From Nitrospira sp. SB0677_bin_15 (lineage in GTDB: Bacteria; Nitrospirota; Nitrospiria; Nitrospirales; UBA8639): a stretch of DNA of 53,471 nt. Position 1 is the stretch's first letter. The number at the start of each line of letters is the position of its first letter. The stretch is taken from contig VYFB01000001.1 of the NCBI GenBank assembly GCA_009842645.1, positions 1-53,471 of the forward strand, written 5' to 3'. Shown piece after piece: positions 1 through 53,471 of the stretch. The notes below the pieces were generated by a model. The model was given only the letters and a program-made list of their open reading frames with translations, made no database searches and was not told the DNA's origin. The translations under genes were made by a program, and so were the position numbers.

Positions 1-216
1 CCGACCTACGGTCTCCTCACTCCCTCGCCCCTTGTGGGAGAGGGCTGGGGTGAGGGGGAGAAAGCAACGATTCGCCCCGGGCCATGACCCGGCATAGAGC
101 TGACTCCACGCGTCATCACCCTCACCTTAATCCTCTCCCGTCAAGGGAGAGGAGACCAAAACGTTCCTCCGCTCTCCCGTCAAGGGAGAGGACACGAAGA
201 GCCCGTCAACTACCCG
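1..216. repeat. Intergenic palindromic repeats downstream of lpxK
   Basis: No gene is visible. The stretch holds several copies of a short GC-rich palindromic family: one of the form CTCGCCCCTTGTGGGAGAGG followed by GCTGGGGTGAGGG at about 22-60, and two hairpins with CTCCC/GGGAG stems around 136-192. The same family recurs near 7.2, 27.9, 36.3 and 38.4 kb. The hairpins lie just past the lpxK stop and could stabilise or end the long envelope transcript, but no T-run follows them. Confidence 0.75.
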
Positions 217-1242
217 TTACAAAGCTGATAGGGCTTTTTCCAATCGACTCCGGCCATCCAAAAACTCCAATTCCAGGATAACGGCGTAGAGAGGCGTGGG
301 AACCGACCAATTCGATTGAACCTTTATCAAATCTTTTTCCGTCGTGAGCACCACGTCCGGACGGCTCCGTTCAATACGTCGATAAATCTCCGCAACCCTG
401 GAAGGTCCGTACGCTTCGTGATCCCGAAAGACAAGTTCATCCACCACCTGCACGCCGAATGCAGTCACCATCCGGCGGAACTGTTCGGGATTCCCGATGC
501 CACTGAAGAGGAGCGCCCGTTTCCTGTGAACACCGGAAACCGGCATCGACTCCGATGCCCCCATCAACGTTTTTGGCGTGAATCTCGTGGTGATGGGATC
601 GATCGCGGAACCCATAGCCGCCTGAATGGGATGCAATACGTCAGCAATCATGGATTCATCTTCAACCCGGGTCAGAATAATATCCGAGGCTCTTCTGGCT
701 TCGCCAAGCGGTTCCCGAAGTTTTCCCACGGGAAGCAGCGCCTGTATTCCGGCAGGATTGGAACTGTCCACCAACAGCAGGTTTACGTCACGGTCGAGAC
801 CCAAATGTTGGAAACCGTCATCCAGGATGAAACAGTCAATGGGTGTTTGGCTCAATACCCAACGACCCAGTTCATATCGATCAGCGCCAACGGCTACGAC
901 GACGCCAGGGCAGTTCGTCGCCATTAGATACGGTTCGTCACCAGCTTCCCGATGTCCGGCAAGGACCGACGTTCCATCAGAGACCAGCAAAAATTCCCGT
1001 TGACTTTTGCGACGGTATCCCCGGCTGAGGACGCACGGCTTTTTCCCGTATTCCAACAGCTTGCCGGCCACCCACATGGCCATGGGGGTTTTACCCGTGC
1101 CACCGACAGTGAGATTTCCGACACTGACCACCGGACGCGGCAACCGGCGTCGTGCCAACCATCCTCGTTTATACAGCCACGTCCGAAAACACGTTGCGAA
1201 TCGATACGGGCCGGTCAGTATCGACGTCCATCCGTTCATCAT
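217..1242 (-). CDS. lpxK: Tetraacyldisaccharide 4'-kinase LpxK
   Basis: LpxK phosphorylates the 4' position of the tetraacyldisaccharide 1-phosphate to give lipid IVA, at the inner face of the cytoplasmic membrane. The 341-residue product has the family's P-loop near residues 42-53 (GNLTVGGTGKTP) and the DDGFQH motif near 140. The N-terminus is hydrophobic and basic, as expected for membrane attachment. It is the last gene of the envelope operon, starting 7 nt after the waaA stop. A second ATG lies one codon in. It ends in TAA directly before a field of palindromic repeats. Length and motifs are normal, so the call is firm. Confidence 0.95.
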   Translation of the reverse strand: MMNGWTSILTGPYRFATCFRTWLYKRGWLARRRLPRPVVSVGNLTVGGTGKTPMAMWVAGKLLEYGKKPCVLSRGYRRKSQREFLLVSDGTSVLAGHREAGDEPYLMATNCPGVVVAVGADRYELGRWVLSQTPIDCFILDDGFQHLGLDRDVNLLLVDSSNPAGIQALLPVGKLREPLGEARRASDIILTRVEDESMIADVLHPIQAAMGSAIDPITTRFTPKTLMGASESMPVSGVHRKRALLFSGIGNPEQFRRMVTAFGVQVVDELVFRDHEAYGPSRVAEIYRRIERSRPDVVLTTEKDLIKVQSNWSVPTPLYAVILELEFLDGRSRLEKALSAL

Positions 1243-1249
1243 GGATTCG

Positions 1250-2551
1250 CTAATCCGACTTACAACGACTCAAGCCGACGACTTGCTCGACCATAGCCAA
1301 ATTTCTCTCAACCACGCCTTGATTGTCATCGATGACTTTTCGCGCGTTCAGCCCCAGATGAGACACCCAATCCTGATTTTGTATCCCTCTGACGAACGTT
1401 TCGGTCAATTCATGACCATTGCGGACTCGAATGCCGCCGCCGGATTCGATCAATAATTCCGCTATTTCATGGCAGTGATCGGTATAGGGTCCGAAACACA
1501 CGGGTTTTCCCCAAACCGGCGGTTCCAGGAGATTGTGCCCTCCTACGGGAACCAAAGTTCCTCCCACAAATGCCATGAACGCCAACCCGTACACTTGAGC
1601 CAATTCTCCTTGGGTATCAAGAAGGATAACCCGCGGTCCCACGGCTCCCCGGGCACCCCCTTCAAGCAAACGGCTACGTCTCACTGGGGGAAACCCGAAA
1701 TCCTCGATTGTCCGGGCCAGTACGTCGCATCGTTCGATATGTCTTGGAGCCAACAGGAGAACAACGTTGGAGAATGAACGGAGCAACTCGCGGTAACTTT
1801 TCAAAAGGATCTCTTCCTCAGTGGGATGGGTACTGCCTGCGACGAGCAACCGTTCGTCTTCCGACAGCCTGAAGGCCGAACGTTGGATCGATGGCTGAAA
1901 AGGAAACCCTCCGTTCATCGTGAGGTCGAATTTCATGTTCCCTGTACGGTGCATCCGGTCAGGCAAAGCCCCTAACTCGACGAACCGGCGTTCATCCCTG
2001 CCGGACTGCACGAGCCCCAACGCGACGGTCGAAAGAACCTGCCGCATGAACGGCCTGACCCATTGATAGCGAGAAAAGGAACGGGATGACAATCGTCCGT
2101 TCATGATAACGGCAGGAATTCCCCGGCGAGAGAGTGAACGCAACAGGTTCGGCCAAAGTTCGGTTTCGACGACTACAAACCCGATTGGGTTCAGGGAAGT
2201 AATGAACCGGTTAACGATCCAGGGATAATCCAATGGTAAAAAACAATGCGTAGCGATGCCGGGCAATTGTTGCCGCACGGCTTCCCGTCCGGTTTCCGTA
2301 ATGGTCGATACAACGATCCTGGTGGCGGGATACCGTTGATGAAGCATCCTCACGAACGGCACGATGGCGGAAACTTCTCCCAAGGACACAGCATGAATCC
2401 AGAGCACGTTCTGCCGGGAGTCCCACCCTCGCGGCACAACCCATCCTATCCGTTGCAACAGGCCGGAACGACACCGTTTCTTGAGCAGCAACGCGCAAAG
2501 AATGAGCGGAAACGCGAGGATAAGGAGTACATTATAGAGACCGTACCACAT
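1250..2551 (-). CDS. waaA: 3-deoxy-D-manno-octulosonic acid (Kdo) transferase
   Basis: WaaA (KdtA) transfers Kdo from CMP-Kdo to lipid IVA. The N-terminal membrane anchor (MWYGLYNVLLILAFPLIL) is followed by the GT-B fold signatures: the HAVSLGE motif with the expected catalytic Glu, a VVETELWPN motif, and a C-terminal GGHNLLEPP motif. I place the start at the ATG at 2551, giving 433 residues. This ATG follows the stop of the frameshifted upstream gene by one base and has GAGG about 10 nt upstream. A start at 2575 would be inside that gene. Coupling to the upstream gene is therefore likely. Confidence 0.93.
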   Translation of the reverse strand: MWYGLYNVLLILAFPLILCALLLKKRCRSGLLQRIGWVVPRGWDSRQNVLWIHAVSLGEVSAIVPFVRMLHQRYPATRIVVSTITETGREAVRQQLPGIATHCFLPLDYPWIVNRFITSLNPIGFVVVETELWPNLLRSLSRRGIPAVIMNGRLSSRSFSRYQWVRPFMRQVLSTVALGLVQSGRDERRFVELGALPDRMHRTGNMKFDLTMNGGFPFQPSIQRSAFRLSEDERLLVAGSTHPTEEEILLKSYRELLRSFSNVVLLLAPRHIERCDVLARTIEDFGFPPVRRSRLLEGGARGAVGPRVILLDTQGELAQVYGLAFMAFVGGTLVPVGGHNLLEPPVWGKPVCFGPYTDHCHEIAELLIESGGGIRVRNGHELTETFVRGIQNQDWVSHLGLNARKVIDDNQGVVERNLAMVEQVVGLSRCKSD

Positions 2552-2552
2552 C

Positions 2553-3211
2553 TCAGCACGACCTCGAATCATCACACATCGCTTCCGCTTCGGATGACAG
2601 GGAACAGAGAGTGGTTTCCAAATCTACCCGTATCCGCTCCAAGGTCTCGGCGTCAGCATCACGTTCAACCCGAACCGGGTTTCCCCAAAGATAGATTCCG
2701 CTGGAAAACGGATACGGGACTATGAACCGGTCCCAACTGGAAAAGACTTTTTTTTTGAGCACGCAAACGCCAAGGGAACGATGGGCAGGCCCGTGAATTT
2801 GGCGAGCGCGACGACCCCCGGTTGAATGCGATGCCTGGGCCCTTTGGGGCCATCGGGCGTAATGACGAGATCAACACCTTCCCGACTCAGGCGAATCAGC
2901 TGACGCAAGGCCTTGTACCCTCCCCGCGTGGCTGACCCGCGGACCGCTCCATATCCGAATCGTTTGACGATTCGATAGATCAGTTCTCCATCACGGTGCT
3001 GGCTGATCAGGATCTCGGGGTGAGGACCGCGGTAACCTAACGGGATCATCAATTGTTGCCCGTGCCAGAATGCCACGATGACATTGCGTCCTTCCCCGTA
3101 TATTCGATCCAGCGGTTCGAATCCATACGACTTCAAGGACATCGACTTGCCGAGAAGCCGAATCGTGGCCGCGCCGAGAAACGACAGAATACTGAATTTC
3201 AATGGGTTCAT
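2553..3211 (-). CDS. DUF374 (lysophospholipid acyltransferase-like) protein, interrupted by a -1 frameshift at an A9 run
   Basis: The first 150 or so residues match the DUF374 family, relatives of the LPLAT acyltransferases: a hydrophobic N-terminus, AFWHGQQLMIPLGY, ISQHRDGE, RGSATRGG and TPDGPKGPRH. The reading frame then hits nine A (2748-2756 on the plus strand as T9) and would end 7 codons after the serine that follows the lysines, giving 163 residues. The family's C-terminus (SSWDRFIVPYPFSSGIYLWG) continues in the -1 frame to a stop at 2553, one base before the waaA ATG, for about 219 residues in all. In phase, the run reads as the slippery heptamer A AAA AAG. This may be real recoding or transcriptional slippage, an indel in a homopolymer, or a recent mutation. 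Members of this family sit beside msbA/waaA in other genomes, and a role in lipid A or lipid remodelling is only inferred. Confidence 0.8.
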
Positions 3212-3237
3212 TTTTTAAGCAGTCGGTTTTTCATTGG

Positions 3238-4986
3238 CTACTGCATCGTGTGCATTGCGGGAACGTCGTGGAATTGGGTCTGGTACAATCGCGAGTACAT
3301 TCCGTTTCGACGAAGTAATTCATGATGGAGACCCTCTTCCACAATGCGCCCTTCGTCCAGGACAATAATACGGTCTGCATGCTGAACGGTCGAAAGACGG
3401 TGGGCAATGACCAGCGTCGTCCGGTTTTTCATCAATTCAGCCAAAGCCGCCTGGACTTGTCGTTCGGACTCGGTATCCAACGCGGAGGTCGCTTCATCGA
3501 GAATCAGCAGGGGAGGATTCCGCAATATCGCGCGGGCAATGGCCAACCGCTGCCTCTGTCCGCCGGACAAGGTGACGCCGTTTTCTCCTATCAGCGTATC
3601 CAACCCGTTGGGTAACTCTTCAATAATTTCCCACGCGTATCCCGCCCGGGCTGCATGGATAATTTCTTCCTCGGACGCGTCAGGCCGTCCATATGCAATG
3701 TTAGCCCGTACCGATTCATCAAACAAGACCGTCTCTTGGGAGACGATGGCAATCTGCGCACGCAAGGACGTCAGGGTCACCTCCTTGAGATCCAGGCCGT
3801 CGATCAAAATGCGGCCTTCGGACGGATCATGAAACCTCGGCACCAAGCTCATCAGGGTGGATTTGCCGCTCCCACTTTTTCCGACCAACGCAATCATTTC
3901 GCCGAACTCGACGGTCAGGTCAATGTGTTCGATTGCCGGAACATCACTCCCTTCATAATGAAAGCTCACGTTTTGAAACTCCAGGGAACGCGAGATGGCC
4001 GGCAAGGCCGCACGCCCGGAATCGCGAACAAATTCGTGCTCCATATCCAGCATTTCAAAAACCCGGTTCGCTCCTGCCATTGCCCGTTGAATGAACATAT
4101 TGGCGTTGGCCAGTTTTTTTAACGGGGCATACGCCATGAACGTGGCCGCTAAAAAGGAAAAAAACTCGCCGGGTTTCATTTGCCCGTCTATCACTGAAAA
4201 CCCGCCGTACCACACGATAAAGGCAATACCACCTATGCCTATCAGCTCCAACAGGGGCGACGTCAGCGCGCCCAGCTGCGCCGATTTCGTGACCGCTCGC
4301 AAATACGTGGCATTTCCCTTGGCAAATCGTTGTTGTTCAACGTGTTCACCCCCGTACGCTTTGACGATTCGAATGCCGGCAAAAGCCTCTTTCAACGACG
4401 AGGCCATGTCTCCCATCGACTCCTGGCCCCTGGCAGCCAACTTTCGCAACCGCTTGCCGATTTTCACGATGGCATAGGTTGAAACCGGCATCACCACAAG
4501 CAACGCCGTGGCCAGCTTCCAATTCTGATAGAACGCCACGCCGGTCAATACCACAAGGATCAGCCCTTGTTGAATCAGATCTTTAACGACGTTGGGAATG
4601 GCGTTGGCCATTTCATTGACGTCGTTGATGACTCGCGCAACCAATCGCCCGCTTGAATGTTTCTGATGAAACGGCAACGACATGCGAAGAAAGTGACTGA
4701 ACAGTTGCTGGCGGACTTCTGCCACCACGCGATTGCCCACGTAACTCATGAGATAGGCTTGACCATACGCGAAGAGTCCCTTCAACGTGGCCGCGCCGAG
4801 AACGACCAACGGCAGGACCGTCAAGAGCAGTTGATTCCTGGCGATAAAAATTTCGTCAAGGACCGGTTGTACCAACCAGGCATACAATCCGGACATACCC
4901 GCCACGCCCGCCGCGCACAGACACGCCACGATCAACCGGAACCGGTATTCATACAGGTAGGACAAAATCCTGAGATACACCGTCAT
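3238..4986 (-). CDS. msbA: Lipid A flippase ABC transporter MsbA
   Basis: MsbA flips core-lipid A across the inner membrane, powered by ATP. The product is a half-transporter of 582 residues with an N-terminal six-helix domain (about 1-310) and a C-terminal nucleotide-binding domain. That domain has Walker A (GKSGSGKST), the Q-loop region (IVSQETVLF), the signature LSGGQRQRLAIARA and Walker B LLILDEATSALD. I choose the ATG at 4986 because it overlaps the lpxB stop as ATGA. A GTG three codons upstream is also possible. It sits between lpxB and the DUF374 gene in the lipid A operon, which supports MsbA over a generic exporter. Confidence 0.93.
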   Translation of the reverse strand: MTVYLRILSYLYEYRFRLIVACLCAAGVAGMSGLYAWLVQPVLDEIFIARNQLLLTVLPLVVLGAATLKGLFAYGQAYLMSYVGNRVVAEVRQQLFSHFLRMSLPFHQKHSSGRLVARVINDVNEMANAIPNVVKDLIQQGLILVVLTGVAFYQNWKLATALLVVMPVSTYAIVKIGKRLRKLAARGQESMGDMASSLKEAFAGIRIVKAYGGEHVEQQRFAKGNATYLRAVTKSAQLGALTSPLLELIGIGGIAFIVWYGGFSVIDGQMKPGEFFSFLAATFMAYAPLKKLANANMFIQRAMAGANRVFEMLDMEHEFVRDSGRAALPAISRSLEFQNVSFHYEGSDVPAIEHIDLTVEFGEMIALVGKSGSGKSTLMSLVPRFHDPSEGRILIDGLDLKEVTLTSLRAQIAIVSQETVLFDESVRANIAYGRPDASEEEIIHAARAGYAWEIIEELPNGLDTLIGENGVTLSGGQRQRLAIARAILRNPPLLILDEATSALDTESERQVQAALAELMKNRTTLVIAHRLSTVQHADRIIVLDEGRIVEEGLHHELLRRNGMYSRLYQTQFHDVPAMHTMQ

Positions 4987-6119
4987 GCCTGACACTCCTC
5001 CAACACGACCTCCGCAGCTCTCAGGGAAGCTCCGGAAGGGCCAAGTTCGGCGCGAATGCCGACCAAGGCTTCCCGCATTTGATCGTACCGGGTTCGATCC
5101 TTGAGAAGGTGAAGCGCCTCCGCGCTCAGCCGCTCCGCCGTCACCTCAGATTGCAATAATTCCGGAACAACGCCGCGCCCAGCGACTAAATTCACCAGAC
5201 CCACGTATTCGACGGTTATGAGCATTCTGGCCAGAAGGCAGGTCAACCAGGACACGCGGTACGCCAGAATCATGGGCGTGCCGACCAGGGCTGCTTGTAA
5301 CGTGGCCGTCCCCGACGCCACCAACAGCAAATCCGCGGCTGCCATGACTTCGGCCGGCTGATTCGGCACCACGGTCACGGGAAGCACCTTGCGATCAATC
5401 ACGTCGTTGACCCATTCTTCGGCTACCGTGGGCGCCCGTCCGATGACACAATGAAGGTCGGGAAACGATTCCCTGATTCGTCCGGCCGCCTCCAGCATGG
5501 TCGGCAGGAGTGACTGGATTTCGGAATGGCGGCTTCCGGGAAGCAACCCGAGAATCAAGCCTCGAACCGGAAGACCCAATTGTTTGCGCAACCCGACCGC
5601 ATCATAGCGTTGCGCCACGTCATCGAGTAAGGGGTGTCCGACGAAACTGCACGGCACGTTGGCATCACGGTATATCGGTTCCTCAAAGGGCAAAATCACG
5701 ATCATCCGGCGCACCACGCGTTTGATCAGGTTAATCCGGTGCCGGCCCCAGGCCCAAATCTGCGGGGCGATATAATAGATGACGCGATGGCCGAACTTCG
5801 CCGCGATCCTCGCCAACCGGAGGTTCATGGACGGATTATCCACAAAGACCACGCCGTCCAGGGATTCCCGTCTAAAAAACCGCTTCAGGGTCAACACGTT
5901 GGCGAATCCCTTCCAGATCATAAGCGGTCCCGGTATCCCGACGACGTCCAGACGATGCAAGCCTTGCACCAATTCCACCCCTGCGGCTCGCATGTGCTGC
6001 CCGCCTACCCCCACGAGTCTGACTTCAGGCTGAAGTTCTTTTAGGGCCTTGGCTAAATTTGCACCGTGGAGGTCGCCCGACGCTTCACCGGTGACGATCA
6101 TGATCGACAGACCAGCCAC
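4983..6119 (-). CDS. lpxB: Lipid-A-disaccharide synthase LpxB
   Basis: LpxB (GT19) condenses UDP-2,3-diacylglucosamine with lipid X to make the beta-1',6 disaccharide of lipid A. The 378-residue protein begins with the family motif GEASGDLHGANLAKAL near residue 11 and contains GVGGQHMRAAG, YYIAPQIWAWG and LLPGSRHSEI, all diagnostic. The start is GTG at 6119, 8 nt after the stop of the oxidoreductase gene. Its stop overlaps the msbA ATG by 4 nt (ATGA), indicating coupled translation. Confidence 0.95.
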   Translation of the reverse strand: MAGLSIMIVTGEASGDLHGANLAKALKELQPEVRLVGVGGQHMRAAGVELVQGLHRLDVVGIPGPLMIWKGFANVLTLKRFFRRESLDGVVFVDNPSMNLRLARIAAKFGHRVIYYIAPQIWAWGRHRINLIKRVVRRMIVILPFEEPIYRDANVPCSFVGHPLLDDVAQRYDAVGLRKQLGLPVRGLILGLLPGSRHSEIQSLLPTMLEAAGRIRESFPDLHCVIGRAPTVAEEWVNDVIDRKVLPVTVVPNQPAEVMAAADLLLVASGTATLQAALVGTPMILAYRVSWLTCLLARMLITVEYVGLVNLVAGRGVVPELLQSEVTAERLSAEALHLLKDRTRYDQMREALVGIRAELGPSGASLRAAEVVLEECQA

Positions 6120-6127
6120 GTCCTCCT

Positions 6128-7090
6128 CTAAGGTGCGAACCTTGAAAGCCCCGTCAGTGGAGACGTTTTTTCACGGATGGACTGTTTGATCGTATGAACG
6201 AGTTCCAAAGCGGCCAAACCCTCTTCGCCGGAGACGCCGCCGGGAGCCCCGGTCAGGATAGCTTGCACAAAAGCCTGTAATTCACGTTGAAGCGGCTCTT
6301 CATCTCCTGCCTGGATCGCTTCTTCCTGAATGGACGATTCGTCGGCCGGGACTTGCCTGTACACGATACCCTGGCGGGAAAGAAAGTCAACGGAAAGATA
6401 GAGGTGCTCCTGAAAAAGACGCATTTTTCGCAAACGGCCGGTCGACATGCGACTGGCCGTCAAATTGACGACACAATCCTTGTCGAATTCCACCCGTGCA
6501 TGCGCAAAATCAACCTGCGGCGAAAGAACCGCGGTCCCCACGGCCTCCACTTTGGAGACTCGCCCCAAGCCGAAAGATAAAATCAGGTCGGCGTCGTGAA
6601 TCATCAGATCCAACACGACGTCAACGTCCGTTCCACGTGGTTGAAAGGGAGCAAGCCGGTGGCATTCGATAAACCTGGGATTCGAGATAAGATCATGGAC
6701 CAAGTCCCTGACCGGATTGAACCGCTCAACGTGTCCCACGTGCAAAACCAACCCGTTCTGCTTCGCCTTGTGGACCATCTGCCGGCCTTCTTCCGGCGTG
6801 ACGGCCAGAGGCTTTTCGACCAGGACGTGCGTGCCGGCTTCAAGGCAGTCCAACGTGACTTCCCGGTGTTGCAAAGTCGGCACGGCGACGCTCACCGCGT
6901 CGACCTGGCCCAACAGGTTCCGGTAATCGCCAAAATGGGGCACCCCGAAGCGGTTGCCGATTTCAGTCCGGCGGGGCTGGTCAATATCAACCACACCCAC
7001 CAACCGGGCCTGGGGCAATTCCGAATAAATGCGAGCATGATGTTGACCAAGATGTCCCACACCAATGACGCCGACGTTGATAAATTCCAT
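6128..7090 (-). CDS. Gfo/Idh/MocA-family oxidoreductase, GnnA-like by context
   Basis: A 320-residue NAD(P)-dependent oxidoreductase. The N-terminal Rossmann motif is GVIGVGHLGQHHARIY (residues 6-21), and the family's EKPLA motif lies near residue 95. The C-terminal half is the usual alpha/beta dimerisation domain. The ATG at 7090 starts the Rossmann fold directly; the open frame further upstream runs through intergenic repeats and is not coding. It lies between lpxI and lpxB. In Acidithiobacillus and Leptospira the related GnnA oxidises the 3-OH of UDP-GlcNAc, and the transaminase GnnB then adds an amine for 3-amino lipid A. No gnnB is next to this gene. The substrate is therefore an inference from position, and another nucleotide-sugar or inositol substrate is possible. 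Confidence 0.8.
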   Translation of the reverse strand: MEFINVGVIGVGHLGQHHARIYSELPQARLVGVVDIDQPRRTEIGNRFGVPHFGDYRNLLGQVDAVSVAVPTLQHREVTLDCLEAGTHVLVEKPLAVTPEEGRQMVHKAKQNGLVLHVGHVERFNPVRDLVHDLISNPRFIECHRLAPFQPRGTDVDVVLDLMIHDADLILSFGLGRVSKVEAVGTAVLSPQVDFAHARVEFDKDCVVNLTASRMSTGRLRKMRLFQEHLYLSVDFLSRQGIVYRQVPADESSIQEEAIQAGDEEPLQRELQAFVQAILTGAPGGVSGEEGLAALELVHTIKQSIREKTSPLTGLSRFAP

Positions 7091-7351
7091 GTCTCGTTTT
7101 CCTATGAAAATAGCCACTTTTGTCGTTCCCGACAATAAGAACCGGATCCCCGATTCAGGATAGCCTGCCCTCGACATTAGTAATCGGGGGTCGGGGACGA
7201 ATCCGGAGTCTTGGCTTTTACCCCCTCGCCCATTTCCTGCATTAAGCGGGAAATAGGGAGAGGGTTGGGGTGAGGGGAAAGACCCTGGATTCTCGCGTGC
7301 GCAAGAATGACAGCAGGAGAAGACAAGGATGACAGAAGACGCACCCCCCAA
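7091..7351. repeat. Composite intergenic repeat between lpxI and the oxidoreductase gene
   Basis: This 261-nt gap inside the envelope operon contains two repeat families nested in each other. The outer pair has the form GTCGTTCCCGAC near 7120 and a CCTGGATTCTCGCG...AATGAC arm near 7284-7312. Between them lies the palindrome GCATTAAGCGGGAAATAGGG with CCCTCGCCC/GGGTGAGGGG flanks (about 7220-7280), seen again near 38.4 kb. The transcript could fold extensively here. No gene is supported. Confidence 0.7.
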
Positions 7352-8203
7352 TCAGCCCGGGATACCAATGACGACGATGCCGGCTCGATGAGCTTTCGCC
7401 AACGTCTCTTCTCGATCAAGCATGATGGTCTTGTGGGCTTCCAAAGCCAACACCGAAGCCTTTGCTTCATCCATCACGTCGATGGTTCGAGGACCGACCG
7501 CGGGCAAGTCAAACCGTAAATCCTGCTGGGGCTTGCAACACTTGACGACAACGGCCCCACGCCGGGCCAGCCGGGCGCCGCGCCGGATGGTTTCATCCGT
7601 CCCTTCGACCGCTTCAACCGCAACGATCACGCGATCTTTGACCACCACGCATTGCCCAATGTCCATACGTCCGACGTTTTTCGCAATACGCCATCCGTAG
7701 GCTACGTCCTCCCGTTCCTTCCTGGATGCCTCACGCCGGGTCAACGTGCCTTCGGGAACCACGAGATTCGAAAACCCGAACGTGGACTCTCGAATCGTAA
7801 TCCCTTCCCCTTCCAGGTCGTCGGCAATGGCCCTGAGAATCTGATCATCCTTCCATGATTTCAGTTTGGCAAAAAACGTCATCGCCCGAAAATCCGGACG
7901 CACGCCGGAAAAAAGATGCGTTTTTTTCATCCCCCCCAGCATCACGGCCTGTTCAACGCCGTCACGTTTGAGGGCCTGAATGACTTTCCCGAATTGGCCA
8001 ATGCGAACCCAATGCATCCGGTCGACCACCTGCTCCAACTCAGGAGAGGTTTCACCGCGGTGGGCCACGGCCGACACTCGAAAGCCGAGCTTTCTGGCGT
8101 TTTCGGCAAAGATGATAGGGAAGCGACCATTACCTGCAATAAGGCCTATCCAAGCCCCAGTGGGAGGAAGCGGCAAAGCTGACGACGACAAATCTTGAGT
8201 CAC
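7352..8203 (-). CDS. lpxI: UDP-2,3-diacylglucosamine pyrophosphatase LpxI
   Basis: LpxI hydrolyses UDP-2,3-diacylglucosamine to lipid X and UMP, replacing LpxH in organisms that lack it. The protein starts with an IGLIAGNGRFPIIF segment, contains GGMKKTHLFSG near residue 85, and has the C-terminal DUF1009 region with VVVKCCKPQQDLRFDLPAVG and GPRTI. I choose GTG at 8203 (283 residues), 14 nt after the lpxA stop. Longer starts would overlap lpxA by 46 nt and add a non-family N-terminus. No strong Shine-Dalgarno sequence is visible, so the start is uncertain by a few codons. Confidence 0.92.
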   Translation of the reverse strand: MTQDLSSSALPLPPTGAWIGLIAGNGRFPIIFAENARKLGFRVSAVAHRGETSPELEQVVDRMHWVRIGQFGKVIQALKRDGVEQAVMLGGMKKTHLFSGVRPDFRAMTFFAKLKSWKDDQILRAIADDLEGEGITIRESTFGFSNLVVPEGTLTRREASRKEREDVAYGWRIAKNVGRMDIGQCVVVKDRVIVAVEAVEGTDETIRRGARLARRGAVVVKCCKPQQDLRFDLPAVGPRTIDVMDEAKASVLALEAHKTIMLDREETLAKAHRAGIVVIGIPG

Positions 8204-8217
8204 CGCGCGTGGGTCAC

Positions 8218-9039
8218 CTAAAATGCTTCCTGATCGCTTTGACCTTTTCGCGCGGAACGACACATCCCGCGAGTCGAGGTTTCCAAAAACGTCAGCAGGA
8301 TCAGGACGTCCGGACTATCATCGAATTGATGGCGGGCCAGTTTGATGCTGTCGGCCATGCGCTGGTTTTTTCGAAACAGCAGGCTGTAGGCTTGTTTCAA
8401 CACGCGAATGCGCTGAGCGGAGAACCCTCCCCGGCGAAGCCCAATGGCATTAATCCCATAGAGATCGGCCCGGTTGCCGACTGCGCGCATGAATGGAGGC
8501 ACGTCCCTTGCAACTGCGGAACATCCGCCGATCATGGCGTAGTCGCCGATCCGCACGTATTGATGCACACCCACCAATCCACCAATCACGGCATGATTCC
8601 CGACGGAAATATGTCCGGCAAGCGTCGCAGCATTAGCCATGACGACGTCATCACCAATGTGACAATCATGCGCCACGTGCACGTAGGCCATCAAAAAATT
8701 ATGCCGGCCGATCGTCGTGACGCCGCCACCGAACGCCGTACCGCGGTTCACCGTCACGTACTCCCGCAAAATATTTTCATCGCCGATACTCACGCGCGTC
8801 GGCTCATCATGATATTGGAGGTGCTGGGGCGGCCCCCCGATGGAAACGTAGGGAAAGATTTTACACCGTTGCCCGATATCCGTATGGCCTTCCAGGCTTA
8901 CATGTGAACACAGTTCAGTCCCGCGACCAATTTTCACGTGCTCGCCGATGACGCAAAAAGGCCCCACAATCACGTCCTCATCGAGTTCGGATTTCGGATG
9001 CACGATAGCCGTGGGATGGATAGACCTACTCGACATCAT
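8218..9039 (-). CDS. lpxA: UDP-N-acetylglucosamine O-acyltransferase LpxA
   Basis: LpxA adds a 3-hydroxyacyl chain from ACP to UDP-GlcNAc, the first committed step of lipid A synthesis. The 273-residue protein is a left-handed parallel beta-helix of hexapeptide repeats (IHPTAIVHPKSELDEDVIVG onward) with the catalytic His region YVHVAHDCHIG near residue 122 and a helical C-terminus. The tandem ATGATG at 9039/9036 overlaps the fabZ stop by 14 nt. If the neighbouring oxidoreductase really is a GnnA, this LpxA may use an amino-sugar acceptor, but that cannot be read from the sequence. Confidence 0.95.
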   Translation of the reverse strand: MMSSRSIHPTAIVHPKSELDEDVIVGPFCVIGEHVKIGRGTELCSHVSLEGHTDIGQRCKIFPYVSIGGPPQHLQYHDEPTRVSIGDENILREYVTVNRGTAFGGGVTTIGRHNFLMAYVHVAHDCHIGDDVVMANAATLAGHISVGNHAVIGGLVGVHQYVRIGDYAMIGGCSAVARDVPPFMRAVGNRADLYGINAIGLRRGGFSAQRIRVLKQAYSLLFRKNQRMADSIKLARHQFDDSPDVLILLTFLETSTRGMCRSARKGQSDQEAF

Positions 9040-9547
9040 GATCCTCAAGGTTTGGGTGTCCCGTTTCCGCCTCCGCGGAGCCGGTCTGTTCCGATTGCAG
9101 CATCGCCGTTGATTCAGCCTCGCACACCAGGTCATTTCCGACAAAAGCCTTTCCTTGCATCTTCCAGAACGGTGGCCGGCGTTTAATCACTTCGACCTCC
9201 AACCGTATCTGATCGCCGGGAATCACGGGTTTGCGAAACCTGGCCTTATCGATTCCCGTCAGGTACACAATCGGGGAGCCCTCAACGGACGACGATCGAA
9301 TGGCCAACACTCCGCCTAATTGGGCAAGCGCTTCGACAATTAACACACCGGGGAAGACGGGACGTCCGGGGAAATGGCCTTGGAAGTACGGGTCATTGAC
9401 CGTGACGTTTTTCAATCCGACTGCCCGTCGCCCGGAGTCAAAGGCTACGACCCGGTCCACGAGCAAAAACGGGTAACGATGCGGAAGGATGGCCTGCACT
9501 TCAATGGCATCCATCACAATGTCCGGTTCGGCCATCTGATCGCTCAT
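9026..9547 (-). CDS. fabZ: 3-hydroxyacyl-[acyl-carrier-protein] dehydratase FabZ
   Basis: FabZ dehydrates 3-hydroxyacyl-ACP in fatty acid elongation. This 173-residue hot-dog-fold protein has the catalytic His in LPHRYPFLLVDRV near residue 25 and the catalytic Glu in FPGVLIVEALAQLGG near residue 75, plus the GHFPGRPVFPG loop. The C-terminal 20 or so residues form an extra polar tail (SEQTGSAEAETGHPNLEDHD), and its coding sequence overlaps lpxA. In many genomes lpxD precedes fabZ; here only 80 nt separate fabZ from the ompH-like gene. Confidence 0.95.
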   Translation of the reverse strand: MSDQMAEPDIVMDAIEVQAILPHRYPFLLVDRVVAFDSGRRAVGLKNVTVNDPYFQGHFPGRPVFPGVLIVEALAQLGGVLAIRSSSVEGSPIVYLTGIDKARFRKPVIPGDQIRLEVEVIKRRPPFWKMQGKAFVGNDLVCEAESTAMLQSEQTGSAEAETGHPNLEDHDVE

Positions 9548-9627
9548 GGTTCCCGCATATCCTCAGACCGGAAAAGACCGCCGTGCAACGTCGCTGGCGT
9601 CACGCGCGTCACGCGCGGCCTTGTTCG

Positions 9628-10242
9628 TCAGCGTAACGTGGTCTGGTCCAACATTTCCAACACGGTGGATGAAAAGTCCATACTCTCGTCAAAGTACCGC
9701 GTCGACGTATTCTTTCCCTTTTCGACGACGAGTCCCAACCCTCGTTGCCGGGCAATTTGCTTGACGACCAGGTCAACCTGTTCACGAAATTCATCCAGCA
9801 AGTCGGCCTGCTTGGACTGAAACTCCCGTGACATATTACCGGCTTTTTGCTGGTAGTCCAACATACGCTGGCGTAATTGCTCTTCCTTTTGTTGTTTGGC
9901 CGAAGGACTTAAAACGCTGCCTTGACGCAACAACTCATTTTCCAGATTCCGTAGTTCCTGCTGCTCAAGTTCGAGTAACGCCTGCCGATCCTTCATAAAC
10001 CGGTTGAGCGTCTCATTGACCTGGCGGCCGAGTTTCGACTCTTTCAATAACCATTGCGTATCCACGACACCGATAGCGACACCGGACCCCGCCGGTCGCT
10101 CCGTGGCGGAAATTCCGGCAAGCTCAGAAGCAGGCGTCGTGCAACCGGTAACCACCGGCAACAGAATGGTCACGCCAGCCCAAAGTACGATTCCCGAGCA
10201 TGACAACCAATGCGAACTGATCATGTCCCGTAAGCGTTGCAC
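9628..10242 (-). CDS. OmpH/Skp-family periplasmic chaperone, predicted lipoprotein
   Basis: Skp/OmpH proteins hold unfolded outer-membrane proteins for BamA. The mature part has the family pattern: a short beta strand (GVAIGVVDTQWLLKES), a long charged coiled coil (about residues 70-160) and a C-terminal strand region with GLGLVVEKG. Unlike classical Skp, the leader ends in a lipobox (PVVTGC, Cys about residue 34), so it may be lipid-anchored. The start is GTG at 10242 or ATG at 10224; the GTG lies only 5 nt from the inverted-repeat element that separates it from bamA. The gene order bamA-ompH-fabZ-lpxA supports the family call. Confidence 0.85.
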   Translation of the reverse strand: MQRLRDMISSHWLSCSGIVLWAGVTILLPVVTGCTTPASELAGISATERPAGSGVAIGVVDTQWLLKESKLGRQVNETLNRFMKDRQALLELEQQELRNLENELLRQGSVLSPSAKQQKEEQLRQRMLDYQQKAGNMSREFQSKQADLLDEFREQVDLVVKQIARQRGLGLVVEKGKNTSTRYFDESMDFSSTVLEMLDQTTLR

Positions 10243-10246
10243 TCCA

Positions 10247-10388
10247 GGAACCTCTGATTAAATGCGCTATCGGGCGCATGGCTGCGTTGTGTCCTCACTC
10301 AACCCTCACCTATCTCTCTGATAAACTTCGGGTTTCGCTCCGGGACGCCTTGCCCTGCATCCCGCTATCACATTTAATCAGAGGTTCC
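10247..10388. mobile_element. 142-bp MITE-like element with 18-bp terminal inverted repeats
   Basis: The ends are perfect 18-bp inverted repeats (GGAACCTCTGATTAAATG and its complement). Similarity continues inward as CGCTATCGGG on the left and TGATAGCGGG on the right. No reading frame is present. It fills nearly the whole bamA-ompH gap, ending 1 bp before the bamA stop codon. A partial left-end copy is at 28041 and a right-end copy in reverse orientation starts at 53420. Short length, matched ends and dispersed copies fit a miniature inverted-repeat element. Its parent transposase is not in the window. Confidence 0.8.
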
Positions 10389-10389
10389 G

Positions 10390-12666
10390 CTAGAAGACGT
10401 TCCCGACGGAAAACTCAAACACACTGGATTGTTCTTGGTCCATGCGATCCAATTTGAGGCCCCATGCCGCGCGTAAAGGCCCGAACGGTGAAATCCAGCG
10501 CACCTCTAATCCCGTTGCCCTTCGCAAATTGAAATTCAAATTTTCTTCTTCGGCAAAACCCTTCCCGTAATCAAAAAAGAGTACTCCATTCAACTTTGCC
10601 GTAGGAAGGACGGGAAAAATCAACTCGGTATTCACAATCAACTGTTTATTTCCGCCTGCCAACGTTCCGGAATCGGTCACGGGACCGGCTCGCCCGAATT
10701 GAAATCCGCGCATCGTATTGATACCGCCGACAAAAAAGAGTTCCGTCAGGGGCACGGAATTTCCCGAATACCCGTCCGCCATACCGAACCGCCCACGGAA
10801 CGCCATCCTGAGGTCCCATACGGGTAACGGGATATATTTCAACCCATCAAGCGCGAATCGATAGAAATTATTGGTTCCTCCCAGCATATCGGTTCCGAAA
10901 CCCAGGCGCAGCCCCGTTCTCGATCCGGTACGCGGATCCTGGAAAAAGTCACGGGTATCACGAAAAATACTCGAACGAAACCCCGTCGTGGATTGATCGC
11001 CAAGTTGGTTCCGAATGAAAGACGTTGCGTCAGTGGCCGCATTTGTAATTCTGATTTGCTCACCGACGAGAGTAAAACTTCCCGTGATGTATTCGGAAAA
11101 GGCCCTTCCCCATTGAACCGTTCCGCCCTTTCTCTCTTCCTGGTACGTCAAGAAATTCGTTTGCGTACTAAACCCGTCTGCCTGGAAGGAAGTGGGGCCG
11201 TCAAACAGCGCCGGATTCCTGAAAGTCAGGACGCCGATCGTTCGACGAACACCGACTTGTCCGCGAATCCGAACCAAATACCCCAAACCGAACAAGTTCC
11301 CTTCCGTGATATTGGCAATGGCCGTAAATTGATCGAGAGTGCTGAACCCGCCGCCGATACTGAATTGCCCCGTGGGCTTCTCTTTGACTCGCACTTGCAC
11401 GTCGACCTTATCTTCCTCCACGTGTTCGGGAACCAGCTCGACGGTTTCGAAGAAATTCAGATTATTGAGTCGTTGAAAACTGCGTTTGATGGCCGCGGAA
11501 CCCAGGACTTCCTGTTCATCCACTCGCAACTCCCGGCGAATGACGTTGTCACGCGTCTTATCATTCCCCGTAATGTGAACCTCTCTGACCCGAATCAACG
11601 CCCCTTCCTTGATCGTAAAGGTAATGGTCGTCGTCAGCGTCTCAGGGTTAGGGGATAGATTGGGCTCGACTTCGGCGAATGCGTACCCTTCTGCTCCATA
11701 CATGTCCGTGACGCGAGAAATTTCTTCACGGACCGTCGTACGTTGAAACACGTCATGGGGACGGATAAACGAATATCGCGCAAGGGCTTCGTCTTCAAAA
11801 ACCGTATTCCCTTCATAGCGGACCGTTTGAACCGTATACGGTTGACCTTCACTGATTTGAAACGTCAAGTCCACGGATTCTTTATCATCAACCAGTTCAA
11901 TGGCAGGGGTCCCGACCTGAACGTCAAGGTATCCTCTATTCGAATAATATTCCTTGATCCGTTCAATATCGTTTGAGAGTTCTTCCTGGTGCAGGATCCC
12001 CGCGTCCGTGATGAGGGAGAGAAACGGGGTCCATTCCTGGTTGGCCATCACGCTTAATAAATCTTTTTTATCGAACACGGTCATGCCGGCGAAATGAATC
12101 GTATCGATCTTGGCTCGCGCGCCTTCCTGGATGAAAAAAGTCACACGATTGCGACTCTCCCGTAATTCCTGAATGATCGGAATGACTTGAGCCTTGTGAT
12201 ACCCGCTTTTTTCATATTCTGCCCTAATCTTCTCCGCACTCGACTTGGTTGTCTGTTGATCGAGAAATACTTGATTCTTCAGCGTAATGACCTCTTTCAA
12301 CTTATCATCCGACAACGCGTCATTCCCATCAAAGATAATGGCCGTCACGAATGGTTTTTCTTGCACCACGAAAGTGACCGCGACGCCTTTCGCCGTCGTT
12401 TCCGTCTGCACTTGCACGTCGTCAAAGAAGCCCATATCGTAAATCCGTCGAATCTCCTGCTGTGTCACCTGAGGTGAAAGCGAATCTCCTGTTTTGAGGG
12501 TCACGTTCCCAAGAATCGCGTCCGACTCGATTCGCTGATTTCCCTCAATGGCAATGCTTTCCACGACCACGTCCTGTGCCTGACTCAACGCCGGTGAAGA
12601 CAGACTCATGAACGGGCATCCGGACACGAGAATCATCACCAGCACGCCACGGGTTACGACTCTCAT
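10390..12666 (-). CDS. bamA: Outer membrane protein assembly factor BamA
   Basis: BamA inserts beta-barrel proteins into the outer membrane. The protein has a signal peptide, about five POTRA domains (the first begins VVVESIAIEGNQRIESDAIL) and a C-terminal 16-strand Omp85 barrel. The barrel carries the VRIRGQVG-type strand and a GGINTMRGFQFGRAGP loop containing the conserved RGF. It ends in an aromatic residue (FEFSVGNVF), the barrel insertion signal. I place the start at the ATG at 12666 (758 residues), giving MRVVTRGVLVMILVSG as leader. The frame is open to 12789, and ATGs near 12723 or 12687 are alternatives. It is the first gene of the envelope operon. Confidence 0.94.
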   Translation of the reverse strand: MRVVTRGVLVMILVSGCPFMSLSSPALSQAQDVVVESIAIEGNQRIESDAILGNVTLKTGDSLSPQVTQQEIRRIYDMGFFDDVQVQTETTAKGVAVTFVVQEKPFVTAIIFDGNDALSDDKLKEVITLKNQVFLDQQTTKSSAEKIRAEYEKSGYHKAQVIPIIQELRESRNRVTFFIQEGARAKIDTIHFAGMTVFDKKDLLSVMANQEWTPFLSLITDAGILHQEELSNDIERIKEYYSNRGYLDVQVGTPAIELVDDKESVDLTFQISEGQPYTVQTVRYEGNTVFEDEALARYSFIRPHDVFQRTTVREEISRVTDMYGAEGYAFAEVEPNLSPNPETLTTTITFTIKEGALIRVREVHITGNDKTRDNVIRRELRVDEQEVLGSAAIKRSFQRLNNLNFFETVELVPEHVEEDKVDVQVRVKEKPTGQFSIGGGFSTLDQFTAIANITEGNLFGLGYLVRIRGQVGVRRTIGVLTFRNPALFDGPTSFQADGFSTQTNFLTYQEERKGGTVQWGRAFSEYITGSFTLVGEQIRITNAATDATSFIRNQLGDQSTTGFRSSIFRDTRDFFQDPRTGSRTGLRLGFGTDMLGGTNNFYRFALDGLKYIPLPVWDLRMAFRGRFGMADGYSGNSVPLTELFFVGGINTMRGFQFGRAGPVTDSGTLAGGNKQLIVNTELIFPVLPTAKLNGVLFFDYGKGFAEEENLNFNLRRATGLEVRWISPFGPLRAAWGLKLDRMDQEQSSVFEFSVGNVF

Positions 12667-12881
12667 GGGGGTTCCGGGGCTGGGCATCGTCGAACGCGGC
12701 TTCTTTGAACTGATTTCCATCATCTTGTGTTCCGGACAAAAACGTCCCATTGGGAAAGACGTCATACAATCACAAGTCAGGACCGGCACTCAAGGGTGAG
12801 AGACATACAGTGGTTTTCAGGGGACCGGATTCAGGTACTCAGGCCTGAAAGGATGCTATGGAACCTATGAAAAGGTGCGTC

Positions 12882-12910
12882 ATTATAGATTGACCTGTAT
12901 GGCTTGTAAA
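12882..12910 (-). promoter_or_regulatory. Predicted sigma-70 promoter for bamA and the envelope operon
   Basis: On the minus strand the sequence reads TTTACA, 17 nt, then a perfect TATAAT (the -10 at 12887-12882). Transcription would start near 12875, leaving a leader of about 200 nt before the chosen bamA start. It is back-to-back with the lon promoter, only 30 nt apart. Confidence 0.65.
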
Positions 12911-12939
12911 GTTGGGAGGCTTGCAATGAGCTTCTTTCC

Positions 12940-12969
12940 TTGACATTCATTTTTTTGTTTACCTACTAT
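12940..12969 (+). promoter_or_regulatory. Predicted sigma-70 promoter for lon
   Basis: The -35 is a perfect TTGACA (12940-12945) and the -10 is TACTAT (12964-12969, 4 of 6) with an 18-nt spacer. This leaves a leader of about 155 nt before the lon ATG at 13132. No CIRCE-type inverted repeat is visible in the gap. Confidence 0.55.
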
Positions 12970-13131
12970 TGAATGACCCATTGAAAACAAACCTGGCGGC
13001 CGAAATCCACAATCCATATGATTGAATGACGGACAATTCCTGCCCTCGGCGTGCTGCACCAAAAATTTGTTTGGCGCCGCGTGACACGTAACGGAGCCCC
13101 TGATTTCGCTCGAAACTTCTCACAACGATCA

Positions 13132-15579
13132 ATGACTGAAGAACTTCCTCAGGCTCCTCCGAACGTGGACATTCCCGACGATCTACCGTTGATCCCCGTG
13201 AGGGACATCGTGGTCTTTCCGTACATGGTACTGCCCTTGTTTGTCGGACGGGAAATGTCGATCAAAGCCATAGAAACGGCCCTTGCCGGGAATCGGATGG
13301 TCCTTCTGGCGACTCAAAAAGCCCATGACACGGAAACGCCGGCGCCGACGGACATTTTCGAAACCGGTACGGTCGGCATGATTATGCGCATGCTGAAACT
13401 CCCTGATGAGCGGATCAAAATTCTGGTCCAAGGCCTGACCAAGGCAAAGATTATCCACTATCTCCAATCCGAGCCGTTTTACTCCGTTCGCATTCAACCC
13501 TTCCCGGCTTCTCGCGAACCGGCGGCATCCCTCGAAACCGAAGCCGTCATTCGAACAGCAAAAGAAGGGGTGGACCGGATCGCCAGCCTGGGGAAAGTGC
13601 TCATGCCGGACGTCATGATGGTCATCGAAAACATGGATGAACCCGGCCGGCTGGCCGACCTCATCGTATCGAACCTTGGCTTGAAAGTGGAGGTGACCCA
13701 GAAAATTTTGGAAACCGACGATCCCGTGACCCGTTTAAAACGCGTGACGGAGATCCTCTCGAAAGAAATTGACGTGTTGTCGATGCAACAGAAAATCCAA
13801 GCCGACGCCAAAGGCGAGATCGATAAAACGCAACGGGAATACTTTCTTCGTGAGCAATTGAAAGCCATTCAGAAAGAACTTGGGGAATTGGATGACCGGG
13901 CCGAAGAAGTGGCCGAATTTCGAAAACGCATCGAGGAATGCCGCATGCCGGACAAGGTCCTGAAAGAAGCGGAAAAACAATTAAAGCGTCTCGAAAAAAT
14001 GCACCCCGACACTGCCGAGGCGGCGACCGTGCGTACCTACATGGAATGGATGGTGGAAATTCCGTGGAGTCACGCCTCCACGGACAATCTGGAAATTGAC
14101 GCCGCCAAGAAGGTGCTCAACGAAGACCACTATGACTTGGAAAAGGTCAAGGAACGCATCCTCGAATATTTGGCCGTCCGCAAACTCAAGGAGAAACTCA
14201 AAGGTCCGATTCTGTGCTTTGTCGGCCCGCCCGGCGTGGGAAAAACGTCGTTGGGTAAATCCATTGCCCGGGCCTTGGGTCGCGAATTTGTGCGCATGAG
14301 CCTGGGTGGGGTGCGTGACGAAGCTGAAATCCGCGGACATCGCCGCACGTACGTCGGGTCCTTACCCGGACGAATCATGCAAGGCATCAAGCAGGCGGGA
14401 ACCAATAATCCCGTGTTCATGCTGGATGAAATCGACAAAGTCGGCATGGATTTTCGCGGCGACCCTTCAGCCGCGCTGTTGGAAGTGTTGGACCCCGAGC
14501 AAAACCACGCGTTCGCGGACCATTACCTGGGCGTCCCCTTCGACCTCAGCAACGTGATGTTTATCACGACGGCCAATCTCATAGACCCCATTCTTTCGGC
14601 TCTCCGTGACAGGATGGAAATTATTGAAATCCCCGGATATACCGAAGAAGAAAAACTGGGGATTGCCAGGCGCTATCTCATCCCGCGGCAACTGGAAAAA
14701 CACGGTATTTCGGAGAAACACTTTCGCGTCACCGACCTTGCGGTTCAAAGAATCGTGACCCACTATACGCGAGAAGCCGGCGTCCGCAACCTCGAACGAG
14801 AACTCGCCAACGCCATGAGGAAAGTGGCCCGGCGCGTTGCCGAAGGCAAACCAAAACTTCATTCCATCACGCCGCGTTCCCTCCGTAACTACATCGGCAT
14901 TCCCAAATACCTGCCTGAAACCGAAAAGGAAAAAGATCAGGTCGGGTTGGCCATCGGATTGGCCTGGACGGAAACGGGAGGAGAAACGCTGCACATCGAA
15001 GCCACGGGCATGCAGGGCAAAGGCAACCTGACCTTAACGGGTCATCTCGGCGACGTCATGAAGGAATCCGCCCAAGCCGCGCTCAGCTTTGTCCGGGCAC
15101 AAGCCGGCACGCTGGGCATCAAGGAAGAAACCTTCTCGACAACCGACATTCATATTCACGTGCCTGCCGGTGCCATTCCCAAGGATGGACCTTCAGCCGG
15201 GATTACCATGGCGACGGCTCTCGCGTCGAACCTGGCGAATATTCCCGTCCGGCACGACGTCGCCATGACCGGAGAAATCACCCTCCGCGGACGTATTCTG
15301 CCTATCGGCGGGCTGAAAGAGAAAATCCTGGCGGCGAAGCGGGTCTCGATCCCTCGCATCATTCTGCCCAAACGAAACGAGAAAGATTTGGAAGAACTTC
15401 CCAAACACTTATTGAAAGGTCTCAAGATCATATTCGCGGAAAGGGTGGACCAGGTCTTTGCGGCAGCGCTTCTGCGCCCGGTGCGTCGCAAACCCAAGCC
15501 GTCCGCACGCGCCAAAACAGCAGCTTCAAGCCGAAAACAACGGGTGGCTGCCCTGCCTGCAAAAAAGGCCAGGCGGTGA
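13132..15579 (+). CDS. lon: ATP-dependent protease La (LonA)
   Basis: Lon degrades misfolded and regulatory proteins in the cytoplasm. The 815-residue product has an N-terminal LAN domain (starting [20 protein letters not shown]), a coiled-coil linker, and an AAA+ module with Walker A ([13 protein letters not shown]) and Walker B (VFMLDEIDK). The protease domain has Ser in PKDGPSAG and Lys in GLKEK as the catalytic dyad. The ATG at 13132 gives the family N-terminus. The last 30 or so residues form a Lys/Arg/Ala-rich tail ([20 protein letters not shown]) beyond the usual end. Its stop overlaps the thiL GTG as GTGA. Confidence 0.96.
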
Positions 15580-16622
15580 ACCGCTCATCCACGCGTGATT
15601 CCCTGAAGACCATCGGAGAATTCGGGCTCATCCGGCAAGTGCAACGCCAGTGGCCCACGTCCTCTCCCCGGATTATCACCGGCATTGGCGACGACGCCGC
15701 CGTGCTGAAAACACCGCCGGGGCGACAGCTTCTGATCAGCACCGACGTCTTGATTGAAGACGTCCATTTCGACTTGAACTATCAGACCCCGAAGGACCTC
15801 GGCTGGCGCGCGGGAGTGGCCAACCTCAGTGATATTGCAGCCATGGGGGGCACCCCGCTGTACCTGCTCGTCTCGATGGCCCTTCCCGTCCGGGTTCCAC
15901 CTCAACACGTCCGCGAACTCTATCGAGGAATCCAAGCGGCCTGTCACCCCTTCAACGTTGAATTGATCGGCGGGGACACCTCCTCATCTCCGTCGCAGAT
16001 CTTTCTCAGCCTGACCATCATGGGATCGGTACGAATGAATCGTGCGCTGACCAGAAACCATGCTGAAATCGGTGACCATATTTACGTGACTGGAACCCTC
16101 GGTGATTCCAACGCCGGCCTCCGCATTTTACAAACCTATTCGGCAAACCGTCGACGATTCCGCCCGTCGGCCATTGAAACGTTTCTCGTCCGGCGTCACC
16201 TGCAACCGGCCCCGCGGGTTCACGTCGGGCAACTCCTGGCCGACCGAAAACTTGCGCACGCCGCGATTGATCTTTCCGACGGACTTTCTTCAGACGTAAG
16301 ACACGTGTGCCAGGAAAGCCGGGTGGGCGCCGAGATCCGCGCAACCGCCCTTCCGCTTTCTTCCCAACTGCGCGCCTTTGCCCAGCGGGACAAGAGAGAT
16401 CCCGTGGAGATCGCTCTCCAAGGGGGGGAAGATTATGAACTCCTTTTTACCGCCCCTGCTAAACGTCATCAGAACGTGTTACACGTCTCCGAACAAACGA
16501 AGGTGCCCATAACCTGCATTGGTGAAATTAAACCGAAGACCTTTGGGCAACAACTTGTGCTCCCCTCAGGCCGGAAACAGAAACTTTCAAGCGAAAGTTT
16601 TTGTCACTTCAACAGTCGATAA
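15576..16622 (+). CDS. thiL: Thiamine-monophosphate kinase ThiL
   Basis: ThiL phosphorylates thiamine monophosphate to the active diphosphate. The 348-residue protein has the PurM/AIR-synthase fold signatures: GEFGLIRQV at the N-terminus, GIGDDAAVL near residue 35, an LSDIAAMGG motif, GGDTSSS and GGEDYELLF. It starts at a GTG overlapping the lon stop. Its own stop overlaps the start of the DUF2062 gene, so the three genes look like one transcript. Confidence 0.94.
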
Positions 16623-17098
16623 GACTTGCCGGTTCCCACGTCGTGGTCACGCCCAACTATCTTCGCGCGAAAATACGCGAAGCGCTCCGTCTCGGAGAAA
16701 CACCTCAACGCACGGCCGTTGCCTTTGCCCTTGGAGTCTTCATTGCGTTCACCCCGACCTATGGGTTGCATACCGCGAGCGCCGTGTTCCTGGCCTGGGC
16801 TCTCCGGCTGAATTTTCCCGCTATCATGGCCGGCTCACTCATCAATAACCCTTGGACGGTCGTGCCGATTTTAGGAGCCACGATGTGGACGGGATTTTTT
16901 CTGTTGGGTATCCGGGATATTCCGGACGTGTCCTGGAGCCATCTTTCCATCACCACGCTCTACGAAACGGTGCGGCCCTTCATTCTACCGTTTACCCTTG
17001 GGGCTTTGGCCCTGAGCATACTGGGTGCCCTGCTGGCCTATCCTTTGGCATTGTTCGTGATCGTCAGGTACCGCAAACAAGTCAGGAGTTCGGAATAG
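16601..17098 (+). CDS. DUF2062 integral membrane protein
   Basis: A 165-residue protein of the DUF2062 family, with the conserved N-terminal region (LGETPQRTAVAFALGVFIAF followed by TPTYG) and NNPWTVVPI in a second hydrophobic segment. About three membrane helices are predicted. The best start is a TTG at 16601 that overlaps thiL by 22 nt; a GTG at 16643 is an alternative. The molecular function is unknown to me. In some genomes this family is found with cell-envelope genes, which fits only loosely here. Confidence 0.8.
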   Translation: MSLQQSIRLAGSHVVVTPNYLRAKIREALRLGETPQRTAVAFALGVFIAFTPTYGLHTASAVFLAWALRLNFPAIMAGSLINNPWTVVPILGATMWTGFFLLGIRDIPDVSWSHLSITTLYETVRPFILPFTLGALALSILGALLAYPLALFVIVRYRKQVRSSE

Positions 17099-17304
17099 AC
17101 AAAACCACCCGCCCCGTCATTCCGGCAGAAGCAGGAATCCAGGGTTTTTCCGGACAGTCCCGCTTGAATGAAGAAGCAGAAGAGAACGACTCTGGATTCC
17201 CGCTTACAACTGCGGGAATGACGGAGGGGGCGTTGGTTGTTCGTTCTCTCACGCTACGTTAAGATTTGCAGAGGATTCTTGCACCGACCCTGATGGGAAA
17301 CCCG
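17099..17304. repeat. Imperfect palindrome of the CATTCC...GGAATCCAG family
   Basis: About 17114-17227 forms a long inverted repeat. The left arm reads GTCATTCCGGCAGAAGCAGG, and the right arm ends GCGGGAATGAC. Related copies lie at 41.77-41.90 and 49.55-49.67 kb, with part of one near 7.1-7.3 kb. It separates the DUF2062 gene from the HD gene and could act as a processing or termination hairpin. Confidence 0.7.
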
Positions 17305-18687
17305 ATGACCGAACCGATTCCTCACGACGTTTCTCTTATCGCCGACCCGATCCATCATTACATTCAATTCACAGTTCCCCAATCCTCACCGGGCTCAAAC
17401 GAAGTCACCGAAAAAGATCTGATTGATTCTCCCTGGCTCCAACGCCTTCGGTACATTTACCAATTGCAAAGCGCGCGATGGGTCTATCCGGCAGCGGAAC
17501 ACAGCCGGTTTCAGCATTCGCTGGGCGCCATGCATCTGGCAGGGCAATACGCCAAGCACGTGTACCCCAGCCTGGCCCAAACGGTTCGTGACGTTCCTTC
17601 CCTCCCCTACGTCGAAGCGTTGCTCAGGATCACCGCCCTCCTCCACGACGTAGGACACGGTCCCTTTTGTCATTTTTTCGATCACCATTTTCTGCACCGA
17701 TACGGGTTGTCCCACGAACACGTCAGTCAGGCCATTATTCGTCATGAAGCCGGCCCACAAATCAAGCAAGTCCGCCGGAGTCCCTCAGGAACGTTGGCAG
17801 ACCATGAAACACTCGACCCCGAGTACGTGGCGTTTCTGATCCTCAAAAAGCCTGACAAGCAGAATCGACGTTATCCTCGATGGCTGCAACTGCTCCGACC
17901 GTTAATCGGAGGACTGTTCACAGCGGATAACTTTGATTACGTCCTGCGCGACTCCTACATGTGTGGAGTCGCGATCGGACCCGTGGATATCCCCCGGTTG
18001 ATCCATTACACCCTGATCACGCCAAAAGGATTGACCATTCACAAGAACGGATTGCCTGCCCTCCAAATGTTCCTTAACGCCAGGCTCTATCTTTATGCCA
18101 ACGTCTACTATCACCGTACCTCACGCGCCATCGATCTCCATCTCCTGGAGATTTTCCACGAAACAATGGAATGCATTTTCCCTTATAACCCCCTGCAACA
18201 CATGCACCAATACCTTCGACTCACGGATTGGTCGTTGCTGGAAACGGTCCGCGCCTGGGAATCGTCAACGAATCGAAAAAGACGACGGATCGGGGAAGAA
18301 TGGGCCCGCGTGCTGGGACGACACATCAAGTGGAAAACGGCGTACAGCAGGGTGCTGACGATGCGAGACTGCCGCCCACGAGGACCGGCGGCAACACCGG
18401 AGAAACTGGAATCCCGCATTCGTCAACAATTACCTCGACGACTGCGAGGGCTGACGTTTCGAGTGGACATCGCCAGCAAGGACACCCGGCCCTTCAACGT
18501 GTTGAACATGGGCCAATTTCAGTTCTATCTCTACGATCCCGCAACCGGGTCCGTTGAAAAGGAGAAACTTCAAGAGCTGCTTGAATTTTTGCCATCACAG
18601 ATTGTCCAACTCCGAATCTTTGCCGAAAATCATCAGGCCGATGCCGAATTGGCCACCGCGGTGGAACGGGTACTTCACGGCCGGTGA
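17305..18687 (+). CDS. HD-domain phosphohydrolase (COG1078-like)
   Basis: A 460-residue HD-superfamily hydrolase related to dGTPase/SAMHD1-type enzymes. The metal ligands are visible in order: SRFQHSLGAMHLA (His near residue 69), ALLHDVGHGPF (His-Asp near residue 114), and FTADNFDYVLRDS with the distal Asp. The C-terminal 150 residues are basic and less conserved. The ATG at 17305 has GGGA just upstream; an upstream TTG is less likely. The substrate is not evident; members of the superfamily cleave dNTPs or nucleotide second messengers. A second, more divergent HD protein lies in the island at 29109-30206. Confidence 0.85.
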   Translation: MTEPIPHDVSLIADPIHHYIQFTVPQSSPGSNEVTEKDLIDSPWLQRLRYIYQLQSARWVYPAAEHSRFQHSLGAMHLAGQYAKHVYPSLAQTVRDVPSLPYVEALLRITALLHDVGHGPFCHFFDHHFLHRYGLSHEHVSQAIIRHEAGPQIKQVRRSPSGTLADHETLDPEYVAFLILKKPDKQNRRYPRWLQLLRPLIGGLFTADNFDYVLRDSYMCGVAIGPVDIPRLIHYTLITPKGLTIHKNGLPALQMFLNARLYLYANVYYHRTSRAIDLHLLEIFHETMECIFPYNPLQHMHQYLRLTDWSLLETVRAWESSTNRKRRRIGEEWARVLGRHIKWKTAYSRVLTMRDCRPRGPAATPEKLESRIRQQLPRRLRGLTFRVDIASKDTRPFNVLNMGQFQFYLYDPATGSVEKEKLQELLEFLPSQIVQLRIFAENHQADAELATAVERVLHGR

Positions 18688-18884
18688 TGGTACGAGTCCC
18701 CGTAGGTTGGAGTAGGTTAGGTTAGCGTAATCCGACACGCCCCTCTACCTCCCCTAGCCCCTCCTGATCCTTCGCTACGCTCAGGACAAGCAAAGAAGGG
18801 GAAAAGTTCCTCCCCTTTGTAAGGGGAGGCCAGGTGGGGTAGATATCTGATTGTCGGGTTACGTCTTCGGCTAACCCGACCTGC
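18688..18884. repeat. Mixed repeat cluster between convergent genes
   Basis: No gene is visible. There is one arm of the GTCGGATTACG/CTAATCCGAC family near 18719-18740, a TCCTTCGCTACGCTCAGGA segment near 18769, a CTCCCCTTTGTAAGGGGAGG hairpin near 18811-18831, and GTCGGGTTACG...GGCTAACCCGAC near 18855-18880. The HD gene and lptD converge here, so the hairpins may serve as a bidirectional end. Confidence 0.65.
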
Positions 18885-21203
18885 TTAGGACCAAGGCACA
18901 CCCTGTTCACCCTGAAAAAGCGGACCGAGAATGCGCTTGAAGATTTGTGTGCCCAATCCGGTGGTAGCCCCCAAACCACGCAACGTGAGGAAAAAATTGA
19001 ATTGATTACGTTCAGGAAGACCGTTGCCTGCCGATAAGTGGATATAATACAGCCCAAGCGACCAGCATTTGCAGGAGTTTTGATAGAAGCCCAAAACGTC
19101 CCATTCAGGGGTCCGGTTCGTGACAAAATCATGATAGGCCTGGGTCCCCACCGTCCATCCCCATGGCAGACGAACGGCGCCACCCGCGCTGAAAAAGTTG
19201 ATTTCCGATTGGGCAGCCAAAACTTCATTAAAGGACACCGGATTCCAAACGTCTCCCCGGCGAGGGAGCAAACCTGATCGTGCATAGCGATACCCGACTT
19301 GCATGTAGGCCCGTTGGTAAGCCTGCACCATGACGTCTGAATTGAATTGCGATAATTCCCTGTCCTCCGGATTATAAAACGTATCCAGACTCAGGCTGAA
19401 ACGATCCAGAAGATCCGGTCGTTGCGTCTCCGGAAATTCAAACGTCGCCCTCCCCCACACGTCCGAGAACTTTTGCGTTGAACCGGGCGCAGAACCGAGG
19501 TGGTAACTTTGGGCGATCATCACGTCCATCAACGTGGTTGACCGTCTCCCGCTCCGCTCATCCTGCAACCTGGTCCTCAAGGAATACGTCGCCAGGTGTT
19601 TCCTTAGAAGATTATCGGTCGCGTCGATCTGTAAAAGGTCGGACTGCCTCGTCGCCGGCACATATTCATAGAACACGCGCGGCTCAATCGTGTGACGCAG
19701 CCGATGCCCGGTCCCAATCTGAAAACCGCGTGAGACGTTCGAGACCGCATCCAAGCCCAACCAAAACGTCCCACGATCCCTGGCCTCATCTTGAATCCGG
19801 CCGCGGGAATAGAGAACTTCCCTCATTTTGAATTGCGGGCGAAGACCGATCACGTGCCCCAAGTGCAACCCGTGAACGGCCAGGGACGGCATGACGTCGA
19901 AACGGCTCACGTTGCTCCCTTGCTCACGGGCAAAGTGGACAAACGTCGAGTCCAATCCGACGTCGAGACCGACCGTTTCCGCGCCCAGGGTCAAACGATG
20001 CCCGAACCGGTGCCCGATTTCCGGCAACCGTTGAAACGTATTCTGACCTCCGGCGTCCAGTGGTTGCAGGTATTGGGCCCTGAGATAGGCCGCTCCTCCC
20101 GGCAAACGGCGCCTGACGTGCAACACGGATTCCTGGCTGGGCAACGCCCGGGAAATCCCGGAAGCACTCAGATCCCGTAAGAGCCTCCGGTCCGTGGCAT
20201 AATTGACCTTGGCTTGAATCAGCAGGTCGTCCTGCGCACGGTGAACGTGCGCCCCCGTCACTTGCGCACGGGACTGCTTTGCATCGGTATCATTAAACGC
20301 ATTGATCAGCCATTGCCCTCTCGACCGGCGATTCAGGACGTAACGATACCCCACGTCCCCTCCCTGACCCCGTTTGGTCAGGATTTGCGGGGCGATGGTC
20401 AGATCCTGGCTGGGAGAAAGCGCCCAATAAAACCCCTGTCGATATTGAACGCCCAACACGTTGTCGAATCCGATCGTCGGAACCAGAAACCCGGTTTTTC
20501 TGGCGTTCGGCATCGGATAGCGCAGCACGGGGAGCGGGAGGACCGGCCGGTTGCGAATGTTCAACCATGCATCTTTGGCGAAAACACTGTCGCCCTGTTC
20601 CACGTCTACGTCCTGAAACGAAAAACTCCAATCGGGGATTTGCCCGTCATCCGCTTCGCAATTCGTAAACGTCCCGTCCTTTACGCGATAGTGGGTTTCG
20701 GAAAATCTTTGGAGCAGACGGCCCCGAAGCCACGTCCCCGTCTCTTTCAAGAAAATCTTTCCATTGACCACAAGAACGGATTCCGTATTCACGTTGATCG
20801 TCAATTCCTCCGCCCACACGTCATGCTCTTGATCCTTGAGATGAACGTGCCCCGTGGCCGTTAACCGTCCGGAGAGCTTGTGAAGCGCGGCTCGGTCGGC
20901 GGTCAACCGCACGGGACCCTGAGTCACGACCACCGAGCCGGCGGCTTTGAATTCCTCCGTGACTTGATCGAACTCGGTTCGCTCAGCCGTGACGCGAAGA
21001 GCGGAAGCCTCATCGGGTTGCTCCGGCATGACGCGAAGAGCAGGCGTGCGTTCCGTTTCCAAAGGTTCGGACACGGGAAACATGGGCAACGCATGAACCC
21101 AACTCACCGTCATGAACACGATCTGAACGGCACACAGAACGCCATTCCCGATAACTCGCCATGCCTGACGCGCTTGGGTTCGACTATCCCAGAACAGGTT
21201 CAT
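18885..21203 (-). CDS. lptD: LPS-assembly protein LptD
   Basis: LptD is the outer-membrane barrel that inserts LPS at the cell surface. The 772-residue protein has a signal/anchor segment (about 18-38), an OstA-type beta-jellyroll domain (about 65-180, with ADRAALHKLSGRLTATGHVH), and a large C-terminal barrel with PLPVLRYPMP and GFLVPTIGFDN. A Cys in TNCEADDG and two in SCKCWSLGLYY correspond to the disulfide-forming positions known in E. coli LptD. It is cotranscribed with folC, overlapping it by 20 nt. No LptE is recognised nearby. Confidence 0.9.
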   Translation of the reverse strand: MNLFWDSRTQARQAWRVIGNGVLCAVQIVFMTVSWVHALPMFPVSEPLETERTPALRVMPEQPDEASALRVTAERTEFDQVTEEFKAAGSVVVTQGPVRLTADRAALHKLSGRLTATGHVHLKDQEHDVWAEELTINVNTESVLVVNGKIFLKETGTWLRGRLLQRFSETHYRVKDGTFTNCEADDGQIPDWSFSFQDVDVEQGDSVFAKDAWLNIRNRPVLPLPVLRYPMPNARKTGFLVPTIGFDNVLGVQYRQGFYWALSPSQDLTIAPQILTKRGQGGDVGYRYVLNRRSRGQWLINAFNDTDAKQSRAQVTGAHVHRAQDDLLIQAKVNYATDRRLLRDLSASGISRALPSQESVLHVRRRLPGGAAYLRAQYLQPLDAGGQNTFQRLPEIGHRFGHRLTLGAETVGLDVGLDSTFVHFAREQGSNVSRFDVMPSLAVHGLHLGHVIGLRPQFKMREVLYSRGRIQDEARDRGTFWLGLDAVSNVSRGFQIGTGHRLRHTIEPRVFYEYVPATRQSDLLQIDATDNLLRKHLATYSLRTRLQDERSGRRSTTLMDVMIAQSYHLGSAPGSTQKFSDVWGRATFEFPETQRPDLLDRFSLSLDTFYNPEDRELSQFNSDVMVQAYQRAYMQVGYRYARSGLLPRRGDVWNPVSFNEVLAAQSEINFFSAGGAVRLPWGWTVGTQAYHDFVTNRTPEWDVLGFYQNSCKCWSLGLYYIHLSAGNGLPERNQFNFFLTLRGLGATTGLGTQIFKRILGPLFQGEQGVPWS

Positions 21204-22485
21204 ACGTCCTTCCCGTTATCAGGCTTTTCACGTGCCCGACAAGGAACAAGGATCCCGTCACGCAGATCAGATCGTTTTCACTCGCCAACCCCGTGGCCAG
21301 GTCGAAGGCCGCTTCCGGAGACTCACACTCGTATGCCGGATGATCAATGACTGGCAGGGCCTCTTTCAGGGCACGCACAGTGGCCGCCCTGGAAGAATTG
21401 ATCCGCGTCAGAATCACCGCGTCGGCGAGCGGGGCCAACGCCTTCAAAAATACGGAAAGATTCTTGTCCTGCATCATCCCGACCATCAGGATGAGACGAC
21501 GCTCTTGTTCTCCGGAAAGACGCGCTTGCAAATGGATTTTGAGACAGTCCGCCGCAGCCTGGTTATGAGCTCCATCACAGAGGATTTCAGGATGACGCCG
21601 AAGTCGTTCGAGCCGGCCAGGCCAGGAAACCTGCTCCAAGCCCTGCCTGACGGCCCGTTCGGGAATCCGAATCCCGGTCATCGCGCAGGCTTCGAGGAGA
21701 GCGACGGCACAAGCCGCATTCACCGTTTGATGTTCGCCGTCCAGCGCGCATTGAAGATTCACGTACTTGCGATGCATCCCGATGAAATCGAAGGCACCGG
21801 ACAACAGGGAGATACGCCGAAATTCGCCACCGAACCTGAACGTCCGTGCCTGCTTCCGTCGTGCCTGTTCCTCCAGGACGCCGGCTACCGATGGATTGAC
21901 CGGCCCGATGACCAACGGAACGTTCCGTTTGACAATTCCCGCTTTCTCAAAGGCAATCGCTTCCAGGGATGAGCCCAGGTGCTTCTCATGATCGAATGAA
22001 ATGTTGGTAATGATGGTTCCGATTGGCCTGCAGACGTTCGTCGCGTCAAATCTCCCGCCCAGCCCGACTTCCAGGACCGCGATTTCTACGCGTTCTTCGG
22101 CAAAATACTGAAAAGCCATGCAGGTGGCCACCTCAAAAAACGTGGGCGGCACGGTGAAAGACGGCAAGGCGTGTATGGTGTTGAACAGGTCGACGACTCG
22201 ATCTTCGGGAATACAAAGTCCTTGAACCTGGATTCGTTCGGAAAAATCAAGAAGATGCGGAGACGTATACAACCCCACGCGAATGCCGGCTGCCTGCAGG
22301 ATCGACGCCGTGATGGCCGCCACGGATCCTTTCCCATTGGTTCCGGCAACGTGCAGGACCGGAATACGCTCTTGGGGATTTCCGAGTTCCGACAACAACG
22401 AGGAAATCGTGTCGAGTCCCAGGTGGATGCCGAATTGTTGCAACTCGTAGAGACGTTCTCGTGCGGCTTCGTAGGAGTGCTTCAT
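21184..22485 (-). CDS. folC: Folylpolyglutamate synthase / dihydrofolate synthase FolC
   Basis: FolC adds glutamate to dihydropteroate and to folates. The 433-residue protein has the Mur-ligase-like P-loop HVAGTNGKGSVAA near residue 45, the YTSPHL motif, an EVGLGGRFDATNV motif, and a C-terminal domain with CDGAHN. I place the start at the ATG at 22485 (MKHSYEAARERLYELQQFGI), which matches the family N-terminus. The gene lies downstream of accD, an arrangement common in many bacteria, but a 215-nt repeat-containing gap separates them. Confidence 0.94.
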   Translation of the reverse strand: MKHSYEAARERLYELQQFGIHLGLDTISSLLSELGNPQERIPVLHVAGTNGKGSVAAITASILQAAGIRVGLYTSPHLLDFSERIQVQGLCIPEDRVVDLFNTIHALPSFTVPPTFFEVATCMAFQYFAEERVEIAVLEVGLGGRFDATNVCRPIGTIITNISFDHEKHLGSSLEAIAFEKAGIVKRNVPLVIGPVNPSVAGVLEEQARRKQARTFRFGGEFRRISLLSGAFDFIGMHRKYVNLQCALDGEHQTVNAACAVALLEACAMTGIRIPERAVRQGLEQVSWPGRLERLRRHPEILCDGAHNQAAADCLKIHLQARLSGEQERRLILMVGMMQDKNLSVFLKALAPLADAVILTRINSSRAATVRALKEALPVIDHPAYECESPEAAFDLATGLASENDLICVTGSLFLVGHVKSLITGRTYEPVLG

Positions 22486-22700
22486 CAACGCGCATCCCGA
22501 ACTGTCATTGGTATGAAAATAGCCAACAACACCCCAATTTGTCATTCCGAGCGAAGCGAGGAATCTCTCCCTCGATAACCGACCGCCTCAACGACGAGAT
22601 CCTTCGCTTCGCTCAGGATGACAAGCCGGACCATTTTCACCTCATGATAGACAGACGGCAAACCTGCGCCGAGGCAGTGACAGTGGCCGCGCGACGCCCG
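22486..22700. repeat. Repeat-bearing gap between accD and folC
   Basis: About 22543-22624 is an inverted repeat with GTCATTCCGAGCGAAGCGAG on the left and CTTCGCTCAGGATGAC on the right, with central GAATCTCTCC/GAGATCC. No coding region is supported in the rest. Confidence 0.6.
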
Positions 22701-23546
22701 TCAGGCACTGGCACCCAGATGCCGAAGAACGGCGTGAAGCGTCTGCTGAAGACGGGGCCGGCTCACAATTGCGTCGATCATACCATGTTCGAGCAAAAAT
22801 TCCGCGCGCTGAAACCCGTCCGGCAGCCGCTGTTTGATGGTTTGCTCAATAACGCGCGGACCCGCAAACCCGATCAAAGCTTTCGGCTCAGCCAGAATGA
22901 CGTCACCCAACATGGCCACGCTCGCGGTGACTCCCCCGAACGTCGGATCCGTCAGGAGCGAAATGAACGGCACGCCGGCTTCATGAAGCCGCGCCATAGC
23001 TGCCGACGTCCTGGCCATCTGCATGAGCGAGAGGATGCCCTCCTGCATTCTCGCTCCGCCCGACGTGGTCACGAGTAAGAATGGCGTGTTTCCCTCAATG
23101 GCCCGCTCGGCCGCACGACAGATCTTTTCTCCCACCACGGACCCCATGCTGCCGCCCATGAATCCAAAATCAAAGATCCCCACAATGACCGGACAGGCTT
23201 GAAGCGTCCCTTCTCCTGTGACGATGGCGTCACGTCTGCCGGTTTTCTTCTGAGAGATCTCGATTCGTTCCGGATAGGGTTGCGTATCGGCAAACGCCAA
23301 GGGGTCGCCGGGAGACAAGCTGGCGTCCCACTCCTGAAAACTGCCGGGATCGAACAAGACGTCAATACGTTCGGGGACCGACAAGGGAAAGTGGTATCCG
23401 CACTTGGGACAGAGTTTGAAGTTCTGATCGACTTCTTTTCGATAGACGATGGCACGGCAAAAAGCACATTTAATCCACATGCCTTCGATGATGTTCAGCT
23501 TGCTCTTTTCCCGTTGTTCCGACGAGCCCTTCTTAAACAAACCCAT
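22701..23546 (-). CDS. accD: Acetyl-CoA carboxylase carboxyltransferase subunit beta
   Basis: AccD with AccA transfers CO2 from carboxybiotin to acetyl-CoA to form malonyl-CoA. The 281-residue product has the N-terminal zinc ribbon (CAFC at residues 28-31 and CPKCG about 16 residues later) and the crotonase-like carboxyltransferase core with GGSMGSVVGEK, TTSGGARMQEG and FAGPRVIEQT. No accA is in the window. Length is normal. Confidence 0.95.
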   Translation of the reverse strand: MGLFKKGSSEQREKSKLNIIEGMWIKCAFCRAIVYRKEVDQNFKLCPKCGYHFPLSVPERIDVLFDPGSFQEWDASLSPGDPLAFADTQPYPERIEISQKKTGRRDAIVTGEGTLQACPVIVGIFDFGFMGGSMGSVVGEKICRAAERAIEGNTPFLLVTTSGGARMQEGILSLMQMARTSAAMARLHEAGVPFISLLTDPTFGGVTASVAMLGDVILAEPKALIGFAGPRVIEQTIKQRLPDGFQRAEFLLEHGMIDAIVSRPRLQQTLHAVLRHLGASA

Positions 23547-23653
23547 CGAGACCCTTTCCCATGCCTGTCCCCGACGCCTGTCCCCGACGTTTGTAATCGG
23601 GGATCGAATCGGGGATCTATCGAGGACGCAAGGTCCAACAACGGCGGGAACAA

Positions 23654-24703
23654 TCAGCCGCCGCGCGCGTGCATTTCCAAATGTGGATCCTGGCGCAGTT
23701 CGTCAATCTGAATAAATTGACCTCGCCCGCTTGAGGACTCCAGCGCTTTACGGTCTTCGGCGCCGCGGTCGACCCGTTGCTGCCATCCCGACCGGATACA
23801 GTCTCGCAGGGTCGCGTCATCGTTCATGCGAAGCGGTTCACGCAAATCGAATCCGTGCCTGGCATAGAGACACAGATACCACATACCGTCCGCCGTCAAA
23901 CGGCTCCGGTCGCACGTCGCGCAAAACGGCGTGGTCGTGGAGGGAATGATCCCGAACGTCGTGCCATCAGGCAACCGATAACGCCGGGCCGGAGCCGAAC
24001 TGTTTTCCCGAACAGGCTCAACCGAGCCATAGGCCTGCCGGAACTTCACCAGGATCTCCGCCTGGGAAACGACTTTTTCCAGACCCCAATCATTCGCGCC
24101 GCCGACGTCCATGTACTCGATAAATCGCACCTCCCCATCGACGCTTTTTCCATATTCGATTAACTCGACGAGCTCGTCGTCGTTGAATCCCTTGATCGCG
24201 ACAGTGTCGATTTTGAGTCCTGTCAATCCGGCCGTCTTGACGTACGCAATGCCCTGTAAGACCCGGTCAAACGTATCCCGTTTGGTCAGGTTCCTGAACT
24301 TGTCGGGTTTGAGAGTGTCCAGGCTGACCGTGATCCGATCCAAACCGGCGTCGCGAAGGGATTCGGCTTGCTCATCCAACAGAATGCCATTCGTGGTCAG
24401 AGCAACGTCCCGGATGGCGGTCTGTCGCTTCAACAGGCGGATGAGAGTAGGCAGGTCACGACGAAGCAACGGCTCCCCACCCGTCAACCGGACTTTATCC
24501 ACGCCGAACTCGGTGAAAATCTCCACCAACTGATTGATTTCTTCGAAGCTCAGGAGGGTTTCGCGGGGAAGCCACGCATACTCATCCTCCGGCATGCAAT
24601 AGCGGCACCGCAGGTTGCACCGGTCCGTGACGGACACGCGGAGACTCCGCAGGGGACGATCAAACGTGTCCAACAGATCCGCACCTGCCGGCGAGGCATT
24701 CAT
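23654..24703 (-). CDS. moaA: GTP 3',8-cyclase MoaA
   Basis: MoaA is the radical SAM enzyme that starts molybdopterin synthesis from GTP. The 349-residue product has the radical SAM cluster CNLRCRYC near residue 27, TGGEPLLR for SAM binding, and the second 4Fe-4S site CATCDRSR with a Cys 13 residues further. The usual C-terminal GG is present (HARGG). I choose the ATG at 24703, which overlaps the moaE stop as ATGA. It is the last gene of moaC-moaD-moaE-moaA. Confidence 0.95.
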   Translation of the reverse strand: MNASPAGADLLDTFDRPLRSLRVSVTDRCNLRCRYCMPEDEYAWLPRETLLSFEEINQLVEIFTEFGVDKVRLTGGEPLLRRDLPTLIRLLKRQTAIRDVALTTNGILLDEQAESLRDAGLDRITVSLDTLKPDKFRNLTKRDTFDRVLQGIAYVKTAGLTGLKIDTVAIKGFNDDELVELIEYGKSVDGEVRFIEYMDVGGANDWGLEKVVSQAEILVKFRQAYGSVEPVRENSSAPARRYRLPDGTTFGIIPSTTTPFCATCDRSRLTADGMWYLCLYARHGFDLREPLRMNDDATLRDCIRSGWQQRVDRGAEDRKALESSSGRGQFIQIDELRQDPHLEMHARGG

Positions 24704-25143
24704 GGATGTTGCTCGACCCATAGTTCTCCGTCCGGCGTCTGTTCGCATTTCCAGATCGGCGTAATCTGCTTCAGTTCGTCGATACACCATTTGCACGCCT
24801 TGAACGCATCAGCCCGATGCATGGCGCCCACCACAATCAGGACAATGTTCTCCCCAATGTCGATCTCGCCGTACCGATGCAGAATCAGCACTTCAATGAC
24901 GTCAAAATCCTGCAACGCACGCTCGCGGATTTCCCGGAGTTTCTTCTGGGCCATCCCTTCATAGTATTCAAACGTGATCCGGCTGACGTCCCGGTCATTC
25001 GAGCGATCACGCGCGGTGCCGAGAAAGGTCGCAATGCCGCCAATGCGCGTGGAACGGTTCCGGACCCGGTTGATTTCCTCGTCAATCGAAAAGTCCTCTC
25101 GTTGGACCCGGACCAACGTGGCTTCGGTATCAACGGTAGACAT
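24700..25143 (-). CDS. moaE: Molybdopterin synthase catalytic subunit MoaE
   Basis: MoaE is the large subunit that transfers sulfur from MoaD thiocarboxylate to precursor Z. The 147-residue protein shows GGIATFLGTARD, FEYYEGMAQKKL, ILHRYGEIDIGE and DAFKACKWCIDELKQITPIWK, including the conserved Lys residues. Its ATG at 25143 lies inside the 3' end of moaD (14 nt overlap). The stop overlaps moaA. Confidence 0.94.
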   Translation of the reverse strand: MSTVDTEATLVRVQREDFSIDEEINRVRNRSTRIGGIATFLGTARDRSNDRDVSRITFEYYEGMAQKKLREIRERALQDFDVIEVLILHRYGEIDIGENIVLIVVGAMHRADAFKACKWCIDELKQITPIWKCEQTPDGELWVEQHP

Positions 25144-25423
25144 GGGCAAGCATCTCCCCTGGTGTACATGATCCGCCGGAAAACGGCGGAAGCAACGCGA
25201 TTTCATCAGTGCCGGTCAGTTCAGTTTCCCCGTGAGCAACCTCATGGTTCACCGACACGAGAATCTTTCTTTTCAGCAACAAGTCGCCAACGTCGGCATT
25301 CATCAACCGGATGGCCGCGATCAGATCATCCACCCGGCAACCTTGGTCCAATGGGACCTTCAGTTCGGATTCGTTATGAAGCTGCGTTTTCAACATGCCG
25401 AACAATTTCACCGTGACAATCAT
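25130..25423 (-). CDS. moaD: Molybdopterin synthase sulfur carrier MoaD with a C-terminal extension
   Basis: MoaD is a ubiquitin-like protein whose C-terminal Gly is thiocarboxylated. The first 84 residues are a normal MoaD ([15 protein letters not shown] to [10 protein letters not shown]). The frame then continues for 13 residues ([13 protein letters not shown]) before TGA, overlapping the moaE start. The Gly-Gly (25172-25177) must be C-terminal for activation by MoeB. So this product needs trimming, or the tail arose by loss of a stop codon or by a sequence error. The ATG at 25423 overlaps the moaC stop (ATGA). Confidence 0.88.
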
Positions 25424-25953
25424 GACGATGCCCCATGAACGGGGGCCAAGGCCTCGACGCCGCCTCGTTGATAGGTCCCGGACTTGCCGCCGGATTTCGA
25501 GACCAGACACACGTCTCCGACACTCATGCCTTTATCCACGGCTTTACACATATCGTAGATCGTCAACGCCGCCACCGCGACCGCGGTCATGGCTTCCATT
25601 TCGACCCCGGTCTGGCCGTTGGTCTTGACCGCAGCCTGGATGGTCAAGGAACATTGCCCCTGCTCATCGGGCGTCGCATGTTCCCGGAAGTCGATGTTCA
25701 CACTCGTCAGCAGCAAGGGATGACACATAGGGACCAGATCCGGCGTCCGTTTGGCGCCCATGACCCCGGCCACCTGCGCCACGGCCAGAACGTCGCCTTT
25801 AGCAATTTTCCCTTCCTGAATACGGCGTAGGGTTTCCGGAAGCATCGAGACGCGGCCTTGCGCCACTGCGATACGTTCGGTTGAACCCTTGGCCGACACG
25901 TCAACCATCCTCGCACGGCCGGATTCATTAAAATGCGTAAAATCAGCCACCAA
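25420..25953 (-). CDS. moaC: Cyclic pyranopterin monophosphate synthase MoaC
   Basis: MoaC converts the MoaA product to cyclic pyranopterin monophosphate. The 177-residue protein has [34 protein letters not shown] and the C-terminal [11 protein letters not shown], all diagnostic. It starts at GTG 25953 with GGGAGGG about 10-16 nt upstream. It leads the moa operon, behind a strong predicted promoter. Confidence 0.95.
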
Positions 25954-25994
25954 GCATAACCCTCCCCATTAAGCGTTCGGCTCTAGGAACCTCT

Positions 25995-26024
25995 ATTATA
26001 GGAGTCCTCCGAAAAGCGGGTCAA
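25995..26024 (-). promoter_or_regulatory. Predicted sigma-70 promoter for the moa operon
   Basis: On the minus strand: TTGACC, an 18-nt spacer, then a perfect TATAAT. The start site would be near 25988, about 35 nt before the moaC GTG. That leader is too short for a molybdenum-cofactor riboswitch, and none was seen. Confidence 0.6.
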
Positions 26025-26073
26025 GCAGTTGGGCTTGCTCACGCTTGGCCGGAGCCTGGCAAGTCAACCGGGC

Positions 26074-26102
26074 TTGACACGTATTTTCCCCTCCTCGACA
26101 AT
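26074..26102 (+). promoter_or_regulatory. Predicted sigma-70 promoter giving a near-leaderless folB fusion transcript
   Basis: A perfect TTGACA (26074-26079), a 17-nt spacer and GACAAT (26097-26102, 4 of 6). The expected start of transcription falls at or next to the ATG at 26109, and no Shine-Dalgarno sequence precedes that ATG. Confidence 0.45.
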
Positions 26103-26108
26103 GCCCTG

Positions 26109-27029
26109 ATGTCCGAAGCCATCATCATTGAAGAAATCCGGTTTCAGGCGCGGTGCGGGGTCACGCCGGACGAACGGCAATGCCCGCAGCCGCTATTGGC
26201 GGACCTCGAACTCACCTGTTCGGTCGAAGACGCCATTCATTCCGACAGCCTCACCAAAACCGTGGATTACGCCCAAGTCGTGCAACGGGTCATTGACGTC
26301 GGAACCGCCCATGAAAACGCGCTGATCGAACGATTGACGGATCAAATCGCCCAAACACTCCTGCTGGAATTTCCCATTCAACGACTGACCATCTGGCTAC
26401 GGAAAGCCGCGCCGCCGCTCCCGGACGTGTCAGGTTCGGTCGGCGTCCGCCTGACGTACCCTCGCACACGTGCAATCGATTCCGTTTCCCCTTTTCAACC
26501 TTCGCCGTTTCTGCACGCCGTCGCCCACATGATCCCCAAGGGCAAAGTCCTGGACGTGGCCGCCGGAGAAGGCCGCCACGCCTTGTGCCTGGCTTCTCAA
26601 GGGTATGAGGTGATCGGTCTTGATCGAAACGGGGAGGCATTAGCCACCCTGACGCGCAAAGCTGGCGAGCACCACCTTTCCAATCTCTCGACGTGGAACA
26701 CGGACTTGGAAAAAGACCCGACGGCGCCCCCTTCACTGGGCAATCAGGAATACGACGGGATCATGGTGTTTTTCTATCTCTTCCGACCGCTCTTTCCGTC
26801 TCTCCTGCAAGCCCTCAAGCCCGGCGGCGTCCTGATCTATGAAACGTTTCTGATCGACAACCACGTACGGCACCAGCATCCTCGAAGGAAGGAATTCTGT
26901 CTGGCGCACAACGAACTGCTGCACTTAACGCATCCACTGCGAGTGCTGCATTATGGAGAAGGCCCCTCCCCTTCCCCGCTTCACCACGAACCTGCCATCA
27001 CCGCACGGCTCGTGGCGCAAAAATCTTGA
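26109..27029 (+). CDS. Dihydroneopterin aldolase (FolB) fused to a SAM-dependent methyltransferase
   Basis: Residues 1-118 are a FolB-type aldolase (7,8-dihydroneopterin to 6-hydroxymethyldihydropterin): an IIIEEIRFQARCGVTPDE segment with the conserved Glu, TVDYAQV with the Tyr, and LRKAAPPL with the Lys. Residues from about 135 form a class I methyltransferase, with the SAM motif VLDVAAGEGRHALCLASQGY, LDRNGEALA (acidic end of strand 2), and a LKPGGVLIYETF motif. The TehB-like methyltransferase substrate is unknown. One uninterrupted frame spans both domains. It is divergent from moaC, another pterin gene, which is suggestive only. Confidence 0.87.
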   Translation: MSEAIIIEEIRFQARCGVTPDERQCPQPLLADLELTCSVEDAIHSDSLTKTVDYAQVVQRVIDVGTAHENALIERLTDQIAQTLLLEFPIQRLTIWLRKAAPPLPDVSGSVGVRLTYPRTRAIDSVSPFQPSPFLHAVAHMIPKGKVLDVAAGEGRHALCLASQGYEVIGLDRNGEALATLTRKAGEHHLSNLSTWNTDLEKDPTAPPSLGNQEYDGIMVFFYLFRPLFPSLLQALKPGGVLIYETFLIDNHVRHQHPRRKEFCLAHNELLHLTHPLRVLHYGEGPSPSPLHHEPAITARLVAQKS

Positions 27030-27068
27030 CCGGGACACCGCCGGCTGTAAGAAAGCAATCGCCCGTCG

Positions 27069-27914
27069 ATGGCACGAATCGATCTTCACCTGCACACCTG
27101 CTACTCCGACGGCAGCCTGATGCCCGGGGAGGTCGTAGACCTGGCCCATCAAGCAGGCGTCACGGCCTTGGCCATCACGGACCACGACATCGTGGACGGC
27201 ATTCCCCACGCCATGGAGGCCGCCGTGCCGCTGGGCATCGAAATCATTCCCGGCGTCGAGTTGAGTTCCCACCTGGACGGACAGGAACTCCACGTTCTCG
27301 GCTATTTCTTCGACTGGCAGGATTCGGTTTTCCGGGACCATCTGGCTCAACAGCGTCTTTCCCGAAACGTCAGAATTCCTCAGACCATCGAACGGCTGCA
27401 CGCCCTGGGCCTCGACCTGTCCGAGGACGACGTCAAGGCCAAGGCCGGCTCCGGCTCCATTGGTCGCCCGCACGTCGCGCAGGCATTGGTTGACAAGGGA
27501 TACGTTCAGGATACCCGGGAAGCCTTTGATCGATATCTGAAAGAAGGAGCCCCTGCCTACGTGCCGCGGATGCTCTCCGACACACGGGACGTCATTGCCT
27601 GGATTCGCCATGCGGGCGGCGTTCCGGTTCTGGCACACCCGACGTGGACCCGGTGTCGAGGAGAGCCCCTGTACCGCTTGTGTGCATCCTTAAAGGAAGC
27701 CGGACTGTTGGGCCTGGAAGTGTTCTACAGCAGTCATAACCCAAGGCAGACTTCGCGGTTTCTCGAATTGGCCAAACGATTGAATCTGCTGATAACCGGC
27801 GGCAGCGATTTCCACGGTGCGACAAACCCGGGCATTCAAGTAGGCCGAGGCAAAGGAAACCTCAAAGTCCCGGACACGCTACTGACCCCCTTGCGCCAAG
27901 CCGCCAGGCCATAA
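27069..27914 (+). CDS. PHP-domain phosphoesterase (RNase AM/YciV-like)
   Basis: A 281-residue polymerase-and-histidinol-phosphatase domain protein. Metal-binding motifs are visible in order: DLHLHTCYSDG (residues 5-15), TDHD near residue 38, PGVELSS near 61, VLAHPT near 187 and GSDFHG near 243. Relatives act as 5'-3' nucleases on short RNA or as AMP phosphatases; the exact substrate cannot be assigned. It follows the folB fusion by 39 nt and is probably cotranscribed. It is the last housekeeping gene before the island. Confidence 0.85.
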   Translation: MARIDLHLHTCYSDGSLMPGEVVDLAHQAGVTALAITDHDIVDGIPHAMEAAVPLGIEIIPGVELSSHLDGQELHVLGYFFDWQDSVFRDHLAQQRLSRNVRIPQTIERLHALGLDLSEDDVKAKAGSGSIGRPHVAQALVDKGYVQDTREAFDRYLKEGAPAYVPRMLSDTRDVIAWIRHAGGVPVLAHPTWTRCRGEPLYRLCASLKEAGLLGLEVFYSSHNPRQTSRFLELAKRLNLLITGGSDFHGATNPGIQVGRGKGNLKVPDTLLTPLRQAARP

Positions 27915-28189
27915 CCCGACAAAAAACTCCCTCGCCCCTTGAGGGAGAGGGCCGGGGTGAGGGGTCTTCAACGATGCGGTTTTCGAAGCGGGTGCAACCT
28001 TCGGCCAACAAGCTGGCAACGGAGCGTTTTAAATAATTTCGGAACCTCTGATTTATTGCACTATCGGGCGCATGGCTGCGTTGTGTCCTCGCTCAACCTT
28101 CACCTTCCGCCATGGCTGGATGCCTCCGCATTCAAGTCACTTCGGAAAGTACGAGAAGTCACTCGCCACTGGATCACAGCATAGACGGA
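27915..28189. repeat. Left boundary of the island: palindrome, gene-end relic and MITE fragment
   Basis: Three pieces lie in this 275-nt gap. 27928-27964 is a CTCGCCCCTTGAGGGAGAGG palindrome. 27966-28013 matches 44 of 48 nt with 32971-33018, the 3' end of the unknown 337-residue gene; on the minus strand it still reads LLAEGCTRFENRIVE. 28041 to about 28108 matches the left end of the 142-bp inverted-repeat element (GGAACCTCTGAT then CTATCGGGCGCATGG). The rest shows nothing recognisable. Confidence 0.75.
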
Positions 28190-29125
28190 TTAAAATATTA
28201 CAGCCCGGTGGATCGGATGAGTCGAATCGAACCTGCTCTCGAACACTTTCAGCAATTCCCTTGTGAAGTGATGCCCTTCGTTCTTGATCGCTCGAAAGGT
28301 TCGATCATCCCGGTTCCCAATCTCCAACTTCCCCAAGTGTTTTCTGGTTTCAAGGTCTTCCAGTTTTTCTAGAAAAAAGTTATAGCTAGTTAGAACCGGC
28401 TCCATAGCAGCCTTACCACATATCTTTATCATTCGTTCCATCACGGGATGGTCGAACAAGTCTTCCAGTATCTTGATCTTTTCGTCCCGCGCACGATCAG
28501 CTGTCATGGCAATGCTGAACAGGCCACTCGCGTAGAGAAGCTTCCGAGAGAAAACAAGCTTGATGTTCCGGATTGCCCACGGCTTCGGTTCACCGCTTCC
28601 GGAAGTCTTGAACTCGTAATCGACCGCTACGGTACGGTAGTACCTGATGATGTCATTGAGCAGAAACAGCGCCAACTGATGATCCGTCATACCTTCTCCA
28701 ATATAGCGCTCAAGTATCTCTCGTCGGAAACCTCGCAGTCCCTCTTTGTTGAACAGCCACTCCCCTTCAAGGAGCAACAATATTCGCCGCGTGATGTTCT
28801 TGTTGCTGTCGTCGTCTCCTCCGATGTTGGCAAGAATTTCGCTTCGACTGACTGTCGCACCAAAGGCACCACCTTCCGATGGACTATTGGGAACAACGCT
28901 ACGGATTTCGGAACGAACGTCCTCATTCAGGCCAGGGGCTGCTTCTGTATCGTCGGACACCATAACGTAGTCGATATCCGATTGCGCTGACGCCTCACCT
29001 CGTGCATACGATCCACAACAAACCAGTAAGGCCGCGTCGTCAAGCGATAGCTCTTTGAGTTGATCTCTGATTTTAGAAAGCTGGCATTTGGAATATCCCA
29101 AACTACGTTCATACGGCGTCGTCAT
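28190..29125 (-). CDS. Nucleotidyltransferase-fold protein paired with an HD hydrolase
   Basis: A 311-residue protein. The N-terminal domain carries the polymerase-beta-type nucleotidyltransferase motif GSYARGEASAQSDIDY (residues 38-53), with the two metal-binding Asp in DID. The remainder is mostly helical and unlike standard tRNA or kanamycin nucleotidyltransferases. GlnD, DUF294 and MNT-type enzymes share only the motif. The ATG at 29125 overlaps the end of the upstream HD gene by 17 nt, so the two are translated together. Base composition is less GC-rich than the housekeeping genes. The nucleotide and target are unknown. Confidence 0.75.
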   Translation of the reverse strand: MTTPYERSLGYSKCQLSKIRDQLKELSLDDAALLVCCGSYARGEASAQSDIDYVMVSDDTEAAPGLNEDVRSEIRSVVPNSPSEGGAFGATVSRSEILANIGGDDDSNKNITRRILLLLEGEWLFNKEGLRGFRREILERYIGEGMTDHQLALFLLNDIIRYYRTVAVDYEFKTSGSGEPKPWAIRNIKLVFSRKLLYASGLFSIAMTADRARDEKIKILEDLFDHPVMERMIKICGKAAMEPVLTSYNFFLEKLEDLETRKHLGKLEIGNRDDRTFRAIKNEGHHFTRELLKVFESRFDSTHPIHRAVIF

Positions 29126-30206
29126 AGAACAAAACTCCCTGCGAGCCGGTCACCGCTTTAACCGCCGAATCGATCTTCATCTTCAACGTCAAAATACGTT
29201 TGCTACGACTGTGTCGATAACGAACATCGTCTTGTCGAGAAAAAAAATCCCCTTCTCGGTCGATATAATAGTTGCGAAATACGTAGCAGACAGGTTCGTC
29301 GACCATGCGAATGACTTCGGCTTTGAACGAACGGCTCGTGAGCAATTCTCTTAATCCCGGCAGTTGTTGAAACAGCTTGGTTTCTGTGCCGAAAAAAGAC
29401 GTGCATTTAATTCGTCCAAGATTCTTTCGAAGAAATTTCTTGCATACAAAATCAGAAAGAACAGAATCTTCGGAATTTATGATCTCTTTATAGACCCAAT
29501 CTTTACATTGCCAAAACGCATCTACGATATTCTTGTCTTTCTCGTTTTCTCGTTTTATTGCTGCATCCGTCACAATGTCCGGACTGGAGGCGCTGGGAGT
29601 TTTTCGTGTGTATCTGTAGGAACGGAGGATACCTTCAATCGTGTCAAAATTGATCGGACCATGAAAGAAGCCATCGAAGCTCAAAACCTCTCCGGAAACA
29701 ACAGCGACCAATTCTTCAACATCTACACCATAGCGCCGAAGAATCGAAAAGACGTTCTTGCCGAGAGGCTTTCGACCGCGAATGATGTCCTTTGACGCAG
29801 CATGATGATCTATTCCGAATTTCTCTCTGAAAACGGATTCCACGGAATGCGACAGCGGGGGATGGCCGATATCGTGCAGGAGGGCAGCTGCACACAGTAA
29901 GCGACGCTCAGACTGCCGTATGTGGCGCCTGAGGCAGTACAGACGTGCCAACTGCATGACTCCAAGACTGTGCTCGTAGCGAGAGTAGCGGATCGCGCCG
30001 GGTTTGCCGTTTGGCCGAGGGATTAGGCAATAGTCGATGGCTCCGAGAAAACGAATATCCTTCAAACGCTGGAAGGCCTGAGTGTCGATAAGTTCCATCA
30101 GCAACGGATCTTTGCCGGTTGCAGCAAGGAGGTCGGTCGGCTCACGGAAGCCGTGTATCACCGATGGCGTTGATATGTCGAGTTGCGCTGACAAAACGGT
30201 CATCAC
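29109..30206 (-). CDS. HD-domain hydrolase (dGTPase/COG1078-like) of an HD-nucleotidyltransferase pair
   Basis: A 365-residue HD-superfamily protein. The metal ligands appear as RYSRYEHSLGVMQLA (His near residue 79), AALLHDIGHPPLSHS (His-Asp near residue 112) and GPINFDTIEGILRSYR (distal Asp), so the site looks intact. The N-terminus (IHGFREP... and TQAFQRLKDIRFLG) is the family's usual one. The C-terminal 150 residues are Lys/Arg-rich and divergent. The start is GTG 30206 or ATG 30203; no strong ribosome site is visible. It could be a dNTPase or a hydrolase for whatever the partner nucleotidyltransferase makes. Distinct from the housekeeping HD gene at 17.3 kb. Confidence 0.78.
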   Translation of the reverse strand: MMTVLSAQLDISTPSVIHGFREPTDLLAATGKDPLLMELIDTQAFQRLKDIRFLGAIDYCLIPRPNGKPGAIRYSRYEHSLGVMQLARLYCLRRHIRQSERRLLCAAALLHDIGHPPLSHSVESVFREKFGIDHHAASKDIIRGRKPLGKNVFSILRRYGVDVEELVAVVSGEVLSFDGFFHGPINFDTIEGILRSYRYTRKTPSASSPDIVTDAAIKRENEKDKNIVDAFWQCKDWVYKEIINSEDSVLSDFVCKKFLRKNLGRIKCTSFFGTETKLFQQLPGLRELLTSRSFKAEVIRMVDEPVCYVFRNYYIDREGDFFSRQDDVRYRHSRSKRILTLKMKIDSAVKAVTGSQGVLFYDDAV

Positions 30207-30696
30207 CAGGAATATCGTTGTCTGTCGCGGACCCGTGGTGCCACCATATCTGACATCCGATGATGGCTGTGTGAGGGGCTCATGACCGCATTGGAGTATT
30301 CCGATCCCAAATACTCGCGGTCAAAATCCAGAGTACAAGGGTGAAATCAAACTGGGCAACAAGGTTTCGTAGTTGCGGCATAGGGCCTCGAATACGATGC
30401 AGTCGAACTGACAGTCCTGAAGGACGAAGACTACAACGAGGTACTATTCCAAACCGAGTGGCTTATGAAGATCTTTGGCCGCGTAGAGTCGCGTGGACCC
30501 CGATATCAAAGCAGAAAGGACCACCAACAACGATAGGGTCGCAATAGTAGTGTCTATGATTTCCATGTGTCAAGCAAAACCACCGAGACTTATATACCGA
30601 AGTGCCCACAAAGTGATGGCAGAGGTGGCTTGAGAAATCTGAACAAGAAGGATAAGTGACATTTCTGCTCAAGAACGACATGATTGCCATCAATGA
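30207..30696. other. Non-coding or decayed stretch upstream of the HD gene
   Basis: No intact gene is seen. Around 30284-30535 all three forward frames show short coding-like runs broken by stops, for example DAVELTVLKDEDYNEVLFQT after a TAG near 30388, and NPEYKGEIKLGNKVS before a TAG. This suggests a degraded gene, but I cannot name it. The promoter of the HD gene should lie at the left end; no convincing -10/-35 pair was found. Confidence 0.4.
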
Positions 30697-30868
30697 GGAG
30701 GAAGCATGATGAGATTCGACAATCGGAGCAGACCGCATTCAGCCCTGGGCGGCCAAACGCCCGACCAAGTCTATTTCAACCAGCCAACGCCAAGCCAAGC
30801 GGCGGCATAACCAGAGCAGAGAGCCACTTATCGACAGCCCGCAAACTGTTCAAAATAACCAAGCCACC
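30697..30868 (+). pseudogene. IS3-family transposase C-terminal relic and IS end
   Basis: The frame 30697-30810 encodes MMRFDNRSRPHSALGGQTPD then QVYFNQPTPSQAAA and a stop. RPHSALGG-TP is the characteristic end of IS3-family OrfB (DDE) transposases. An in-frame TGA lies directly upstream and no catalytic residues remain. The following 58 nt to the CCACCTCT near 30868 resemble the non-coding tail of such elements. So a decayed insertion sequence marks this part of the island. Confidence 0.7.
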
Positions 30869-30925
30869 TCTCTCTGCCTCCTAGTTGAACAGAATGTGGA
30901 GAGTTTGTAAGATCAGAAGGAATAT

Positions 30926-31075
30926 ATGAAAAAGCAAACTCCTAAACCGAAACGTTCCACGAGACGTCCCTTACCAGAGTCGATTGATGCGACTCCAGAC
31001 GAGGTTGCTCACGCCTTACTCACAAGGCCCCCAAAGCAACCAAAAGATTGGAAGTTTCTCAAGAAGGCACACTAA
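30926..31075 (+). CDS. Small basic protein, 49 residues
   Basis: A short gene with a good ribosome site (AGAAGG ending 5 nt before the ATG). The product begins MKKQTPKPKRSTRRPLPESI and continues with DATPDEVAHALLTRPPKQ, ending DWKFLKKAH. The PDEVAxALLxxPPK-W pattern resembles small uncharacterised proteins I have seen in other environmental bacteria, but I cannot name a function. It is followed 9 nt later by the DUF805 gene. Confidence 0.6.
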   Translation: MKKQTPKPKRSTRRPLPESIDATPDEVAHALLTRPPKQPKDWKFLKKAH

Positions 31076-31084
31076 GGTCGTTGG

Positions 31085-31618
31085 GTGCCTTTTAACTCAG
31101 CCGTGGATTATCTCTCCATCAAGAAGTATTGTTTGTTCTCCGGACGAGCTTCCAGATCAGAGTATTGGCGCGTGAAGTTGGGAATGTGCGGTCTTTCCAT
31201 CATTCTTCTCTTTTTTCACCCCACTGGTCGATTCGATCCTGAAGTGCTGGGTCGTCATGTAGGGGAGTCTTTAGTACCATTTGGGTCATTATCGTGGCTC
31301 AAAAATCTGACAGAATCCTATCCAGTGGGAGGAAAACTCATACTGTTTAACATTCTTCTCGCCATCTTTGGTCTGAGTTATCTCATAGTGGATATCACGG
31401 TCTCTATTAGGCGATTGCATGACTTAGATTGGACGATAGGCCCGCTCTTGTTGTTTGTTTTGCTCATCGTGCCCTTGCTCAGTTTTCTCCTCTTTTTAGT
31501 CGAAATCAGCAAAGAAGCGATGGGTGTATGGATTGGCCTGGTGCTCTGCGCATGGCTCATCTTTGCCATTTGGGTTGGAGTCACCCCAGGCACGAAGGGA
31601 AACAACCGCTTTGGGTAA
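31085..31618 (+). CDS. DUF805 membrane protein
   Basis: A 177-residue inner-membrane protein with the DUF805 landmarks: FSGRASRSEYW near residue 18, ITVSIRRLHDLD near residue 103, and the C-terminal PGTKGNNRFG. Four hydrophobic segments are visible. The start is a GTG at 31085 with AAGG about 8 nt upstream. DUF805 proteins are widespread and of unknown function. The A/T-richer composition fits the island. Confidence 0.8.
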   Translation: MPFNSAVDYLSIKKYCLFSGRASRSEYWRVKLGMCGLSIILLFFHPTGRFDPEVLGRHVGESLVPFGSLSWLKNLTESYPVGGKLILFNILLAIFGLSYLIVDITVSIRRLHDLDWTIGPLLLFVLLIVPLLSFLLFLVEISKEAMGVWIGLVLCAWLIFAIWVGVTPGTKGNNRFG

Positions 31619-31625
31619 TCCCTGT

Positions 31626-31811
31626 TTGGTCATCGAGGCACTTCGGTATATAAGTCCCACTCCAAAGCATGTTGATCGAAGTCTTAGAGCCATTATGCCA
31701 AGGAGCGGGCCGGAAAACCCGCAAATCCTAGGAATAGAGTTTTCCCTAGAACGCGGAAACAAGCAGTTTTGGATGAGACAGATTGAGACCAAAGACCAAC
31801 ACTTGAAATGA
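31626..31811 (+). CDS. Possible small protein, 61 residues or less
   Basis: An open frame from a TTG at 31626 (or an ATG at 31695) whose stop overlaps the next gene's ATG as ATGA. That overlap is the main reason to list it. No ribosome site, domain or family is recognised, and it may be non-coding. Confidence 0.25.
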   Translation: MVIEALRYISPTPKHVDRSLRAIMPRSGPENPQILGIEFSLERGNKQFWMRQIETKDQHLK

Positions 31812-32014
31812 CTCAGTACGGGCGGATTCTTCGCAAGCCCTATTACGTTTGCCAGACCTGCCCTGCGATCATGGCCGAAGGCAAGAATGGGAAATCTGAG
31901 TTTTGTGAACCGCCGAGGTATCGAACAAAACGAGAAGCCGCTGAAAAGTGCATGGACCGATATTTCAGAGGACTTGATCTTGAATTTGATGGATCGATCT
32001 TAAATTCAAACTGA
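31808..32014 (+). CDS. Small Cys-containing unknown protein
   Basis: A 68-residue product, MTQYGRILRKPYYVCQTCPA onward, with a CQTC pair near residue 15, a further Cys at about 33 and a Cys near 48, so it could hold a small metal site. The C-terminal half is charged. It is 7 nt upstream of the next small gene, suggesting joint transcription. No family is recognised. Confidence 0.45.
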   Translation: MTQYGRILRKPYYVCQTCPAIMAEGKNGKSEFCEPPRYRTKREAAEKCMDRYFRGLDLEFDGSILNSN

Positions 32015-32021
32015 AACACCT

Positions 32022-32351
32022 ATGCCAGACAAACGACCAGAGCAATTACCGCTCCTGCCAGAACATACACCCAACGATTTACAGGAATGTCCGGGACCGC
32101 TTCTAGTTTACCGTGCCATTCTCTACGATCTGACTGGCTATTTACTGCAACATGCCTCAGATAAAGAGTTGGTCGAACAGTATTGTAGAAACTGCGTAAA
32201 AGCTTTTGCCGACGATGGCACTGGCATTATGGCAAAGGGGGCAACAGTTGCTCCAACATCGGACTGGCATAAGATCGCACAAGGCATTGAGAAGGCACGG
32301 CTAGATTTCCTGCGCATTCTCGATCACCTTAAACAAGCCCATAACTTATAA
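32022..32351 (+). CDS. Unknown protein, 109 residues
   Basis: A soluble, mostly helical product, MPDKRPEQLPLLPEHTPNDL onward, with a central YDLTGYLLQHASDKELVEQY segment. I do not recognise a family. It follows the 68-residue gene by 7 nt and runs up to the truncated hicA. Confidence 0.45.
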   Translation: MPDKRPEQLPLLPEHTPNDLQECPGPLLVYRAILYDLTGYLLQHASDKELVEQYCRNCVKAFADDGTGIMAKGATVAPTSDWHKIAQGIEKARLDFLRILDHLKQAHNL

Positions 32352-32361
32352 CTGCCATTAT

Positions 32362-32523
32362 TTTTTTGGCGAACCGAGACAGACGGGGTCCAGTCACAGG
32401 ATATACAAAACACCGTGGCAAGGAGACCCTCGCATCAATATCCAGAATGCCAAGGGCATGGCTAAACCATACCAAGTCCGCCAGGTTCTGCGGGCGATCG
32501 CTCGTCTGGAGTCTGAATCATGA
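32362..32523 (+). pseudogene. hicA: 5'-truncated hicA toxin gene
   Basis: The frame encodes GSSHRIYKTPWQGDPRINIQ followed by NAKGMAKPYQVRQVLRAIAR. GSxH holds the catalytic His of HicA mRNA interferases, and the KPYQVRQ end is typical of one HicA group. The stop overlaps the hicB ATG as ATGA, the normal arrangement. No ATG, GTG or TTG start suitable for a full N-terminus was found upstream; about 20-25 residues seem to be missing. The toxin is probably inactive. Confidence 0.65.
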
Positions 32524-32846
32524 CTAAAACCTATGATCGTTACACGTACCGGGTAACGTGGTCTGGAGAAGATGGGGAGCATGTTGGGTTATGCGCTGAA
32601 TTTCCCGGCCTGAGTTGGCTTGACACATCACCGGAGAAGGCGCTGGTGGGTATCCGCCGGCTTGTCAAGGGCTGCCTCAGGGATATGCAAAAAAACCAGG
32701 AGGACATGCCCGAACCTCTTGCGCTGAAAAATTACAGCGGAAAGTTCATGGTGCGAGTTCCACCGGAAACGCACCGGCTGCTCTCCATCCAAGCGGCTGA
32801 GTCCGGGGTCAGCCTGAATCGGCTCATCGCCGGCAAATTACGATGA
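32520..32846 (+). CDS. hicB: HicB-family antitoxin
   Basis: A 108-residue antitoxin. Residues about 5-60 form the HicB RNase-H-like domain (YTYRVTWSGEDGEHVGLCAE, FPGLSWLDTSPEKAL). Residues about 72-108 form a ribbon-helix-helix DNA-binding domain (GKFMVRVPPETHRLLSIQAA and SGVSLNRLIAGKLR). It normally neutralises HicA and represses its own operon. Here the toxin gene in front is truncated, leaving an orphan antitoxin. Confidence 0.88.
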   Translation: MTKTYDRYTYRVTWSGEDGEHVGLCAEFPGLSWLDTSPEKALVGIRRLVKGCLRDMQKNQEDMPEPLALKNYSGKFMVRVPPETHRLLSIQAAESGVSLNRLIAGKLR

Positions 32847-32956
32847 GGACGCTGAGAATCGGGATGAAAGAGCGGCTGTTGTCGGATGACGCCTGTCCTG
32901 AGCGTAGCCCCCTAGGGGCGAAGTCGAAGGGCTGCGCGAATCCGACACCCGGCGCG
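32847..32956. repeat. Interspersed CCTGTCCTGAGCGTAG...GAAGTCGAAGGG repeat
   Basis: About 32889-32930 contains CCTGTCCTGAGCGTAGCC and GAAGTCGAAGGG, the family also seen near 34.05-34.14 and 50.96-51.00 kb. It sits between convergent hicB and the 337-residue gene. No gene is visible. Confidence 0.6.
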
Positions 32957-33970
32957 CTAATTTTCGGGGGCTTCGACGATGTGGTTTTCGAAGCGGGTGC
33001 AGCCTTCGGCTAACAAGCGGTTTGTCAGCATTTCACCCGGCCACTCGATCGGCAGGTCAGCCGTGAAAACCCAGACGTCCGGCGAGGTCCAGATCGGACC
33101 GTGATCTTCCGGCAAATCGGGATCGAACAGGTCCGTCCAGACGGGCATGTAGACGCCGTTCCCGCATTGCGTGTGTAAATGGACGATAGCCCGGCTCCTG
33201 ACCGGAGGATCCAGATCATGCCAGACCGCCGCCGTTTCATCGGCCAGTCGATGGAGTCTCACCGCGTTCTGCGCGTCGAACATGCCGTACGCGGCATACA
33301 CCGGCACTTCCAACATATTGGGCGCCAAGGCAATTTCAGGGCATTGCGCCACTAAGCCTTGAAGCAGAGCTTCCCGTTCTTTGTCGGGGATACTTTCCGG
33401 GAGGGACGAATCGCTTGCCCCGATCAATTCAAACAGTAAAAAGGCCGTCGACTCGACGGGCGGATGCAGGCGAGCGGTAATGGGTTGCCGGCGCTGAGAA
33501 CCGGCCATACAGGACAAATGCTCGTGAAGTTGTTGAAGGGTCAGGAAATCAAGCGTTGTATCGGTCAGCAATCTCGGTTCGACCGTCACCACGGTTCCCG
33601 GGGGAACGTGCAAACACTCACGGAGGAGCTCCGCAGTTTTTTCCGGATGAATCTTCAAGCCGAGAGGCGCGGCCAGATTCGCCTGCAAGGGCAACTCGAT
33701 TGCGCCGAAAATGGCATAGGCCGGCTCGTCGTCATGATCGCTCTCGATCAACACCGAACACGCGGCCTCCGCCAAAAGGTCGAACAGCCATTCGGCCATT
33801 TCTTCATCCAACGCAGCCAGGACGGTGAGCACGTCATGCTCCCGGTCCTGTTCGAGCAACGCCTGCAGGACTTCGATGGCGAGTTCGGAATCACCGTGAT
33901 CGTGCCGGCGGGCATTGATCAGGTGAATCAGGTCTCGGGTCAGGGGATCAGGACGATACCAACTGGACAT
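32957..33970 (-). CDS. Unknown protein, 337 residues; its 3' end is duplicated at the far end of the island
   Basis: A soluble, acidic product starting MSSWYRPDPLTRDLIHLINA. I recognise no domain. The first third is helical (LAIEVLQALLEQDREHDVLT); the C-terminal third is rich in Trp and Pro (PVWTDLFDPDLPEDHGPIWT). The start is the ATG at 33970, with another ATG 9 nt upstream; the longer open frame runs into repeats. The last 16 or so codons (LLAEGCTRFENHIVEAPEN region) match 27966-28013, 5 kb away. Three of the four differences are synonymous, which points to an old paralogue copy or a recombination scar. Confidence 0.6.
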   Translation of the reverse strand: MSSWYRPDPLTRDLIHLINARRHDHGDSELAIEVLQALLEQDREHDVLTVLAALDEEMAEWLFDLLAEAACSVLIESDHDDEPAYAIFGAIELPLQANLAAPLGLKIHPEKTAELLRECLHVPPGTVVTVEPRLLTDTTLDFLTLQQLHEHLSCMAGSQRRQPITARLHPPVESTAFLLFELIGASDSSLPESIPDKEREALLQGLVAQCPEIALAPNMLEVPVYAAYGMFDAQNAVRLHRLADETAAVWHDLDPPVRSRAIVHLHTQCGNGVYMPVWTDLFDPDLPEDHGPIWTSPDVWVFTADLPIEWPGEMLTNRLLAEGCTRFENHIVEAPEN

Positions 33971-34222
33971 GTGAGGCATTCTGCATACGGTGCATCCTCG
34001 ATGCAAGCCATTTTCTTGAACGCGCCGGATGACGCTACGCCTGTCCTGATCCTTCGACTTCGGTCTCAAGAGACCTACGCTCAGGATGAACGGATTATTA
34101 CTCCCCGTTCGTCCTGAGCGTAGCGGAGCGAAGTCGAAGGGCTCATCCGACCTACTTTCAGGCCTGCATACCGTTGTCACCGTTTGACATGCCTGAAGGT
34201 GAGTGGTAAGAAAAGGGGTATT
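33971..34222. repeat. Repeat cluster upstream of the SH3 gene
   Basis: About 34033-34142 contains two facing copies of the CCTGTCCTGA/TCCTTCGACTTCG and CGTCCTGAGCGTAGCG...AAGTCGAAGGG family, forming a potential long hairpin. No coding sequence is supported, and no convincing promoter could be chosen. Confidence 0.55.
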
Positions 34223-34723
34223 GTGGCCATCGAGCATGACCTTGATTTCGACGACGACTTGGACGAGTTTGACGATCCTCGACGGAAACCGCCTCGCCGG
34301 TGGTTGAAGTTCACCCTGATCATCCTGTTGGCCGTGGGAATCTGGTACGTGATGACGGAACCGGAGTTACGGTCTTCCGTCATGCAAATGGTAGCCACGG
34401 TACGGGGCGCATTCGATTCACTCGCCGAAGATCCCGTTCCCCAACCCGAACCGAAAGTCCAGCCGCCGTCCCCGAAAATCCCTCCCGTTCCGGCCTTTCA
34501 CGAAGGGCAACAAGTCACCGTCGCGTTACGGGAAGGACGTCAGTCTCGCTTTCAGTTACGCAATGCGGCCGAAGGAGAACAAGTGGGGCCTCTCGTGAAA
34601 ACCGGCGACACCCTGACGGTGCTCGACGGGAGTCTTATCAAAAAACGGTGGGTCTACTTCGTCCAAACACGTTCCGGGGACTCGGGATGGATTAAGGGCA
34701 CGCACCTTCAATCCATGCCGTAA
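34223..34723 (+). CDS. Single-pass membrane protein with a periplasmic SH3-like domain
   Basis: The 166-residue product has a strongly acidic cytoplasmic N-terminus (EHDLDFDDDLDEFDD), a basic stretch, one membrane helix (FTLIILLAVGIWYVM, about residues 30-45) and a Pro-rich linker. A C-terminal bacterial SH3 domain (about 100-166) ends in YFVQTRSGDSGWIKGTHL. The start is GTG 34223 with AAGGGG about 6 nt upstream. SH3 domains of this type bind cell-wall peptides; the role is inferred only. Confidence 0.7.
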   Translation: MAIEHDLDFDDDLDEFDDPRRKPPRRWLKFTLIILLAVGIWYVMTEPELRSSVMQMVATVRGAFDSLAEDPVPQPEPKVQPPSPKIPPVPAFHEGQQVTVALREGRQSRFQLRNAAEGEQVGPLVKTGDTLTVLDGSLIKKRWVYFVQTRSGDSGWIKGTHLQSMP

Positions 34724-34738
34724 GTTGCATCCACACAG

Positions 34739-35623
34739 ATGCCCACCATCTCGGAAGCGCATTCCTATTGTACGTCAAAGGCAAAAGACAGCGGGAGCAA
34801 CTTTTACTATTCTTTTCTCTTCTTACCCCGTCCCCGCCGGGAAGCCATGTATACCGTGTACACGCTGTGTCACGAGTTGGACGCGGACGTGGATCATCCC
34901 CCTCACGGAGTGGATCCATGCGACCGCCTTGCACAGTGGCGCAGAGAAATCAAGGCGGCGTATCAAGGCGTCCCACAATATCCGGTGACGGTCAGTCTTG
35001 CGGATCACGCCCGCAAACTGGGCATCCCCCAGGACTATTTTCAGGAACTGATCGCCGGCATGGAAATGGATCTGACGATCAGACGGTACGCCACCTTTGA
35101 CGCTCTCTATCCGTATTGCTATCGCGTGGCCTCGATCGTCGGATTGATCTGCTTGAAAGTGTTCGGGACCGTGGACCCTCGTGCGCAAGATTATGCCGTC
35201 AACCTGGGCGTGGCGTTTCAACTAACCAACATCATCCGCGACGTGGGAGCCGATGCCGAACGCGACCGGATCTACGTGCCGCTGGAAGACCTGGCCACGT
35301 TCGGCTGTTCCGAGGAACGCCTGTTGAGCAAAACCGCTTCACCCGAATTCATCCGGCTCATGGAATTTCAAGCCGCCCGGGCTCACGACTACTATCGAAA
35401 AGCCCAAACCGTGTATGACGCCCTATCCTCGACCGATCGTCAATCCTTGCTTGCCGCGGAAATCATGCGCGACATTTATTTCAACTTACTGACCCGTATC
35501 GAAAGCACGCGGTTTGCCGTGTTTGCTTCCCGGATTCGCGTTCCGCCGTTCCGTCGCGTAACCCTGGCCCTGACCACGTGGGCGCGCCGGTCATTCCAAA
35601 ACCGTGTATCCCGGAGGACCTGA
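34739..35623 (+). CDS. hpnD: Squalene/phytoene synthase family protein, HpnD-like
   Basis: A 294-residue all-helical prenyl synthase. HpnD makes presqualene diphosphate from two farnesyl diphosphates on the way to hopanoids. Visible are SNFYYSFLFLPRPRREAMY, GMEMDL near residue 105, FQLTNIIRDVGADAERDRIY (second Asp motif) and RIYVPLEDL. The first Asp motif reads LDADVD instead of the usual DDxxD, a change at an important position. The GMEMD and FG features favour HpnD over HpnC or CrtB. No hpnC or hpnE is adjacent. The gene starts 15 nt after the SH3 gene. Confidence 0.75.
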   Translation: MPTISEAHSYCTSKAKDSGSNFYYSFLFLPRPRREAMYTVYTLCHELDADVDHPPHGVDPCDRLAQWRREIKAAYQGVPQYPVTVSLADHARKLGIPQDYFQELIAGMEMDLTIRRYATFDALYPYCYRVASIVGLICLKVFGTVDPRAQDYAVNLGVAFQLTNIIRDVGADAERDRIYVPLEDLATFGCSEERLLSKTASPEFIRLMEFQAARAHDYYRKAQTVYDALSSTDRQSLLAAEIMRDIYFNLLTRIESTRFAVFASRIRVPPFRRVTLALTTWARRSFQNRVSRRT

Positions 35624-35639
35624 CGAATGAGAGAGACTC

Positions 35640-36251
35640 ATGTCACTCGCTGATCTCTGTGAATCTCTGCGGAACTGTCAGGAATGTCGTCTGGCTTCAG
35701 GACGGACGCAGGTTGTGTTCGGGAGCGGAAATCCGAACGCTTCGATCATGTTCGTCGGGGAGGCCCCGGGGTTTCACGAAGATAAACAGGGAGTCCCGTT
35801 TGTGGGCGCGGCGGGGAAACTGCTCACGGAATTACTGGAATCCGTCGGACTTTCCCGGTCACAGATTTACATTGCCAACGTGATCAAATGTCGCCCACCT
35901 CAAAACCGTGACCCCGAACCCGATGAAGTTGAGACGTGCAAACCATTCCTGTTCCAACAAATACAATTGATCAAACCGCACCTGGTCTGTTCCATGGGCA
36001 ACTTCGCCACCCAAACGCTGCTGGAAAGAAAAGTCGGGATCACCAAGGTCCACGGGCAACCGTTTCAACTCAAGGAGTTTCGACTGTTTCCACTGTTCCA
36101 CCCCGCCGCGACCCTGCACAACGACCGTCTCCGGCCGTTGCTTCAAGAAGATTTTCAAAAATTGAAACGGCTCCTGGATGAGATGGCGGCTCCACCACGG
36201 GAGCCTGCGGCTCAGGTCAGCGACAAACCAGAACAAATGGATCTGTTTTGA
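35640..36251 (+). CDS. Family 4 (iron-sulfur) uracil-DNA glycosylase
   Basis: Excises uracil from DNA. The 203-residue protein has the family 4 set: cluster Cys pair CQECRLA near residue 13, active-site motif GEAPGFHEDKQGVPFVG near residue 40, a further cluster Cys in IKCRPPQNRDPEP, and the HPAA motif near residue 155. A fourth Cys (ETCKPF) fits the 4Fe-4S ligand spacing. The C-terminal tail ends EQMDLF, reminiscent of a clamp-binding peptide (inference). Confidence 0.92.
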   Translation: MSLADLCESLRNCQECRLASGRTQVVFGSGNPNASIMFVGEAPGFHEDKQGVPFVGAAGKLLTELLESVGLSRSQIYIANVIKCRPPQNRDPEPDEVETCKPFLFQQIQLIKPHLVCSMGNFATQTLLERKVGITKVHGQPFQLKEFRLFPLFHPAATLHNDRLRPLLQEDFQKLKRLLDEMAAPPREPAAQVSDKPEQMDLF

Positions 36252-36273
36252 GGATTTCGGCCTGCGTGGACTG

Positions 36274-36738
36274 TCACCCCTCACCCCGGCCCTCTCCCTC
36301 AAGGGGCGAGGGAGTAGCTTCGGATTCCTCGGATTCTTCGTCGGATTCTTCAAATTCTTCTTCCGGCGTTTCGAACCACTTCACCAGCATGTCTTCCCAC
36401 CAGACTTCATCGACGTCCGCGCCAGGATCGACACCCAGGAACGACACGTCGGCTTCGGTCATGTCAGGATTGATGTCCGTGGGACGATGCCGGGCGCGAT
36501 CGACGACTTCCTTGGTCGCATACCCGCCGACGATCCAGGACGGTGGATCAGCGCGCCGGGATTTATACGCTTGGAGTTGATGTTTGAAATAGACAAAGAT
36601 ATTCCGTTGCGCGGTATCTTCAAACCCGCTGGGCGGCAGGCTCAGGATTTTTTCGATTTTTTTCCGCCATTCCCGCTGGTCGTAGCGTGAGGTGACCAAC
36701 CGGAGAGCTCTTGCTCCATCTTCAACGTCAAGTGGCAT
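36274..36738 (-). CDS. Unknown acidic protein, 154 residues, with a repeat-encoded C-terminus
   Basis: A strong ribosome site (AAGGAG, 7 nt) precedes the ATG at 36738. Residues 1-110 look like a conserved soluble domain (RLVTSRYDQREWRKKIEKIL, NIFVYFKHQLQAYKS, PSWIVGGYATKEVVDRARHR); I cannot name it. A Glu/Ser-rich tail follows. The last 14 residues (ATPSPLEGEGRGEG) and the stop are supplied by the dispersed CTCGCCCCTTGAGGGAGAGG palindrome. Confidence 0.6.
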   Translation of the reverse strand: MPLDVEDGARALRLVTSRYDQREWRKKIEKILSLPPSGFEDTAQRNIFVYFKHQLQAYKSRRADPPSWIVGGYATKEVVDRARHRPTDINPDMTEADVSFLGVDPGADVDEVWWEDMLVKWFETPEEEFEESDEESEESEATPSPLEGEGRGEG

Positions 36739-36894
36739 ACCGACTCCTTTGATTTACGCAACAACATTGTCGGGTTACGCCCTTCGACTTCGCTCAGGGC
36801 TAACCCGACCTACACCGTCTCACCAGGTCAGGCGTAGGTCGGATTAGCGTAGCGTAATCCGACAATTTCTGCCTCCTTCGGCTTACTCATGCAT
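36739..36894. repeat. Two palindromes of the GTCGGATTACG...CTAATCCGAC family
   Basis: About 36769-36812 has GTCGGGTTACGCCC facing GGGCTAACCCGACCTAC, and 36834-36864 has GTAGGTCGGATTAGCGTAGC facing GTAATCCGAC. The gap lies between two minus-strand genes. No gene is visible. Confidence 0.65.
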
Positions 36895-38253
36895 TCAATG
36901 CCCGCCCACCATCATCTCGCGGATGCGGATGGTGGGACTCGCCAGTTTCCCTCGAAAAATCAAATCATTTCCGATCGACTCGATATCATGGAACATCTGT
37001 TTCAAATTGCCGGCAATCGTCACTTCCTCCACCGGATAGGCCAATTCACCGTTTTCAATCCAAAAACCGGAGGCTCCGCGGGAATAATCTCCCGTGACCA
37101 TATTCACGCCGAACCCGATCAATTCGGTGACGTACAACCCTTGGGTAACGGACCGAATGATCTCATCGGGCGACTCCTCACCGGGATGAAAAAACAAATT
37201 CGTTGGAGACACGGTCGGATTGTCGCCGATGCTCCTGGACGCGTTGCCCGTGGAGGCCATGCCCAACTTTCTCCCGGAATACGTGTCCAACAAATAGTCG
37301 GACAGCACGCCTTGTTCCAGGATCATCGTCTTGCGGGTCGGCAGCCCCTCCCCGTCGAAGGGGCGGGACCCGAGTTTGCCGGGCAGGCAACCGTTGTCTT
37401 CGACGTTCACGTGTTGCGGCGCAATGGGCTTTCCCAACTGCCCTAACAAAAACGAAGCGCCTTTATACAGGGAATACCCGGAGACCGCACTCGCGAGGTG
37501 TCCCAACACGCTGCACGCCGTTTCCGGATCGAAAATCACGGGAACCCGTTGGGTCCCGATCTTTCGAGCCCCCAAGCGCCGGAGCGTCCGCTCCGCCGCG
37601 ATCCGTCCGACCGACTCCGGATCCTCCAATTCATGCCGTTTCCGCGAAACCGTATACCAATAGTCCCGCTGCATGCCTTGCTCATCAGGGCCTTCGGCCA
37701 CGGGCGCCACGGACAAAGAAAACCGGGAACTCCGGTGATACCCCAGAAACCCATGCGTATTCGCCAGCACCACCGCACCATAAGCCGAACCACAATCCGC
37801 CCCCTCCGAATTGGTCATACGGGAATCAACGTCCATGGCGGCCCGTTCGGCTCGTTGAGCCACGTCAATGACCTCTTCCACGGGCATGGTGGTGGGATCA
37901 TACAGATCCAGGTCGGGCACGTCAGTCGCCATCGCAGCCTGTTCCGGCAATCCTGACGTTTCATCCTCGGCCACGGCCTTCGCGAGAGCGCAGGTATCAG
38001 CCACCAATTGTTTGAGTGAGGCTTCGGAAAAATCCGAGGTGGACGCGCTGGCTGAACGCTTCCCGAAAAACACGCGAACGCCCAGACTCTTCTCCCGCGC
38101 CTTGCTCAACCGGTCCACGGCCGCCAACCGGACCTGAACCGATACGGAATCCCCTTCCGCTACCATGACGTCGGCTTCCGTCGCACCGTGGGCTTTAACC
38201 CGGTCGATCAATTCAGCCGCAAGTATCTTCAAGACTTCCGGAGATTCATGCAT
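36895..38253 (-). CDS. pmbA: Metalloprotease-related protein TldE/PmbA
   Basis: TldE is the non-metal subunit of the TldD/TldE protease, which trims peptides and ribosomally made modified peptides such as microcins. The 452-residue product shows the family fold with FSEASLKQLV, a central SVLGHLASAVSGYSLYKGAS segment in place of HExxxH, and TVSPTNLFFHPGEES. The C-terminal region carries GLYVTELIGFGVNMVTGDYS. It is next to tldD, with a repeat-filled gap of 210 nt between them. Confidence 0.92.
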   Translation of the reverse strand: MHESPEVLKILAAELIDRVKAHGATEADVMVAEGDSVSVQVRLAAVDRLSKAREKSLGVRVFFGKRSASASTSDFSEASLKQLVADTCALAKAVAEDETSGLPEQAAMATDVPDLDLYDPTTMPVEEVIDVAQRAERAAMDVDSRMTNSEGADCGSAYGAVVLANTHGFLGYHRSSRFSLSVAPVAEGPDEQGMQRDYWYTVSRKRHELEDPESVGRIAAERTLRRLGARKIGTQRVPVIFDPETACSVLGHLASAVSGYSLYKGASFLLGQLGKPIAPQHVNVEDNGCLPGKLGSRPFDGEGLPTRKTMILEQGVLSDYLLDTYSGRKLGMASTGNASRSIGDNPTVSPTNLFFHPGEESPDEIIRSVTQGLYVTELIGFGVNMVTGDYSRGASGFWIENGELAYPVEEVTIAGNLKQMFHDIESIGNDLIFRGKLASPTIRIREMMVGGH

Positions 38254-38463
38254 GATGCAGCAAATTGTCGGATTACGCTTCGCTAATCCGACCTACGCTC
38301 TCTCACCCTCACCTTTGTCCTCTCCCATCAAGGGAGAGGAAATAACGGGAGCCTTCCTCCCCTCTCCCCTAGTGGGAGAGGAAATAACGGGAACCTTCCC
38401 CCCTCTCCCATTTCCCGTATTAAGCGGGAAATAGGGAGAGGGCTGGGGTGAGGGGGCAGAGTG
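38254..38463. repeat. Tandem palindromic repeats between tldD and tldE
   Basis: In order: GTCGGATTACGCTTCGCTAA hairpin (38272-38298), a CTCTCCCATCAAGGGAGAGG hairpin, a similar CTCTCCCCTAGTGGGAGAGG copy, each followed by AAATAACGGGA, and a longer CCCATTTCCCGTATTAAGCG palindrome ending in GGCTGGGGTGAGGGGG. The tandem hairpins could set the ratio of the two subunits by blocking transcription or mRNA decay (inference). Confidence 0.7.
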
Positions 38464-39897
38464 CTAGGCGGACGTGCCTCCGACCGTAATCTCATCGATG
38501 CGAATCGTGGGCAACCCGACGCCAACCGGCACGGATTGACCCTCTTTTCCACAGGTCCCGATACCCGAATCCAATTGCAAATCATGGCCGACCATGGATA
38601 CCTGCTTGAGCACGTCGGGTCCGCTCCCGATCAGGGTCGCCCCTTTGACCGGCTTCGTCACCTTGCCATCCTCGATCAGATAGGCTTCACTCGCCGAAAA
38701 CACGAACTTGCCGTTCGTGATATCCACCTGTCCCCCGCCGAACGACACGGCATACAAGCCTTTCTTGACGGAGCGCAGAATATCTTCGGGTTCGGACGTG
38801 CCGGCCAACATGAAGGTATTGGTCATCCGCGGCAGTACCAGACTTCGAAAATCTTCGCGTCTGCCGTTACCCGTCAAGGGAATACCCATAAGCCGGGCAT
38901 TGAGACGATCCGTGATGTATCCGCACAGAATGCCATCTTCGATCAGGACGGTCCTGGTCGTGGGCGTGCCTTCATCGTCGATATTGAGCGACCCCCGCCT
39001 GGCGGGCAACGTGCCGTCATCCACGATCGTGCATACGTCGGACGCGACGCGCTGGCCGATTAAATTGCTGAACGCCGACGTTTTCTTGCGATTGAAATCC
39101 GCCTCCAAGCCATGTCCAACGGCCTCGTGCAAGAGAATTCCGGGCCAGCCGCCCCCCAGGACCACGGGCAGAATGCCTGCAGGCGCGTCCACGGCATCGA
39201 GATTCAGGATAGCCTGCCTGGCGGCTTCTCGTGCATACGTTCGCACCCGGCCCTGTTCATGGTAAAAGGAAAAGGCCACGCGGCCGCCGCCGCCAAAAGT
39301 GCCGACCTGTCGATTGGTCCCTTCTTCGGCAATACACGTCACCTGAAGCCGGGATAACGGCTGCACGTCGCCGGCGCGCAAGCCTTCGGTCGTCGCCACC
39401 AGTATAATCTTATGCTCGGTATTGATAGACGCCATCACTTTCGTGATCCGGGGGTCATAGCGACGCGCTTCCTGATCGATCAGGTTGAGCAGGTCCACGC
39501 GCTCCTGCGTAGCGACGTCGGTCAGGGACCGTTCAAGCGGATACAGATTGTGCGTCCCGGCCGGCCGATGCGTGACGGGAACCGGAACGTCGCCTTGCGG
39601 CGAATCGGCGATATACCGGGCGGTATCCGCGGCAATTTCCAGGTCCTGTCGAGACAATTCATCGGAATAGGCAAATCCGGTTTTCTCCCCTGCAGTGGCC
39701 CGGACCCCGGCACCCTGGGAAATGCTTTTGACGGCCCGTTTGACGATACCTTCTTCCATGGACACGGATTCGGAAATCGTGGATTCAAAATAAACGTCCG
39801 CGTAATCCACGGCACGGACGTTCACTCGTGCCAAGGCCCGCTCGACCTCACGTTCCTCCAAGGCAAAATGTTCGAAGGGCACAACCTGTTCAGACAT
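38464..39897 (-). CDS. tldD: Metalloprotease TldD
   Basis: TldD is the zinc subunit of the TldD/TldE protease. The 477-residue protein has the metal motif HEAVGHGLEADF near residue 260, the TTEGLRAGDVQPL region, and the C-terminal GGGQVDITNGKFVFSASEAY, all typical. It is the upstream gene of the pair. Confidence 0.94.
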   Translation of the reverse strand: MSEQVVPFEHFALEEREVERALARVNVRAVDYADVYFESTISESVSMEEGIVKRAVKSISQGAGVRATAGEKTGFAYSDELSRQDLEIAADTARYIADSPQGDVPVPVTHRPAGTHNLYPLERSLTDVATQERVDLLNLIDQEARRYDPRITKVMASINTEHKIILVATTEGLRAGDVQPLSRLQVTCIAEEGTNRQVGTFGGGGRVAFSFYHEQGRVRTYAREAARQAILNLDAVDAPAGILPVVLGGGWPGILLHEAVGHGLEADFNRKKTSAFSNLIGQRVASDVCTIVDDGTLPARRGSLNIDDEGTPTTRTVLIEDGILCGYITDRLNARLMGIPLTGNGRREDFRSLVLPRMTNTFMLAGTSEPEDILRSVKKGLYAVSFGGGQVDITNGKFVFSASEAYLIEDGKVTKPVKGATLIGSGPDVLKQVSMVGHDLQLDSGIGTCGKEGQSVPVGVGLPTIRIDEITVGGTSA

Positions 39898-39945
39898 GGT
39901 TCTACACTTAACACGACCACTAAAATTTGCGCAAGAGAGGAACGT

Positions 39946-39974
39946 TTGACAAGACCGGACATCATGATTAGACT
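39946..39974 (+). promoter_or_regulatory. Predicted sigma-70 promoter for uppS-cdsA
   Basis: A perfect TTGACA (39946-39951), a 17-nt spacer and TAGACT (39969-39974, 4 of 6), giving a start near 39981, about 55 nt before the chosen uppS ATG. Confidence 0.5.
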
Positions 39975-40036
39975 GTTTTCAAGCTGTTCTCCGAGTGCAG
40001 CGCCTCATCACGCATTCACCTTTTACACTCATACCG

Positions 40037-40834
40037 ATGCCTCGCCATTCGACACGTTCCTTTACGGAACTCACGGAGGACGATCTCCTCTCCCAACTTG
40101 ACCAGGACGCATTGCCCCGTCACGTGGCCGTGATCATGGATGGGAACGGTCGCTGGGCTTCACGGCGTGGCCTGCCCCGCATTGCCGGACACCGGGAAGG
40201 GTTGGTTGCCGTCCGGGACGTCCTCAATGCCTTTTACCTGCTGAGGATTCCCATCGTCACGGTCTACGCGTTCTCTCAAGAGAACTGGAATCGTCCCCAA
40301 GCCGAGATCGACTTACTCATGACGCTGCTCGAAGAATTTCTTCACCAGGAACGGCAGACGTTCCGGGAAAGAAAAACCCGGTTTTTCCCCATTGGCTTAC
40401 TGAACGAGCTTCCGGATTCCACGCAAGACCTGGTGCATGCCGTGGCTCAGGAGACCGGGCATTTCACCGACCACACCGTGGCAGTCGCGCTGAGTTATGG
40501 CGGACGCTCCGAAATTATCGACGCCACGAATCGCCTGATTGAAGACGTACAATGCGGAAAAGTCCCGGAGGGGTGCGTTCATGAAACCCAATTCGAGCAG
40601 TACCTGTCTACGGCCGGTCTTCCGGACCCGGATCTCCTGATCCGCACAAGCGGGGAGGCGAGAATCAGTAATTTCCTGCTCTGGCAAATCGCGTATACGG
40701 AACTCTATTTCACCAAAACCCTGTGGCCGGATTTTCGGCGACGCGACGTGTTGTTGGCGCTGCTCGATTACCAGAAACGGGATCGTCGTTTTGGACGTCT
40801 TCCGCATATCGTCTCTCCTCAAAACGGGCTGTGA
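40037..40834 (+). CDS. uppS: Di-trans,poly-cis-decaprenylcistransferase (undecaprenyl diphosphate synthase)
   Basis: UppS makes the C55 lipid carrier for peptidoglycan and LPS glycans. The 265-residue product has HVAVIMDGNGRWASRRGLPR near residue 29 with the catalytic Asp, VYAFSQENWNRP, LSYGGRSEI and DLLIRTSGEARISNFLLWQ. I choose the ATG at 40037; an in-frame GTG at 39995 is less likely. The stop overlaps the cdsA GTG (GTGA). Confidence 0.94.
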   Translation: MPRHSTRSFTELTEDDLLSQLDQDALPRHVAVIMDGNGRWASRRGLPRIAGHREGLVAVRDVLNAFYLLRIPIVTVYAFSQENWNRPQAEIDLLMTLLEEFLHQERQTFRERKTRFFPIGLLNELPDSTQDLVHAVAQETGHFTDHTVAVALSYGGRSEIIDATNRLIEDVQCGKVPEGCVHETQFEQYLSTAGLPDPDLLIRTSGEARISNFLLWQIAYTELYFTKTLWPDFRRRDVLLALLDYQKRDRRFGRLPHIVSPQNGL

Positions 40835-41715
40835 GCAAGAGTAATGTGGTTGAGCCTGCTTCCGGCAACCAGTCAAATCATCCGGGGTCCTTCATAGCCC
40901 GCCCTTCCGCGCTCCGGTTTGATCCCAAGCGCGTCTACTCCGCCTTGGTTTTACTTCCTCTGTTGTACGTGCTCACCTGGCATCTTCCGCCGGTGGCGTT
41001 CTTTGTTTTCATCGCTGTCATTGTTCTCGTCGCACAATGGGAATTCCTGGGACTCTTCTTCGAAAAGCACCACCTGCCTCACCACGCCCTCGTAAGTTTG
41101 CCGGGAACATTGCTACTCCTGCTTGCCATGCAATGGCCGGCGGTGCTCGATTTTTCCCTGACCCTCTCGATTATCCTCGTGAGTCTCCTCTGTTATCAGG
41201 TCATCTTCGCTCCTTCGGAATCCCGCCATCTTGCCATGGTCGTCATACTGTTCGGGATTCTTTACGTCGGGACTACCTTCGGTCACTTTCTCTGGCTGAG
41301 AAGCCAACACAACGGAGCGTTGTTGGTGTTCTTCGTACTATTGGTGACGTGGGCAGGTGACGCCGCCGCGTACTACGTCGGGAAAACGTGGGGCTCGCGG
41401 CCGCTGGCGCCCCGCTTGAGCCCGAACAAAACCGTCGAAGGATTTGTGGGAGCCCTGATTGTGGCCCCACTCGTTGCCTGGCTCAGCCACCTCTGGTTTC
41501 TCCAGGCCGTCACGCCAGCCGACTGCCTTATCCTGGGCATGTTATTCACCGTTCTGGGCCTCTTGGGAGATCTTTCCGAGTCGGCCTTGAAACGATACGC
41601 CGGCGTCAAGGATTCCGGCTCCCTGATTCCCGGGCACGGAGGCATGTTGGATCGCATGGACAGCCTGCTTCTCAACGCGCCGGTTTTCTATTATTATATG
41701 ACGTTCGTGCAGTAG
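40831..41715 (+). CDS. cdsA: Phosphatidate cytidylyltransferase CdsA
   Basis: CdsA makes CDP-diacylglycerol from phosphatidic acid and CTP. The 294-residue membrane protein has about eight hydrophobic segments and the signature KRYAGVKDSGSLIPGHGGML followed by DRMDS near the C-terminus. The GTG at 40831 overlaps the uppS stop; the longer open frame inside uppS is not coding. The polar first 35 residues precede the first helix. Confidence 0.94.
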   Translation: MSKSNVVEPASGNQSNHPGSFIARPSALRFDPKRVYSALVLLPLLYVLTWHLPPVAFFVFIAVIVLVAQWEFLGLFFEKHHLPHHALVSLPGTLLLLLAMQWPAVLDFSLTLSIILVSLLCYQVIFAPSESRHLAMVVILFGILYVGTTFGHFLWLRSQHNGALLVFFVLLVTWAGDAAAYYVGKTWGSRPLAPRLSPNKTVEGFVGALIVAPLVAWLSHLWFLQAVTPADCLILGMLFTVLGLLGDLSESALKRYAGVKDSGSLIPGHGGMLDRMDSLLLNAPVFYYYMTFVQ

Positions 41716-41923
41716 TGCAGACCAGCCGAACCCTTTCGCATAAACATGAGCAAGCACATCACCGAATTTGTCATTCCGAGCGAAACGAGGAGTCTCCTTG
41801 CTGTCATCCCCGACTTGATCGGGGATCCAGGGGTTTGTCTTTTTCCCTTTGTGAAAAGAAAGACCCTGGATTCCCGATTACAAATGTCGGGAATGACGAA
41901 AAAAGAAACAGGGATTCCATAAC
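41716..41923. repeat. Long palindromic repeat between cdsA and dxr
   Basis: About 41768-41901 is an imperfect inverted repeat: GTCATTCCGAGCGAAACGAG and CCCCGACTTGATCGGGGATCC in the left half, CCTGGATTCCCGATTACAAA and GTCGGGAATGAC in the right half. It is the same family as 49.55 kb. No gene is visible. Confidence 0.7.
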
Positions 41924-43075
41924 GTGAAACAGATCGTTCTACTCGGCTCAACGGGCTCGATCGGCGACAGTACCCTCGATATCGTCGCAAAATTTCCCGG
42001 TCAATTTTCGATTTTGGGGCTCGCAGCCCGGCATAGTGATGAAAAACTGGAAAAACAGATCCGTTCGTTTCGTCCGAAATACGTCGCTTTGGCTGACCCT
42101 GTCGCGGCCCAGCGGCTCCGTGTTCGACTGAACGATCCGGCGGTTCAGATCCTCGACGGACCCGACGGCGTCACAGAAGTGGCGGCCCTACCGGAAAGTG
42201 ACCTGGTGATCTCAGCCATCGTAGGCGGAGCCGGCCTTGTCCCGACCATGGCCGCAATTCAAGCGGGTCGCCGGGTGGCCTTGGCCAACAAGGAACCCAT
42301 GGTCATGGCCGGACAACTGATGCAAGCCGAGGCGCACCGCCAAGGCGTCCCCGTGTTCCCCGTGGACAGTGAACACAGTGCGATCTTTCAATCGCTCGCC
42401 GGTCATCGACGAGAAGACGTCCGTCGCATCATCCTGACGGCCTCCGGCGGTCCGTTTTGGGACTGCACCAAGGAATACATGGAGACCGTGACGCCGGAGC
42501 AGGCACTCAAGCACCCGAATTGGGACATGGGCGCGAAGATCACCGTGGATTCGGCGACTCTGATGAATAAGGGGCTGGAAGTCATCGAAGCCCGATGGCT
42601 GTTCGATTGTCCTCCCGCTCAACTGGACGTGGTGGTGCACAGGGAAAGTATTATCCATTCCCTGGTAGAATATCGCGATGGATCGGTGATCGCGCAATTG
42701 GGCTTACCCGATATGCGAACCCCGATCAGCTACGCCATGGATTACCCTCGACGCGTGCCCCTGGACCCGCCCGCGTTGGATTTATGGAAGTACGGCAAGT
42801 TGACGTTCTATGAACCGGATCCCGTGCGATTTCCCTGTCTGCGGCTGGCTTATGAGGCATTGGAACACGGGGGCACCTGCCCGGCAATTCTCAATGCCGC
42901 GAATGAGGTCGCCGTCGAGGCGTTTCTGTATCACGGGCTCCCCTTCAGAAGCATTGCCAACGTCATCGAGCGAACCGTACAATGTGCCGACGTGCAACCA
43001 CTCACGTCATTGGAGGATGCCTTGGAGGCTGACCGGTGGGCCAGGGACAAGGCTTCAGAGTTCACCCACAATTGA
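41924..43075 (+). CDS. dxr: 1-deoxy-D-xylulose 5-phosphate reductoisomerase
   Basis: Dxr makes 2-C-methyl-D-erythritol 4-phosphate, the second step of the MEP isoprenoid pathway. The 383-residue protein starts with GTG and the NADPH motif GSTGSIGDSTLDIV, followed by ALANKEPMVMAG, PVDSEHSAIFQ with metal ligands, TASGGPFW and MNKGLEVIEA. It feeds uppS and the HpnD-like enzyme through isoprenoid diphosphates. Confidence 0.95.
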   Translation: MKQIVLLGSTGSIGDSTLDIVAKFPGQFSILGLAARHSDEKLEKQIRSFRPKYVALADPVAAQRLRVRLNDPAVQILDGPDGVTEVAALPESDLVISAIVGGAGLVPTMAAIQAGRRVALANKEPMVMAGQLMQAEAHRQGVPVFPVDSEHSAIFQSLAGHRREDVRRIILTASGGPFWDCTKEYMETVTPEQALKHPNWDMGAKITVDSATLMNKGLEVIEARWLFDCPPAQLDVVVHRESIIHSLVEYRDGSVIAQLGLPDMRTPISYAMDYPRRVPLDPPALDLWKYGKLTFYEPDPVRFPCLRLAYEALEHGGTCPAILNAANEVAVEAFLYHGLPFRSIANVIERTVQCADVQPLTSLEDALEADRWARDKASEFTHN

Positions 43076-43106
43076 TGCTGACGCCGACGCAGGGGCGAGT
43101 GACCCG

Positions 43107-44471
43107 ATGTCTCCCGATATCATTTACGTGATTGTTCAAAAAATCTGGTGGTTTTTGGTGGTGCTGGGCGTCCTCGTGACCTTTCACGAGTTCGGACACT
43201 TTATCGTAGCCCGGTGGGCAGGGGTCAAAGTATTGAAATTTTCCTTGGGCTTCGGCCCCAAACTCCTGAGTCGTCAAATCGGAGACACGGAATATCTCAT
43301 TTCGGCCATTCCTCTCGGCGGATACGTCAAGATGTTCGGGGAAGAGACTGGTGAGCCCGTGCCGCCGGGTGAGCGGGAACTCTCATTTTCCCACAAACCC
43401 TTATGGAAACGGACTCTCATCGTAGCGGCTGGTCCGGGGTTCAATTTTTTCCTGAGTTATCTGATTTTTTCAGCTTGGCTGGCCGTGGGCGCTCCCCTGC
43501 CCATCCCAACGTTTGCCGAACTTTCCCCCACGATCGACGCCATCAGGGCAAACTCGCCTGCCGGCCAAGCCGGGTTGCAGGTCGGGGACCGAATCACGAG
43601 AATCGACGAACGCGATATCACCACAAAAAATGAAATCTACGTCGTGGTAGCCGAAAGCGGCGGACGTTCGCTTGCCGTCGAAGTGCGCCGGGGCGATACC
43701 CTGAAAACGTTCTTGGTCACACCCGAACTCTACGATCCGGAGGACGTCGAGCACCCCCTGTACGTGATCGGCATCGAAGAGACGGCTCCCGTCGTGACAG
43801 CCGTCATGCCGGATATGCCGGCAGCCCAAGCCGGGCTCAAGGAAGGGGACCGCATCATCGAGATTCAAGGCGAGACGATTCAGACCTGGTCACAGATGAC
43901 CCGCATCATCAAGACTCATCCTCATGACTCCCTCAGCATGCAGGTTGAACGTGAGGGCGCAGTGCTCACGTTGACAATCATCCCCGAAGCGCATGAGGTC
44001 AAGGATCAGGGAATACCGACCACGATCGGAAAAATCGGCATTATGGGATCGGGGCGGTCGGTGATCCGTGCGTCCTCACCGCTCATGGCCGTGTTCCAGG
44101 GCGTAAAAGCCACGTGGGGATGGTCCGAACTCACGGTCGTCGGCATTTACAAAATGCTGACCGGAGAAATCTCCTCGAAAAACATCGGGGGGCCCATCAT
44201 GATTGCCAGCGCCTCGGGCACGGCTGCCGAGCGAGGCCTCGCCGACGTCATGTTCTTCGTGGCCATCCTGAGCATCAACCTGGGCATCCTGAATTTGTTG
44301 CCGATTCCCGTCCTGGACGGCGGCCACCTGTTCTTCTTCGCCTGCGAAGCGATCCTGGGCCGTCCGCTGGCCGAACGGCAGCGCGAATTCACTCAACAGG
44401 TAGGGATCGTCCTGCTCTTCGGGATCATGATTTTCGCGTTTTTCAACGACATCCAACGCTTGCTGCAATAG
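43107..44471 (+). CDS. rseP: Site-2 membrane metalloprotease RseP
   Basis: RseP cleaves anti-sigma factors and signal-peptide remnants within the membrane. The 454-residue product has the zinc motif HEFGHF near residue 27, an N-terminal membrane helix, two PDZ domains (about 115-190 and 205-285, each with an AGLxxGDRI motif) and the second active-site motif NLLPIPVLDGGH near residue 397. The ATG at 43107 gives the family N-terminus; the longer open frame overlaps dxr. The order dxr-rseP is common. Confidence 0.94.
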   Translation: MSPDIIYVIVQKIWWFLVVLGVLVTFHEFGHFIVARWAGVKVLKFSLGFGPKLLSRQIGDTEYLISAIPLGGYVKMFGEETGEPVPPGERELSFSHKPLWKRTLIVAAGPGFNFFLSYLIFSAWLAVGAPLPIPTFAELSPTIDAIRANSPAGQAGLQVGDRITRIDERDITTKNEIYVVVAESGGRSLAVEVRRGDTLKTFLVTPELYDPEDVEHPLYVIGIEETAPVVTAVMPDMPAAQAGLKEGDRIIEIQGETIQTWSQMTRIIKTHPHDSLSMQVEREGAVLTLTIIPEAHEVKDQGIPTTIGKIGIMGSGRSVIRASSPLMAVFQGVKATWGWSELTVVGIYKMLTGEISSKNIGGPIMIASASGTAAERGLADVMFFVAILSINLGILNLLPIPVLDGGHLFFFACEAILGRPLAERQREFTQQVGIVLLFGIMIFAFFNDIQRLLQ

Positions 44472-44709
44472 TCCCGCTGTCGGGTTACGCTACGCGAACC
44501 CGACCTACGTGGCTGATCAGGGGGGATGAGTTGTTGTAGGTCGGATTAGCGTAGCGTAATCCGACGGTTTTGCAGACCCCCCTTATCAGGGAGGAGAGGA
44601 TCTGCCGTCCCCCTGAAAAGGGGGATTGAGGGGGTTGTCTTTCAAAAACGAACGGGAGCGTGAAGTCGAAGGGGATGAGTGAACATACACCTTAAGGACG
44701 ACATCGAAT
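44472..44709. repeat. Repeat cluster between rseP and proS
   Basis: GTCGGGTTACG/CGAACCCGACCTACG (44479-44509), GTAGGTCGGATTAGCGTAGC/GTAATCCGAC (44535-44565), and a CCCCCTGAAAAGGGGG hairpin near 44610-44626. The final part holds an AAGGA ribosome site about 12 nt before proS. No gene is visible. Confidence 0.6.
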
Positions 44710-46431
44710 ATGCGAACAAGCCAACTGTTTATTCCGACACTCCGGCAAACCCCCGGCGAGGCTGAAGTCGTCAGCCACCGGCTCATGTTGCGCGCCGGCA
44801 TGATCCGAAAGGTCGCGGCCGGAATCTACACCTATCTTCCGTTGGGCCTGCGCGTTGTCAAAAAAATTGAATCTATCATTCGCCAGGAAATGAATCGCGC
44901 CGGGGCGCAGGAGTTGTTGATGCCGATCCTTTCTCCGGCGGAATTGTGGCGGGAAACCGGACGATGGGATTTTTACGGCAAGGAATTGCTTCGATGCCAG
45001 GACCGGCACGATCGCGATTTTTGCTTCGGCCCCACGCATGAGGAAGTCATCACGGACCTCTTCCGGCGCGAGATCCGCTCCTATCGGCAACTCCCCATGA
45101 ACTGCTACCAAATCCAAACCAAGTTCCGCGATGAAATCCGTCCTCGTTTCGGTTTGATGCGCGGGCGCGAATTCGTCATGAAAGACGCCTACAGTTTCGA
45201 TGCCGATGAAGAAAATGCGCGCCTCAGCTATCAGAAAATGTATGACGCCTACGAGCGGATCTTTACACGTTGCGGTCTCAAATTCCGTGCGGTTGAAGCG
45301 GACAACGGATTGATCGGCGGCAGCATGTCGCACGAATTCATGGTCCTGGCCGATACCGGAGAAGAAACGATCGTGTACGACGAAGGAGGGTCCTATGCCG
45401 CCAACGTCGAGTTGGCGGAAACACCGCCTCCGGCCGAAGAAGACGATGCCGCCCCGCTCGTCCTCGAAGCCGTGCAGACCCCGGGGACCAAAACCGTTGA
45501 GGAAGTCTGCGCCTTTTTGAAGGTTTCACCGGATCGTCTCGTCAAAACCCTCCTCTACCAGACACCGGCCGGCGGCGTCATCGCGATCCTGATTCGCGGC
45601 GACCATGAGGCGAATGAAATCAAAATCAATCGTTTCCTGGGAACGACGGAAATCACGCTGGCAAGTGCGGAGACCGTGAATGCCATATCGTCCGCACCGG
45701 TCGGCTTCGCCGGACCCGTCGGGCTCACGGGCGTCCGTATCATTGCGGACCACGCGGTCAAGGCCATGCGGAATTTTGTCGTCGGCGGAAACAAAAGCGA
45801 TACCCACCTGGTCAATGCAAACTGGAATCGGGATTTTGCGGTCGAAGCATTTTTCGATCTGCGCCAAGCCCGAGCCGGCGACCAGTCCCCTCGAAGCGAT
45901 AACCGGCTACAGGAAGCCAAGGGCATCGAAGTCGGCCACGTCTTTCTATTAGGGACCAAGTACAGTCAAGCGATGAATGCGACGTTTCTGGATGCGAACG
46001 GGCAGGAAACACCGGCAATCATGGGATGCTACGGTATCGGCGTCAGCAGGACCGCGGCCGCGTCCATCGAACAGAACCATGACGACAAAGGCATGATATG
46101 GCCCGTGCCCATTGCGCCGTTCCACGTTCATCTCTTGCCGGTGACCGCCTCGGAGCAGGTCATCCAAACAGCCGGCATGTTGTATGACGCGTGTCTCGAT
46201 GCCGGCGTGGAAGTCTTATGGGACGACCGCGACGAACGAGCCGGCGTCAAATTCAACGACGCCGATCTGATTGGGGCCCCATTTCACGTCACCATCGGCG
46301 ACCGGGGCCTGAAGCAAGGCGTGGTCGAACTCAAGCAACGCAATACCGGAGAAGTGGTGCAACTCGGGCCGGCTGACGTCATTCCCCACGTGCAAAGCCT
46401 GCTGTCCTCCTACGATCTTCCAATCGGGTAA
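44710..46431 (+). CDS. proS: Prolyl-tRNA synthetase, bacterial type with editing domain
   Basis: ProRS charges tRNA-Pro. The 573-residue class II enzyme has motif 1 around LMLRAGMIRKVAAGIYTYLP, motif 2 around RPRFGLMRGREFVMKDAYSF, the INS editing domain (about 235-385) with LVKTLLYQTPAGGVI, and motif 3 with GCYGIGVSRTAAASIEQ. A C-terminal anticodon domain follows (EVLWDDRDERAGVKFNDADL). Length is normal for the bacterial type. Confidence 0.95.
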   Translation: MRTSQLFIPTLRQTPGEAEVVSHRLMLRAGMIRKVAAGIYTYLPLGLRVVKKIESIIRQEMNRAGAQELLMPILSPAELWRETGRWDFYGKELLRCQDRHDRDFCFGPTHEEVITDLFRREIRSYRQLPMNCYQIQTKFRDEIRPRFGLMRGREFVMKDAYSFDADEENARLSYQKMYDAYERIFTRCGLKFRAVEADNGLIGGSMSHEFMVLADTGEETIVYDEGGSYAANVELAETPPPAEEDDAAPLVLEAVQTPGTKTVEEVCAFLKVSPDRLVKTLLYQTPAGGVIAILIRGDHEANEIKINRFLGTTEITLASAETVNAISSAPVGFAGPVGLTGVRIIADHAVKAMRNFVVGGNKSDTHLVNANWNRDFAVEAFFDLRQARAGDQSPRSDNRLQEAKGIEVGHVFLLGTKYSQAMNATFLDANGQETPAIMGCYGIGVSRTAAASIEQNHDDKGMIWPVPIAPFHVHLLPVTASEQVIQTAGMLYDACLDAGVEVLWDDRDERAGVKFNDADLIGAPFHVTIGDRGLKQGVVELKQRNTGEVVQLGPADVIPHVQSLLSSYDLPIG

Positions 46432-46550
46432 CCGTCGTCCCGCGGTCATTTGCTCCGGAATCACAGATTACCAAATTGACAATAGAAAGGACTGGATGAT
46501 ACGTTTACTCGGATTGCACTCATCATTGCTGCAACAAACGGATTATAGGT

Positions 46551-47006
46551 ATGATTACGCAAATGAACGTGCGTGGGTTGTTGTTTGACCCTTATAATAA
46601 CGCCTATATCGTCATCCTTCGGGATGAGGAAAACTCCGATATGCTTCCGATTTGGGTCGGGAAATCCGAGGCGAGCGCCATCAGTTTTGCTTTGGAGAAC
46701 GTAGCCCCGCCACGTCCCATGACGCACGATTTGATGAAGTCGATTCTGGACAACGTGGATGCCAAAATCTTGAGCGCCGTGGTCACTGACTTAAAAGATA
46801 ATACGTACTATGCCAAGATTCATCTCTGGTACGGCGATTCGGAATATTCGATCGATTCAAGGCCCAGTGACGCCATAGCCTTGGCGCTGCGTGCCGAAGC
46901 CCCAATTTTTACCAAGGAGGAAGTCCTGCAAAAACAGAATTCCGAGGAATTGGAGCGATGGCTCGAAAATTTAAAGCCTGAGGATTTCGGCAAATCCGAG
47001 ACGTAG
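46551..47006 (+). CDS. Bifunctional nuclease-family protein (DUF151), copy 1
   Basis: A 151-residue protein of the DUF151/BFN family: MRGLLFDPYNNAYIVILRDE near the N-terminus, LPIWVGKSEASAIS, VAPPRPMTHDLM and [19 protein letters not shown]. Plant and some bacterial members have been reported as nucleases; the role here is not known. A second, similar gene follows after 35 nt. The C-terminal 25 residues differ between the copies. Confidence 0.85.
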   Translation: MITQMNVRGLLFDPYNNAYIVILRDEENSDMLPIWVGKSEASAISFALENVAPPRPMTHDLMKSILDNVDAKILSAVVTDLKDNTYYAKIHLWYGDSEYSIDSRPSDAIALALRAEAPIFTKEEVLQKQNSEELERWLENLKPEDFGKSET

Positions 47007-47041
47007 CACTTGATAAACGAACCCCGTTGTTCACCATAGTT

Positions 47042-47506
47042 ATGAACGTGGAACAAAATACAAACCTCGTCCCGTTAAAAGTTCACGGAGTGCTGGTTGA
47101 TCCCAATACGGATACCCAGATCGTCGTCCTCCGCGACGAAACCAACGCCGACGTGCTTCCCATTTGGGTGGGCACGGCCGAAGGCACGTCCATTCGCCTG
47201 GCCTTGGAAGACGTGGTTCCACCCAGACCGATGAGTCACGACTTGATTACGAGTCTCTCCACTCACTTGGGTATGAAAATCTCTCAGGTCGTGGTGACGG
47301 ACGTCCAAAACAACACGTACTACGCCACGGTGCACGTGTCTTTGAATGGACTCGAACGAACGGTGGATTCCCGGCCGAGCGATGCTATCGCCCTGGCCCT
47401 GAGGGCCAAGTGTCCGATTTACGTGACACAGGACGTTCTCAAAAGAAGATCCGGTGACAACCTGGATGCGTGGCTGGCTAAACTCGAACACAAAGAATCG
47501 CAATAA
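47042..47506 (+). CDS. Bifunctional nuclease-family protein (DUF151), copy 2
   Basis: A 154-residue paralogue of the preceding gene. Shared landmarks include [42 protein letters not shown] and [20 protein letters not shown]. The ATG at 47042 fits the family; an upstream TTG in frame is less likely. It ends just before rplM and may share its transcript. The two copies could form a heteromer or have split functions (inference). Confidence 0.85.
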
Positions 47507-47525
47507 CCTGACTGGAGAATCACTG

Positions 47526-47951
47526 ATGCGCAGCTTTCAAGCCAAACCCCACGAGATCGACAGAAAATGGTATATCCTGGACGCCAAGGGCATCCCGCTC
47601 GGTCGCTTGGCGACTCAAGCCGCCACGCTGCTCCGGGGCAAGCATAAACCGACGTTCACGCCCAACGTGGATACCGGCGATCACGTGATCGTGATCAATG
47701 CCGAAGCGATTCGGTTGACCGGGAAAAAATTGAAGGATAAAACGTATTATCACCATACCGGATATCCCGGCGGGATCAAATCCATCACCGCCGAGCATCT
47801 CTTGAAAAAGGCCCCCACGGAAATCGTGTCCAAAGCCATTCAGGGCATGCTTCCGCATAACCCATTAGGGAAAAAAATGGCTAAAAAGTTGCGCGTCTAC
47901 GCAGGAACGGAACACCCGCACGTCGCGCAACGTCCGGAGCCTTGGTCATAA
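47526..47951 (+). CDS. rplM: 50S ribosomal protein L13
   Basis: A 141-residue L13. Diagnostic runs are [37 protein letters not shown] and a KGMLPHNP-like [12 protein letters not shown]. The ATG at 47526 has GGAG about 9 nt upstream; the open frame beginning inside the DUF151 gene is not used. Followed by rpsI in the usual order. Confidence 0.97.
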
Positions 47952-47975
47952 CCCCTTCGCTAAAGGAACCTACCG

Positions 47976-48368
47976 ATGATCAGTCAACGACACTATGCTA
48001 CGGGAAAACGTAAATATGCGATCGCCCGAGCCTGGATCGAACCGGGTCCTCCGGATATTACGGTCAACGGCCGAACGCTCGACCACTATTTCACCCTGCT
48101 TGCGCATCGCATTCAGGTCGAAACACCGCTTGAATTGACGAATACCAGGGGACAATTTCGCATCAAAGCCTCGGTCTGCGGTGGAGGCGGCGCCGGACAG
48201 GCAGGAGCCCTTCGCCACGCCATAGCCAAAGCCCTGGTGAAAGCAAACCCGGATTTTCGCGCGACGCTCAAGAAAGAAGGCTTGCTGACTCGCGACCCCA
48301 GGGTGAAAGAAAGGAAAAAATACGGGCAAAAAGGCGCTCGAAGCCGGTTCCAATATTCCAAGCGTTAA
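47976..48368 (+). CDS. rpsI: 30S ribosomal protein S9
   Basis: A 130-residue S9 with the N-terminal YATGKRKYAIARAWIEPG, the GGGGAGQAGALRHAIAKAL core and the invariant C-terminal SKR that reaches the ribosomal P site. It forms an operon with rplM and ends 23 nt before a strong terminator. Confidence 0.97.
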   Translation: MISQRHYATGKRKYAIARAWIEPGPPDITVNGRTLDHYFTLLAHRIQVETPLELTNTRGQFRIKASVCGGGGAGQAGALRHAIAKALVKANPDFRATLKKEGLLTRDPRVKERKKYGQKGARSRFQYSKR

Positions 48369-48391
48369 CCACGCGAACGTTTCAAGACAGT

Positions 48392-48433
48392 GACGAAAAA
48401 AGGGAAGGCTTCTATGCCTTCCCTTTTTTCGTC
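48392..48433 (+). terminator. Rho-independent terminator after rplM-rpsI
   Basis: A perfect 18-bp stem (GACGAAAAAAGGGAAGGC and its complement) around a 6-nt loop TTCTAT. The A-run and T-run are in the stem arms, so it can work on either strand. It separates rpsI from argC. Confidence 0.9.
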
Positions 48434-48446
48434 CGGACGAACAACC

Positions 48447-49514
48447 ATGCGTCTCACTCGATTCAAAGTAGCCGTACTGGGAGCCAGTGGATATACGGGC
48501 GGAGAACTCCTCCGCCTATTGGACGGTCACCCGTACGTCACGGTTACCCACGTGACTGCGGATAAATCCGCCGGCCTGCCAGTGACCTCCCTGTTCCCCC
48601 ACCTCGAAACGTTCCATGAGTTCCGTTTTGCGCCACTGGACGTTGAACCCATCCTGAAAAAGATCGACGTGGTGTTTTCATGCCTGCCGCACACGAAAGC
48701 CATGGAGCCGGTGGCAGCCTGCGTCCGGGCCAAAACCCTGGTGATCGACCTGAGCGCCGACTTTCGGCTAACAGAGACAAAAACCTATGAACAATGGTAC
48801 GGCACCACGCATACAGCACCCGCGTTGCTCAAAAGAGCGGTGTACGGGCTTCCGGAACTTCATCGAACGCGAATCCGGCGCGCGAGACTGGTTGCCGCAC
48901 CGGGTTGCTACCCGACGGCAGCCATTCTGCAGTTGGCGCCGTTACTGGCCCATCGGATGATTCAAGCAGGCACCATTGTCGTCGATGCCAAGTCCGGCAT
49001 TTCAGGGGCAGGACGAAGCCCTGGCCTGCCCTATCATTTTCCGGAAGCGCATGACTCACTGACGGCCTACGGCATCGCCCGGCACCGTCACACGCCTGAA
49101 ATTGAACAGGAACTGAACCGGCTCATGGACAGTACAGGGAAAGGGAAGCGCGCGCGCGTTCTCTTTGCGCCTCACCTGATCCCGATGAATCGGGGGCTCC
49201 TGAGTACAGCCTATGCCAAACTCCGGACCCCGCTCACGAACGATGCCGCCACGATGCTGTACAAGAATTTTTATGCGAACGAACGTTTTGTCAGAATCCG
49301 GGAAACCTCGACGGCCCTCAGTCCCATCCACGTTCGAGGGTCGAATTTTTGTGATATCGGCGCGTTTGTGGATGAACGCACAAACCACGTCATCACCGTG
49401 TCAACCCTGGACAACCTGGTCAAAGGTGCGGCCGGCCAAGCCATCCAATCCATGAACCTGATGCTGGGATTTCCGGAAGAGACGGCGCTGACGGCACCGG
49501 GCATTTTCCCGTAG
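48447..49514 (+). CDS. argC: N-acetyl-gamma-glutamyl-phosphate reductase ArgC
   Basis: ArgC reduces N-acetylglutamyl phosphate to the semialdehyde in arginine synthesis. The 355-residue protein has the Rossmann motif VLGASGYTGGELLRLL near residue 10, the catalytic Cys in AAPGCYPTAAIL near residue 155, and GISGAGRSP. I choose the ATG at 48447; the frame upstream is the terminator. argJ follows after a repeat. Confidence 0.95.
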   Translation: MRLTRFKVAVLGASGYTGGELLRLLDGHPYVTVTHVTADKSAGLPVTSLFPHLETFHEFRFAPLDVEPILKKIDVVFSCLPHTKAMEPVAACVRAKTLVIDLSADFRLTETKTYEQWYGTTHTAPALLKRAVYGLPELHRTRIRRARLVAAPGCYPTAAILQLAPLLAHRMIQAGTIVVDAKSGISGAGRSPGLPYHFPEAHDSLTAYGIARHRHTPEIEQELNRLMDSTGKGKRARVLFAPHLIPMNRGLLSTAYAKLRTPLTNDAATMLYKNFYANERFVRIRETSTALSPIHVRGSNFCDIGAFVDERTNHVITVSTLDNLVKGAAGQAIQSMNLMLGFPEETALTAPGIFP

Positions 49515-49736
49515 GGGCGATGATCATTCATACGAAATCCCGATTCGTCATTCCCGCGCACGCGGGAATCCAGTGTCTTTCTCCTTTCGAACAGAAGAAA
49601 AAGCAAAGACCCTGGATTCGTCCCCGACATCTTTAATCGGGGATCCAGTTTATATGATCGGGAATGACGGATTGGTGCGATGCAGGCCATTTTCATGCCT
49701 TAATAAGCAAGCCGCAAGCCTGCATTGGGGTTCCCC
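49515..49736. repeat. Palindromic repeat between argC and argJ
   Basis: About 49548-49671: GTCATTCCCGCGCACGCGGG and AATCCAG on the left, CCTGGATTCGTCCCCGAC, AATCGGGGATCCAG and GATCGGGAATGAC on the right. Same family as 41.8 kb. No gene is visible. Confidence 0.7.
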
Positions 49737-50948
49737 ATGAACGCGAACAAGATCAAAGGCGGTGTTACGGCCCCGAACGGTTTTCTGGCCGCCGGCATTC
49801 ACGCCGGCATTAAACCGGCTCCACTGCCGGACCTCGCCCTGATAACGTCAACTTATCCCGGTATTATGGCAGGAATGTTGACACAAAACCGGATTGTGGC
49901 ACCTCCCGTCATTTTGTGTCAGCGGCAACTCAAAAAACACACGGGACAAGCCATTATCGTGAACAGCGGAAACGCCAATGCGCTAACCGGGACACAGGGG
50001 ATGGATGACGCCCTGGAAATGCGCAAACTCGTGGCAACAGCCTTACGTTTTCCCATGTCATCGGTGTTTGTGGGATCGACGGGAATCATAGGCCACCCGC
50101 TACCGATGCCCGCCATCCGTGAAGCCGTCCCTCCTCTCATCCGGCTACTGAGCCGGTCCGGTCACAAGCTGGCGTCACAAGCCATCATGACGACGGACAC
50201 CAGACCGAAAGAGATTGCCGTGCAGGCCCGGATAGGAGGACGGCTTGTGACGATCGGCGGGATGGCCAAAGGCTCCGGCATGATTCATCCCGATATGGCC
50301 ACCATGCTGGCCTATCTCACCACCGATGCGGCAATTGCGCCTCGGGCGCTGCAAGCCGCATTGACGCAAGCCGTAAACGAAACCTTCAATTGCATCTCGG
50401 TCGATGGAGACACCAGCACGAATGACACGGTGCTGTGCCTTGCCAACGGACGCGCCGGGAATGCGACCATTCAGACTTGTACGCCCCAATGGATCGCGTT
50501 CTCCGCCTTGTTGCACGAGGCATGCCTGTCGCTTGCGCTTCAAATTTGCCGGGATGGAGAGGGATGCACCAAAATTGTCGAGATCATCGTACGGGGCACG
50601 CGAAGCAATCGCGAAGCAAAGAAAATCGCGCAAACCATTGCGACGTCGCCCCTGGTGAAAACCGCGGTTTTTGGCGAAGACCCCAACTGGGGGCGAATCG
50701 TGGCAGCCGCTGGCCGGGCCGGCGTGAAGTTCAATCCTGCCAGGATCGACTTGGCATTCGACAAGACCCGGGTGGTGTACAACGGTCAATCAGTCGGAGA
50801 CCGGGCCGACAACCAAGCCCAACGAATCATGCGAAAAAAACAATACGTCATGACGCTCTCATTGGGAAATCATCCGGGTTGCGCCAGAGTCTGGACTACG
50901 GACCTGACCTACGAATACGTGCGGATCAACGCTTCCTATACCACGTAG
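49737..50948 (+). CDS. argJ: Glutamate N-acetyltransferase / amino-acid acetyltransferase ArgJ
   Basis: ArgJ recycles the acetyl group from N-acetylornithine to glutamate. The 403-residue proenzyme self-cleaves before the nucleophilic Thr, seen in HPDMATMLAYLTTDA near residue 185. Other marks are VNSGNANALTG, GSTGIIG and the C-terminal GEDPNWGRIVAAAGRAGV. The ATG at 49737 is preferred over an in-frame TTG 12 nt upstream. Whether it is mono- or bifunctional cannot be told. Confidence 0.94.
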   Translation: MNANKIKGGVTAPNGFLAAGIHAGIKPAPLPDLALITSTYPGIMAGMLTQNRIVAPPVILCQRQLKKHTGQAIIVNSGNANALTGTQGMDDALEMRKLVATALRFPMSSVFVGSTGIIGHPLPMPAIREAVPPLIRLLSRSGHKLASQAIMTTDTRPKEIAVQARIGGRLVTIGGMAKGSGMIHPDMATMLAYLTTDAAIAPRALQAALTQAVNETFNCISVDGDTSTNDTVLCLANGRAGNATIQTCTPQWIAFSALLHEACLSLALQICRDGEGCTKIVEIIVRGTRSNREAKKIAQTIATSPLVKTAVFGEDPNWGRIVAAAGRAGVKFNPARIDLAFDKTRVVYNGQSVGDRADNQAQRIMRKKQYVMTLSLGNHPGCARVWTTDLTYEYVRINASYTT

Positions 50949-51253
50949 GCCGGGTTAGCCCTGCCTGTCCTGAGCGTAGTCGAAGGAAGCTTGTCGAAGG
51001 GCGTAACCAGACCTACACACCGCCTCTTGATACGAGCAGCAGTACACGAGGGGCTTGAAACTGTTGCGAAAAAGTGTAAAATTGTAGCCTAACCTACATC
51101 TTGTAGACTAACTGAATGTTTCAATTGAGACACGGCTACAGGTTGTGGTAGAAGTCGATTCAAGGCAGGTCAGATCAGCGAAACGTCGGGAATGACAGAT
51201 AAATACAAAAGCAAAGTCTTGGACTCTTATAGATTGTCTGGGGCCCCTATCAA
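50949..51253. other. 305-nt gap upstream of the rlpA-like gene
   Basis: The first 70 nt are a repeat copy (GGGTTAGCC, CCTGTCCTGAGCGTAGTCGA, GAAGGGCGTAACCAGACCTA). A predicted promoter follows at 51055-51082. The next 170 nt are A/T-richer, with GTAGCCTAACCTACATCTTG and a CGTCGGGAATGACAG repeat arm near 51183. No open frame with a ribosome site was found, so this is a long leader or a small untranslated RNA at most. Confidence 0.5.
51055..51082 (+). promoter_or_regulatory. Predicted sigma-70 promoter upstream of the rlpA-like gene
   Basis: TTGAAA (51055-51060), a 16-nt spacer and TAAAAT (51077-51082), each 5 of 6 to consensus. The start would be near 51089, leaving a leader of about 165 nt. 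Confidence 0.45.
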
Positions 51254-51955
51254 ATGCAGACACAGTTGATCCGTCGCCACCCAAGCCTTCTTCTCCTCAT
51301 CGTCCTGCTGCTCCCCGGCTGTACGGTCGTGAAAACAACCTATGACGTTGTTGCCGGCACCGTTAAAGGGACGTACAAACTGATCAAAGGGGCTTATACC
51401 GTCACAACCGAAACCGCCAAAATCACCTACAAGATCGGCAAATTTACGTTCGAGGTCGTACGGGCTCCACTCGACTGGCCCCTGACTCGTAACGTGATCG
51501 AAACGATCGACGGGTTGCCGGTTAAGGAAGCCATTCGACAAGGCCGGGTCAAATGGTCGCCATACGTCGTGAAAGGCAGACGCTACGTGCCCATGAACGT
51601 CAGGCAGGCACAACGCTATGAAGAAACGGGAATCGCGTCATGGTACGGGGAAGAAACCCGTCGGCAACAAGGAGGGCACATGACCGCGAACGGCGAAGCA
51701 TTTAATCCCATGGGCTTGACCGCCGCCCATAAATACCTGCCGTTACCGATCAACGTCGAAGTGACGAACTTGGGAAACGGTCAATCGATTATCGTTCGAG
51801 TCAATGATCGTGGCCCCTTCCCCAGTATCAATAATCCGAATTCCGGAAAGCGCATTATCGACTTGAGTTATGGCGCTGCCAAAAGACTGGGGTTCCACAA
51901 AAAGGGGTTAGCCAGGGTCCGCGTCAAAGTCATCCCCGTTCAGGCCCAAACGTAG
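51254..51955 (+). CDS. rlpA: RlpA-like septal-ring lipoprotein
   Basis: RlpA proteins are outer-membrane lipoproteins, some of which cleave naked glycan strands of peptidoglycan. The leader LLLLIVLLLPGC has a lipobox with Cys at about residue 23. Residues about 125-225 are the double-psi beta-barrel with GIASWYGEE, ANGEAFNPMGLTAAHKYLPL, RVNDRGPF and IDLSYGAAKRLG. Between them, residues 25-70 form alternating hydrophobic/Thr-Lys strands (VVAGTVKGTYKLIKGAYTVT) of unknown role. There is no C-terminal SPOR domain. Confidence 0.85.
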   Translation: MQTQLIRRHPSLLLLIVLLLPGCTVVKTTYDVVAGTVKGTYKLIKGAYTVTTETAKITYKIGKFTFEVVRAPLDWPLTRNVIETIDGLPVKEAIRQGRVKWSPYVVKGRRYVPMNVRQAQRYEETGIASWYGEETRRQQGGHMTANGEAFNPMGLTAAHKYLPLPINVEVTNLGNGQSIIVRVNDRGPFPSINNPNSGKRIIDLSYGAAKRLGFHKKGLARVRVKVIPVQAQT

Positions 51956-51997
51956 ACACCTTTCCCGCGGGATTCCGAAACGCTGAACGTCCGTTCG

Positions 51998-52339
51998 TCA
52001 GCATTCATCCTTGGTCTCGAGCGCTTTGCATGCTCCGAACACCGTCATCAGGATGATTCCACGACGCGCGGCTGTTCGGCTCCGATACCGTAACCGGGCG
52101 GGACGTTTCTGGCTCTCCCGGACAACGACTGGTGCCGGGATAGCATTCGGCGGTTCAGCCGTCGCCTCCTTGGGCCGGACGCTCTCAAAAACAGGTGAAG
52201 AGAGAGACGTCTCCTGAATGCTCAATTCTTCCTGATACCGCGTATAGCGTTCGATCTGCTCCCGCAACCAACTTCCGACGGAGGCAATGAACCAGACCAA
52301 CAACACGATTCCAAGAAAGACAAATGCCTCGACGGTCAT
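51998..52339 (-). CDS. Small single-pass membrane protein downstream of floA
   Basis: A 113-residue product with one N-terminal helix (MTVEAFVFLGIVLLVWFIAS) followed by an amphipathic and then a basic tail (RPARLRYRSRTAARR). The ATG at 52339 has GGGAGG 7 nt upstream; the start region abuts the floA stop. No family is recognised. The position behind floA suggests a partner of the flotillin, where other genomes often have an NfeD protein (inference). Confidence 0.6.
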   Translation of the reverse strand: MTVEAFVFLGIVLLVWFIASVGSWLREQIERYTRYQEELSIQETSLSSPVFESVRPKEATAEPPNAIPAPVVVRESQKRPARLRYRSRTAARRGIILMTVFGACKALETKDEC

Positions 52340-52353
52340 GCCATTGCCTCCCG

Positions 52354-53325
52354 TCACGGCTTGGCTTCAGGGCTCTCTTCGTCGCGCCCGATGGCCTCTC
52401 GCATGGCGGTATCGGCCTGCACGTTCTTCATTCGATAATAATCCATAAGTCCGATATTCCCCTTCCGAAACGCCTCGGCCATGGCGCGTGGCACTTCGGC
52501 TTCGGCCTCAATCACCCGTGCCCGCATTTCCTGTTCCAGGGCCACGGCCATGGCTCGCCGCTCTTCGGCCTTGGCCTGCGCAATCTGCTTATCGGCGTCA
52601 GCCTGATCGATCTGCAACTTCGCCCCGATATTTTCACCCACGTCCACGTCCGCAATGTCGATAGACAGAATTTCAAACGCGGTCCCGGCATCCAACCCCT
52701 TTTGGAGAATATGTTTTGAGATCTCATCGGGATTTTCCAACACGTCCTTGTGTCGATCCGACGAACCGATGGTGCTCACCATGCCTTCACCCACCCGGGC
52801 AATGACCGTCTCCTCCCCTGCCCCGCCGACAAGCCGGTCGATATTCGCTCGAACCGTCACGCGGGACACGGCAATCAGTTGAATGCCGTCCTTCGCTACA
52901 GCGGTAATCCTCGGGGTTTCGATCACCTTCGGCAACACGGACATTTGCACGGCTTCCAATACGTCGCGACCGGCCAGGTCGATCGCCGCCGCCCGCTTGA
53001 AGGGCATGGGGATGTTCGCCTTGTCCGCGGAGATCATGGCGTTCACCACTTTCACCACGTCGCCGCCGGCAAGAAAGTGGGCTTCGAGATCATTGATGGG
53101 AATTTCCAGGCCGGCCTTGACCGCGCTGATCCGCGCCGTGACCACGGTGCCGGGCGGCACCCGGCGAAATCGCATGCCAACCAGGGTCAGGAGTCCCACG
53201 TACGCATTCGAGGCCCAAGCTGCAATCCACAATGGAATGGGAATCAAATACAAAAACGCCGTCAGCAACACGCTGACGACCAACAACAAGGCGAGGGTGC
53301 CGAAGACCTGCATTTCTGCGCCCAT
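52354..53325 (-). CDS. floA: Flotillin-like protein FloA
   Basis: A 323-residue flotillin of the YqfA/FloA type that organises membrane microdomains. An N-terminal hairpin helix ([20 protein letters not shown]) is followed by an SPFH/PHB region ([20 protein letters not shown]) and a long Ala/Glu-rich region ([20 protein letters not shown] and [16 protein letters not shown]). A consensus AAGGAGG lies 8 nt before the ATG at 53325. Upstream sequence runs into an inverted-repeat element copy. Confidence 0.92.
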
Positions 53326-53419
53326 AAGGAGACCCTCCTTTCGACCCGGATGAACCGGACTATCGGAACTCTAACACAAATCAGGAGGGAATGGCTCGCA
53401 ATTCAGACGGGGCAGCTAA

Positions 53420-53471
53420 GGAACCTCTGATTAAGTGTGATAGCGGGATGCAGGGCAAGGCGTCCCGGAGC
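53420..53471. mobile_element. Partial copy of the 142-bp inverted-repeat element at the window edge
   Basis: It begins GGAACCTCTGATTAAGTGTG and continues ATAGCGGGATGCAGGGCAAG, matching the right arm of the element at 10247-10388 in reverse orientation. It is cut by the end of the window. Confidence 0.75.

Follow-up and report, generated by a model that had tools for sequence, protein, structure and literature searches.

The window analysed here, a stretch of 53,471 nt from Nitrospira sp. SB0677_bin_15 (contig VYFB01000001.1), carries near its beginning a group of lipid A genes read from the minus strand. The elements considered in this work are the following:

217-1242, minus strand: lpxK, lipid A 4'-kinase (Pfam PF02606, E=1.2e-82)
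1250-2551, minus strand: waaA, Kdo transferase (Pfam PF04413, E=6.8e-60), with a probable ATG at 2551-2549
2553-2757, minus strand: continuation in the -1 frame, corresponding to the LpxJ C-terminus (SWDRF..PYPF..), with the stop TGA at 2555-2553
2720-2722, minus strand: frame-0 stop TAG that closes the unshifted product, at a position that differs widely among relatives
2720-3211, minus strand: frame-0 part of the DUF374/lpxJ gene, an ORF of 163 aa if unshifted (Pfam PF04028, E=1.9e-27)
2748-2756, minus strand: putative slippage site, a run of nine A in the codons TC[A AAA AAA AA]G, seen as T9 on the forward strand of the window
3238-4995, minus strand: msbA, lipid A flippase, directly upstream of lpxJ (TIGR02203, 652 bits, cut-off 602)

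The product of lpxJ belongs to the PF04028 (DUF374) domain family, with a score of 95 bits against a cut-off of 26.8. The NCBIfam WaaA models also match the waaA product, with scores below their curated cut-offs. The gene order lpxB-msbA-lpxJ-waaA-lpxK is retained in relatives.

At the A9 run (2756-2748) a -1 offset divides the lpxJ gene (3211-2553) in two; the codons around the run read TGC TCA AAA AAA AAG TCT TTT CCA GTT GGG ACC GGT TCA TAG. In frame 0, translation from the ATG at 3211 ends at 2722-2720, seven codons past the serine that follows the lysines, and gives 163 aa. A -1 shift gives instead a protein of 219 aa ending in ..SKKKVFSSWDRFIVPYPFSSGIYLWGNPV.., whose TGA (2555-2553) is followed one nucleotide on by the probable ATG of waaA. 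The run is the only one of nine in the 53 kb window, and the whole 2.55-Mb genome contains just 11 runs of A9 or longer. An A AAA AAG heptamer lies in phase at 2753-2747, so that the X_XXY_YYZ pattern of ribosomal slippery sites is present in the window gene. The first-pass annotation, made from the sequence of the window, had described the run, the phase of the heptamer, the seven-codon tail and the stop 1 nt before waaA, and its description was accurate wherever we checked it.

For the structure of the protein we used an in-frame relative, L062, as a stand-in for the shifted window protein. Its AlphaFold2 model (mean pLDDT 93) matches the glycerol-3-phosphate acyltransferase GPAT (1iuq, Z 14.0), PlsC (5kym, 13.7) and PatA (13.4), and LpxM (5kn7) with Z 11.2 over 171 aligned residues at an rmsd of 3.4; LpxJ is thus predicted to have the glycerolipid acyltransferase fold. 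In this model the frameshift junction falls at the end of strand 145-152, and it is followed by the strands 155-158, 164-167 and 172-177 and by the helix 189-213. The 163-aa form would thus be missing the end of the core sheet as well as the C-terminal helix, and is probably inactive as an enzyme. In Helicobacter, Campylobacter and Rickettsia the DUF374 protein is LpxJ, through which lipid A receives a secondary chain (PMC6148475). The search of the genome for members of the LpxL/LpxM family (PF03279) found none, and for this reason LpxJ is the only candidate for a late acyltransferase that was found. The context lpxB-msbA-lpxJ-waaA-lpxK supports the prediction that the lpxJ product acts late in lipid A biosynthesis and transfers an acyl group to the 3'-linked chain.

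The offset is not peculiar to this genome. Each of the 13 congeners carries A9 or A10 at this codon and encodes the C-terminus in a different frame, and a scan of the order with the pattern A9-N(8-18)-TGGGAY found the run, spacer and TGGGAY in 212 of 235 genomes, with a constant spacing among the locus matches listed. When the genomes of the order that lacked the pattern were searched at the protein level, true homologues that are in frame and run-less were recovered (G202, G117 and family f4); in the remaining ones, many of them incomplete, no gene was detectable by protein search. Outside the order, at least eight families show the offset together with A9 or A10, some in the class (f5, f6, f8, f9) and others in the phylum (f15, f16, f19, f26), while families f18, f21, f22 and f32 have lpxJ homologues that are in frame and run-less. 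Four finished chromosomes also carry it (FP929003, CP092081, OX638327 and CP070743). Two metagenome-assembled genomes labelled as Deltaproteobacteria and as unclassified bacterium (L077, L068) have the same out-of-frame run and the same gene order, for which transfer, an independent origin and mislabelling of the bins are all conceivable.

The stretch from the serine codon (or its equivalent) to the TGG of the conserved Trp-Asp measures 24 nt in the 57 run-less homologues counted, all of them in frame. In the 104 distinct genes with a run it measures 23 nt, exactly one nucleotide less, in 102 cases, the exceptions being L007 (22 nt) and L062 (24 nt). Among the 103 genes that are out of frame, 102 need a -1 shift and one, L007, would need +1. 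In L007, which comes from the same genome as L021, the A10 is followed by four T where others have five. L062 has A10 and is the only in-frame case among the 104 run-bearing genes. Both the +1 offset of L007/L021 and the in-frame A10 of L062 may be either real or assembly errors. The first-pass annotation had proposed comparing the run in related genomes, taking an out-of-frame A9 in several species as a sign of recoding and ten A in frame as a sign against it. The first expectation was borne out in many species; the second applies to L062 alone, since 17 relatives with A10 still have the -1 offset and L007 has +1.

The other runs of A9 or longer in this genome were looked at for additional cases. 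Two coding ones, both in frame, served as controls within the genus: the A10 of panC (L215) was retained in 0 of 12 aligned congeners and the A9 of a protease gene (L226) in 0 of 11, so that both are unique to the window's genome within the genus. The region of the protease gene (L226:1201-1900, minus strand, query 519-581) also contains a dispersed repeat of ~60 nt, with ~40 copies in the window's genome (G000) and from a few to 43 copies in most congeners.

The length of the run follows a strict rule. In the 103 distinct out-of-frame homologues it is 9 A in 85 and 10 A in 18, and never 7, 8 or more than 10; a homopolymer of at least ~8-9 A/T, as is characteristic of slippage genes, lies at the frame transition in 103 of 103. 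Two phases of the run with respect to the codons were observed. In the early phase, in which TCA or TTA precedes the lysines and the run starts there, the third codon is AAC in 45 genes, AAG in 29 and AAA in 17. In the late phase, with TCT, CGC or CGT first and the run beginning one base later, all 12 genes have AAA as their third codon. Phase and third codon are associated (Fisher p=3e-8; p=3.5e-4 after thinning of the set, with 8/8 vs 11/37), with the proviso that the sequences are related and the p values overstate their independence. Elsewhere in the same genes AAG is more frequent than AAA, and TCA is among the rarest serine codons. Furthermore, the run-less homologues have lysine at the three positions of the run in only 14, 6 and 12 of 57 cases, and lysine being so scarce there, the run is not forced by the function of the protein. 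Given that at least nine A are kept in both phases and that a heptamer needs seven, it is the length, and not a ribosomal heptamer, that is conserved.

Both sides of the site bear the mark of selection. The pN/pS was ~0.11 upstream of the site in frame 0 (last 300 nt, 10 congeners), and after the site it was ~0.36 in the -1 frame vs 0.74 in frame 0 (10 congeners). Over the 45 codons that follow the TGG, the -1 frame was free of stops in 45 of 45 representatives, and frame 0 had a stop in 40 of 45. The -1 frame downstream of the run is thus under purifying selection; a conserved transition between frames and a second frame under coding selection, the two traits expected of a slippage gene, are both found here. 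The distance to the frame-0 stop varies greatly, so the unshifted tail does not behave as a conserved product.

In a tree computed from 89 proteins after masking of the run site, the state of the run changes 8 times, vs a mean of 30 when shuffled. The in-frame, run-less genes L127 (within its genus, with starred support), L126, the f4 clade and L157 are nested among run-bearing relatives and retain the order msbA-lpxJ-waaA. In these reversions the repair of the frame coincides with the loss of the run, as would be expected if the run serves only the shift. The nesting favours loss over gain in these lineages, in a tree that is unrooted and in which the two are formally indistinguishable.

Taken with the conservation of the offset, we consider it nearly certain that some recoding takes place at lpxJ, and the explanations that do without it fare badly. 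An indel introduced during sequencing or assembly, one of the options raised by the first-pass annotation, would be a natural suspicion at a homopolymer, a kind of sequence prone to error, but the same offset recurs in more than 200 genomes from different projects, including the four finished chromosomes, and the probability of this option is practically nil. True inactivation, in which the truncated gene would be decaying or the 163-aa form would be the sole product, agrees with the early end of frame 0 and with its unconserved stop position. Against it stand the purifying selection on both sides of the site, the -1 frame free of stops in every representative where frame 0 is mostly interrupted, and the return of several lineages to an in-frame, full-length gene; we therefore dismiss this option, likewise raised by the first-pass annotation, as very improbable. 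Equally, poly-A runs are highly mutable, and the occurrence of both 9 and 10 A together with the in-frame A10 of L062 could suggest phase variation, in which changes in the length of the DNA run would switch the gene on and off. A switching locus would often show its on-state, yet just 1 of the 104 run-bearing genes is in frame. Moreover, each of the 17 genes that combine A10 with the -1 offset is one base shorter outside the run, so that the offset is preserved, and phase variation has to be regarded as extremely improbable.

The question is then whether the polymerase or the ribosome shifts. Frameshifting by -1 on the ribosome, of the type of Escherichia coli dnaX, has in its favour that a suitable heptamer is always in phase and that 102 of the 103 out-of-frame genes need the same direction, which the GeneTack authors regard as indicating ribosomal frameshifting (PMC3711429). 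This uniformity speaks against a transcriptional reading, and it is also what an insertion bias of the polymerase predicts: the E. coli RNA polymerase showed no slipping below eight A and on A runs it inserted rather than deleted (PMC6260861), a behaviour consistent with the length rule and with the uniformity of the -1 shift. For the ribosome A7 would be enough, yet at least nine A are retained in both codon phases, and the commonest third codon is AAC. The stimulators that the first-pass annotation had suggested looking for were absent from the 45 representatives: an upstream SD-like element occurred in 5 of 45, below the background of 32%, and downstream RNA structure, evaluated over 70 nt as nested folds only, had a mean z of +0.31 with none below -2. 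The genome also encodes both tRNA-Lys(CUU) and tRNA-Lys(UUU) (genes CTT and TTT); the former should stabilise AAG on the ribosome, and the presence of the two is the condition cited for the use of RNA polymerase slippage by Thermus dnaX (PMC5009743). Hence we hold ribosomal frameshifting as the principal mechanism to be unlikely, and, as an A_AAA_AAA or A_AAA_AAN heptamer is always contained in the run, the ribosome may still contribute a share.

The rule of at least nine A, the lack of ribosomal stimulators in the representatives, the two tRNA-Lys and the behaviour of the E. coli polymerase favour instead that lpxJ is expressed by programmed transcriptional realignment, a reading to which we assign a probability of about 0.77. 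Polymerase slippage had been among the options of the first-pass annotation. Its comparison with dnaX holds, and the data favour recoding of the Thermus type over the E. coli type: the heptamer is not conserved, its third codon varying between AAC, AAG and AAA, and the stimulators are missing. In this mechanism the RNA polymerase would slip on the A9 run and insert an extra A into some of the transcripts; the A10 transcripts would be translated in the ordinary way into the 219-aa enzyme, and the faithful A9 transcripts would yield the 163-aa protein. We infer the RNA polymerase as the agent, the frequency of the slip, the full-length form as the active one and lipid A as the substrate. Efficiencies reported for other slippage sites are ~50% for the A9 of Thermus dnaX (PMC5009743), 40% in E. 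coli for an A9 cassette from a magnesium chelatase gene (PMC3711429) and ~20% for the A11 of Citrobacter rodentium tssM1 (PMC4256274).

Several known systems resemble this one. With the dnaX of Thermus thermophilus, lpxJ shares the A9 on the coding strand, a slippage expected to add A and the two C-termini (PMC5009743, PMC3711429); the genes are not homologous, and in Thermus the long product comes from frame 0 and the short one from slippage, whereas in lpxJ slippage would make the full-length protein. In tssM1 of C. rodentium the interruption also lies just past a poly-A and slippage restores full length with neither SD-like element nor structure (PMC4256274). Unlike tssM1, an isolated case of a type VI secretion system with A11, lpxJ encodes a core envelope enzyme, its run is of 9-10 A, and the arrangement is conserved across the order and into other classes of the phylum. 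The magnesium chelatase genes of the corresponding GeneTack cluster likewise combine a -1 offset in a metabolic gene with in-frame fusions in other species (PMC3711429); they are different genes, with runs of A7-A11 against only 9-10 in lpxJ. Under translational coupling the same paper lists a 'Tetraacyldisaccharide kinase / acyltransferase' cluster, which may correspond to lpxK and a neighbour. With E. coli dnaX the window gene has in common the A AAA AAG heptamer in phase, but it lacks the SD-like stimulator and the stem-loop, and its heptamer is not conserved among relatives. Finally, LpxJ of Helicobacter, Campylobacter and Rickettsia belongs to the same Pfam family (PMC6148475), and here the gene lies in an lpx cluster; no frameshift is described in those enzymes, and the Nitrospirales ones are putative LpxJ. 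Our search of open-access full text found no report of a frameshift in DUF374/LpxJ or in Nitrospira.

To our knowledge, few conserved non-mobile genes need RNA polymerase slippage for their main product. Apparently, lpxJ is a further case of a known type of recoding, and one that is unusually widely conserved. In two genes of family f2 of the order (L096 and L100), the -1 frame past the A9 or A10 run continues with no stop through the LpxJ C-terminus into WaaA, and this LpxJ-WaaA fusion ORF lies entirely behind the slip.

The finding concerns the maturation of lipid A in nitrite oxidisers of the Nitrospira type; the run and its length rule have been retained across more than 200 species. Annotation pipelines likely label lpxJ as truncated or as a pseudogene, with the consequence that the enzyme would be overlooked. 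The repeated reversions of lpxJ are natural control experiments, and the gene lends itself to testing whether the cell just tolerates slippage or uses it to set the level of an enzyme. A possible, still doubtful extension is that slippage could act, in a lineage at the level of a phylum, as a set-point for the acylation of lipid A and, via the coupling to waaA, for Kdo transfer; with the fusion ORF of family f2, the synthesis of the Kdo transferase itself could depend on the slip.

Follow-up and report, generated by a model that had tools for sequence, protein, structure and literature searches.

A SAMHD1-like HD phosphohydrolase and a nucleotidyltransferase form a mobile two-gene unit, a possible write/erase nucleotide module

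RESULTS

The gene pair and its surroundings

The window (the whole stretch of 53,471 nucleotides analysed, from contig VYFB01000001.1 of Nitrospira sp. SB0677_bin_15) carries two adjacent genes on its reverse strand. The first encodes an HD-domain phosphohydrolase of 365 amino acids (29109–30206; Pfam HD, 9e-12) of the SAMHD1/EF1143 branch, and the second a nucleotidyltransferase (NTase) of 311 amino acids (28190–29125; NTP_transf_2, 5e-8) that resembles the protein PDC-M70A. The HD gene starts with GTG, and ATG is the next codon. The two genes overlap by exactly 17 nt (29109–29125, reverse strand), as the initial annotation of this DNA had it, and a Shine–Dalgarno-like GGGAG lies 5′ to the ATG of the NTase gene. 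Translational coupling of the two genes through the overlap is likely.

The pair lies in an accessory island (27915–32351) between a PHP-domain gene and a HicB-like gene. The site is empty in sister Nitrospira (L169, L173 and L174), where the PHP-domain gene, whose end is at 27914 in the window, directly adjoins DNA that corresponds to the window from ~32352 onwards. Thus the pair sits in a 4.4-kb insertion, and the small island proposed earlier is real. The unit common to the nearest Nitrospira (G173) spans 28184–30583 on the reverse strand; it comprises the pair and ~380 nt upstream, and matches at 95.6% compared with 84–91% for the flanks. In G303 the NTase is broken.

An insertion sequence relic had been reported in the island, and it can be recognized by eye, with no profile, as the remnant of the C-terminus of an IS3-type transposase (30711–30785, forward strand; translation RPHSALGGQTPDQVYFNQP). 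The reported broken toxin gene fared differently: what is recognizable is an intact HicB-family antitoxin-type protein (32520–32846), and no HicA toxin is readable in the translated sequence upstream of it. A perfect 20-bp inverted repeat (GACTTATATACCGAAGTGCC) occurs at 30587–30606 and 31637–31656, 1,030 nt apart. It brackets a DUF805 gene as well as the IS3 remnant, and the repeats are possibly the ends of a decayed element.

The HD protein retains its metal site and has a rebuilt substrate pocket

The AlphaFold2 model of the HD protein (pLDDT 91) finds its best PDB matches in SAMHD1 and Enterococcus faecalis EF1143 (TM 0.52–0.59). All the elements of an intact metal site that had been described are in place: R-Y-E-H79-S, L-L-H111-D112-I-G-H115 and the distal N-F-D188. 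The first part of the site, from H79 to H111-D112 (29871–29972, reverse strand), is invariant in alignment A4, with the dyad H120/E123 just 3′ to it. The distal motif D188-T-I-E-G-I-L-R195-S (29619–29645, reverse strand) keeps the metal ligand D188. Ligands H79, H111, D112 and D188 and the catalytic H120, those expected of a SAMHD1-type site, are all present and invariant, and the catalytic residues hold across 64–76 homologues. The near invariance of the metal ligands and of the dyad argues that the protein is a catalytically active enzyme, and probably no decoy.

What does such an enzyme cut? In SAMHD1 the 3′-OH of the substrate is bound by Gln149 and Asp319 and the triphosphate by Lys312, with Tyr315 lining the sugar pocket (PMC7045340). 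The equivalents of K312, Y315 and D319 in the window protein are T189, G192 and S196. Across the family, with the residue register taken from the EF1143 alignment, Q149 is replaced by F in 64 of 64 sequences, K312 by T in 63, Y315 by G in 63, and D319 by S, C or T in 60. This family-wide replacement of the residues that recognize a dNTP suggests a substrate other than free dNTP, so that the protein would be no ordinary dNTPase. The changes should be read as marking altered recognition, leaving aside the identity of the substrate recognized. As an internal control we used another HD hydrolase of the window that also belongs to the SAMHD1-like branch (17263–18684, forward strand); in its DNFDYVLRD motif the Y and the final D are retained. 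The description of the HD protein as dGTPase-type was not borne out, as it scores 25.9 bits against TIGR01353, for which the cut-off is 152, and it belongs in the SAMHD1 branch with the dNTP-recognition residues replaced. Membership of the dGTPase family is therefore rejected.

The nucleotidyltransferase

The NTase is a member of the pol-beta superfamily. Its GS…DID motif, noted previously, is indeed found as G38-S39…S49-D50-I-D52, and G38-S39-x10-D50-x-D52 (28970–29014, reverse strand) is invariant in the 76-sequence alignment A3. Such essential invariance of GS-x10-DxD argues for a protein that is likewise probably active as a catalyst, not a decoy. The protein matches the PADLOC candidate PDC-M70A with E = 5e-56 over 285 residues. 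Its AlphaFold2 model (pLDDT 93) gives the protein AMPylase DrrA as the best match among solved structures in Foldseek, followed by GlnE; these matches are weak (TM ≤0.48, rmsd 8 Å). DrrA is also reached by sequence profile (E = 2e-5), among other NTases.

Two more familiar identities were considered and rejected. There is weak similarity to aminoglycoside nucleotidyltransferases (22 bits with ANT(4′)-II), far under the model cut-off. For the tRNA CCA nucleotidyltransferases, no CCA model is among the matches of P0002, and the homologue on an E. coli plasmid scores 15 bits against a cut-off of 281. More generally, neither gene of the pair belongs with GlnD or the tRNA nucleotidyltransferases, the housekeeping assignments that the initial annotation had set against its own proposal, the model scores being far under the cut-offs.

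In nearly all members of the family a short hydrophobic tail, for example AVIF, ALVF or YLVI, forms the exact C-terminal end (28193–28210 in the window). This conserved extreme C-terminus suggests that it may insert into a partner or target.

The HD and NTase genes are inherited together

How general is the pair? We scanned 84,980 genomes of bacteria and archaea with the NTase alignment and analysed the best 80 of the 260 relatives that it gave. These are the sequences most similar to the window NTase, near-copies included, and the pairing counts consequently apply to the closest clade and should not be extended to the family at large. At 78 of the 80 loci the neighbourhood could be assessed, a contig end hiding the neighbouring gene in L052 and L070. 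The HD gene lies next to that of the NTase in 76 of these 78. It is directly upstream on the same strand in 72, fused to the NTase in three (L096, L101 and L103, all Pseudomonas) and convergent in one (L051); in L053, L054, L096, L103 and L108 the HD gene was read by a six-frame check. The spacing is between –74 and +40 nt in 69 of the 72 same-strand loci. The two exceptions are L109, where the partner is a TIM-barrel protein, and L102, which has no partner within 10 kb.

The pair recurs in Nitrospirota and Pseudomonadota at 26–65% identity, with catalytic residues essentially invariant, and the sequence distances of the HD and NTase proteins are correlated (r = 0.86, a value as high being reached in none of 2000 permutations). 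The HD and NTase genes are thus a genuine, co-inherited and widely inherited two-gene unit. This adjacency supports the two-gene system that had been proposed, and the unit occurs on mobile DNA.

The NTase family exchanges its partners

Elsewhere in the family the NTase is accompanied by other proteins. The partner is a 2H phosphoesterase in L025, L027, L188 and L193, a DEDDh exonuclease in L026 that is recognized by a PADLOC model of an exonuclease effector (9e-36), and a TIM barrel in L018, L019 and L109. Histidine phosphatase is the sole partner in L017, and at 21 loci it is a third gene 3′ to the NTase; the contig of one such locus, L070, ends short of the HD gene. Monoesters are the usual substrate of histidine phosphatases, and TIM-barrel proteins like these are not necessarily phosphodiesterases. 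The divergent NTases L190, L191, L192 and L194, all from Gammaproteobacteria, have no recognized hydrolase partner. By eye, genes like lipoprotein-release transporters lie near those of L192 and L194. These stand-alone proteins, and two intact NTases with no HD gene nearby (L102, over 10 kb, and L183, over 1.5 kb), indicate that an eraser is not always needed in the vicinity.

Enzymes of the 2H, DEDDh and HD types are frequent in RNA end processing. This, and the membership of the NTase in the pol-beta superfamily, would fit a unit for RNA end repair, in which damaged 3′ ends of RNA are healed or trimmed by the hydrolase and re-extended by the NTase. Yet the unit has no ligase, kinase or RNA-binding domain, the NTase homologue reaches just 15 bits with CCA enzymes, and the fold is closer to that of the protein AMPylases; we regard such a role as highly improbable.

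Mobility, distribution and genomic context

In a tree of the NTases the window protein is nested in Pseudomonadota, far from other Nitrospirota sequences, which indicates horizontal acquisition; the source of the window pair was the Pseudomonadota. The carriers can be very small. The pair is the only cargo recognized on the 4,499-bp E. coli plasmid pISHS7_5, which has a Rop-type backbone; among 5,426 E. coli genomes, its own alone contains most of this plasmid. In a predicted viral contig (IMGVR_UViG_3300035491_000331; L196:860-8442) HD, NTase and histidine phosphatase stand in a row. The contig has the filamentous-phage genes Zot (2.6e-41) and an Ace-like gene, as well as a C5 DNA methylase-like gene. 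It was the one match when IMG/VR was searched with alignments; single-protein queries there gave none, nor did the NTase match anything in annotated phage genomes. The phage genes of this contig, sought at the 80 loci, are present at none of them.

Plasmids sharing the backbone of pISHS7_5 carry HigBA or restriction-modification genes. This might be expected if the pair were an addiction system, as had been proposed in the form of a toxin and its control: as the toxin, the NTase would modify an essential target; the HD enzyme would serve as its enzymatic antidote, and the pair would be kept because it maintains plasmids and islands. The order of the genes, with that of the hydrolase first and overlapping that of the NTase, is consistent with this. 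Simple toxin–antitoxin function is however weakened by the intact NTases of L102 and L183 with no HD gene in those intervals. The decaying loci give no clear direction; L108 keeps the HD gene and has a broken NTase, and in L021 and L052 it is the NTase that is decaying. We retain the proposal as a rival, and an unlikely one.

The NTase is distributed sporadically: counting the seed genomes, it occurs in 9 of 396 Nitrospirota (E ≤ 1e-11), 6 of 385 Alphaproteobacteria and 6 of 369 Gammaproteobacteria. Such a distribution, and carriers that include a filamentous phage and a cryptic plasmid, argue against a metabolic or antibiotic-modifying pair outside conflict, one that for example nucleotidylates a small molecule and reverses the modification. 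The weak resemblance to aminoglycoside nucleotidyltransferases speaks for such a pair, as does the relative in L017 (plasmid of Rhizobium sp. BT04, 113-11109), where NTase and histidine phosphatase lie amid glycosyltransferases, MFS transporters, an aminotransferase and an oxidoreductase, possibly a natural-product cluster. On balance we consider this very unlikely.

A PADLOC scan of 130 near (<3 kb) and 130 far (>5 kb) neighbours found defence families in both sets; we claim no difference between them, the far genes being a control that is not genome-wide. One gene near the pair (L085:6616-7392) matches PDC-M41B/M30B; among the 130 near genes scanned, three do. Another (L079:10987-11817) looks by eye like Gp37/Gp68, a family that is also represented beside the Clover-like pair in L178. 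A further gene near the pair is L091:11532-12191.

DISCUSSION

A candidate write/erase module

One active NTase family with a changing partner, mostly a phosphate-ester hydrolase, is most easily explained if the partner undoes the work of the NTase. Our preferred, if tentative, reading is thus a mobile accessory write/erase nucleotide module, to which we give a little less than an even chance. It agrees with the earlier proposal that one enzyme attaches a nucleotide which the other takes off. From an NTP the NTase, with its protein-AMPylase-like fold, would form a nucleotide product, be it a short oligonucleotide or a target that has been nucleotidylated. Hydrolysis of that product by the co-translated HD enzyme would restrain its level and any harm that it may do. 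At related loci the part of the eraser would be taken by an unrelated hydrolase, whether 2H phosphoesterase, DEDDh exonuclease, histidine phosphatase or TIM barrel, and at some a histidine phosphatase is added as the third gene. The module as a whole moves via plasmids, a filamentous phage and genomic islands. In this model the biological role, the product and the direction in which each enzyme works are inferred. Counting against it are the weak structural matches of the NTase, the usual preference of histidine phosphatases for monoesters, the doubt whether the TIM barrels are phosphodiesterases, and the NTases that stand alone.

The mobile carriers suggest a role in conflict, most probably anti-phage or in plasmid or phage maintenance, and anti-phage defence is plausible for the pair. 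The broader proposal, that these are mobile conflict modules in which a single NTase family draws on exchangeable erasers from five or more unrelated folds (HD, 2H, DEDDh, histidine phosphatase and TIM barrel), the HD form being SAMHD1-like and re-specialized away from free dNTPs, is possible and held with a shade more reserve.

Was the pair already described? We found no description of the HD-paired form in the literature searched, which covered few subscription journals. To that extent the claim of an undescribed system stands for the pair; it fails for the NTase alone, which is already the PADLOC candidate PDC-M70A. In the Hailong and Clover systems, both of which contain an NTase, nucleotide signals restrain as well as trigger immunity, and the pair looks like an undescribed relative of such recent anti-phage nucleotide systems, in kind and not by descent.

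The pair is significant in several respects. It adds a separate NTase family, widespread yet sporadic, with swappable hydrolases and a natural fusion. Carriage by so small an E. coli plasmid (4.5 kb) and by a filamentous phage makes its function testable in a laboratory strain. Finally, enzymes of the SAMHD1 fold with an intact metal site and a rebuilt substrate pocket offer a route to what else this fold can cut.

Comparison with known systems

The window HD protein shares its fold and metal site with the SAMHD1 and EF1143 dNTPases, and differs from them in that the residues for the 3′-OH, the triphosphate and the sugar pocket are replaced throughout its family. For the NTase the closest entry is PDC-M70 of PADLOC, made up of PDC-M70A and PDC-M70B. 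PDC-M70B is a TIM barrel, found beside relatives of the NTase on rhizobial plasmids (L018 and L019), whereas the partner here is an unrelated HD protein and no TIM-barrel gene was recognized in the window island. PDC-M70 is named nowhere in the literature searched.

In GlnD an NTase writer and an HD eraser are united within one protein, so that the logic is similar; yet the scores are 14–15 bits against cut-offs of at least 631, the NCBIfam uridylyltransferase model giving 14.7 bits against 631, and the HD domain is of another branch. The type VII HEPN/MNT toxin–antitoxin systems share the MNT-type fold with the window NTase, which is however ~3-fold longer, scores 17.8 bits with MntA against a cut-off of 60, and has an HD protein in place of HEPN as its partner. 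The HalB NTase of Hailong is of the same superfamily and a weak structural match. With the HalB model, however, the window NTase scores 18.5 bits where the cut-off is 190, and its partner is an HD protein instead of HalA.

Clover comprises the HD dGTPase CloA and the NTase CloB, which makes an inhibitory nucleotide (PMC12265719). It too is formed by two genes, for an HD phosphohydrolase and an NTase of pol-beta fold, and the spacing of the dyad H120/E123 in the window HD protein is that of H126/E129 in CloA. Characteristic of Clover are p3diT synthesis and a dGTPase activated by dTTP. Our comparator is a pair found by tblastn in plasmids, located on the Phaeobacter piscinae plasmid pP14_b (L178:2899-5129), in which P0004 is CloA-like and P0003, which follows it, is taken to be CloB-like. 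This is a probable Clover system; its CloB-like NTase, annotated as a hypothetical protein, begins 8 nt after the dGTPase, and P0004 keeps 14 of the 15 N-terminal CloA positions checked and nearly all residues of the p3diT/dTTP site. P0004 scores 327.5 bits with TIGR01353 compared with 25.9 for the window HD protein, and similarity between the window NTase and P0003 is undetectable (BLASTP E = 8.3, hhalign probability 4.9%). As far as P0003 stands for CloB, the pair is thus no Clover by descent.

Clover is the described system nearest to the pair in logic, and the pair could still work like it. The HD protein would then be the effector, destroying nucleotides when a phage infects, and a small nucleotide made by the NTase would inhibit it in healthy cells, exactly the logic described for Clover (PMC12265719). 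The spacing of the dyad fits, as does the DEDDh partner of L026 with its match to an exonuclease effector. Against this, the HD protein is no member of CloA's dGTPase family, its dNTP-recognition residues are replaced, the NTase has no detectable likeness to the CloB-like protein, and 2H phosphoesterases and histidine phosphatases would be odd as toxic effectors. We think it rather doubtful that the pair operates in this manner, and prefer the write/erase reading.
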